Part shown: positions 1 through 35,618 of the stretch, piece after piece
Numbering within the stretch: the first letter of the stretch is position 1
Layout of the letters: each line of letters opens with the position of its first letter
Virus record (IMG/VR): IMGVR_UViG_3300042301_001349
Location: 1 to 35,618 of that record
DNA length: 35,618 nt
From: a virus
Reading direction: 5' to 3' (one strand)
Notes under the pieces: model-generated
Told to the model about the DNA's origin: nothing
Seen by the model: only the letters and a program-made list of their open reading frames with translations
Databases searched by the model: none
Program-made: the position numbers and the translations under genes

Positions 1-182
1 TCCCCTTATAATGTCCAAACTAGTCAGGTGCTTTTTTCAGATATGCGCGGTTTTGGACTAGTTTGGGGGTGTTTTTGGATATGCGCGTTTTTTGTTTTGC
101 CTGTTAGGTCTTGTTATATGTATATATATTATTATAATATATATATACTACATATAGGAGACTTTGGTTTTTGGGGGTTTGT

Positions 183-196
183 CGATTGAATATGGT
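183..196. repeat. 14-nt repeat CGATTGAATATGGT, copy 1
   Basis: This 14-nt string recurs exactly at 8887-8900, where it runs into a promoter-like -10 box. A shorter 9-nt core (TTGAATATG) is also at 337-345. In this copy the string is followed by GGGAAAAC and not by a -10 box, so it may be a protein-binding site and not part of a promoter. Confidence 0.5.
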
Positions 197-322
197 GGGA
201 AAACGATCTTTTGGGGGGTATTCTACCATCTTTTGGTGTTGGCCGCAAGTGTTTTCCAACATTTTTTAGGAAAAAAAATAGTGTTTTTTTTTCCTTTTAG
301 AATAGTATTTTGTCATGTAGTA

Positions 323-331
323 TGGTATAGT
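323..331 (+). promoter_or_regulatory. candidate extended -10 box (TGGTATAGT)
   Basis: The TGn extension followed by TATAGT matches an extended -10 element. The same TGG plus TATnnT layout occurs at 2000-2008 and 8897-8905, each time in an intergenic gap before a rightward gene. No clear -35 is visible. It could drive the first rightward transcript, starting near 338. Confidence 0.35.
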
Positions 332-400
332 GGTGGTTGAATATGACAGCTTATGTCATATTTGATTCCAAAAAAAGTTTGGGAATTTTGGGTTTTGGAC

Positions 401-428
401 TTGACAAACGGTTTGAATCCATTAGACT
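401..428 (+). promoter_or_regulatory. candidate sigma70-type promoter before the first gene
   Basis: A consensus -35 TTGACA (401-406), a 16-nt spacer and TAGACT (423-428) sit just upstream of the Shine-Dalgarno AAAGGAGG and the ATG at 460. The -35 is perfect and the -10 is moderate. This would start the rightward early transcript. Confidence 0.45.
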
Positions 429-459
429 TAGACTATAACCAATCAAAGGAGGACACACA

Positions 460-831
460 ATGTCAAACACTTATTCATTCTGGTATTCAGAAGTATTTAC
501 ACACAAAGGCTATTTCAAGGCTGACAGTCTACAAGAGGCTGACGAGATGTTACGTATGGTAAACAACGGTGACATCGGTTTAGATGATTTGCCTGCGTTC
601 AAGAACAAGCCTGAAAGTAATGAGATTATTACTGAGCCTGCAGAGTTGGAAGATAAAATGCCTGCTTTCAATGACTTGTATTACAGTAAGATTGCGTCAG
701 ACTATCTGGTCGGGGTTTCACCTGATCTTATTCGGGAACGCTTTGAGGGTCTGATTCCTAGTGTTGAACTAGAGGCCATTCTTGCTTATGTTATGCACAG
801 GTATTCTGAAGTTATTAGTTGGGAGGGCTAG
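460..831 (+). CDS. hypothetical acidic phage protein (123 aa)
   Basis: First gene of the rightward array. The start is supported by a strong Shine-Dalgarno (AAAGGAGG) about 8 nt upstream and by a promoter candidate at 401-428. The N-terminal half has the pattern of small phage proteins that begin with a Tyr/Phe-rich strand followed by an acidic helix (residues about 20-45). The C-terminal half is helical, with charged and hydrophobic residues alternating. There is no signal peptide, membrane segment or Cys cluster. I do not recognise a family; an early host-interaction role is possible only by position. Confidence 0.8.
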   Translation: MSNTYSFWYSEVFTHKGYFKADSLQEADEMLRMVNNGDIGLDDLPAFKNKPESNEIITEPAELEDKMPAFNDLYYSKIASDYLVGVSPDLIRERFEGLIPSVELEAILAYVMHRYSEVISWEG

Positions 832-832
832 T

Positions 833-985
833 ATGGGGCTTATGAAAGAGGCGTACACCGAGCAGACGCACCACAACGAAGTATGCGAACACGAAAACCT
901 AGCACACACCGATAGTTCTGCTCACCTTGCGTTCTGCCAAGATTGCGAGTTGGAGTTCTGTTGCGAATGTGAGGATAATGCGTAA
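833..985 (+). CDS. small Cys/His-rich zinc-ribbon-like protein (50 aa)
   Basis: ATG at 833 follows the preceding stop (829-831) by one base, with GGGAGGG as ribosome binding site; an in-frame start 51 nt upstream would run into the previous gene and is less likely. The protein has C-x-H-x2-N, then C-x2-C and a terminal C-C-x-C group, the pattern of a zinc-binding knuckle. It belongs to a run of four consecutive tiny Cys-rich genes. The function is unknown; small metal-binding proteins of this kind are frequent in actinophage early regions. Confidence 0.65.
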   Translation: MGLMKEAYTEQTHHNEVCEHENLAHTDSSAHLAFCQDCELEFCCECEDNA

Positions 986-1103
986 GTGTGGGTTCTGTAT
1001 GACAGGACATCACGAAAACTGTAAACCAAAGATTGTGTATTACGATAAAACATGGTATTGTGAATGTGTACACGACGAAACAAAGGAGACCGACAATGAA
1101 TAA
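978..1103 (+). CDS. small zinc-finger-like protein (41 aa)
   Basis: ATG at 978 overlaps the end of the upstream gene by 8 nt and the reading frame stops at TAA 1101-1103, overlapping the next start. The peptide begins MRKCGFCMTGHHENC and later has YCEC, so two Cys pairs plus two adjacent His residues could bind a metal. I recall similar short CGFC...HHxxC...WYCEC proteins from actinophages, but the function is not known. The overlap at both ends suggests translational coupling. Confidence 0.6.
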   Translation: MRKCGFCMTGHHENCKPKIVYYDKTWYCECVHDETKETDNE

Positions 1104-1302
1104 AGTTGTAAAGATTGACCCTATTACTAAGCCAGAGTTCGAACTTTGGGTTGAGAGTGAAATTACCGATAGTCAGTGGGAAGCAATTGCTGACGAGATA
1201 GAGGGTAGGGCTAATAATTTCATAGACGAATTACTAGCCAACATTATGAAAGATTATAAAGAAGGGCTATTTGACGACAAGGAGACCGATAATGGAGAAT
1301 GA
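1096..1302 (+). CDS. hypothetical acidic helical protein (68 aa)
   Basis: ATG at 1096 with AAAGGAG 9 nt upstream; the longer in-frame start at 1033 would overlap the preceding gene and lacks a site. The protein is short, acidic and mostly helical, with a Trp-containing segment (EITDSQWEAIADEIEG) near residues 23-38. No family is recognised. It overlaps the next gene by 11 nt, consistent with translational coupling. Confidence 0.7.
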   Translation: MNKVVKIDPITKPEFELWVESEITDSQWEAIADEIEGRANNFIDELLANIMKDYKEGLFDDKETDNGE

Positions 1303-1492
1303 AAAAGAGTTGAGCTGGGTAGAAGTATGTAGTTACTGCTATGTTATGCCTATCAGCAAGCCCTACAAATACAGTTGTATCGAATGCACATATATTTGTG
1401 ATGGCTGTAAACAATTGACACCTTACGAGTCTGGTGGCTCTGACGACATGCCTGCGCACTGTGACGAGTGTTGGGCTAAGGCAAACGCATGA
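1292..1492 (+). CDS. small zinc-ribbon protein (66 aa)
   Basis: ATG at 1292 is preceded by AAGGAG. The protein contains Cys pairs C-x2-C (near residue 15), C-x2-C-x3-C-x2-C in the middle and a terminal C-x2-C, enough ligands for two zinc sites. It resembles small RING/zinc-ribbon-like phage proteins. It overlaps the next gene by 4 nt (ATGA). The function is unknown; possibilities are nucleic-acid or host-protein binding. Confidence 0.7.
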   Translation: MENEKELSWVEVCSYCYVMPISKPYKYSCIECTYICDGCKQLTPYESGGSDDMPAHCDECWAKANA

Positions 1493-1623
1493 GCCTTTAT
1501 TGTCCGCATTGCGATGAGCCCACTACACAGGCTATGCTAGATAAGTATGAAATGTGTTACAACTGTGAAAAACAAATCTGTCCTGAGTGTGGAGCTCCTG
1601 ACTGTGACCATAACTATTCCTAA
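1489..1623 (+). CDS. small zinc-ribbon protein (44 aa)
   Basis: ATG at 1489 overlaps the upstream stop as ATGA. The peptide has CPHC, CYNC and CPEC followed by a further Cys and a His, a two-knuckle zinc-ribbon pattern. The stop is followed at once by the AAGGAGGA ribosome binding site of the SSB gene. It is too short to assign by length, but the Cys spacing and tight packing argue that it is real. Confidence 0.65.
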   Translation: MSLYCPHCDEPTTQAMLDKYEMCYNCEKQICPECGAPDCDHNYS

Positions 1624-1632
1624 GGAGGAAAT

Positions 1633-1992
1633 ATGACAAATATTATTTCAAACAACGCTATTATTGCAACTACACCTAGACACATGGTAACTTCAGAGGG
1701 TGTCGCTATTACAAGTTTCCGGATTGCCGAGGGCACGGAAACTAGCAGAAACACGCCACACAACAATTGGTTCACTGTGGTGGCTTTCGATAACTTGGCT
1801 GTGAAACTTATGGCGCAGGTCGGTAAGGGCGATCACATCGATGTGGTGGGCAATCTGATTATGCGTGAATGGAACAACGGTAGCGCGTCTGGTGTCAGCG
1901 TGGAGATTGAATTGCTCTCGTTCGAGGTTGTCCGTGTGTCAGCGAATGGCAAAAGAGTTCACAAATGCACTTGTCGATATTGTGGAATATAA
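1633..1992 (+). CDS. ssb: single-stranded DNA-binding protein (OB fold)
   Basis: Strong Shine-Dalgarno (AAGGAGG) before ATG 1633. The sequence follows the bacterial SSB layout: an opening strand, then NNWFTVVAFDNLA near residues 44-56, a VGKGDHIDVVGNL strand-turn near residues 62-74, REW, and a closing SVEIELLSFEVV strand. It would coat ssDNA during replication and recombination. Oddly, it lacks the acidic DDDxPF-type tip used to recruit partners and ends in a C-x-C-x2-C cluster (residues about 112-117). At 119 aa it is shorter than a typical SSB (about 150-180 aa). Confidence 0.85.
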   Translation: MTNIISNNAIIATTPRHMVTSEGVAITSFRIAEGTETSRNTPHNNWFTVVAFDNLAVKLMAQVGKGDHIDVVGNLIMREWNNGSASGVSVEIELLSFEVVRVSANGKRVHKCTCRYCGI

Positions 1993-2008
1993 GAAAGTGT
2001 GGTATGAT
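1980..2008 (+). promoter_or_regulatory. candidate promoter in the SSB-downstream gap
   Basis: TTGTGG (1980-1985), a 17-nt spacer and an extended -10 TGGTATGAT (2000-2008). It overlaps the last codons of the SSB gene and would start a transcript near 2015 that begins with the two inverted repeats preceding the gene at 2077. Confidence 0.45.
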
Positions 2009-2011
2009 TTT

Positions 2012-2058
2012 CATCCAGACAAAATGTTTGGATGGTAAACCGCAAGCTTTATGCTTGC
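2012..2058 (+). promoter_or_regulatory. 5' leader with two inverted repeats
   Basis: CATCCA (2012-2017) pairs with TGGATG (2029-2034), and GCAAGC (2042-2047) pairs with GCTTGC (2053-2058) around a 5-nt loop. Both would form in the leader of the gene at 2077. No T-run follows the second hairpin, so a leader or mRNA-stability element is more likely than a terminator. Confidence 0.4.
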
Positions 2059-2076
2059 AGATAATGGAGGAAACAA

Positions 2077-2388
2077 ATGAATAAATCAACTCTAGTAGTA
2101 AATGGTGAAGTCGATATGGTAACCCAGGTTGCGTCGCCTTTCACACACGAAGTTCCGTCTGCCTTTTTCAATGATCTTGGCGACTATAAGGTTATCGGCA
2201 CAGAGATTAGTCAGTCGGCTAATACAGGCTTTTTTGTGGCTAAGGTAATCTTGGAGTCTGACGTATTTCCATCTATCAACAATCTGAATGCGTTGCTCAG
2301 CGAATATGCTGACAGCAAGGTTTTGCTTGTTTTGGAAAGCGACAATGAGGTTCTCTTGGCTTCGGCTGAGGGTGCGTTGGCGGTATAA
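2077..2388 (+). CDS. hypothetical protein (103 aa)
   Basis: ATG 2077 has GGAGGAAAC upstream. The protein shows alternating beta-strand-like stretches and short helices and has no Cys, signal peptide or membrane segment. The C-terminal half has a helix-strand-helix (NNLNALLSEYADSKVLLVLE). The gene follows its own candidate promoter and leader hairpins, so it may be expressed at a different level from the genes upstream. No family is recognised. Confidence 0.75.
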   Translation: MNKSTLVVNGEVDMVTQVASPFTHEVPSAFFNDLGDYKVIGTEISQSANTGFFVAKVILESDVFPSINNLNALLSEYADSKVLLVLESDNEVLLASAEGALAV

Positions 2389-2390
2389 CT

Positions 2391-2870
2391 ATGACTCGAT
2401 TATCGCCACATGCTAAAGCCAGTTTGGATGCCTTGTCTGAAAAACATTTGGCTTACACTATTGCTAAGGCGACGATTGAGGCTCAGCTGAAGCAGGAGTT
2501 AGCCGAGAGACTGTCTAGTTACAAAACGGAACGAGACATGGCTCTTAGGCTTGCCTGTGAGGCTGGTGTGCCACGCACACAGTTAGGTAAGGCAATCGGC
2601 ACTAGCAATTATGCGACTGTTCAAGAGATCTTGGCTTTGACTGAGGTTCCTGAACAATCTGTATCTAGTGGTAACGGCAAATGGGTTCTAATTCAGATTT
2701 CGGCTAATCGCTGGAGTTTGTCTATCAAGAATCTTGGACTTCAGGGGCTCTCAGGGGTTGCTGAAGTTGATTTGTCTGATGGGGACATAGTTTATGTTTC
2801 TGGAGACGAGTTTGTTATTCCACAGATATACATGAATGGTCTGGCTCAAGAAGTTTTGGATGGTAGATAG
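2391..2870 (+). CDS. helix-turn-helix DNA-binding protein (159 aa)
   Basis: The start follows the preceding stop by 2 nt. Residues about 45-80 form a helix-turn-helix: RDMALRLACEAGVPRTQLG with the second helix continuing through GTSNYATVQEIL. An N-terminal helical region (residues 5-45) could be a dimerisation arm, and the C-terminal half looks beta-rich. I recall proteins of this layout in several actinophages, usually annotated only as HTH DNA-binding. It could regulate the early array; the target is unknown. Confidence 0.75.
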   Translation: MTRLSPHAKASLDALSEKHLAYTIAKATIEAQLKQELAERLSSYKTERDMALRLACEAGVPRTQLGKAIGTSNYATVQEILALTEVPEQSVSSGNGKWVLIQISANRWSLSIKNLGLQGLSGVAEVDLSDGDIVYVSGDEFVIPQIYMNGLAQEVLDGR

Positions 2871-2872
2871 TT

Positions 2873-3028
2873 TTGTGGAATTTTGTTGTGTGGGCTTTGA
2901 TTCTTTCGCCGATGTGGCTTTTGTTGCCAATATTTTTATTGCACCTAAAAAAGCAGGGCAGGGAATCAAAGCTCCACGAACATGGTTCTAACATTGGTAT
3001 TTCCGCCAATTATTGGGCTGGTTATTAG
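2873..3028 (+). CDS. possible small membrane protein (51 aa, TTG start)
   Basis: Between the HTH gene and the gene at 3059 a frame opens after an in-frame TAG (2864-2866) and runs from TTG 2873 to TAG 3026-3028. The predicted peptide has one strongly hydrophobic stretch (residues about 3-25, rich in W, L, V, I, F and P) followed by a basic KKQGR, the look of a single-pass inner-membrane protein. The ribosome binding site is weak and the start is not ATG, so this is tentative. A competing frame starts at ATG 2860. Confidence 0.4.
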   Translation: MWNFVVWALILSPMWLLLPIFLLHLKKQGRESKLHEHGSNIGISANYWAGY

Positions 3029-3058
3029 GAGGTTATTATTTGTAATAGAGGAGAGTTT

Positions 3059-3337
3059 ATGTGGTTTGCTTATGAAGAAGATAGTAGTGGGAAAAATGAG
3101 CCTTTTGTTGACTATGATGATGTCAAGGAAGATCTTATAATTCTGCAAAACAAGGTTGACGATACGCTTGGGCAGGGTGTTGTTTGGATTTATTTGAATC
3201 CAATTGACGACACTGACTATGAAGTGTATTTTGATGGACCTGACATTGAGACACCTATTTTTGAGGACAATGTTGAAGACTTGTTCTCTAGTATTAGGGT
3301 GATGTTCTCTGATTACGAATGGGAGACTGATGTCTGA
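3059..3337 (+). CDS. hypothetical acidic protein (92 aa)
   Basis: ATG 3059 is preceded by GAGGAGAG. The protein is strongly acidic (many D and E, few K or R), a composition often seen in phage proteins that bind basic host proteins or mimic nucleic acid, although nothing here proves that. It overlaps the helicase gene by 8 nt, so translation is likely coupled. No family is recognised. Confidence 0.75.
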   Translation: MWFAYEEDSSGKNEPFVDYDDVKEDLIILQNKVDDTLGQGVVWIYLNPIDDTDYEVYFDGPDIETPIFEDNVEDLFSSIRVMFSDYEWETDV

Positions 3338-4718
3338 TTCTCCGTTGAGGCCTTACAGCTATCAGGAGAAAGATATTAGTTTGATTGTTTCTAATTCTGG
3401 TAGTGGCATTATTGCTACGCAGGTTGGTGGAGGAAAAACTTTGATTGCGGTTGAAGTTTCTAGGCGTTTAGCGTTCTCCACCAATCTTGTGATTGCCCCT
3501 AAGGGTACGCACAAGAGGGCTTGGGAGAAAACTATTTTGCGTCAGATACCTGACGCTAAGGTTAGTTACATCTCTTCGACAGTAGATGGTAAGCGCGCAT
3601 ATATGGACTTGAAGAATGGTGTTGCTGGCTGGTATATTATTAGTCCAGAGTTTTTCAGGAAGATGTATTGGGGCACTGTGCCAGTAGATTTTGCTGTTTT
3701 TGATGAGGCTCATCGTGCGTCTAATCGTAAAAGCAAAACTGCTATTGCTTTGCATAGCCTAAAGGCTAAAGGTAAGTTGGCGATGTCTGGAACTATTGCT
3801 GGTAACCGTGTGGAGGGTTTTTACAGTATTATTCGTTGGGTTTACCCTGATGTTGCTGGAAGATCTTACTGGTCTTGGGTAGATAAGTATATGTCTACTA
3901 AGATGGATTTTTTTGCTGGTAAGCAACCTGATGGTGAGAAAAGCCCTGGAATGATTGTAAAGAGCATTCCTTGCTATGTGAGACATCTAAAGCGTGAGCA
4001 GTGTTGTGCTTTGCACCCTAAAGGTATTGACAGCGAGTTGCCTGCAGTTACTTTTGAGCAGAGAACAGTTCAGTTGTCTGCTGAGCAGAAGCGTATCTAT
4101 AAGCAACTTGAAAAGAATCTTTTGGTTTGGCTTGGAGAGAACCCTCTAGTGGTGGAGGTTCCTGTTGCTATGCGCGTTAGGTTACGTCAGATCACTTTGG
4201 GTGTTCCTACTCTAAATGATGATGGTACAGTCGATTTTGCGGATGATTGTAGGTCTTCTAAGTTGGATGAGTTGTTTGAGATTATTTCTGACAGCCCTGA
4301 TGGTGAATCTATGCTTGTTTTGACGCATAGCCAAAAGTTTGCTCGGGTTACTGTGAATCGTCTTCAAAAAGCTGGTTTTGTTGCTGTTGAGTGGAGTGGT
4401 GCAGTGTCTCAAAAGGTTCGGGACGGCTATCTGGAGGATTTTATTGCAGGTAAGATCCAGTTTATTGTTGCTGTGATTTCGGCGATTGGTGAGGGCACTG
4501 ATGGCTTGCAGGAGGCTTGTTCTACTGTTGTTTGGCTTTCTAAGGACGATAATAGGTTGCTGAATGAGCAAGCTTCTGGTAGACTAGATAGGCAGGGTCA
4601 AAAGGGCTCAGTAATTTCTTATGAAATTATTGCAGAGGACACTTATGATGAGGGTCAACTTTCTAAGCTGGTTAGAGAACAGTTGGCTATGAATACTAGC
4701 TTGCGTAGCAAGGGATAG
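3330..4718 (+). CDS. SNF2-like superfamily 2 DNA helicase/ATPase
   Basis: A 462-aa protein with the two RecA-like lobes of SNF2-type enzymes. Visible motifs are Walker A TQVGGGKT (residues 30-37), motif II DEAH (125-128), motif III region AMSGTIAG (near 152), motif V region VISAIGEGTDGLQ, and motif VI ASGRLDRQGQKG near the C-terminus. It hydrolyses ATP to translocate on duplex DNA and is common in phage replication modules. No nuclease or extra domain is fused. The start overlaps the preceding gene by 8 nt and a GGGAG site lies just upstream. Confidence 0.92.
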   Translation: MSDSPLRPYSYQEKDISLIVSNSGSGIIATQVGGGKTLIAVEVSRRLAFSTNLVIAPKGTHKRAWEKTILRQIPDAKVSYISSTVDGKRAYMDLKNGVAGWYIISPEFFRKMYWGTVPVDFAVFDEAHRASNRKSKTAIALHSLKAKGKLAMSGTIAGNRVEGFYSIIRWVYPDVAGRSYWSWVDKYMSTKMDFFAGKQPDGEKSPGMIVKSIPCYVRHLKREQCCALHPKGIDSELPAVTFEQRTVQLSAEQKRIYKQLEKNLLVWLGENPLVVEVPVAMRVRLRQITLGVPTLNDDGTVDFADDCRSSKLDELFEIISDSPDGESMLVLTHSQKFARVTVNRLQKAGFVAVEWSGAVSQKVRDGYLEDFIAGKIQFIVAVISAIGEGTDGLQEACSTVVWLSKDDNRLLNEQASGRLDRQGQKGSVISYEIIAEDTYDEGQLSKLVREQLAMNTSLRSKG

Positions 4719-4728
4719 TAGGTGCGTT

Positions 4729-5217
4729 TTGAATCGAAAAGCTGTTTCTTTAGTTTTGTTGACTAGTTTTCTAACTTTCAATGGAAGTGAGAGTTTGAGT
4801 CAAGGTAAGACTTTTGTTCCAACTGTTGTGAAGCAATATGATTTCAGGGCTAAACTAATTTCTGATTTTCAAAAAAAACAGGAAAAAATTTTTCGGCAGA
4901 AATCGAATATTCGGGTTTTTGTTCTAAACCAAATTGAAAAGTATGGTTGGAACATGGATCAATACAATTGTTTGTATCGTTTGTGGAAGAAGGAATCTAA
5001 CTGGCGTTGGAACGCACACAACAAGAGCTCTGGTGCTTATGGTATCCCACAGGCGTGGCCTGCAGAAAAGATGCGCCATGAGTGGGCTGGTGGCGGTAAG
5101 GATTGGAAGACTAACCCTAGGACACAGATCACTTGGGGTTTGTCTTACATAAAGCGCAGTAAACACAAGACTCCTTGTGGTGCGTGGCAACATTCGGTGA
5201 AACATAACTGGTATTAG
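4729..5217 (+). CDS. secreted SLT-type lytic transglycosylase
   Basis: Starts at TTG 4729, 10 nt after the helicase stop. The N-terminus has a positively charged start (NRK) and a hydrophobic core (AVSLVLLTSFLTF), consistent with a signal peptide, then a linker. The C-terminal domain (residues about 76-162) is transglycosylase-like: YRLWKKESNW with catalytic Glu89, SSGAYGIPQA (residues 100-109), and the TPCGAW...WY ending typical of actinobacterial SLT proteins. It would cleave peptidoglycan outside the membrane. It sits among early replication genes, not beside the M23 endolysin and holins of the late region, so a role other than final lysis is possible. Confidence 0.85.
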   Translation: MNRKAVSLVLLTSFLTFNGSESLSQGKTFVPTVVKQYDFRAKLISDFQKKQEKIFRQKSNIRVFVLNQIEKYGWNMDQYNCLYRLWKKESNWRWNAHNKSSGAYGIPQAWPAEKMRHEWAGGGKDWKTNPRTQITWGLSYIKRSKHKTPCGAWQHSVKHNWY

Positions 5218-5225
5218 GAGGTATA

Positions 5226-5825
5226 GTGACTAAATTGCGTGTGGGCAGTTTATTTAGTGGCTATGGTGGTTTGGATTTAGCTGTGCTAAATGTTTTGCAG
5301 GCAGAGATTGCTTGGCATTGTGAATTACAAGAGGCTCCATCAAAAATTCTTGAAAAGAATTTCCCTGATGTGCCTAACTATGGAGATGTGTCAAAAGTAG
5401 ATTTTACAAAGGTTGAGCCAGTAGATATTTTGACTGGTGGTTTTCCTTGTCAGGATTTATCGTTGGCAGGTAAAAGGGCAGGTCTAAAAGAAGGAACAAG
5501 ATCGGGGCTTTGGCTTGAGTTTGCCAGGGCTATTGAGGAGTTGCAACCAAAGTTGGTTGTGATTGAGAATGTAAGGGGTTTATTGAGTGCTAAAGCAGAT
5601 AACGGAATGGAATACAGTCAAGAAGATTTGGATGATTGGGGAGGAAGACCTAATTTTACAGCCATCCAAGCCGTTCTCGGGTCGCTGGCCGACCTCGGGT
5701 ATGATGCAAGGTGGTGTGGTTTACGAGCTTCCGACGCCGGAGCTCCTCATGGAAGGTTCAGAATGTTTATCGTCGCCTACCCTAGTAATGCTACCAACGG
5801 TTACAACTCAGGATGGGAAAAATAA
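5226..5825 (+). CDS. C5 cytosine methyltransferase, large (alpha) part
   Basis: GTG start at 5226 after GGAGG. Motifs I FSGYGGLDLA (10-19), IV GGFPCQDLSLAG with catalytic Cys75, VI ENV (114-116), and VIII region RASDAGAPHGRFR ending near 179 are all present. The frame stops at 199 aa, before the target-recognition region and motifs IX-X. Those are in the overlapping +1 frame (gene ending at 6171). This matches the alpha/beta layout of two-subunit C5 enzymes such as M.AquI and M.EcoHK31I. The enzyme would methylate cytosine in phage DNA, probably against host restriction. Confidence 0.88.
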   Translation: MTKLRVGSLFSGYGGLDLAVLNVLQAEIAWHCELQEAPSKILEKNFPDVPNYGDVSKVDFTKVEPVDILTGGFPCQDLSLAGKRAGLKEGTRSGLWLEFARAIEELQPKLVVIENVRGLLSAKADNGMEYSQEDLDDWGGRPNFTAIQAVLGSLADLGYDARWCGLRASDAGAPHGRFRMFIVAYPSNATNGYNSGWEK

Positions 5826-6171
5826 TGGTGGGCCTAGTCAGTTTGAGCGTAACACTTTACCTTTGAATGCTGAGGTAACTTTTCTTTCTGAAAATAATTG
5901 GGGTAGGTTTGCTTCTGCGATTGAACGCTGGGAAAGTTTGACACGCCCAGCCCCTGCACCAACAAAGGTTGATGGGAAAAATAGCAAGTTAAGATTGAAT
6001 GCAGAGTTTGCTGAGTGGATGATGGGTTTGCCTAAAGGTTGGCTGACTGCCGAAGATATCGGGGTTAGGCGTAATGATCAGTTGAGGGCTTGCGGCAACG
6101 GTGTTGTTCCTCAGCAGGCAGAGATGGCATTGAGAATGCTGTTACAAAATATAATAGAAAGAGAGGTATAA
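5587..6171 (+). CDS. C5 cytosine methyltransferase, small (beta) part
   Basis: In the +1 frame relative to the alpha gene and overlapping it by up to 239 nt. Start uncertain: GTG 5587, ATG 5632 and ATG 5701 are all possible, with none having a strong site. From about residue 30 (counting from 5587) the sequence looks like the target-recognition part of phage C5 enzymes (GRWPTSGMMQGGVVYELPTP), then LPTVTTQDGKNNGGPS, motif IX RLNAEFAEWMMGLPKGW (136-152) and motif X GNGVVPQQ (170-177). It should pair with alpha to form an active enzyme, or be joined to it by +1 frameshifting. The stretch 5660-5775 is visibly richer in G and C than its surroundings. Confidence 0.82.
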   Translation: MLKQITEWNTVKKIWMIGEEDLILQPSKPFSGRWPTSGMMQGGVVYELPTPELLMEGSECLSSPTLVMLPTVTTQDGKNNGGPSQFERNTLPLNAEVTFLSENNWGRFASAIERWESLTRPAPAPTKVDGKNSKLRLNAEFAEWMMGLPKGWLTAEDIGVRRNDQLRACGNGVVPQQAEMALRMLLQNIIEREV

Positions 6172-6267
6172 ATGGAGTTGACAATAAATGTTTTATTGGT
6201 TATAATAGGATTTGCTTTGCTAGCTTTTCTAGCGAAGATTACAGATAGGAGAGATGAAGATGAGTAA
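6172..6267 (+). CDS. tiny single-pass membrane protein (31 aa)
   Basis: ATG 6172 directly follows the methyltransferase stop (6169-6171), with GAGAGG a few bases upstream. The peptide is a hydrophobic helix of about 17 residues (NVLLVIIGFALLAFLAK) followed by a charged tail (TDRRDEDE). It overlaps the next gene by 8 nt. The size and pattern are typical of small phage membrane peptides; the function is unknown. Confidence 0.55.
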   Translation: MELTINVLLVIIGFALLAFLAKITDRRDEDE

Positions 6268-6541
6268 ATTTGAAGCGGATTTAGCAAGAAAATTTGATGA
6301 GGCTGAGGCTTTGTTGCTTAAGAAACATAAAGATTACGGACCTAAGAATATTGCTGGCGCACCTGGTGGGCCTGTGAATGGTTTGAGGGTTAGGATGTGG
6401 GACAAGATGGCTCGTATCAATCATTTGTATGATAACAATAAAGATCCTGAGAATGAAAGCTTAAAGGATTCTTTCTTGGACTTAGCTAACTACGCGATCA
6501 TTGCGTTGATGGTGCTGGATGAGGAGTGGCCTAATGAGTGA
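6260..6541 (+). CDS. DUF1599-like (nucleotide modification-associated) protein
   Basis: I prefer ATG 6260 (93 aa) over ATG 6254, because AGGAG at 6247-6251 gives an 8-nt spacing to 6260 but only 2 nt to 6254. The sequence has KKHKDYGPKNI, then GGPVNGLRVRMWDKMARINHL, then SLKDSFLDLANYAIIALMVL, which matches my memory of the DUF1599 / nucleotide modification-associated domain 1 family, related in layout to MazG-like pyrophosphohydrolases. A role in nucleotide pool or modified-base metabolism would fit its place next to the methyltransferase, but it is inferred. Confidence 0.75.
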   Translation: MSKFEADLARKFDEAEALLLKKHKDYGPKNIAGAPGGPVNGLRVRMWDKMARINHLYDNNKDPENESLKDSFLDLANYAIIALMVLDEEWPNE

Positions 6542-6719
6542 TTATGATAGCTGGAAGTTAGCTACACCTTGGGACGATGAGGTGTCTAGACAAGTTGACT
6601 TTGATTGCAGTGAATGCGACAGCTACAACAAATCTGTTGAGGTTGTTGTTGGTAGACGCGATGAAGAAGCTGAAGCTGAGTGTGAGTCTTGTGGACACAT
6701 GAACTGGGTGGATCTATAA
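6534..6719 (+). CDS. small zinc-ribbon protein (61 aa)
   Basis: ATG 6534 overlaps the previous stop by 8 nt; the in-frame start at 6519 lies deeper in the preceding gene. Two Cys knuckles, C-x2-C (near 25-28) and C-x2-C (near 50-53), flank a Glu-rich strand-helix, the classic shape of a single zinc-ribbon domain. It may bind nucleic acid or a host protein; no specific family is recognised. Confidence 0.7.
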   Translation: MSDYDSWKLATPWDDEVSRQVDFDCSECDSYNKSVEVVVGRRDEEAEAECESCGHMNWVDL

Positions 6720-6988
6720 TGTCTGAGTATGAGATTATAAATGAGGAGACTGGTGAGATAGAGGTTTTCAAAACTTCTATCGACATCCAGCAACTTGAAG
6801 ATTACAACCAGTGGAAGATTGAACAGATGTTGAATCCTCCAACTTACTCTCCAAAAGAATATGCTGAGCATGTTGAATCAGAGAGAGCTAAACTAATTCT
6901 GTCTAAGCTGAAAGATTATATTTCTTTAGTCGATGATGGTAAGTTAGATCCAATTCTTGTTAGGATAAGGGAGATGGTAGATGGATAG
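6719..6988 (+). CDS. hypothetical protein (89 aa)
   Basis: ATG 6719 overlaps the upstream TAA by one base (TAATG). The protein is mostly helical and charged, with an N-terminal beta hairpin-like EYEIINEETGEIEVF, a stretch often found at the start of phage RecT/Gam-like or single-domain accessory proteins but not diagnostic. No Cys or membrane segment. It overlaps the next gene by 8 nt. Confidence 0.7.
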   Translation: MSEYEIINEETGEIEVFKTSIDIQQLEDYNQWKIEQMLNPPTYSPKEYAEHVESERAKLILSKLKDYISLVDDGKLDPILVRIREMVDG

Positions 6989-7532
6989 GAATGAAGTTAC
7001 AGGTTTTGAAGCTGTATATAAATATAATGAAGTTAAACATGAGTTTGAGGAGTTAGAAATGAAAGATGAAATTGAAGTTGTTTTAGGTGAAGAAGTTAAA
7101 GACCAGTCTTCTAGGCTAGATCCTGACGCTAGACCTGTGCTTGTTACAGCGGTGGCGTTGGTTACTCTGCTGATGGTTTCTTCGTTTGCTGTGTCATTTA
7201 CAGGCATTTATGAGGTGTCTGCGTGGACTGGTCTGCCAGTAATTTTGCAGTGGCTTCCGGCCTTGTTTATTGATGCAGCTATCCTTGCTTACACGATTGC
7301 TTTGATTGTGTTCAAGGCTAGAGGTGAATCTGTTTGGAGAACTCTTGGAGGGCTTGTAGGTTTCGCTTCGATCTCTGTGATTGCTAACATAAGCCACACG
7401 CTAGCTTTCTGGGATGGTAACCTTACAGACTATCGCGCTTGGGTCGGTGTGCTTATTACAGCCAGCGCACCGGTTGCAGTTCTGCTTGCGTCCGAAGAGA
7501 TTGCTCGACTTGCATTTAAGAAGAGCAACTGA
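6981..7532 (+). CDS. four-helix membrane protein, DUF2637-like
   Basis: 183 aa with an acidic cytoplasmic N-terminus (residues 1-50) and four hydrophobic segments at about 53-76, 89-111, 121-141 and 153-172. The layout (short loop between TM1 and TM2, LPALFIDAAILAY in TM2, ISVIANISHTL in TM3) agrees with the DUF2637 family of actinobacterial plasmids and phages, some members of which are linked to plasmid spread; the phage role is unknown. ATG 6981 has AAGGGAG upstream, and an internal ATG at 7059 also has a strong GAGGAG site 6 nt upstream, so two forms differing by 26 residues could be made. Confidence 0.75.
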   Translation: MDRNEVTGFEAVYKYNEVKHEFEELEMKDEIEVVLGEEVKDQSSRLDPDARPVLVTAVALVTLLMVSSFAVSFTGIYEVSAWTGLPVILQWLPALFIDAAILAYTIALIVFKARGESVWRTLGGLVGFASISVIANISHTLAFWDGNLTDYRAWVGVLITASAPVAVLLASEEIARLAFKKSN

Positions 7533-7536
7533 TACG

Positions 7537-7926
7537 ATGGGCAGAACCAAAAGAAAAAGCGGTAGTTATAAGGTTGATGAATACACTTATGACCATATGG
7601 GGATTAAGTCTGAGGCCGTAGTTCCGCAAAGGTTGCTTTACAGTAAGATGTCAGACATGGCAGACGAGGGTGTTTACCCGAGATGCTACAACAATTCTTA
7701 CTGGTACACAGATTATGATGGCCGTGGCTTTGATGTCCCTGGGGCAGGAAAGACACACCGGTTATTAACTGTTGACGAATGTGAGGAACTGTGCTATGGT
7801 TGTCCTCTGCTCAAATTATGTTATGACTTTGCTGTTGCAAACGATGAGAAGCATGGTATTTGGGGTGGGGTCAACTTTAGTGCAGACGATAATGATTTAT
7901 TTAGTTATGAGGAGGAAAATATATGA
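7537..7926 (+). CDS. WhiB-family Fe-S transcription factor
   Basis: ATG 7537 gives 129 aa; the longer frame from 7414 would overlap the membrane gene without a site. Four WhiB cluster ligands are visible: Cys50, then Cys86-x2-Cys89-x5-Cys95, with an extra Cys82. The family's turn motif follows as HGIWGG (106-111). WhiB proteins bind a 4Fe-4S cluster and the host sigma factor and occur only in actinobacteria and their phages. Phage members such as WhiBTM4 can dampen host whiB2 and block superinfection. The basic N-terminus (GRTKRKSGSYK) could contact DNA. This is the best host indicator in the window. Confidence 0.9.
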   Translation: MGRTKRKSGSYKVDEYTYDHMGIKSEAVVPQRLLYSKMSDMADEGVYPRCYNNSYWYTDYDGRGFDVPGAGKTHRLLTVDECEELCYGCPLLKLCYDFAVANDEKHGIWGGVNFSADDNDLFSYEEENI

Positions 7927-8648
7927 TAGCAGATTCAAGAATTAAGGAAATGACTCTCGGTTTATTTAAGCAGGAGAGTGAAAGAGATCAGCAGAAGAAA
8001 GTTGGGGCTTCAGATTTTTCTGACCCCTGTGAATACCATTTAGCTAAAAAGCTTGTGGGTCAGGGTTCAGGTGAGTTCAAGTATTTTCTTGGAGCTAAGA
8101 TTGGTACAGCAACACATGAATTTTTGGAGGCTCGTATTCCTAGGGTTGACCTTGCAGAGTTTCCGGAGTTTGGTTCAGCTGTTGTTGAGCAGAGCATTGT
8201 TATTGGTGAACTGCAAGGCTATGGTCTAATCAAGTCTAAGCCAGACCTTGTGCTTGTTGATGGCAAGCATCTGATTGACTGGAAGACTAGCAAGCGTGAT
8301 AAGTCTAAGCAGTTGCAGGCTGTCATTGATGGTATCGCTAAAGACACTAAGGTTGCGGCTGAAGCAAAGTATTCTCTCAAGAAGTATTATGCTCAGTCAC
8401 AGATTTATGCTTACGGCTTGAACAAAGCTGGCACAGAGATTGACGCTTGTTCATTAGTGTTCATTAATCGTGACGGAACTTATGACCCAGACATCTGGAC
8501 TTACACATTCGCTTATGATGAAGAGTTTGCACAGTCTATGTGGGACAGGTTAGAACGTATCTGGCTTGAGGTTTCTGGCGACAGAGATCTTGAAGACTTC
8601 CCTAGAGACCCAGAGTGTTTCAACTGTAAAGTGTTGGACGCAGAATGA
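7923..8648 (+). CDS. RecB/Cas4-type PD-(D/E)XK nuclease
   Basis: 241 aa overlapping the whiB-like stop by 4 nt; GAGGAG lies upstream of ATG 7923. It has the Cas4/RecB nuclease order: a Cys36 (DPCEYHLAKK), GTATHEFLE with His65, KPDLV with Asp108, DWKTSK with Asp119 and Lys121, and the QSQIYAYGL helix near 158-166 (QxxxY). Cys232 and Cys235 near the end could, with Cys36, hold an Fe-S cluster, although a fourth ligand is not obvious. Such nucleases process DNA ends in phage recombination next to Sak4-like ATPases, as here. Confidence 0.85.
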   Translation: MIADSRIKEMTLGLFKQESERDQQKKVGASDFSDPCEYHLAKKLVGQGSGEFKYFLGAKIGTATHEFLEARIPRVDLAEFPEFGSAVVEQSIVIGELQGYGLIKSKPDLVLVDGKHLIDWKTSKRDKSKQLQAVIDGIAKDTKVAAEAKYSLKKYYAQSQIYAYGLNKAGTEIDACSLVFINRDGTYDPDIWTYTFAYDEEFAQSMWDRLERIWLEVSGDRDLEDFPRDPECFNCKVLDAE

Positions 8649-8872
8649 TCCCACCGGAGTTCGCTAAAAGATTCTTTATGTTTGTAATTGTTCCAAGAGC
8701 TTTATGGAAAATTTTCTTGGGCTCAGTGTTCTTAACTCTTGTCAAAGAGATTGAGGACTCTACTCATCGTTCGGCTATTGCTGTACTTGGCACTGGGGTT
8801 ATCCTTGGTGCCATCTATGGCTTGTATCGATCGATCAAAGTCTTATTCGCCGATGGCGAACAAGTAAAATAA
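8645..8872 (+). CDS. small membrane protein with two hydrophobic segments (75 aa)
   Basis: ATG 8645 overlaps the nuclease stop by 4 nt. Hydrophobic stretches at about 8-32 (with Arg18 and Lys22 inside) and 43-60 (AIAVLGTGVILGAIYGLY) suggest one or two membrane passes, with a charged tail. It lies just before the promoter and operator region at 8871. The function is unknown. Confidence 0.65.
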   Translation: MIPPEFAKRFFMFVIVPRALWKIFLGSVFLTLVKEIEDSTHRSAIAVLGTGVILGAIYGLYRSIKVLFADGEQVK

Positions 8873-8905
8873 TCGTACACAAAGTACGATTGAATATGGT
8901 ATACT
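8871..8905 (+). promoter_or_regulatory. operator-like palindrome overlapping an extended -10 promoter
   Basis: AATCGTAC (8871-8878) and GTACGATT (8884-8891) form a perfect 8-bp inverted repeat with a 5-nt spacer. It runs into the 14-nt repeat CGATTGAATATGGT (8887-8900) and an extended -10 TGGTATACT (8897-8905). The palindrome would cover the -35 position, as expected for a repressor or activator site. It controls the ATPase/SSB-like genes at 8931 and 9659 and perhaps everything to 15834. Confidence 0.55.
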
Positions 8906-8930
8906 CTATATACGACACTAAGGAGGTCCA

Positions 8931-9659
8931 ATGAGTAATTTCCCAGCACTGCCTTTCGAGGCTCACATTAAAAAAGCACAAGCACTAAACACGCCTAAAA
9001 CGATCCTAGTTTATGGTGACCCTAAGCGTGGTAAGTCTTGGTTTGCGGCATCAGCCGCTGAGATTGCGGAGCTGTCACCAGTTCTAGTAATCGATACCGA
9101 GGGTGGCTCTTCAGCTATCGCTAGAGACTGGAAAGATGTTGATGTTGTTGAAGCTGATACACACGAAAAGTTTCAGGCAATCATCACCACTCTAACTTCA
9201 CAGCCACACAAGTACAAGACAGTTGTTGTCGACACACTTGGTGTCTGCATGGATAGAGCAGAAAAGTTCTTTGGCGAAAAGCCTGAGAACAAAAACAACA
9301 AGTTTGGTCGTTGGGGTGATCTTAAGAACTGGACGAATGATTTTATTCGTGCATTCCATGGAGCACCGTTCCTATCAATCATTGTTACTCACGCACAGGA
9401 TGAGAAAGACGAGAACACTGGCGCAGTTAAAACTATTCCAATGCTCCCTGGCTCATCTAAGGGTACGCTACCAGCTATCCCTGACATCATTGGTTATCTA
9501 ACCAGTGAAAAAACCGAGGACGGCATGCAACGTGTGCTATACTTGCAGTCCTCAGATCGACTCGTTACTGGTAATCGTTTCGGTCTTGCACCAAAAATGT
9601 ATGCACCAAGCATCAAAAAAATCATCGATGAAATCAAAACTATAGGAGGTAACAAATAA
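8931..9659 (+). CDS. Sak4-like RecA-fold ATPase (AAA_24 type)
   Basis: ATG 8931 with AAGGAGG 7-8 nt upstream, downstream of its own promoter. Walker A is GDPKRGKS (29-36), followed by an LVIDTEGG strand near 52-59 and Walker B TVVVDTLG (97-104). These are the hallmarks of the phage Sak4/AAA_24 group: single-domain RecA-like ATPases that work with a phage ssDNA-binding protein in single-strand annealing. The next gene is a likely partner and overlaps by one base. Codons here end in C or A more than in the genes at 3-7 kb. Confidence 0.87.
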   Translation: MSNFPALPFEAHIKKAQALNTPKTILVYGDPKRGKSWFAASAAEIAELSPVLVIDTEGGSSAIARDWKDVDVVEADTHEKFQAIITTLTSQPHKYKTVVVDTLGVCMDRAEKFFGEKPENKNNKFGRWGDLKNWTNDFIRAFHGAPFLSIIVTHAQDEKDENTGAVKTIPMLPGSSKGTLPAIPDIIGYLTSEKTEDGMQRVLYLQSSDRLVTGNRFGLAPKMYAPSIKKIIDEIKTIGGNK

Positions 9660-10138
9660 TGACAATCATTAACATTTCAAGCGGAGACTTGACAGAGCAA
9701 AACACAGGGTCTTACGAGGCTCTACCTAAGGGTACATATTCAACCACTATCTTTTCTGCGGAACTAACCGAAGTTAAGAGTGGGGAAAACGCAGGTAAGC
9801 CACAGCTGAAAGTTCAGCTAAAGGTTGCTGACGGTGAGGAGTATGCTAACCGTCGTCTGTTTACTTACATTCCACTGTACACAGGTAAGGCTTTCTGGAA
9901 AACTCAGGCGTTCTTCACTGCTTTGGGTTACGACATGAAAGCTGGTAACTTCCAGGTTCCGGAGATCCAAGAACTTTTGGGTAAAGCAATCGGAGCTAAA
10001 GTTACTGTAGTCCCAAACTCAATGTCGGGTGAGGACGAAAACAATGTTGGCGGTTTCACTTCGGCAACAAGCGGTAACGTTGATGCAGTTCTAAGGTCAA
10101 TGGGCGCAACACCAACATCTACTGGCGGTATTTGGTAG
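9659..10138 (+). CDS. DUF669-like phage ssDNA-binding protein
   Basis: Starts at ATG 9659, overlapping the ATPase stop (TAATG). The layout YEALPKGTYSTTI, ELTEVKSGENAGKPQLKVQL, YANRRLFTYIPL, AFWKTQAFFTALG is the DUF669 / phage SSB-like pattern: a beta-rich OB-like domain with a conserved aromatic ladder, then a variable Gly/Ser/Thr tail (residues about 120-159). These proteins usually sit beside Sak-type ATPases. It is distinct from the classic SSB at 1633, so the phage has two ssDNA-binding proteins. Confidence 0.8.
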   Translation: MTIINISSGDLTEQNTGSYEALPKGTYSTTIFSAELTEVKSGENAGKPQLKVQLKVADGEEYANRRLFTYIPLYTGKAFWKTQAFFTALGYDMKAGNFQVPEIQELLGKAIGAKVTVVPNSMSGEDENNVGGFTSATSGNVDAVLRSMGATPTSTGGIW

Positions 10139-10151
10139 TAATGGGCAACCC

Positions 10152-10174
10152 TGAGCATGGTTTAAAACTGCTCA
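10152..10174 (+). other. short hairpin before the tRNA-like element
   Basis: TGAGCA (10152-10157) pairs with TGCTCA (10169-10174) around an 11-nt loop containing GGTTTAA. The loop resembles a tRNA D-loop and the GGTTTAA string recurs inside the tRNA-like element at 10199-10205. It could be a processing hairpin or a remnant of a second tRNA. Confidence 0.35.
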
Positions 10175-10177
10175 CAA

Positions 10178-10252
10178 GCCCCTACTGGCGGAGTATCAGG
10201 TTTAACTCCTTTGTCTGATACAGTTCGAGTTCGATTCTCGACCGGGGCACCA
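10178..10252 (+). tRNA. tRNA-like element (atypical; possible degenerate tRNA or attP-like tRNA 3' end)
   Basis: 75 nt ending in ACCA. The 3' half is canonical: a 5-bp T stem (10225-10229 with 10237-10241) around the loop TTCGATT, then CCGGGGC-ACCA. The acceptor stem pairs GCCCC (10178-10182) with GGGGC (10244-10248), but the last two acceptor positions do not pair. I cannot fold a normal D arm plus anticodon arm. A D-like arm GGAG/CTCC (10190-10193/10206-10209) competes with a stronger 7-bp hairpin GTATCAG/CTGATAC (10193-10199/10215-10221) with a 15-nt loop. If an anticodon exists, TAA (Leu) in the loop TTTAACT is the best guess, with an unusual pyrimidine at position 37. Confidence 0.5.
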
Positions 10253-10278
10253 ATAAGGAGAATAAATGGAGGTAGCAA

Positions 10279-12483
10279 ATGGATATTAAAAGTTTTCTTG
10301 AACTAGTGCTAGGCACAGGCTCAGGATATGCAACTGTTGTAACTAAAGATAATGCAGGCCAACCAACTGTGCAAAAGTTTTTTAGCTACCCAGATGAGAT
10401 GGAAGAGATGTGTGAGTACGCGTCTAACCGTTCTGGTAACGATGTATATTTTTCCCCTATTCTTTTTCATGAGCAACGTCGTATCCGTGAGAACGCTAAG
10501 ACTGTCTCAGCTGTTTATGCTGATGCAGATACTTGTGACCCTAAGAACTTTAGGCTTGCACCGACTGTTAGTGTTAAAACTTCTGAGGGTCGCTGGCATG
10601 CGTATTGGGTGCTAGATAAGGAGGCCGACCCTCAGCGTGTAGCCCTGCTTGCTAAGCGTATCGCTTACGCACACAAGGATCAGGGCTGTGATCTTTCCGG
10701 CTGGAACCCTACAAAGCTTTTGCGCATCCCACAAACCCGTAACACTAAGTATGGTGACAGTCAGATGGTTGAGGCTACCACTAATGGTTTAGTTTATAAG
10801 ATTGAAGAAATTGAATCTGTTTACAAGGATGTTGAAGTTGATAAGGTTTTAGATTTATCTACTGCACCTAAACCCGAGATTACTCCTGAAGTTTATGGTG
10901 TGCTCATGAAGATTAAGAGCAACCCTGAGATTCTTTCTTTGTTCAGCGATATCCCTGGACCTAACGCAGACTATAGCAAGATGCTTTGGAAACTTGAACT
11001 GGAGTTGTTCCGTCAAGGTTTGAATGCTGATGAAGTTTTTGCTGTTGCTAAAGCTTCTAGATGTAACAAGTATATTAGACCTGATCGTCCACGCAGGGCT
11101 GACCCTGACGGTGATTTGTGGCGTGAAGTTCTTAGGGCACAGCAAACATTTCAAGTTAATCCTACTGTAAGTATTGTTGTTAACGAAGTTGAAGATGAGC
11201 CACAGGTTCAGGATGTTGTTGTGTCTTTGCTGACTGATGATGAGCGCAAGGTCGTTGAGAGTTACCCAACTTTTATTGACAAGTATGTTGACTGGGCTAA
11301 AAAGAAAACTGATGGTGCTGTAGAGTATCAGATAGCCAGTGCGTTTACGCTACTGTCTTCTTGTTTTTCTGACATCGGATATGCTACGCCTAAGTATGGC
11401 AAGCTTGGTTTGAATGTTTGGTTTATGCTATTGGGTGAGACAACTCTTTCACGTAAGTCTACTAGCCGCCAGCTGATGTTGCGTATGCTGAGATCTTTTG
11501 AAAGATATGCTGGCTACCAGATTGACATTGGTTCTAACGTAACTGCTGAAGCCCTTGTAAAGCACTTGTCTGGTAGAGATAAGTTAACTTCTTTGTTCCA
11601 CCGAGATGAAGTCCAGGGTATGTTCAAGGAGTTTGTGACTAAGACTTATATGGCTGCTGCTGCAGATCAGTTTACAGAGCTTTATGATGGGCATGTGCCG
11701 GTTATTATTCGTGCTACTGGCGCAACATCATCTGTTAAAGCAGTGCAGTCTGAGCGAGCTGAAACAAACTTTATCATGTACTTGATGGGTATCACTAGTA
11801 AGGTTGCAGAGATTTTGACTGTAGATTATTTCCGCAGTGGTTTCCTTGCTCGTTTCGTTTATGTGATTGCCGACACGCCAGAGAGAACTTATGAGAGTGA
11901 GGCTATCGAGCAGTCTAACGAGCAAGAAGTTGTTAAGCAAGACGACGAGATGGAAGCTATCGTGCGCTCACTATATGACAGCACTCTGTATTGGCAGAAG
12001 AAAGGCGCACCGTTTCCTAGGCCTGTAAGAATGACTGATGAAGCTTTAGCTAGATTTAACACTTTCAAGTGGGACATGGGTAACTACAGCAAAGGTCACC
12101 ACAACGAAGAATCTATTGAGCCAGCACGTCAGCGTCTAGCACTATCTATCTGGAAGTGTGCAGTGCTACTAGCTATGTATGACAAGTCTGATGAAGTAGA
12201 AACAAAGCATGTACTTATTGCTGTGCACTATGCGGAGCAGTGGTTCCGTAATCTTGTGCGCATGGCTGGTGCTATCTCAGCATCTGAATGGCAGAGAGAA
12301 GTTGACCAGCTGGAGCTGTTGCTTTCATCTAAAGGTGGGCGCATGAAGTATGAAGATGCATACAAGAAGTTTGGTAACAAGCGTAAGCGTGAATTTGATG
12401 AGATGATTGATGCATTAAAGTCTCAGGCAAGAATCGTAGTTAAGGTAGAAAATATGAGAACCTATTTGGAGGTAACTAAATGA
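10279..12483 (+). CDS. primase-polymerase with DUF3987-like helicase domain
   Basis: 734 aa, the largest gene of the rightward array. The N-terminal domain (about 60-170) has the RepB/prim-pol pattern: VYADAD with metal ligands Asp82 and Asp84, then VSVKTSEGRWHAYWVLD with Ser98 and His107. Residues about 330-640 match DUF3987: a P-loop-like GETTLSRKST (386-395; Arg in place of the usual Gly before Lys), ALVKHLSGRDKLTSLFHRDE, and GFLARFVYVIADTP. The C-terminus is helical and may bind DNA. It would prime replication and unwind DNA. No DNA polymerase gene is visible, so it may do more than priming. A GGAGG lies upstream of ATG 10279. Confidence 0.82.
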   Translation: MDIKSFLELVLGTGSGYATVVTKDNAGQPTVQKFFSYPDEMEEMCEYASNRSGNDVYFSPILFHEQRRIRENAKTVSAVYADADTCDPKNFRLAPTVSVKTSEGRWHAYWVLDKEADPQRVALLAKRIAYAHKDQGCDLSGWNPTKLLRIPQTRNTKYGDSQMVEATTNGLVYKIEEIESVYKDVEVDKVLDLSTAPKPEITPEVYGVLMKIKSNPEILSLFSDIPGPNADYSKMLWKLELELFRQGLNADEVFAVAKASRCNKYIRPDRPRRADPDGDLWREVLRAQQTFQVNPTVSIVVNEVEDEPQVQDVVVSLLTDDERKVVESYPTFIDKYVDWAKKKTDGAVEYQIASAFTLLSSCFSDIGYATPKYGKLGLNVWFMLLGETTLSRKSTSRQLMLRMLRSFERYAGYQIDIGSNVTAEALVKHLSGRDKLTSLFHRDEVQGMFKEFVTKTYMAAAADQFTELYDGHVPVIIRATGATSSVKAVQSERAETNFIMYLMGITSKVAEILTVDYFRSGFLARFVYVIADTPERTYESEAIEQSNEQEVVKQDDEMEAIVRSLYDSTLYWQKKGAPFPRPVRMTDEALARFNTFKWDMGNYSKGHHNEESIEPARQRLALSIWKCAVLLAMYDKSDEVETKHVLIAVHYAEQWFRNLVRMAGAISASEWQREVDQLELLLSSKGGRMKYEDAYKKFGNKRKREFDEMIDALKSQARIVVKVENMRTYLEVTK

Positions 12484-12875
12484 CAATTAATGCAACACAT
12501 CAATTGCAGGCAATTAACCTAGCAATTTTTATTAGAGATAACGCGCAAGGGATGGAGAAAGAACTGCTAGTTTGGAGGATACAAGATCTTGCGGAATACA
12601 ATGTCTTTTCTAATCGACAAATGCAAGCTATTTGCAGGGGTAGACTGAGCTACACCACCATCAGTGGCTACACTCAAAAGTCTTCTAAGTCTGGCGGTAA
12701 CTTAAACCCAGACTCTTTAGAAGACATTAGGGAAATACTTTACGGTAAACACAATGATCAGATAAAGTATCAGATTATTGAGAGAGTTTTGATTGAGGGT
12801 ACATCTCAGGGCATGATATCTAAGCTAACCGGTGTGGCTCAGTCTACAATCAGTAAACATTTTGGAGCAAAATGA
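12480..12875 (+). CDS. helix-turn-helix protein (131 aa)
   Basis: ATG 12480 overlaps the previous stop (ATGA). The C-terminal 40 residues form a typical HTH: IIERVLIEGTSQGMISKLTG then VAQSTISKHF, as in resolvase/transposase-type DNA-binding domains. The middle (QAICRGRLSYTTISGYT) looks like a second, weaker HTH. It likely binds phage DNA as a regulator or replication accessory; the target is unknown. Confidence 0.7.
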   Translation: MTINATHQLQAINLAIFIRDNAQGMEKELLVWRIQDLAEYNVFSNRQMQAICRGRLSYTTISGYTQKSSKSGGNLNPDSLEDIREILYGKHNDQIKYQIIERVLIEGTSQGMISKLTGVAQSTISKHFGAK

Positions 12876-13075
12876 GTGTAGTTAGTTTATTCAATAAGAA
12901 GTCTTTGTTTGAGAATGTAATCAAAGATACTGAAGCCGTGCACTATCACTACAGAAGATACTCTATGGGTGACAGAGACCAGCTAGCTAGAGAATGTTTT
13001 CAGTATGTAGAATCTAGTGCTTACAAGGAATTACCGTGGGCTGTACACATGCGTAAAGAGGTGTACAAAAGATGA
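12872..13075 (+). CDS. hypothetical protein (67 aa)
   Basis: ATG 12872 overlaps the upstream stop by 4 nt and the stop overlaps the RuvC-like start by 4 nt. The protein is short and charged with a Tyr/His-rich middle (VHYHYRRY). No Cys pair or membrane segment. No family is recognised; tight coupling on both sides supports that it is real. Confidence 0.65.
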   Translation: MSVVSLFNKKSLFENVIKDTEAVHYHYRRYSMGDRDQLARECFQYVESSAYKELPWAVHMRKEVYKR

Positions 13076-13518
13076 GAATCTTGTCTTTAGATCCAGGGGG
13101 TAAGACTGGTCTGGCTATCATAGATTACACTGATGAAACTGAAGCTGAGTTAAAACATTTTGAGCAAGTTCCTAATGGACTTGCAGGAATGATTGCTTGG
13201 CATAAAGACAATGCTAAAGTGTGGGCTTGGGATTTTATTGTGTGTGAAAACTTTACTTTAAGAACCTCAGTGAAGTTTCCTGACCTTTCACCTGTCTACA
13301 TTATTGGTGCGCTAGAAGCCTTAGAACACCCAACAGAGTTAATCTATCAGTCTCCATCACAAAAACATTTGTGCGACGACAGTAGACTTAAAGTTCTTGG
13401 CCTGCACAAACCTGGTCTTGGCCACGCTAACGATGCTATAAGGCATGGTATTATTTATTTGAGAAACAATCGGCACATGCCGACACTAAGAAAAGGATGG
13501 TCGACCGATGAAATGTAA
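13072..13518 (+). CDS. RuvC-like Holliday junction resolvase
   Basis: 148 aa with the RNase H-fold nuclease signature: LSLDPGGKTGLA (Asp7), VCENF (Glu59), and HANDAIRH near 118-125 (His118, Asp121). These four acidic/His positions match the metal ligands of RuvC-type resolvases. It would cut branched DNA before packaging or during recombination. It overlaps the genes on both sides by 4 and 11 nt. Confidence 0.88.
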   Translation: MRILSLDPGGKTGLAIIDYTDETEAELKHFEQVPNGLAGMIAWHKDNAKVWAWDFIVCENFTLRTSVKFPDLSPVYIIGALEALEHPTELIYQSPSQKHLCDDSRLKVLGLHKPGLGHANDAIRHGIIYLRNNRHMPTLRKGWSTDEM

Positions 13519-14809
13519 GGTTTGTGATTTACTGCCTGACGAACAATTAGAGTTAATGCTCGCTACTTCTTCAAGCAGAAAGATAGCTTCTATGTATGAT
13601 GTAGGCAGGACTACTGTGAACAACCACCGGAACAAGTGCGCTGGTAAAGCTATATCTACTGACAGTAAAGATCAGTTTCAGTCTTTAGATTGGGTTGGAT
13701 CTTCCGGAACATTTAACACTGGAGTGTTGACTTCTGAACTAACAGGTATGAGCCATGAACAAGTGCTTAAAATGTTTGGTCACAACCCTGAACAGGTTGA
13801 GATTGATAAAGTCTTGCGTGAAAGCCACAAACAGTATTGGGATAGAGACAACCAAGCTATGCGCTGGAAACACTCATACCTATTTGCTGTTAAAAAGAAG
13901 ACTGCAGGCGATGTTTTAGATCAGGCTGAAGTATTTGACATCCTGAAATCTATTGCCTCTAAGCCTGCAATAAAGCCTGCTCCTAAGGGTGCTGTTGAGT
14001 CTACTTTTGTGCTCGATTGGGCTGACTGGCAGTTAGGTAAGAGTGAGGGCGGTGGCACTGAAGCTCTTGTGCTTCGCCTAGACGCCGCTTTTAAAGGTGC
14101 TGTAAGGCGCGTAGAAGAGCTCAGACTTATCGGGCGTAAACTAGATGAGCTAGTAATTATTGGCGGTGGAGACATGGTTGAAGGCTGTGTAATCTACCCT
14201 AACCAGTCCTATGGGATCGACAGAAACCGTCGCGAACAAGTCAGAGGCACAGTAGCCGCAATCCTACACGGAATAGCCACACTAGCCCCACACTTCAAGA
14301 CCGTCAGAATAGTCGTAGCCCCAGGAAACCACGGTGAACACAGAATTACAGGCAACCGCACCGAAATAGGTGACAATGATGACCTGCTAGTGTTCGAGAT
14401 GGCTGAACTAGCCTGCAAAAACGACCCTAGATTCAAGCATGTCAGCTTTGAAATAGCTGAAAAAGAAATGTCCGTAACAACCAAGATCCTTGGCTGGACT
14501 TACGGAGTAACACATGGCGACATCTACGGCAGAGGAGCCGGAGGTAGCGTCCGCAACAAAGTATTCAACTGGTTCAAAACAATGGCAGCAAACCGTCACC
14601 CAGTAGGTGGGTCTGACGTTCTAGTTACGCATCACTTTCACCACGATGCACAAGAAGATTGGGGTAACACTCTATGGGTTCAATGTCCAACAATAGACGG
14701 CGGAAGTCACTATTTCAAAGAATTTTCAGGTCACGAAACAAAACCTGGGATGGCGAGCTGGGTAGTAACAGCCGAGGAACGTCACCAAGACAAGCAGATT
14801 ATACGGTAA
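13508..14809 (+). CDS. Mre11-like metallophosphoesterase with N-terminal HTH
   Basis: 433 aa. Residues about 1-45 look like a Cys-containing HTH (SSSRKIASMYDVGRTTVNNH). From about 165 a calcineurin-like phosphoesterase follows: LDWADWQLGK (Asp170, Asp173), GGGDMVEG (Asp222), PGNHGEH (Asn274, His275), THGD (His336, Asp338) and VTHHFHHD (375-380). These are the five metal-binding blocks of Mre11/SbcD-type nucleases. It would process double-strand ends. From about 14200 onward the coding strand is visibly richer in A and C than the first half. A following gene overlaps its last 136 nt. Confidence 0.85.
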   Translation: MKCKVCDLLPDEQLELMLATSSSRKIASMYDVGRTTVNNHRNKCAGKAISTDSKDQFQSLDWVGSSGTFNTGVLTSELTGMSHEQVLKMFGHNPEQVEIDKVLRESHKQYWDRDNQAMRWKHSYLFAVKKKTAGDVLDQAEVFDILKSIASKPAIKPAPKGAVESTFVLDWADWQLGKSEGGGTEALVLRLDAAFKGAVRRVEELRLIGRKLDELVIIGGGDMVEGCVIYPNQSYGIDRNRREQVRGTVAAILHGIATLAPHFKTVRIVVAPGNHGEHRITGNRTEIGDNDDLLVFEMAELACKNDPRFKHVSFEIAEKEMSVTTKILGWTYGVTHGDIYGRGAGGSVRNKVFNWFKTMAANRHPVGGSDVLVTHHFHHDAQEDWGNTLWVQCPTIDGGSHYFKEFSGHETKPGMASWVVTAEERHQDKQIIR

Positions 14810-14988
14810 CACAAGTAATCTACGACCGCGAAACAGATAGCCTCGTAGAGGTTCCTGTAGTATGTGGCTGTGGGCGTTACGCTGTCGAACTCAGTGATGA
14901 GTTCTTAGGCTGTGTACACTGCGACTACGTGTGCGACGATACCGAATGTTACACTTGTCGAGAGCCAAGGAGGCACAGACATGCCTAA
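14674..14988 (+). CDS. Cys-rich zinc-ribbon protein (104 aa, overlapping start)
   Basis: The only usual start codons are ATG 14674 (GGGG at 14661-14664, 9 nt spacing) and ATG 14683; both lie inside the Mre11-like gene, giving a 136-nt or 127-nt overlap. The first 45 residues are very basic (NNRRRKSLFQRIFRSRNK). The rest (from about residue 44) is an acidic zinc ribbon with CGC, CVHC, then CDDTECYTC. A non-standard start near 14810 would remove the basic part and cannot be excluded. It may bind nucleic acid. Confidence 0.6.
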   Translation: MGSMSNNRRRKSLFQRIFRSRNKTWDGELGSNSRGTSPRQADYTVTQVIYDRETDSLVEVPVVCGCGRYAVELSDEFLGCVHCDYVCDDTECYTCREPRRHRHA

Positions 14989-15178
14989 CTACAACTATAA
15001 ATGTCCACAGTGTGAGATAATTATAGAGCAAGAACACAAGATGGACGCCAACCCTGCCATCAGGGACTGCCCTGAATGTAAGGTATCTTTGTTTAAGATG
15101 TTTACCTTTGGTGGCGTGACGTTCAACGGAGATGGTTTCTACTCTAACGACAAGAAATCAAGATTGGATATCGGATGA
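14981..15178 (+). CDS. FmdB-like zinc-ribbon protein (65 aa)
   Basis: ATG 14981 has a perfect AAGGAGG upstream; the longer frame from 14912 overlaps the previous gene. The sequence MPNYNYKCPQCEI...CPECK...FTFGGVTFNGDGFY matches the FmdB/putative regulatory zinc-ribbon family: YxY-x-C-x2-C, then C-x2-C, then a GVxFxGxGFY turn. Two Cys pairs bind zinc. It is widespread in phages, without a proven role. Confidence 0.8.
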   Translation: MPNYNYKCPQCEIIIEQEHKMDANPAIRDCPECKVSLFKMFTFGGVTFNGDGFYSNDKKSRLDIG

Positions 15179-15834
15179 AAAAATTTGAAGAATTTAGCCA
15201 AGAGCTTTACGCACAAGTTGAAGGTGATGAGAAAGCTCTGGTGGATGCGATGCTAGCTATTGTAGAGCAGTCTGGAAAGTTTCAGTCTGAAGGTAGCTCG
15301 ATCAACGCAGGCTACGACAATGCGGCAAACAACCCTAACCTAGATATAGGTGTCAAGTGTGGCAACTGTGTGTTCCACATGGGCGAAGGTGAAGACATTG
15401 AATGCAGCGCTATCGAGCAAGACATTGAAGAAGGTGGAGCATGTAGATTTGCTGCTATTCCACCGGGCCTAGTAAACACTAGCCTAAGAGTTACTGAAGC
15501 TGCAGGTGAAACCTACAAGCCACCAGCAGGTGTGCAAAGCGCGGCTAAGAGAGCGCTAGGTTGGATCTCTGACGGTAAAGCTGGTAGCGGGTTCACTAGC
15601 GTAGGTAGACGCAGAGCTTCACAGCTAGCCTCTGGGCAAGCTGTAAGCAGAGACACTGTTGCAAGAATGAAATCATACTTTGCTAGACACACAGTAGACA
15701 AAAAAGCTACAGGGTTTAACTCTGGAGAAGAAGGCTACCCTAGCCCAGGTCGTGTAGCTTGGGACGCTTGGGGCGGATCCGCAGGTCAAGCATGGACTAA
15801 CAGAATAAACTTAGATCCTAAGAAAAAGAAGTAA
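15175..15834 (+). CDS. protein with CGNC cluster and conserved phage C-terminal domain (219 aa)
   Basis: Last gene of the rightward array, overlapping the previous stop by 4 nt. Residues 60-95 hold a Cys cluster (Cys62, Cys65, Cys77, Cys90) resembling a HiPIP-like or zinc-binding knuckle (CGNCVF...C...GACR). Residues about 120-215 are a conserved module I recall from actinophage and other phage proteins, sometimes fused to prohead proteases: ALGWISDGKAGSGFTSVG, RRRASQLASG, YFARHTVDKK, GYPSPGRVAWDAWGG. The role of this module is unknown. It ends 7 bp before the bidirectional terminator stem. Confidence 0.7.
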   Translation: MKKFEEFSQELYAQVEGDEKALVDAMLAIVEQSGKFQSEGSSINAGYDNAANNPNLDIGVKCGNCVFHMGEGEDIECSAIEQDIEEGGACRFAAIPPGLVNTSLRVTEAAGETYKPPAGVQSAAKRALGWISDGKAGSGFTSVGRRRASQLASGQAVSRDTVARMKSYFARHTVDKKATGFNSGEEGYPSPGRVAWDAWGGSAGQAWTNRINLDPKKKK

Positions 15835-15835
15835 T

Positions 15836-15866
15836 AAAAAACCCCCGAGCAATCGGGGGCTTTTTA
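15836..15866. terminator. bidirectional intrinsic terminator between convergent arrays
   Basis: CCCCCGA (15842-15848) pairs with TCGGGGG (15853-15859) around a GCAA tetraloop (GNRA type). An A-run precedes and a T-run follows, so each strand has a stem followed by U's. It separates the rightward array from the leftward lysis genes. Confidence 0.92.
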
Positions 15867-15885
15867 TTTTGTCGGGTAGTTCTAC

Positions 15886-16128
15886 CTACGGTAGAAAACT
15901 TGAGACTAGCGAAACCAAAACTGCAATAACAGAAATCCATATAGCAATAGAGTTAGCTTTGTTTGCTCTATGAGTTTTAAGTTCTTTAACATCAAGCTCA
16001 ATCTCATTAATACGAGCATCTTGTGCATCTATCTTACGTTCCATACGCTCCTGCGATTCTCTAACAAAACGCATCCCCTCTTCAAGTCGCCCAAGGGATA
16101 CATACAATTCTGGTTGCTGATCAGACAT
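15886..16128 (-). CDS. XhlA-like holin or membrane-anchored coiled coil (80 aa)
   Basis: Starts at 16128, overlapping the upstream gene's stop (TAATG). An N-terminal coiled coil (residues 10-52, SLGRLEEGMRFVRESQERME and DARINEIELDVKELK) is followed by a C-terminal membrane helix (about 60-78, NSIAIWISVIAVLVSLVSSF). That order is the XhlA/hemolysin-type accessory holin pattern. Next to a second membrane protein and the M23 endolysin, it probably takes part in lysis. Confidence 0.8.
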   Translation of the reverse strand: MSDQQPELYVSLGRLEEGMRFVRESQERMERKIDAQDARINEIELDVKELKTHRANKANSIAIWISVIAVLVSLVSSFLP

Positions 16129-16439
16129 TACTTTTTCGTTTCCTCAGCATGCTTTTGAACCGCATCCTTAGTAGCCTTTTCAACATCCTTAGCAGTTACT
16201 GTTCCTGTTACTGCAATAGCATAACCTACTGCACCAACGATACCTAGCATCAAAGTAACCCAAGCAATAAGAATACCTGTTAGAGGGCTCCCAGTAATGA
16301 CAGCACCAGAACCAGCGGCACCACCAAGGATAAATAGAAACACCCCAAAGCCACGCCAAGCAAGCATACCAATGATAGAAACGATCTTGTTAATTCTTTC
16401 ACGCATTTTATACCAATCTCGCCCTTTAGTAATATACAT
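16128..16439 (-). CDS. holin-like membrane protein (103 aa)
   Basis: Two hydrophobic segments (about 28-50, GMLAWRGFGVFLFILGGAAG, and 55-82, LTGILIAWVTLMLGIVGAVGYAIA) with a charged C-terminus. Together with the endolysin upstream and the XhlA-like gene downstream this is the likely holin, which makes the membrane lesion for endolysin release. Start uncertain: ATG 16439 would lie at or near +1 of the TATAAT box at 16445-16450 (leaderless); ATG 16406 has AAAGGG too far upstream to be a good site. Confidence 0.8.
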   Translation of the reverse strand: MYITKGRDWYKMRERINKIVSIIGMLAWRGFGVFLFILGGAAGSGAVITGSPLTGILIAWVTLMLGIVGAVGYAIAVTGTVTAKDVEKATKDAVQKHAEETKK

Positions 16440-16443
16440 TACC

Positions 16444-16455
16444 TATTATACACTA
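16444..16455 (-). promoter_or_regulatory. late-region promoter box TAGTGTATAATA, copy at the holin gene
   Basis: On the minus strand this 12-nt string contains a consensus -10 TATAAT (16450 to 16445). The same 12 nt recur at 32401-32412 before the tape measure gene. Transcription from here would begin close to the A of ATG 16439, so the mRNA may be leaderless, as is common in actinobacteria. No clear -35 is seen. Confidence 0.45.
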
Positions 16456-16457
16456 GC

Positions 16458-17006
16458 CTACTTTTTGGTTGCAGTAGGCTTTGCTGGCTCAGAAAGGACT
16501 ACTGTAGCCTTAGCAGCTTTAGTTGGCACAACTTTTTTGACAGCAGACACAACCTTAGCTGCAACAGTCTTCTTAGGTGCTGCATCGAGTACGGCGAATA
16601 GATCACGCAGATCAGGCATACCAGCTGTGATCAGGTTCTTCTTCACACCGTATGTAACGTGTAGGTGGTTTCCAGTTGAAGCTGTTCCAGTTGTTCCAAC
16701 TAGACCAACGATAGTCTTTCCAGCCTCAACCTTGTCACCCTGCTTTAGAGTTGATGGGACTTGGAAGTGTGCGTAAAGAATAAAGCAACCATCGTAAGTA
16801 GATTGAATTAGGTAGTTACCCAAGACTTTAGTCTCGCCAACTTCCATAACTGTTCCGCCTGTAATGGCCTTAATCTTTGAACCTCCGGCAACAGACCAGT
16901 CTACGCCACGGTGTGGGTTAGTTCTGTATGAAGCCATGTTCTTGAAGCCATCGCCACGCTTGTTTTTTGGGAATGGTTCTACATAAATTGCTATTTTTTC
17001 TGTCAT
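16458..17006 (-). CDS. M23-family (LytM) peptidase endolysin
   Basis: 182 aa without signal peptide. The LytM signature is complete: HRGVD (His32, Asp36), YAH (His80) and HLH (His114, His116), all zinc-site or catalytic positions. The M23 domain covers about residues 25-125. The C-terminus (about 142-182) is Lys/Ala/Thr/Pro-rich and low complexity, perhaps a cell-wall-binding or linker tail. It would cut peptide cross-bridges of peptidoglycan at lysis, once released by the holin coded just downstream. AAGAAAGAAG precedes the start. Confidence 0.9.
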   Translation of the reverse strand: MTEKIAIYVEPFPKNKRGDGFKNMASYRTNPHRGVDWSVAGGSKIKAITGGTVMEVGETKVLGNYLIQSTYDGCFILYAHFQVPSTLKQGDKVEAGKTIVGLVGTTGTASTGNHLHVTYGVKKNLITAGMPDLRDLFAVLDAAPKKTVAAKVVSAVKKVVPTKAAKATVVLSEPAKPTATKK

Positions 17007-17019
17007 TTTTCTTCTTTCT

Positions 17020-17631
17020 TTAAATTGCGTATGAACCGCTAATAAAATAGTTAGATCCCGTAGTTGAAACGCTTATGCTTAACACTCCTGCAGTTGATAC
17101 TGTAATCTTTGTTTCGTCAGGTGTGTTTGCAGTGGTCATCCCGGGATAGACAACCGTGCCAGTAGGCCTAAAGCCTGCTGGAATTGTTCCAATATTGTAA
17201 AGTGTGTTTGTTGCAGAAATCCCTGTTGAAGCAAACCCGCCTCTAAGATATACAACGCCACCAATAATTTTATATTGAGGAGTATTGCCAGACATCGCAG
17301 CAAAACCAGAGCTAACTGTAATGTTAGTCCAATCCATATCGTGCCAAGACTGAACCCAGCCACCCCTAGAATAGGTGTACATAATATTTGACCCTTGATC
17401 CCAATACATTGAACCCTCGGTAGGAGAACCGCTAGGCCCTGCAGGACCTGTCTTCAAATCAAGCTGTAGCCTATTGTTTATTGGATCAATTTCAGAGTTT
17501 ACAATTTCATTTTGCACTGCAGTTATAGCAGTGTTTGTTGTTGTTGCAAGATTCTGAAAATGGCTCTCAAGTGGAGTCAAATTAGAGTTTGCATCAGGAT
17601 AGGCTACGAGCCAAGGTGTTGTTGTAGGCAT
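17020..17631 (-). CDS. tail fibre-like protein (203 aa)
   Basis: AAGGAAT precedes ATG 17631. The first 40 residues (WLVAYPDANSNLTPLESHF...LATTTNTAI) match the start of the neighbouring 282-aa protein, so the two are paralogous at the N-terminus, probably the attachment module. A short collagen-like GPAGPSG follows near residue 63, then an EGSMYWDQG strand and a beta-rich, Gly/Thr/Ser-rich C-terminal half typical of trimeric receptor-binding tips. It probably contacts the host surface. Confidence 0.75.
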   Translation of the reverse strand: MPTTTPWLVAYPDANSNLTPLESHFQNLATTTNTAITAVQNEIVNSEIDPINNRLQLDLKTGPAGPSGSPTEGSMYWDQGSNIMYTYSRGGWVQSWHDMDWTNITVSSGFAAMSGNTPQYKIIGGVVYLRGGFASTGISATNTLYNIGTIPAGFRPTGTVVYPGMTTANTPDETKITVSTAGVLSISVSTTGSNYFISGSYAI

Positions 17632-17645
17632 TAGTTATTCCTTTC

Positions 17646-18494
17646 TTAAGCAGCTTCATAGGTTGCTGAGAAGCTAATGTAATCTCCGCTAGCAAAAGCG
17701 TTAGCATTAAAAGATGATCCTGAAATGGTAGCAATAGCACCTAAGCCTGCTGAGGTATAGGATGATGGGATTAATGTAGTTCCAGATGATATTCTCACCA
17801 CTCCAGCATAAAGGGTTCCGCTCTTAGATGCCGTAAGTAATCCGCCACCATCATTTGATGCGCTATATGCTGAGATCGCATTTACAGGCAAGGAAAGCGT
17901 TACGCTAGACATTGCAGGACTTGTGCCAAAAGTTATCTTACCTCTAACAGTAATAGTTTTACCCTGCTTGCTATATGCATATGATGCACTGCCTCCAGTT
18001 CCTAAAGTTAAAGTTCCAGTTACGGTAGGTGTCCAGGCTTTCCATGCGCCACCATCCCAAGATGATCCATTCCAAACATACTCAACACCAATATCAATAA
18101 CATAGCAAGTATCCCCAGTTGCTATGTCTTCTGCTAGCATTAGGTCTCTATTTGCAATGTTTGAAAATACAAATTTTTTAAGAACCTGAGCCCAAGAGTT
18201 GGTTCCAGAAGTATTAACATTCCAAATAAAATATCTTTTTTTATCCCTTATATAGCAAACGTCACCATCAACCAAAGCTGGTTTACCTGTGTTCGCTGCG
18301 GTTGGCAGTCCAGTGGTTTCTGTGTAAACAAGATCTCTTGCTGCAGTAGTTTCAAAGGAAAGATTTTTTAGCTGAAAGCGATCTGTGATTGCTTGATCTA
18401 CAGTGTCAGCAAGACCTTTAAAATGTGCGTGAAGTGGCACCAACACTGAAGAAGCATCAGGTGCAACAATTTTAAGATTTGGGGTTTCAGACAT
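17646..18494 (-). CDS. tail fibre-like protein (282 aa)
   Basis: Read after the 265-aa protein in the leftward operon. N-terminal module LKIVAPDASSVLVPLHAHFKG...ADTVDQAI is shared with the 203-aa protein downstream. The middle has two copies of a FETTAARDLVYTE / FSNIANRDLMLAED-type strand-turn with a VDGDVCYIRD / ATGDTCYVIDIG partner, a small internal repeat typical of tail-fibre stalks. The C-terminus is beta-rich and ends with GDYISFSATYEAA. Probably a receptor-binding or baseplate fibre. Confidence 0.75.
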   Translation of the reverse strand: MSETPNLKIVAPDASSVLVPLHAHFKGLADTVDQAITDRFQLKNLSFETTAARDLVYTETTGLPTAANTGKPALVDGDVCYIRDKKRYFIWNVNTSGTNSWAQVLKKFVFSNIANRDLMLAEDIATGDTCYVIDIGVEYVWNGSSWDGGAWKAWTPTVTGTLTLGTGGSASYAYSKQGKTITVRGKITFGTSPAMSSVTLSLPVNAISAYSASNDGGGLLTASKSGTLYAGVVRISSGTTLIPSSYTSAGLGAIATISGSSFNANAFASGDYISFSATYEAA

Positions 18495-18503
18495 CTACAT
18501 CTC

Positions 18504-19301
18504 CTATAAGTTGTATGTTATTTTAAGCTTTGGTGGTGAAGACTTTAGTGCGCCATCAAAGTATGCGTAATCCTCTGGGTCGTCCGTGGCAAGAATACCA
18601 ATAGAAAAACCTTTAACAGATCCGCTGCTGATACCATTATACACCGTAGAGTCAAGTGCTACATATTTACCTTCACCATATTTAAAGGCCACGTTAAAAG
18701 CATTAGTTTGCGCAGTAGGACGAAGTGCGCTTTGGTTAGCGTGTGTACCAAAGTTCACTGTGCCACCAGCATTGTAATAAAAATGCCTGTTCTTCACATA
18801 AACTGAAGCAGAAGTAATAGTCTTATCTGCAACCTTAGCAAGATCTGCCGCAGAAAACCAAAAAGAAGCAGTCTTTTGAGAGCCAGCAGCAGGGCCTTGA
18901 TACATCATCTTCGCGTCAGTAAACTCACCTGTGCCCGTAATAAGGTTAGCCCCAGCCCAAGAAGCTGAACCCGAAGCAGTAAAAACAACCGTAGCAGAAG
19001 TAGCCGCTGGTGCTGAAGGAGGGGCCACGACCTGTTGTATCGGCTCACCAGTTCTTAACAAAGTTTGTAACGCAGCGAAATCTGTGGTGGTAGTAGCTGT
19101 AATAGCGTCAGATAAATATTTGATCTGATATTGAAGAGTAGCCATTTCTTGTTGATAACGAATATCATTAGCATTCATTCGATCAAGCTGTGCCTTAATG
19201 GCAGGGATAGCTGCATCACCAAGCTCATCAAGCTGCTTATCAACCCAGCGAGACCACTTCTGCATTTCAGCAGGAGAATTAGATGTAGGTTTAGTTGACA
19301 T
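18504..19301 (-). CDS. minor tail protein with N-terminal coiled coil (265 aa)
   Basis: An N-terminal helical segment (residues 10-75, WSRWVDKQLDELGDAAIPAI onward) looks like a trimeric coiled coil. A Pro/Ala linker (near 93-103) leads to a beta-sandwich domain (about 105-265) with the pattern of phage carbohydrate-binding or baseplate domains (SASVYVKNRHFYYNAGG). It overlaps the 556-aa upstream gene by 11 nt. Probably part of the baseplate. Confidence 0.7.
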   Translation of the reverse strand: MSTKPTSNSPAEMQKWSRWVDKQLDELGDAAIPAIKAQLDRMNANDIRYQQEMATLQYQIKYLSDAITATTTTDFAALQTLLRTGEPIQQVVAPPSAPAATSATVVFTASGSASWAGANLITGTGEFTDAKMMYQGPAAGSQKTASFWFSAADLAKVADKTITSASVYVKNRHFYYNAGGTVNFGTHANQSALRPTAQTNAFNVAFKYGEGKYVALDSTVYNGISSGSVKGFSIGILATDDPEDYAYFDGALKSSPPKLKITYNL

Positions 19302-20961
19302 ATAGATCCAACTTATCTCCTAGAGGCATAAAAGCCATGTCCGAAAAGCTTAACCCAAGGTAAGACTCTCCAACTTGCTCGAAAGTCTCAGCAGGATAAG
19401 CTAAGTTAAAGCCTGCAAAAGTATTTGAAGGCCTGCTAGTGTCATTGTTAAAAGAAGTAAAGTTATTTGGGCTGTAAGCTACAGTGCTATTGTATTCACC
19501 AAAAGTTTCTGAATACACTAATGTTAAATCATCAAAAGTAGTGTCAGCTTTACCTGTTAAACCTATGCCAGAATCTGAAATGTTTGCGTTAGTTACCCTA
19601 TAGTAACCGTTCTTGTGCTTAAATCTTGCTCCAGCAACTTCATTTATTTCGTAAGGCAAACCAGACTTACCTATTGTCAAACTAACGCTAGCGGTAGGGC
19701 CAGTAGCATAAGCTGAAGACTGCAATAAATGATAGGAAATATCTGTAATAAAAGGATTGTCTACAGTAGCCTTACTGTCCCTAGAAATAAAAGTTTCATC
19801 AGCGCCAGTAGCTATAGTTCTAAGTTTCTTGTTTATCTTAACACCGTCACCACAAATATACAGGGCAGGTCTAGATTCTGTATCATACTCTGCAAGTTTA
19901 AAAGGCTCAACATACGCACTGTTTTCCTGATCGGGTGCTTGAATCTTTATTTCAAGTTGAAGAGGATTTTCCTTAGACACACTGACATAAACTTTTCCAC
20001 CACTATCATTCCACCACTCAGGTTCTACAGGAAAGTTTAAGTTGTCAGTAACAGTGTAAACAGATTGGTTTACACCTCCAACAAAAGGATAAGGCATAAT
20101 TGCTTTGACGCACACAGGTTGGATAATCTTATCGTCTGTAGTAGAAAAACTTACATCTACAAGCTCAGTAAGTTGCTCGCCTCTATTAAGTTGAAAAGTT
20201 GTTTCAGCAGAATATATTACATCATCTTGCTCCCAAGAATTATCGTAATGATACATTTCAATAGCTCTAGTGTTGCCTAAAAGATTTACGCTCATTGAAG
20301 CGCCGCTGTTCTCCATGACAGAAATAGTGTTTTGTCTAATCTTTCTTAAAACAATTTGCCCACTATAGTTAACAAATACTTCAGCCTTGTTAGCTACACA
20401 AAACATTTTAATGTGCTCCCAAACATTACCCTTCCAAGCCGCATAGTTTACAGGAATGTCAAAGTCAGAGCTAATAAGGTTTTGATCTACAACCACATTA
20501 GCTAAGCTACAGTAATATATGAAAGCAGTTTTTTGTGTAGCTGTAGCCCCAAAGTGTGGTTCAGCAGTTTTTTCACAGTTAAACTTAAACAGCAAACTAT
20601 CTACGCTAAAGCTAGTTGTGCCTCCTGCACTAGCATTCATTGAGCTTACGGTTCCGTGAAAAGATCCTCTACCATTAGTAGACTTTTGGTAATCAAACTT
20701 TGATTCATTGTAATACATAGGTGAGTCTATTAAAGAAACTTCACGACCTAGCAACGCGCTTGCCCTCATGTAGCCTGGCCTGTTAACCCTGTTGCCATCC
20801 TTGTCAATAGTTGAATCTGAAGAAAGCAAGGTCACATCCATAGATCCAGTAGACCCACCACTGTCTGTCGCGTCAGTAGAAACTGTTTCTGCAACTACGC
20901 TGTAATTAGCGAGCTCGCTCACATGCGCGGAACCAGTTTTTGCTTTAAAAACTACAGCCAT
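19291..20961 (-). CDS. minor tail/baseplate hub-like protein (556 aa)
   Basis: Follows the distal tail gene with a 10-nt overlap. The position and size (second protein after the tape measure) are those of the tail-associated baseplate hub of long-tailed phages. The sequence is beta-rich with many Ser, Thr and Asn residues; residues about 50-250 would make the hub fold. No peptidase or lysozyme motif is visible. I infer the role from position. Confidence 0.7.
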   Translation of the reverse strand: MAVVFKAKTGSAHVSELANYSVVAETVSTDATDSGGSTGSMDVTLLSSDSTIDKDGNRVNRPGYMRASALLGREVSLIDSPMYYNESKFDYQKSTNGRGSFHGTVSSMNASAGGTTSFSVDSLLFKFNCEKTAEPHFGATATQKTAFIYYCSLANVVVDQNLISSDFDIPVNYAAWKGNVWEHIKMFCVANKAEVFVNYSGQIVLRKIRQNTISVMENSGASMSVNLLGNTRAIEMYHYDNSWEQDDVIYSAETTFQLNRGEQLTELVDVSFSTTDDKIIQPVCVKAIMPYPFVGGVNQSVYTVTDNLNFPVEPEWWNDSGGKVYVSVSKENPLQLEIKIQAPDQENSAYVEPFKLAEYDTESRPALYICGDGVKINKKLRTIATGADETFISRDSKATVDNPFITDISYHLLQSSAYATGPTASVSLTIGKSGLPYEINEVAGARFKHKNGYYRVTNANISDSGIGLTGKADTTFDDLTLVYSETFGEYNSTVAYSPNNFTSFNNDTSRPSNTFAGFNLAYPAETFEQVGESYLGLSFSDMAFMPLGDKLDLYVN

Positions 20962-21887
20962 GCTTCAACCTCTTTAAGTTTTGCGCCAACCTTAACAAGC
21001 TTTTGCCCCCCAACAATACCATTGTATTGTATTGAAGGTGGCTCTGTCATTACGCAGCCAGTAAACCCTTGACCTGGACTCCAGTTAGTTGCATATTCTA
21101 CACCATAATCCCAAAGATCGTGCCCATGCCCAGAAACTCCATCAGCTAAAAATAATGTACCAATACCACCGCGAATAGTTATAGTTGAAGCAGTATTATC
21201 CGACTTAGAGATATAAACTCTAACAGCTTTAACTTTTTGGCTTGCTCCAGTTACGTTACTAAAAGTGCCGTTGCTAATATCGTAAATAGAAGAAGTATTG
21301 TAAGCTAGTTGTGTTAAAGTTACGTGTGTGGCATCAAGGCCGTTAGAAGCTAGAACTGGCACAACCTTAATGCTAGCTGTGCCCGTAGCAGAGTAAACAA
21401 AACCAAGTCTAAGGACATGCTCTTCCGGAATAAGAATAGTTAAAGACCTAGAAGTTTCCGCAGTGTTTGTTACAACATACTGTGCACTTTGGTAAGGCAA
21501 GTTTTTGCCTGAAGTTGACTCTGTTATAGGAGTAGGTTTGTTGTCGCTAGAAATAAGGCTAGGCCAATCACGCACAGTAAGCATAGGTGCAGCCCAATGT
21601 GGCGGAAGAATGTTCTTAGCAAACGGATCTTCCCAATACAGAAGTCCACCACCATACAAGCCGTCTTTAAAGTTTTTAATAACCTGAAGGTCGTTAACGT
21701 CACCGTTCCAAGACATGCTGAAAGATCTAGCTGAACCAAAAGAAGACTTTATAAAGCTTCCACCATTGCTAAAGTTTTGCTCAGACTGAAACCCTGTAGA
21801 GCTAGCATCCATGTCAGCTAGGGGAGCTTTAATCCAAGTGCCATAACGTTGGTTACCAAACCAAACTTTACCATCATATACAGCCAT
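20952..21887 (-). CDS. distal tail-like minor tail protein (311 aa)
   Basis: First gene after the tape measure, with a 3-nt overlap at the TAATG junction. It begins AVYDGKVWFGNQRYGTWIKAP, as in the first minor tail proteins of many actinophages, followed by a FSMSWNGD region and a lectin-like insertion (about 130-260) with TSRSLTILIPEEHVLRLGFV. These proteins cap the tail tube and connect it to the hub. Assigned by position and N-terminal resemblance. Confidence 0.72.
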   Translation of the reverse strand: MAVYDGKVWFGNQRYGTWIKAPLADMDASSTGFQSEQNFSNGGSFIKSSFGSARSFSMSWNGDVNDLQVIKNFKDGLYGGGLLYWEDPFAKNILPPHWAAPMLTVRDWPSLISSDNKPTPITESTSGKNLPYQSAQYVVTNTAETSRSLTILIPEEHVLRLGFVYSATGTASIKVVPVLASNGLDATHVTLTQLAYNTSSIYDISNGTFSNVTGASQKVKAVRVYISKSDNTASTITIRGGIGTLFLADGVSGHGHDLWDYGVEYATNWSPGQGFTGCVMTEPPSIQYNGIVGGQKLVKVGAKLKEVEAWL

Positions 21888-24800
21888 TAGTTTGACCCTC
21901 TCATTGCAAGTAATCTGTTGCCATTGTTTGCGCTAGTGGCAATTTGTCTGTCGTCTGAGTAAAGGTTGATAGGTCTGTTAGACATCGCCATTAGTTGCAT
22001 AACTGCATTAGGAGATAATTCTACCATAATATTATTTCTTCCAGCCTGTTGAGACCCAGCGTTGTATGACATTCTAGGCATTTGAAGCCTGTTGATAGAG
22101 TTCATAAAGTCTAGGCCATAGTATTGTACAGCTTTTTGTCTTTGCACAAACTCGCCGTTAGATAGTCTAGCGTTAATGCTGTCACTTGTACCTGTGCCGG
22201 GACCTCTAACTAGACCACCAGAAGCAAAGCTATCGTAAGTTTTCTTGAAAGATGTTTCGCCTAGTAAGCCTTTAAGATTTGTTCCATTAAATCCATTTGT
22301 ATTTAAAAGAGTTCTAATGTCAATAAACTCTTTAGCCTTTGCTTTAGCTTCTGCAGTAAGATTTTGAATTGCAAGTTTATAAGGCCTCATGACTTCTTGA
22401 TCTTGTTTCATAAGTGTCTTAAAATCATCAGGATTTTTAGAAACTCCACGGTTTTTTGCAGCTTCTTCGTAAGCATCTATTCGATCAGCTATAGTGTCCG
22501 TATTCCAAGCACCATAGTATCTGCTGTAAGCGGTTTTAGATGTTTTTAAAAGGCTAATGCCATCTAAAACCCATTGTGGTAAAGCTTTTTCTGTTTGAGC
22601 AAGAGCATCTTTATCTACTTGAGATAGAAGAGCCATTCTTTCCATTGGGCTTAAACGATTTTTTTCAGCAGTAAAGAATGCAGACCTATCATTATCGTTA
22701 AAACCTTTTTCTGCGCTAACATCTTTTGCTGTTAGTACTCGATCAAATCGATACCCACCTTTTGCGTTTAATCTTCTAAACACTCTATCTGCACTGTCAG
22801 CTTTTACAAGCTTGTCACCAATAAGAGAATTTTTGGTAGAACCAGAGTTTAAGCCTGCAAGCGCCGCCTGTTCTTTCTTAGTGATCCTTGACGAAACCTG
22901 TGTGCCAGAAGTGCCCGCAGGATTAGTACCGGCAGGATCAGTGCCGCCGCCGCCGCCACCGCCACCGCCACCGCCACCACCGCTAGTGCCAGCAGGGGCA
23001 GGAGTATTCGCTGTAACATTTGCTGTACCATCTTTATCCTTATTATTAGCCCACCACTCTAGCCAAGCGCGCATACCAGGATCCGCAACAACCTTCAAAG
23101 TAAGCCTGTTTGGAAGCTTAGCTATTACAGTTTGCATGTCCTTAAAAGATTCTAGGTAAGGCTTTAGCTCTTGCTCGCTGAAACCCATGCTAGTTGCTTT
23201 AGCTTTAAAATCTGCGGTAAGCTGCTTAGCCTGTTCTTTAAGTCTCCTTCTATCAACAATATTTGTTGTAGACTGATATTGGTTAGCAAGCTCTGCCATC
23301 TGTGCATTATAGTCACCAACCATTCCACGCATAGTCTCACGGTTCTGTATAGCACCAGCACTATTTCCAGTCAGCTTTGTGCTAGCATTCTGTTGTGCCT
23401 CTGCACGGCTTGCCTGCTTTTCAGCAATATCAGCATTAGCCTTAGCAATATCTGCACGAATTTTATCTGCGCGAATAGTGTCACCATACTTTATAGCAAT
23501 ATTCAGCTGGTATTCAAGAATATTCCTGTCAGCAACCATGCTAGCAATTTCTTGGTTAATAGCTTCAAGCTGCTTTCTAGCTTCAGACAGCCTGTCACCT
23601 ACAGCCTTCCAAGATGTAGTAAGTTTATCGGTTGACTCAGTTAGTCCATAGCGAATCTTAAACGCATCATTGAACAGCCCACTAAGGTCGCTAACATAAT
23701 TTGTTAGAGTGTAAATTCTTTCAGCAGTCTTTTCTAGTGCTGTGTTTGTTCCGTTAGCAGTTTCTTCGGTTTGCTCTAGGCTACCAATCAAGGCCTTCCA
23801 GATCTTAGAGTTTTCTACACCGGCAAGAGTAGTCGCATCCAAGCTTCTAGCAATGTTAAGCAAGTCTTCTTTAACCTTAGTTGCAATAGACGGATCAATC
23901 TTAATTCCATTAAACGTGTCATTAATAAAATCTACTGCACCACTTCCAGGCACAGTAAGTGCAGCTGTAATAATAGATTGGAATGAAGTGCCAGCACTTT
24001 CAGCAAGAGCAGCAAGGTCCTTATCTTTGTCAAAGTATTCTTTAAACATGTTCTGCACAACTTCATCCTGCATAGCTGCGTTAGCAAGCCATTCAGCAGA
24101 GTTTTTGCCTAAAGCAAGAGTCTGTTCTTTAACGCTTTCAGTTGTTTCAGCTGTAGCACCTTCTGCTTCAATGGTTGCGCCAGTTGCTTTTTGAAGGCTA
24201 GAAGCCCACTCGTTAAATCCGGTGGTAGAAGTTGTTACCTTGCTTTGATAAGTTGAGTATGCATCTCCACCTTCTCGCAAAGCTTGAGTATCTTTATAAA
24301 TTGACTCTCTAAATGATGCAAGACCTCCACCAGCTTCTTCAATGTTAACCTTAGCTGAATCCATCTTTTCTGCAATCATTGCAACCAAGCCAAGCACGAT
24401 TGTTAGACCAGCCATAACAGGTCCAGCAAAAGTCATCGCCTTACCAAACTTACCTGCAGCAACACCAGCCTTGTTCATTACAACAACAGACTCAGCGGTT
24501 GCAGCGTTACCTGCAAGGATAGCTGTCTTTCTTCTTTCAAGAGCAGCAACTTCACCATTTAGCGAAGCTATCTCTGCATTGTTTGCTGCAATCTGTGCAC
24601 GGCTTTGAGCTATGTCAACGTTGCCTGCAGCGATACCCGCCTGCAAAGCTCTGTTTTCATTTTCTTTAAGCTTAATAGCAGCTTGCTTAATACCCATCTG
24701 CTGAACGATAGCTGCAGCCTGATCTTTAGTTGCGAGAGCATCAGCAGTCTTAGCTGCAGAAGTTGCACTAGTAGCTGCACCTTCAGCTTTAGTTGCGGCA

Positions 24801-27800
24801 GTAGATTTAATTGTTTCATCAACATAACCCTTTTTAGCTGCTGCTTGGTGATCCAAAGTTTGAATTAAGCCATCACCATTTTCAGTGTCAGTTAGTCTTG
24901 CCCCAGCACCGCTAGCACCAAACTCTCCCATAGAATCCATGCCACCACGACCAGGCTGCATGTTAGCACTAATCGCATCGTATTCAGGTGTGCCTGCTTT
25001 AGCCTCTTTAATCATTCCAAGTTTCTTAAATGACTCAATAGCTTTCTTGTTAGAAACTTCAACTCTACCGTTTGCACGAACAATCAAAACTTCCTGACCT
25101 GTGATCATCTTTCTAAAAGCATTTAGGCCAGTCTCAGACTGCCCCATCTTAGCTAAGCTAACTTGTGCAGTTCTAAACGCAAGCAAGCTTGCAGTAGCTT
25201 TCATGCTGATCATTCTGTAAGCAACAAAAGCTGCAACCATGGCACTCAAACCTGTAGCCACACGAATAGCCCAAGCTCCAACAGGGTTGTTTGCAACAGC
25301 ATTTAAACCATCCAAAATACCTAGCACAGCATCAAGGGCAAAGTCAAGTGCAGGGCCAAGAGCTTCACCAAAAGCATCCTGCAACATTTTAACTTGGTTA
25401 GCAACAAGAGTCATCTTAGTTGCAATGTTATCTTGAGTCTTAGCGTAAGCGTCACCCAAGAAAGTTCCATTAGCGTAAGACTCTTGAGCATCCATCATAG
25501 ACTGGTTATAAACATCCATGTTCTCTGCAAGTCTCTGCAAAGTGTTAACCTCACGTGTCTCAGTGATGTTCAAAGCATCTAAAGCTGTAGTCATGTTCTT
25601 GCTTTGACCCAAAGCATTAAGCATTGTTCTGAAGAAACCTTCAGGGTCGCTCTTCCACATTTCTCTTGTAGCATCAGCAGTCATTCCAAGCTGAGCAGCG
25701 TAAGCGTCCAAAGGCTTTCCGCCACCCTCAACAGCACGGTTAATGTCACCGAACAAACGCACAATAACACCACGCGCCTGTTCAGGTGCAATACCCAAAG
25801 ACGACATAGTTGTAGCAAGACCAACAATTTTATCTGCAGTAAAACCAGAGTTAGATGCAGCGGCTGCAATGTTTTCTGTTAATGTAAGAATCTGCTCATC
25901 AGTAGCAACAGCACTAATACCTGCATAAGCTACAGCAGAACCAAGCTTGTCAAAGTCCTCTGAAGGAACCTTAGCTAACTGACTGATGCGACCAAACTTT
26001 TGTGCAACAGTGTCAGAAGCCAAACCTGTAATAGCAGAGAACTTTGTTACCTGTTCAGTAAAGTTTGTAATACCATCAGCTTTAATACCCATCTGTGCAC
26101 CAAGAGTTGTTACTCTAGAAAGCTCATCAAAAGCCACAGGTAGTTCTGCAGTAAGCTTAATGATTTCTTGACGCATACCTGCAATTTCATCTTGCAGTGG
26201 TTGCATAGATCTTTCAACAGAAGTGAAAGAAGTTTCGTACATTGCGTTAGTCATGATGGCTTGCTTAACTTCCATACCAACTCTACGCATTACACGTGTG
26301 AATTGTTGGTAAGTGTTAGAGACGTCATACAAAGCATAACGAGAGCTAATCCAGCCATCCATCATCTTGCGGTTAGCTTTTTCAACTTCCGCCATGGTAC
26401 GCATTTCGCCCTTCATCTGACCCTGAAGTTGCGCAGAGAACTGCTTAGCTTCTAGCTGATCTTTCTCAATCTTTTGATCATGTCTAGCAGCGTGATCAAC
26501 TCTAGAAGGGTTCATGCCACCGCCAGCAGCTATAGTGCTAGGAAGTCTTTGACCTGGAGTTACAGTTCCCTGTCTATAAGATTCTGGAATAGCAAAAGCA
26601 TCTTTACCGTTTCTGTATTTACCTACAGGTCCTCTAGCTAGAGATTCTTCAAACTCTTTAATCATTGCTGTAACGGAATCAATAGCAGACTGGTTGCCGG
26701 CTTCTTGAGCCTCCTTTAACTTAACTTCAAGTTCTTTCTTAAGCTTGTTCATGTCGGTCTTGCTTGCAACACGATCCTTAACCTTAGTTGCACCTGCAGG
26801 AACCTTAAAAACTTCAATCTCTGAATCAGTTAGCTTACCAACAGCACCATCCTTGATACTCTTCTGGATAGCTTTCATAACAGTTTCAAGTCTCTTACGT
26901 AGCTGTGGACTTAACTGTGCGTCAGGGTTATTTAATGAACCTTGAATTCTCTTTTCAGCAGCAAGCAGCTCCTCTAGAGGTGCCGCAATAGGGTTGCCTG
27001 GGCGTCTAGCAGAGCCCTTACCTTGGCCTTGTGGCTTTGTCTCACCTGACGCTGCTTCAAGCCTTGCAGTAGCCTCTTTAGCCCTCTTTTCGAGGTCTTT
27101 TTCTAGGTCGCTCTTTGCGATGGTTTGGCGCACAGCAACAAAATCTGTCTCAACCCCGCCTTTAGCAGCAAGCTTTCTAGCTAGCGCATCAGCTGCGGCA
27201 GGATTATCTGCCTTAGCTTTCTTAATATCTGCGGCAAGCTTGTCAATCTGAGCCTGACGGTTAGCCCTATCCTTACCCTTGCCTCGACCTTCGTTTCCAA
27301 GTTGAATATCTTTTTCAAGCAAAGCCTGCTTAAGCATAGACTCAAGCTCTTCAATCTTATCTGCCTCATACTGCAAGTCAGCATTAGCCTGCAAACGTCT
27401 ACGTCTAGCACGTTCCTTCTCTAAATCATCTCTAAGCTTTGCAGCCTCCTGAGCCGCAGTAGCCTGATCCTGTGCAGCCTGCTGAGCATCAGTCTCAGGT
27501 TTGCGCGGCAAGTCCTCAGTCATTGTTTCATAAAGCTCAACTGCAGGATCTTTACGAGGGCGCTTACCTGTTGCGCCAGGAGTATAGACTGGCTGCAAGT
27601 TTCCTGTTACAGGATCAGCTTGCCTCTCCATGCTCTTCATCTCAGAGCCGCCCTTGCTCTGGCGGTTACCCCAAATAGCGCTGCTTACTTGCTTCCAAGT
27701 AGCACCAGCCCAACTTAGCGCTTCACCAAACAAACCAATTTCTTTACCAGCAGCTTTTTCTTTAAGTGCCCTCATTGTGAAAGCATTTACTAAAGTTCCT

Positions 27801-30800
27801 GCACTATCAATTGTAGGGTCGTGAGCTACAGCAGCGCTGTCCTTAATAGTTGGAACGTTTCCAGCAGGTCTAAGCTGTGGACCCATAGTTTGACCAGTGT
27901 AACGACTATAAATAGCACCTACAGTTCTCTGATCTTTACCAGCAGGAACACCAGCCATTTCAGCTAAACGTTGGGTCTCAACAAGAAGGCCCTTATCTCT
28001 AAGCTGTGCACCAGTCGGAGCAGTAATTCCATAGCGGGCAAACTCTTTACCCAAACCAGAAATATCGCTCATAGATGAGCTGTGAATAGCTAAAGGAATA
28101 TCTTCTTCATAAATCTTTCTAAGAATAAAAGCAATATCCTCAAGTTGCTTGATGTAAGTTTCTTCATCGCCCTGAGTGTTTTCCTTACCATAACCAAGAC
28201 CCTTAATTCTATCCATAAGAGTCTTTTTAATTACACTAAAATCATCGCCCTCTGGACCCATCAAACCTAAAGCTCTAGCTGCACCAGTGTTGAACTTGCC
28301 AATCGGTGGCACAACCATGCCGTGAGCCATACCGCGCATTCTAGGAGTAACAACATCAGTGCCAGGAAGTGCACCAGCATCCCTATTTGCTACACCATTA
28401 CCTGCAACAACAGAGTAACCAAACACTTGGTTAACATTAGGGCCGCCATCCTTACTTACAGGACCAGTGGTTTCAATATCTAAAGCAATAAGAGTATCTG
28501 CAGCATTTTCAACACCCTCAGTGAGCATCCCGAGTTCTCTTAAGAATACCGCATTTCTCTCGATAAGCTGTGCTTCGGTAGAAAGAACTGCAGCACTAGC
28601 AGTGGCAGGTGCAGGCACAGTAGGTTTTGCAGGGCCAACAGGTCCGCCAGGGACAGGTGGCATCTTCATAGATCTGTGCAGTAGCGTAGCTTCTGCATGT
28701 TTGCCTTCTTCACGAAGTTGACGCATACGGTTAACAGCATCAACCTTAGCCTGCTCAGTGTAACCCTCATGGAAAGTAGAGGCAAGTGCACGACCTGCAG
28801 AGTCTAAGCTTTCTAAACCTTGGAACAGTCCTTCTTCAAGACCTTTAACAGTATCTTTACCAGACTTCTTCATTCTCTTTGAAGGAGACTGAATTTCCAT
28901 CTTACCTTCATAGCCATCAATAAAAGCTATAGCGGTATTTGCACCGGCTTGCTCTATTGCAGTAACGTCTTTAGCTAAACCTGCAATAAGTCCAGCTTGG
29001 GTCTGCTTTGCAGCATCACGCTCAGCATTTTCTTGATTTGCAAAAAGTCTTGAAAGCTCAACGTTGTCGCTTCTATTCTGTCCTAACTTCTTAGGCGCAG
29101 CAATCAAACTTTGTCTACCATACTTTTCTGCAATAGCATTTTCTGGGCGAGCCAAAACTTTACCAGAAGAAGTTACCTCAGCAGTTGAAGCTTTGCGAAA
29201 GGCCTCTCTCAAAGCATCTACAACTTGTGCTGAAAGATTAGTTCTTGAAGTAGAAACCTCAGTAGTACCTAAAGCCAAATCTTTTATTGTTGTTTGTAAC
29301 TCAACAAGATCAACACCACCAAGCAAACCAACATCAGGTGCAACATTTAATTTTTCAAAAATCTTTTCAATTGCAGCTAAAGGAATTTCAGCTCCACCAG
29401 CTTTATCCGAAGCATCTGCCTTACCACCTGAAACCCACTTTGTTCCAGCCTGTAACATTTCTTTAATATAGCCTTGAGTGTTTTTTACAAAAGCTTGCGC
29501 AAATGTTGCCTCGACAACATCAGTGTCACCCTCTTGGGCTGGGAGACCTGTCTCCCTGTTAAACATACCTTTTTTTGCACCAAGTTCTGAAAGGGTTCCA
29601 CCATAAATAGCTTGGAATTCTTTTGCAAGTTGAACTACGGCTTTAGTAACATCAGTTGTTGTTTCGTTAAATCCAGAGAACAGATTTTCTACAACTAAAC
29701 TTTCAACACCTGGCACAGCATTGCCCGACGCATCCAAAGCTGGAATAGACTTAGTTGATCTGCCAGTTTGTGCAGCGTTAAATAATCTTGCCATTTCTGG
29801 GATAGCAGGATTACCTGCTAAGCCGTAACCAGTTCCTAAGTTAGGGTCACCAAAAGCATTAGTTGTTACTGCACCTGATTCATTTGATTGTTTTAAAATT
29901 AATGCATAAGTTGTTATAATTTCAAGAAGGCCATCAGAAGCACCATTTAATGTTTGTAAAATTTCAGCTGCAGCTTTTTCAGTAACAGCAGTATACTGCA
30001 CAAAACCTGGGTCAGCATCAGGCTGTTGCTCTAACTGTGGGTTTACATATCCTTCAGTTACTTGCCTAATCACAGAAATTAAAGCTTGAGATGATAAATT
30101 ATTTCCAAGAGCGCCTTTAATTTTATCTTCATTTGTTCTAACAACATCAGCTGTTGAAGCATTTTGAGAATTTATTCTTTTAATTTCTTTTACAATTAAA
30201 TCTGCTATAGTGCCAGGAGCATTTTGAGTAAAGCCTCCGACAGGGCCACTGCTTATAACGTCCTTCATTCTTATAGCTTCAAGAAGGCTTTGGTCTATTG
30301 TTGATCCTGCGTCAGTAAAAAACTTTTTAAGCATAGCTCTAAAGCCACGATCAAAATCTGCCTGAACTTCAGGTGTTAAACCTTTTTCAAAAAATGGAAC
30401 TCTTTTTAGAGGAGTAGATTTAGAATCTTCAGAGTCACTAAGCTCTTCTTCTCTGCTACCAGACATGCCATCATCAAACTTTGGCTTGCGTCTTTCGCTT
30501 GACATGTAGAATCCACGCATGCCTGCTTTTTCTATAGAAGCAGGGCCTAGGGTTGAGAAGCCAAGACCTTGAGCTTCGCCTGATTGCAGCCTTCTTTCGA
30601 TTTCTTGGAATGCGAGCACGGCTGCTTCAAAAGCGAGCTGAGCTTCTTCGGCATTAATAACTCCACCTTTAAGTTTACCTTCATCGGCAAGTTTTGTGGA
30701 TGCCTCAACTGTTGTAGGCCAAAGACCTGTTTGACGATCTTTAATATCATTTCCTGAGCTAAAAAACTCTAGGATTTCTTTGATGCCTTCGCTAGCATCT

Positions 30801-32368
30801 CTAACGTTTCTTCTTCTGTCTTCTCCTGCATCAGTTACTTCACCTGTTGCATCGCGACTTCCAGCTCTTGTAATTTCTTGCGTTGCGCTAGCATCAGTCC
30901 TGCTGCCGCGAGTTTTTCTACTTGACTCGTTAGCTGTGTCAATGTTTTCACTTGACTTTTCAAGCATGGCTGCAACTTCAGCCTCAATTTCAGATAAACC
31001 GTCAGCAAGTTCTTCTACCGTAGCCTGTGCATCATCGAGCACAACCGCGATACCGCCTGCATTATTTGTTCCGTTTTTTCTTCCCTCTAAAGTGCTTGAC
31101 TGCATCTCTGCAACAACTTGAGGGGTGACTTTGTTTGGCAACATTTTTTCTAAAGTCAAGAAGAAAATTGATTTTAAAGCTCCAGCTAATTGATCTGGGT
31201 TAAGCCCTACAGCTTTAGCAGGATCTGTTACGCCACTTTCTTCAGCGGCTTTAATAAATGCATCTGCAACAGTGCTAGCAATAGACTTAAGTTGGCTTGA
31301 TTGCTCACCGCCAATATCAAGCTTAGAAAGAGAACGAGGAAGTAAAGCAGCGTCTGCAGAAGTTCCGTTTGGGCTACCCAAAATAGCTTGTCGACCACCA
31401 GCTACACCAAGTCTCTTCAGATCCTTTTTAACACCTAAATTTTTATTTCGGCTAGCAAAGCTAAGGTCTTCAATTTCTTCACTATAAAAAGTAATGTATT
31501 CATTAGCTTTTCTTAAACCAGAAGTTAGCATAGAAATCTTTTTACTTAGCTGAGACTTAGATGCCTCATCAGTAGTTTTAGCAAGCTCAGCTCTAGTGCT
31601 ATTAATTTCCCTTTGCATAGCTGTATGTGATTTAACATACTCTGCTCGCATCTGCTTTAACTCACTGACACGCTTCTTTTGTGCGTCAACTACATCCTTG
31701 CCACGTTCATTTTCTTCAATAATTTTTTGAAGCTGAGCTCTTTTACTGTCCGCAGCTTTTCTTGCTTCAACATTCTTTTTAGCAATTCTTATTTCTTCCT
31801 CCATAGCTTTAGCTATAGAAGGATCTGCCACAATTTTGGCAAGTTGTTTTTGTAAGTCGGCTATTTCCTCAAAAGTGTTTCCAGCGTTTTCTTTGACAGC
31901 CCTCATGGCTTTTTGAGTTTGAGCTAATTCAGCCACTAAAGCTGACACATTAAGTTTGTCTGTCGCTGTAGGATCAGCAATTTTAGCTAAAGAAGCTAAT
32001 TGATTTTTAATATATGTAACTCGGTTTTCAAGACGGGTTATTTCTTTACCATAAGAACCTGCACTAGATGACTTAACTTTGCCCCCGGCCTCAGCGGCAG
32101 CCTGTCTAGTAGGTTTACCTGCCCTAGAACTCCCAGCAGCATCGCCCAATTCAATTTTCTTTTTGTTAATTTTAGATACGAGAGCTTCAACTTTTTTAAG
32201 TTCACTTTGAATGTTGCTTGACAACTCTATCTTAGGGGCTTTAATACTTGCCAGCTCTTTCCTGGCATCTCGGGCAGCTTTTCTTGTGCCCGCAATAAAT
32301 TTAGCTAGATCACTATTGGCTGCACTAGTATCCAAGCCAATGGAAATATTAAAGTCTTCAGCAGCCAC
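21887..32368 (-). CDS. giant tape measure protein with embedded DEDDh exonuclease domain (3493 aa)
   Basis: GTG start at 32368 with AGGAG 6 nt upstream. Order of parts: N-terminal coiled coils (about 1-300); a long unrecognised region (300-1150); a tape-measure SPSKRMKKSGKD motif (about 1160); a DEDDh exonuclease domain (about 1290-1550); Lys/Glu/Gln-rich coiled coils (1600-1900); the canonical PhageMin_Tail-type domain from about 2000 to 2390; hydrophobic segments (about 2330-2395 and 2637-2670); more helices; a 13-Gly run (3130-3142); and the C-terminal GGLVRGPGTGTSDSI...LSNGEFV motif (about 3380-3410). It sets tail length and is ejected at infection. At about 1.5 A per residue the tail could be near 500 nm. 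Confidence 0.95.
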   Translation of the reverse strand: MAAEDFNISIGLDTSAANSDLAKFIAGTRKAARDARKELASIKAPKIELSSNIQSELKKVEALVSKINKKKIELGDAAGSSRAGKPTRQAAAEAGGKVKSSSAGSYGKEITRLENRVTYIKNQLASLAKIADPTATDKLNVSALVAELAQTQKAMRAVKENAGNTFEEIADLQKQLAKIVADPSIAKAMEEEIRIAKKNVEARKAADSKRAQLQKIIEENERGKDVVDAQKKRVSELKQMRAEYVKSHTAMQREINSTRAELAKTTDEASKSQLSKKISMLTSGLRKANEYITFYSEEIEDLSFASRNKNLGVKKDLKRLGVAGGRQAILGSPNGTSADAALLPRSLSKLDIGGEQSSQLKSIASTVADAFIKAAEESGVTDPAKAVGLNPDQLAGALKSIFFLTLEKMLPNKVTPQVVAEMQSSTLEGRKNGTNNAGGIAVVLDDAQATVEELADGLSEIEAEVAAMLEKSSENIDTANESSRKTRGSRTDASATQEITRAGSRDATGEVTDAGEDRRRNVRDASEGIKEILEFFSSGNDIKDRQTGLWPTTVEASTKLADEGKLKGGVINAEEAQLAFEAAVLAFQEIERRLQSGEAQGLGFSTLGPASIEKAGMRGFYMSSERRKPKFDDGMSGSREEELSDSEDSKSTPLKRVPFFEKGLTPEVQADFDRGFRAMLKKFFTDAGSTIDQSLLEAIRMKDVISSGPVGGFTQNAPGTIADLIVKEIKRINSQNASTADVVRTNEDKIKGALGNNLSSQALISVIRQVTEGYVNPQLEQQPDADPGFVQYTAVTEKAAAEILQTLNGASDGLLEIITTYALILKQSNESGAVTTNAFGDPNLGTGYGLAGNPAIPEMARLFNAAQTGRSTKSIPALDASGNAVPGVESLVVENLFSGFNETTTDVTKAVVQLAKEFQAIYGGTLSELGAKKGMFNRETGLPAQEGDTDVVEATFAQAFVKNTQGYIKEMLQAGTKWVSGGKADASDKAGGAEIPLAAIEKIFEKLNVAPDVGLLGGVDLVELQTTIKDLALGTTEVSTSRTNLSAQVVDALREAFRKASTAEVTSSGKVLARPENAIAEKYGRQSLIAAPKKLGQNRSDNVELSRLFANQENAERDAAKQTQAGLIAGLAKDVTAIEQAGANTAIAFIDGYEGKMEIQSPSKRMKKSGKDTVKGLEEGLFQGLESLDSAGRALASTFHEGYTEQAKVDAVNRMRQLREEGKHAEATLLHRSMKMPPVPGGPVGPAKPTVPAPATASAAVLSTEAQLIERNAVFLRELGMLTEGVENAADTLIALDIETTGPVSKDGGPNVNQVFGYSVVAGNGVANRDAGALPGTDVVTPRMRGMAHGMVVPPIGKFNTGAARALGLMGPEGDDFSVIKKTLMDRIKGLGYGKENTQGDEETYIKQLEDIAFILRKIYEEDIPLAIHSSSMSDISGLGKEFARYGITAPTGAQLRDKGLLVETQRLAEMAGVPAGKDQRTVGAIYSRYTGQTMGPQLRPAGNVPTIKDSAAVAHDPTIDSAGTLVNAFTMRALKEKAAGKEIGLFGEALSWAGATWKQVSSAIWGNRQSKGGSEMKSMERQADPVTGNLQPVYTPGATGKRPRKDPAVELYETMTEDLPRKPETDAQQAAQDQATAAQEAAKLRDDLEKERARRRRLQANADLQYEADKIEELESMLKQALLEKDIQLGNEGRGKGKDRANRQAQIDKLAADIKKAKADNPAAADALARKLAAKGGVETDFVAVRQTIAKSDLEKDLEKRAKEATARLEAASGETKPQGQGKGSARRPGNPIAAPLEELLAAEKRIQGSLNNPDAQLSPQLRKRLETVMKAIQKSIKDGAVGKLTDSEIEVFKVPAGATKVKDRVASKTDMNKLKKELEVKLKEAQEAGNQSAIDSVTAMIKEFEESLARGPVGKYRNGKDAFAIPESYRQGTVTPGQRLPSTIAAGGGMNPSRVDHAARHDQKIEKDQLEAKQFSAQLQGQMKGEMRTMAEVEKANRKMMDGWISSRYALYDVSNTYQQFTRVMRRVGMEVKQAIMTNAMYETSFTSVERSMQPLQDEIAGMRQEIIKLTAELPVAFDELSRVTTLGAQMGIKADGITNFTEQVTKFSAITGLASDTVAQKFGRISQLAKVPSEDFDKLGSAVAYAGISAVATDEQILTLTENIAAAASNSGFTADKIVGLATTMSSLGIAPEQARGVIVRLFGDINRAVEGGGKPLDAYAAQLGMTADATREMWKSDPEGFFRTMLNALGQSKNMTTALDALNITETREVNTLQRLAENMDVYNQSMMDAQESYANGTFLGDAYAKTQDNIATKMTLVANQVKMLQDAFGEALGPALDFALDAVLGILDGLNAVANNPVGAWAIRVATGLSAMVAAFVAYRMISMKATASLLAFRTAQVSLAKMGQSETGLNAFRKMITGQEVLIVRANGRVEVSNKKAIESFKKLGMIKEAKAGTPEYDAISANMQPGRGGMDSMGEFGASGAGARLTDTENGDGLIQTLDHQAAAKKGYVDETIKSTAATKAEGAATSATSAAKTADALATKDQAAAIVQQMGIKQAAIKLKENENRALQAGIAAGNVDIAQSRAQIAANNAEIASLNGEVAALERRKTAILAGNAATAESVVVMNKAGVAAGKFGKAMTFAGPVMAGLTIVLGLVAMIAEKMDSAKVNIEEAGGGLASFRESIYKDTQALREGGDAYSTYQSKVTTSTTGFNEWASSLQKATGATIEAEGATAETTESVKEQTLALGKNSAEWLANAAMQDEVVQNMFKEYFDKDKDLAALAESAGTSFQSIITAALTVPGSGAVDFINDTFNGIKIDPSIATKVKEDLLNIARSLDATTLAGVENSKIWKALIGSLEQTEETANGTNTALEKTAERIYTLTNYVSDLSGLFNDAFKIRYGLTESTDKLTTSWKAVGDRLSEARKQLEAINQEIASMVADRNILEYQLNIAIKYGDTIRADKIRADIAKANADIAEKQASRAEAQQNASTKLTGNSAGAIQNRETMRGMVGDYNAQMAELANQYQSTTNIVDRRRLKEQAKQLTADFKAKATSMGFSEQELKPYLESFKDMQTVIAKLPNRLTLKVVADPGMRAWLEWWANNKDKDGTANVTANTPAPAGTSGGGGGGGGGGGGGTDPAGTNPAGTSGTQVSSRITKKEQAALAGLNSGSTKNSLIGDKLVKADSADRVFRRLNAKGGYRFDRVLTAKDVSAEKGFNDNDRSAFFTAEKNRLSPMERMALLSQVDKDALAQTEKALPQWVLDGISLLKTSKTAYSRYYGAWNTDTIADRIDAYEEAAKNRGVSKNPDDFKTLMKQDQEVMRPYKLAIQNLTAEAKAKAKEFIDIRTLLNTNGFNGTNLKGLLGETSFKKTYDSFASGGLVRGPGTGTSDSINARLSNGEFVQRQKAVQYYGLDFMNSINRLQMPRMSYNAGSQQAGRNNIMVELSPNAVMQLMAMSNRPINLYSDDRQIATSANNGNRLLAMRGSN
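22943..22981 (-). repeat. trinucleotide run coding 13 glycines
   Basis: Thirteen consecutive GGC/GGT codons (seen as GCC/ACC on the + strand) in the tape measure, followed by short PAGT repeats. A low-complexity spacer between the central helical domain and the C-terminal part; likely to vary in length by slippage. Confidence 0.85.
27719..28501 (-). other. DEDDh (DnaQ-like) exonuclease domain inside the tape measure
   Basis: Within residues about 1290-1550 of the tape measure: motif I LIALDIETTG (Asp1297, Glu1299); motif II IHSSSMSDISGLGKEF with Asp1435 and the helix KEFARYG that follows it in real family members; motif III AVAHDPTIDSAGTL with His1516 and Asp1521, the exact H-x4-D spacing that defines the DEDDh subgroup. 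DnaQ epsilon has its corresponding residues at 12, 14, 103, 162 and 167, so the order agrees; the I-II gap here is about 50 residues longer. All five residues are present, so activity is plausible. Confidence 0.88.
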
Positions 32369-32400
32369 TTTTCTCCTAAATCAGATAAATCGTATATAAG

Positions 32401-32412
32401 TATTATACACTA
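32401..32412 (-). promoter_or_regulatory. late-region promoter box TAGTGTATAATA, copy at the tape measure gene
   Basis: Identical 12 nt to 16444-16455. The TATAAT (32407 to 32402) includes the stop codon of the tail chaperone frame. A start near 32395 would leave a leader of about 27 nt with AGGAG before the GTG of the tape measure. It may boost the long gene separately from the chaperones. Confidence 0.4.
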
Positions 32413-33445
32413 TCCTTTTCCATGAGAGATCTCAAGTAAGACATGCGAGTAGGCATAGGGCCGCCATTATACGTGTAAGCAACAATGTAAGGGAGCTCAC
32501 CATAAGTCTTGCGATTCTTTTTAGAATCTTTTTCAAGCCACTTATCTAACTCAACCTTAGCAAAACATTTACCAACCTTAACCTTAAAGCCAACGTTGCC
32601 GGCTTCTTCATTACGGCACACCCACACAGGATTACCGCACTCATTACAAGTTTCATCTTGAAGGTTTTGGTATGCTTCTATAAGCATAAAATCAAATGGC
32701 ACCCAAGGGTCGCCAGGCTGTTCATGGAACAACATGGCGACTGGGCGAATACCATTAGTGATAGCAGTTTTTATCTTAACCAGATACGAACGATTGCCGG
32801 GCCAGGTTAAGACTTCGGTAAAAAACCTGCATCCGTTAATTGTTCAAAATAGCCGCTAGCAAGAGTTAGCTTCTGCATGTTCTCAACAAGCGTGTTCCAA
32901 GAGTCAGTAGCAATAGACTCACGAATATCAAGCATCTCTTCAGCAGTGTAAACATGATCATCAACATTACCGTTAGCGTCAATGACCTTTACAATGTTTT
33001 GTGCAATCAAAGAAGCAATATAGTATTTAACCCACTCAGGGTTATCGCTAGCTTCATTTCTTCCAGCCTCTGGCGGATACTTTAGGTTAGTTTGCTTAAT
33101 AGTGTCTTCAACAATCTTCTGGCTTACGCCACGCATAACAAAAGTAATTGCAGACTTTTTAATTCTTTCAGCAATTTCTTTTGCCTTATTCTCGTTCTCA
33201 ATCATACTGTCGCCATCAAAGTCATACTTCATGATGTCGTTTAGCTCAGCAAGTTCAAACGCAGCCGCACCATCAAGATAGATAGTAGCTTCTTTAGTTG
33301 GGTAACCCCTACCTTTAACAACTTCGCTTAAGTTGAACACTCCTTGTGATTGTGCGCTTTCAGCGATCTTTAAGATCTCATCAGCAACATCACTAGCTTT
33401 TGTTTCTGCTGCAGACTGTTCTGCAGATGTAATATCTTCGCTCAT
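32403..33445 (-). CDS. tail assembly chaperone GT fusion by -1 frameshift (347 aa)
   Basis: The 0-frame gene (33445 to 32807) ends ...DAGFLPKS-stop. Just before its stop is T_TTT_TTA (32825 to 32819), a textbook X_XXY_YYZ slippery site. Slipping back one base leads to the frame TEVLTWPGNRSYLVKIK..., which stays open into the 110-residue frame from ATG 32735 (MLFHEQPGD...). The fusion has 209 codons from the first frame and 138 from the second. This is the gpG/gpGT pattern of long-tailed phages; the fused form helps assemble the tape measure. The second part has Cys pairs (CNECG, VC). Confidence 0.9.
32807..33445 (-). CDS. tail assembly chaperone G (unshifted product, 212 aa)
   Basis: The main product of the chaperone locus, read to the TAA at 32807-32809. 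It is acidic and helical, with a proline-containing loop (YPPEAGR) near residue 122, and sits directly upstream of the tape measure gene. GAAAGG precedes ATG 33445. It binds the tape measure during tail assembly; the frameshifted form adds the T domain. Confidence 0.88.
   Translation of the reverse strand: MSEDITSAEQSAAETKASDVADEILKIAESAQSQGVFNLSEVVKGRGYPTKEATIYLDGAAAFELAELNDIMKYDFDGDSMIENENKAKEIAERIKKSAITFVMRGVSQKIVEDTIKQTNLKYPPEAGRNEASDNPEWVKYYIASLIAQNIVKVIDANGNVDDHVYTAEEMLDIRESIATDSWNTLVENMQKLTLASGYFEQLTDAGFLPKS
32819..32825 (-). other. -1 frameshift slippery heptamer T_TTT_TTA
   Basis: On the minus strand the heptamer is in phase with the codons GGT-TTT-TTA and lies 9 nt before the 0-frame stop. 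I see no strong stem just downstream; a GC-rich patch (CCTGGCCCGG) follows about 11 nt later. Confidence 0.85.
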
Positions 33446-33492
33446 TATTGCGCCTTTCGTAAATTTTAGTTTCGCACATTAAAGGGGTTTAA

Positions 33493-33533
33493 AGTCGGGG
33501 TGGCGCAAATGGGCGCAAGTCACCACCCCGACT
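33493..33533 (-). terminator. hairpin downstream of the major tail protein gene
   Basis: A perfect 11-bp inverted repeat (33493-33503 with 33523-33533) with a 19-nt loop, in the gap between the major tail protein and the tail chaperones. In the leftward direction it is followed by TTTAAACCCC, a short T-run. Partial termination here would make the major tail protein more abundant than the chaperones and the tape measure. Confidence 0.6.
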
Positions 33534-33542
33534 AGTCTATGA

Positions 33543-34619
33543 CTAAGCTGCAGCAGTAACCATTACGCCAAGCTTACCCTGTGGGGCAAAGTTGACCATG
33601 AACTTAACGCTGTCTTCACCTTCGGTGTTGTCCATGTATGCGTCTGCAATGAACTTGTATACAGATACAACTTCACCAGCAGCAACATCAGGGCCAGCAG
33701 CCTTGTTGATGCGTGTAACTAGGAATCCGGTTGGACGAGTTCCATCAGTTGACGCCTTAAAGACTTCACGTGCAACGTTGTAAACGCTTGTAGCGTCGTC
33801 TAGGTCGCCATCACGGAAGAAAGTTAGAGATGCAGAGAACTGTGCAAAACCACGAACCTGTACCTGACCTTCGTCAATGATTGAACGGTCGTCAATCTTG
33901 TTTGAGTCCTGAGCACCTAGCTCGTAACCATCGAAAGCAATAGCTTCAGTTAGGTCAACTCCACCATTGATAATGTCAATGTCTGGTGCTGAGATGAAAG
34001 CTGATTCGCTTGTTACATCAGCAGCTGGAACCCAAACAACCTTGATCTTACCGTTTGAAGTAGACTTGGTTCCTAGAGTTGCACGAAGTTCTGGGCCTGT
34101 GCCTAGAGTTCCTGCAGCAACAGCTACGTTAACAGCAACTTCACCTGTAGTTAGGAAACGAGCTCCCATACGTACCATTTCGCCATCGCCAACAAGTTCA
34201 GTTGGGAAGTCAGTCTTAACACCAAAGATGCTGATCTCTTGCCCTAGAGCAAAATCTGCATCGTGTGCAAGACCAACACGCTTGATAAGGTAGTACTTAA
34301 CGTCAGGAGTCTTAAATAGGTCGCGGAACTTGTTGTAAACTGAAGTTGCAGTCAAGTTCTGGTCGCGGAAACCATCAAGGGAAGCCTCGTAGTTGTAGTA
34401 GGTTGGAGTGGTAACATCTGCATTGTCAACAATAGACAATGAGTTGTCTGACTGAGATTCAGTCTGGTTTAGTGTATAGTCGTCAGTGACGGCCTGTGAA
34501 ATGTCAAATACCTTAACGGCGCTAGAGATTTCTGTAAGAGTTGGACTCTGCCAGTTAGCAAAAGCATCTGCGGTAGCAACATATATACCCACATTAGGGC
34601 GTAGCATTTTAGTAGCCAT
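33543..34619 (-). CDS. major tail protein, internally duplicated (358 aa)
   Basis: GAGGAAAAC precedes ATG 34619. Residues 1-165 and 210-358 look alike: FRD...ATSVYN at 84-96 and 269-281 is followed in both by a helix (KFRDLF / VAREVF), a FL/YLI-x-R strand, an A-G-x-E-hydrophobic strand (GQEISIFGVKTD / GEVVSVYKFIAD) and a G/F-rich closing strand. Each half resembles one phage tail-tube subunit. The gene's position between tail terminator and chaperones fits the tube protein. A doubled subunit would form a ring of three, as in T5 pb6. Confidence 0.85.
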   Translation of the reverse strand: MATKMLRPNVGIYVATADAFANWQSPTLTEISSAVKVFDISQAVTDDYTLNQTESQSDNSLSIVDNADVTTPTYYNYEASLDGFRDQNLTATSVYNKFRDLFKTPDVKYYLIKRVGLAHDADFALGQEISIFGVKTDFPTELVGDGEMVRMGARFLTTGEVAVNVAVAAGTLGTGPELRATLGTKSTSNGKIKVVWVPAADVTSESAFISAPDIDIINGGVDLTEAIAFDGYELGAQDSNKIDDRSIIDEGQVQVRGFAQFSASLTFFRDGDLDDATSVYNVAREVFKASTDGTRPTGFLVTRINKAAGPDVAAGEVVSVYKFIADAYMDNTEGEDSVKFMVNFAPQGKLGVMVTAAA

Positions 34620-34620
34620 A

Positions 34621-34833
34621 TTAGTTTTCCTCGTTCTCGATGATTAGGGTTTCGCCCTTTTCGACCTCTACCGGAGGTAGTGCCGCAGGAGCTTCTGTTT
34701 TGTGCTTCGTCTCCACCGCAGGTGGAATCTCAGCGTCTACTGGAATCAGGTTACGACCCAATACAGGGTGCTTGCCGTAATGCGCAGGCGCATCAACGAT
34801 CTGGCCAGTAAGCTTGTGTTTAAAAAGTGCCAT
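34621..34833 (-). CDS. small phage protein (70 aa)
   Basis: Between tail terminator and major tail protein, with AAAGGA upstream and the stop overlapping the tail protein's start region. The N-terminus is a short folded segment (FKHKLTGQIVDAPAHYGKHP) followed by a Pro/Glu-rich acidic tail. Small proteins of this kind occur at this place in many actinophages; the role is unknown. Confidence 0.72.
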   Translation of the reverse strand: MALFKHKLTGQIVDAPAHYGKHPVLGRNLIPVDAEIPPAVETKHKTEAPAALPPVEVEKGETLIIENEEN

Positions 34834-34854
34834 GATGGTCCTTTCCTATCTTTA

Positions 34855-35286
34855 CTATGATACCACATCTGTGTTCACATAAAAAATAAAAGTGATCTCA
34901 GATATGTATTTTATGGGTTTTACTGAATTATCAAATACTAGAGAACCAGTACTTGGTGCTGGAGTAAGCTCCCCAGCATTTACTGGCTTAAATCCAGTAA
35001 GTTTATTTAAAACTAGGTCAGCTACCTGCCTAGCAGATCTTTCGGTTGGACCGACACAAGCCACTGAAACATAGCTTTCTCCAAGGTCGTGGCGCACAGA
35101 AGTGATACCCCTACCAACCATGGCTCTAGAATAGCCGCCAAACATTGGCACAATAAACGGTAGCATCTGCCCACCAGCGTACTCTAGCATGTCGTCAGTC
35201 GGGACAGTGTTTTCATAAACTGTCTGTGGAAGCTCTGAAAGCTTAGCCACAATAGCATCCTGTGTTGGAAGTAAAGATAAAGTCAT
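34855..35286 (-). CDS. tail terminator-like protein (143 aa)
   Basis: Overlaps the upstream gene by 4 nt. The size, an N-terminal helix (PTQDAIVAKLSELPQTVYEN) and a beta-sheet region with alternating strands and the RSARQVADLVLNKL helix (near 81-95) match tail-terminator/neck proteins of the gpU type. It would cap the tail tube and join it to the head. Function inferred from position (before the major tail protein) and layout. Confidence 0.65.
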   Translation of the reverse strand: MTLSLLPTQDAIVAKLSELPQTVYENTVPTDDMLEYAGGQMLPFIVPMFGGYSRAMVGRGITSVRHDLGESYVSVACVGPTERSARQVADLVLNKLTGFKPVNAGELTPAPSTGSLVFDNSVKPIKYISEITFIFYVNTDVVS

Positions 35287-35618
35287 TTCTTACCCTTTTT
35301 ATATAGTCTGGACATTTCGGCTTCAATCTGTTTTTTAACAAGAACCATAGCTCGCCTAGTAGAATGCATGCCACGTTTAACGTTACTGCCTGGCATTTCA
35401 GACCCGTATTCTTGCATAGCAAAATAGTTTTTATCGCTAGCCCAAGGTTTAAAGTTTGGTGCCCGCATAGTATCTATTCTAGCAGCATACTTAGCTGAAG
35501 ATCTAACATTCTTGATATTGCCAAATGTGCCTGGAGCGTAAGGGAAACCAAAGCTAGCTCTATAGCTTTTAGTTTGAGGATCCCATTTAGCACGACTATA
35601 AGCTACAGAGTCAAGCAT
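35283..35618 (-). CDS. HK97 gp10-like head-tail connector (cut by window edge)
   Basis: The frame reaches the last base of the window. A Met codon lies exactly at 35616-35618 but may be internal, so the 5' end is unknown and 111 aa is a minimum. The sequence YAMQEYGSEMPGSNVKRGMH-type middle (NYFAMQEYGSEMPGSNVKRG) and a basic C-terminal helix (AMVLVKKQIEAEMSRLYKKG) fit HK97 gp10-like neck proteins, and the next gene downstream is the tail terminator. Confidence 0.7.
   Translation of the reverse strand: MLDSVAYSRAKWDPQTKSYRASFGFPYAPGTFGNIKNVRSSAKYAARIDTMRAPNFKPWASDKNYFAMQEYGSEMPGSNVKRGMHSTRRAMVLVKKQIEAEMSRLYKKGKK

Follow-up and report, generated by a model that had tools for sequence, protein, structure and literature searches.

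The window, a 35,618-nucleotide stretch of viral DNA, carries on its minus strand an open reading frame that runs uninterrupted over 3,493 amino acids. It is the longest gene and, judged by synteny and PHROG annotation, is flanked by tail assembly chaperones and minor tail genes. The tail gene region is organized as follows.

33543..34619, minus strand: major tail protein, context (PHROG 2491, E=6e-71)
32807..33445, minus strand: tail assembly chaperone, context (PHROG 15960)
32403..32735, minus strand: tail assembly chaperone, second part, context (PHROG 20192)
21887..32368, minus strand: tape measure protein (TMP) open reading frame, 3493 aa, GTG start (PHROG 17594, E=1e-112, and synteny)
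26489..32098, minus strand: N-terminal extension, about residues 91 to 1960, missing from the TMPs of cultured relatives
25172..26482, minus strand: TMP family core, residues 1963 to 2399 (PHROG 17594)
25220..25276, minus strand: hydrophobic, transmembrane-like segment, residues 2365 to 2383 (Kyte-Doolittle scan)
24362..24439, minus strand: hydrophobic, transmembrane-like segment, residues 2644 to 2669 (Kyte-Doolittle scan)
21890..22168, minus strand: conserved TMP C terminus, about residues 3401 to 3493 (alignable across all relatives, cultured phages among them)
20952..21887, minus strand: minor tail protein downstream of the TMP, context (PHROG 20280)

In a profile search, PHROG 17594 aligned with residues 1963 to 2399 (E=1.1e-112), and Pfam PhageMin_Tail (PF10145) exceeded its cut-off in three related TMPs (L019, L051, and L054). 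Because of these TMP family matches and the position between chaperones and minor tail genes, the 3,493-aa product is identified as a genuine siphophage tape measure protein. The virus is an actinophage-like siphovirus, and the TMP family core has homologues in Curtobacterium, Clavibacter, Microbacterium, and Arthrobacter phages. The TMPs of cultured relatives span 1186 to 1573 aa and have no N-terminal extension, which adds about 1,750 aa and contains a candidate DEDDh exonuclease domain with the following elements.

27662..28576, minus strand: conserved DEDDh module as aligned among carriers, residues 1265 to 1569
27722..28513, minus strand: DEDDh exonuclease domain as modeled, residues 1286 to 1549 (AlphaFold2 pLDDT 85.0, pTM 0.86; Foldseek TREX1 E=3.2e-6)
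28472..28480, minus strand: motif I, D1297-x-E1299 (ALDIETTG), invariant in 15/15
28064..28066, minus strand: motif II, D1435 (SSMSDISGLG), D in 12/15 and E in 3/15
27806..27823, minus strand: motif III, H1516-x4-D1521 (AHDPTID), invariant in 15/15

The five residues D1297, E1299, D1435, H1516, and D1521 lie exactly where an earlier note on this DNA had placed them, and the domain limits are nearly identical to its estimate of 27719 to 28501. The same note had proposed searching other tape measures for the motif, and the search was productive: the domain occurs in this TMP and in at least 14 more, comprising 7 close relatives (domain 36 to 56% identical to that of the window) and 7 very diverged proteins (12 to 18%). 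The carriers form one clade. All five residues were present in 7 of 7 sequences of the first homologue alignment, and in the 15-member alignment the sole invariant columns are D1297, E1299, P1354, H1516, and D1521, with the motif II acid being D in 12 members and E in 3. Members of the diverged group had been picked partly by eye; an unanchored alignment of their complete 545- to 1279-aa N-terminal extensions nonetheless recovers D-x-E and H-x4-D among very few invariant columns and therefore removes this selection bias. A profile built from the diverged group alone was too poorly conserved for scanning.

Within six-frame open reading frames of 122 loci, the domain was seen only in TMPs and no standalone version was found. 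Next to the TMPs without the extension (L050, L056, L059, and L060), no separate exonuclease gene matched the domain profiles. None of the cultured phages searched has the domain, and scans of genome collections revealed no prophages or hosts with it. A match to the TMP of Pocitis76 (E=7) and matches to T4-type DNA polymerases (E of about 1) were judged to be chance.

An AlphaFold2 model of the domain built from the 15 carrier sequences reached a pLDDT of 85 and a pTM of 0.86. Its leading Foldseek matches in the PDB are TREX1 (E=3.2e-6, probability 1.00), TREX2, the Pol epsilon exonuclease, diDNase, and DnaQ (2gui; TM-score 0.68 normalized to the target). D1297 and E1299 (model residues 12 and 14) sit within the first strand (8 to 15), D1435 (model residue 150) at the N terminus of a helix (149 to 160) that follows strand 4 (141 to 143), and H1516 and D1521 (model residues 231 and 236) at the beginning of the final helix (233 to 254). 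As modeled, the domain thus combines the motif placement of DEDDh (DnaQ-like) exonucleases with an RNase H-like alpha/beta fold. The earlier note had staked its reading on a DEDD fold, and the confident model with DEDD enzymes as its leading matches bears this out.

Sequence libraries yield far less. Pfam, PHROG, and PDB sequence searches gave no match to the domain; for Pfam RNase_T (PF00929), nothing in the window or its relatives exceeded the curated cut-off, which 10 of 14 control genomes did. The best sequence-profile match, to the Pol III epsilon model NF005927 of NCBIfam, was not significant (E=0.006, in 2 of 15 members), and hhalign comparison of carrier profiles with single E. coli DnaQ, RNase T, ExoX, and Orn sequences put motif I or motif III in register several times, likewise without significance. 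The missing library matches, together with an earlier AlphaFold2 model that was too shallow (4 sequences, pLDDT 37.5), might suggest that a protein of this length acquired the five motifs by chance and does not fold as an exonuclease. Yet even this poor model ranked REXO2 first, though without significance, and the conservation of the motifs, the confident fold of the 15-sequence model, and the unanchored alignment reject a chance motif; we regard it as effectively refuted.

The domain has dN/dS values of 0.12 to 0.32 (about 0.2), compared with 0.44 to 0.62 for the upstream extension in four of five pairs, and by these ratios it is under purifying selection. A catalytically dead relic, serving as a spacer or binding module in the tail, would fit the glutamate at motif II in 3 of 15 members and a sequence that is otherwise highly divergent. 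However, D-x-E and H-x4-D are almost the sole invariant columns across 15 members with identities down to 12%, and this near-exclusive invariance of catalytic residues is the opposite of decay; with a domain dN/dS of about 0.2 as well, we consider a relic very unlikely. In the pair L019 and L049, domain identity is only about 46%, whereas most of the TMP core is 91 to 98% identical. Such divergence is consistent with a diversifying host-interaction module; alternatively, it could be neutral or reflect recombination without selection.

In other phages, the tape measure exits the particle along with the DNA at infection. The five residues, their conservation, the predicted fold, the occurrence in TMPs only, and the purifying selection favor the following explanation, to which we give somewhat better than even chances: the domain is probably an active 3'-5' exonuclease that the tail carries and delivers as the DNA enters, with a putative role in early takeover or counter-defense. 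A DEDDh 3'-5' exonuclease domain of the DnaQ/TREX fold would be placed in the tail tube during assembly as a segment of the TMP, which would leave the particle just ahead of the DNA; the domain would then refold at the host membrane or inside it, where it would trim free 3' ends of host or defense-related DNA, RNA, or short oligonucleotides in the first moments of infection. To our knowledge, it is not established as a general rule that siphophages eject the N-terminal half of the TMP into the cytoplasm. In favor of delivery, the TMP of lambda reaches the inner membrane during genome injection (PMC13190303), and in TM4 a TMP-borne enzyme acts during entry (PMC1796659). Against delivery, a folded domain of 30 kDa, presumably in three copies, must fit the tail tube, and the replacement of D by E at motif II in three diverged members counts against activity.

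The exonuclease might instead work in the producing cell or at assembly, the extension being cleaved off the TMP and the freed domain acting late, for example on host nucleic acid. The length of the extension beyond cultured relatives accords with this, as does the frequent fragmented appearance of TMPs on gels (PMC11661146); at 0.15 nm per residue (PMC4569894), a TMP serving as a ruler over its whole length would imply a tail of about 520 nm. However, the TMP is a single unbroken open reading frame in every carrier sequenced through, and a separate gene would suffice for late action, yet the 122 loci hold none. Cysteine is also nearly absent from the extension, as it is from the TMP in general: the DEDDh domain has none, and the same scarcity holds for the rest of the TMP and most relatives' TMPs. 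Late action thus appears unlikely.

The domain could also trim or resect the 3' end of the phage's own genome, either within the virion or during entry, for instance for circularization or replication. The best structural matches, of TREX and DnaQ type, are enzymes acting on DNA 3' ends, and in 80alpha the TMP N terminus touches the packaged DNA end (PMC11661146). It is this same contact that disfavors the trimming inside the virion suggested in the earlier note, with the domain about 1,265 residues from the N terminus, a distance that in extended form would place it roughly 190 nm along the tail; moreover, its strong sequence divergence is unexpected for a housekeeping step. We rate action on the phage's own DNA as quite improbable.

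The enzymes known to us within tape measures are cell wall hydrolases. Our literature search for a nuclease within a TMP found none described, in agreement with the earlier note, and a nuclease in a tape measure has apparently not been described before; in two candidate reports (PMC4569894, PMC6070908), the tape measure and the nuclease are separate genes. The domain shares its predicted fold and the order of its five catalytic residues with TREX1/TREX2, DnaQ (Pol III epsilon), and other DEDDh 3'-5' exonucleases; whereas the TREX/DnaQ enzymes serve replication, repair, or RNA turnover, it is embedded in a structural tail protein. The peptidoglycan hydrolase motif Mt3 of the mycobacteriophage TM4 tape measure is likewise an enzyme within a siphophage TMP that is thought to work at entry, but it is unrelated, targets the cell wall rather than nucleic acid, and was removed by a 114-aa deletion, compared with about 260 aa for the DEDDh domain (PMC1796659). 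Polyvalent proteins, MuF fusions, and T4 Alt are also virion proteins that accompany the DNA into the host and bring enzymes, including some predicted nucleases; they are head packaged or portal/MuF fused and carry several enzymatic domains, with no tape measure link described (PMC5512222), whereas in the present TMP the DEDDh domain is the sole enzymatic domain recognized and Pfam shows no second enzyme. Sle1 and Tme, TMP-like effectors of actinobacterial contractile injection systems, resemble our case in having a TMP-related protein as delivered cargo, but they belong to those systems rather than to phage infection and have no described nuclease domain (PMC13277306). In SNIPE, too, a nuclease and the TMP come together at the membrane while the genome is injected; it is, however, a host-encoded defense that acts on phage DNA, whereas the predicted nuclease here is phage encoded and covalently part of the TMP (PMC13190303).

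Returning to the preferred reading of an exonuclease delivered by the tail, the domain may supply the phage with a nuclease that enters the cell together with the genome. More tentatively, and on balance doubtfully, this phage lineage may have come to use its tape measure as a vehicle for delivering a nuclease, in which a fast-diverging DEDDh exonuclease precedes the genome and destroys the nucleic acid substrates or signals that would trigger or arm host defenses (e.g., single-stranded DNA and guide or signal oligonucleotides). The presence of carriers and noncarriers among related TMPs, along with five conserved residues, makes this a directly testable system. If true, siphophages can deliver an enzyme acting on nucleic acid from the first instant, with no gene expression needed. 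This would be relevant to the ways in which phages forestall rapid entry-stage defenses such as SNIPE, and would reveal a natural route for a folded enzyme to pass the narrow bore of a tail tube.

The putative DEDDh exonuclease domain lies in the N-terminal extension encoded by the following open reading frame (ORF) of the window, an IMG/VR virus record of 35,618 bases:

21887-32368, minus strand: ORF of 3,493 amino acids, assigned to the tape measure protein (TMP)

Judging by its sequence, this ORF is a TMP: residues 1963 to 2399 match PHROG 17594 (E = 1e-112), and five more TMP PHROGs also match. A major tail protein gene and two tail assembly chaperone ORFs are located 5' of it, and minor tail proteins and an endolysin are encoded on the 3' side. 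The TMPs of cultured relatives (Curtobacterium, Clavibacter, Arthrobacter, and Pseudanabaena phages) contain 1,186 to 1,573 residues and share both their N- and C-terminal ends with the window clade; their TMP core match begins at residue 95 to 267, whereas that of the window begins near residue 1,960. A glycine-rich region (TMP residues ~3100 to 3400; window ~22170-23070, minus strand), hypervariable in the window clade and mostly missing from the cultured relatives, precedes the conserved TMP C terminus. The major tail protein (33543-34619, minus strand) is a tandem duplication with halves 30% identical (E = 3e-13), and two adjacent genes of phage Pan2 match it. A small SLT transglycosylase-like gene (4729-5217, plus strand) is found among early-type genes, flanked by an SNF2-type helicase and a C5-cytosine methylase. 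Because the window's other genes resemble Arthrobacter, Microbacterium, and Gordonia phage genes, the host is likely actinobacterial.

An earlier note had described, from sequence alone, a complete DEDDh exonuclease domain embedded in the TMP; D1297, E1299, D1435, H1516, and D1521 are all at exactly the positions it gave. Searched by itself, the domain matches nothing in Pfam, in PHROGs, or among PDB sequences. Searching viral contigs with the TMP core yielded four relatives with TMPs of 3,316 to 3,712 amino acids, among which loci L010 and L012 have the same TMP length and layout and hence were counted once; an alignment of the window domain and three relatives (A1), used as query, added L018, L019, and L020. 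In the full TMP alignment, a conserved island (roughly 45 to 75% pairwise identity) stands inside the N-terminal extension, which elsewhere is mostly 15 to 40% identical, and the first seven aligned domains retain all five DEDDh residues. An IQSPSK...GLEEGL motif (TMP residues ~1161 to 1186; window ~28810-28890, minus strand) occurs roughly 80 to 130 residues N-terminal to the domain in five of the seven members checked of group 1 (the window and its close relatives). A broader TMP-core scan gave 80 loci. L049 carries the same domain version as the window (E = 7e-103), and seven loci (L051 to L055, L057, and L058), whose TMPs are 2,086 to 2,576 amino acids long, have a second version that has diverged strongly and shows motifs of the FDTEF, GADF, and H-x4-D types. 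Profile-profile comparison of the two versions gave E = 9.5e-5 and a probability of 59%, with motifs II (D1435) and III (H1516-x4-D1521) in register.

The AlphaFold2 model of residues 1286 to 1549 reached a pLDDT of 85.0 and a pTM of 0.86 with 15 sequences (pLDDT of 37.5 with 4). D1297 and E1299 are on strand 1, D1435 begins the helix after strand 4, and H1516 and D1521 are at the start of the last long helix, the elements expected for these motifs. A Foldseek search, as the earlier note had proposed, was run against the PDB, and its leading hits are DEDDh-type structures, namely, TREX1 (E = 3.2e-6), TREX2, Pol epsilon exonuclease, diDNase, and DnaQ (TM-score of 0.68, normalized to 2gui). Among viral models, the top two matches are nameless; DEDDh proteins, DnaQ-like exonucleases, and DNA polymerases make up most of the named ones.

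Only D1297, E1299, P1354, H1516, and D1521 are invariant in the 15-domain alignment; at the motif II position, 12 domains have D and the other 3 (L053, L054, and L057) have E. Because the diverged members had been picked partly by motif, their entire extensions (545 to 1279 amino acids) were realigned without anchors. D-x-E and H-x4-D are again among the invariant columns, nearly all of which, the TMP-core edge aside, fall inside the domain. When both groups were aligned in this way, H1516 and D1521 stayed invariant; D-x-E was not invariant and was not brought together between the groups.

Among all ORFs of 122 loci, the domain was found only within TMPs; cultured phage records gave no match, and scans of prokaryotic genomes turned up no contig carrying it. 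In the TMP-core tree, the 14 domain-bearing TMPs form one group (support of 86/84; L018, whose sequence stops before the core, was left out), adjoining L050, which lacks the extension, and then Curtobacterium phage Yappy. A single gain accounts for this pattern.

In four of five pairs, dN/dS is 0.12 to 0.32 in the domain versus 0.44 to 0.62 in the upstream extension, values that are rough because synonymous sites are near saturation. The fifth pair, L019 and L049, is an informative exception: most of the TMP core is 91 to 98% identical and the 900-residue stretch preceding the domain is 63 to 84% identical, whereas the domain (~46%) and following linker reach only 42 to 54% (TMP residues ~1300 to 1890), which suggests exchange or fast divergence of the exonuclease module. 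L055 and L057 likewise have cores 82 to 85% identical and domains 24 to 38% identical. Both contrasts point to a module that changes, by divergence or by exchange, independently of the TMP carrying it and keeps its catalytic residues. Such divergence would fit an arms race, and recombination in the absence of selection would account for it as well.

Neither the DEDDh fold nor the concept of injected enzymes is new. In the papers examined that pair tape measure with nuclease terms, the nucleases are separate genes, and no nuclease within a TMP was found among the matches listed from 5.4 million papers, open ones only; to our knowledge, the combination of nuclease fold and tape measure is new. 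The 80alpha TMP is a trimer with N termini at the neck and C termini at the tip (PMC11661146), and an inner-membrane protein labels the lambda TMP during injection (PMC13190303). In TM4, an enzyme motif within the TMP helps the phage to infect stationary cells; when this motif is deleted, the tail is ~20 nm shorter (PMC1796659). By analogy with these phages, the exonuclease domain would exit before the DNA and after the C-terminal core, which in the window TMP contains hydrophobic segments. Cysteine is absent from all 3,493 residues of the window TMP, and the TMPs of the relatives counted have 0 to 2; the extension thus resembles the remainder of the TMP in composition, which is what passage of both through the tube would predict. 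Most other window proteins counted have 1 to 6 cysteines. We consider it likely that the domain is an active exonuclease, and its delivery together with the TMP, argued by analogy, is somewhat less assured but still probable; a counter-defense role is doubtful and is the weakest step. Overall, we favor an ejected, active exonuclease that would act at entry.
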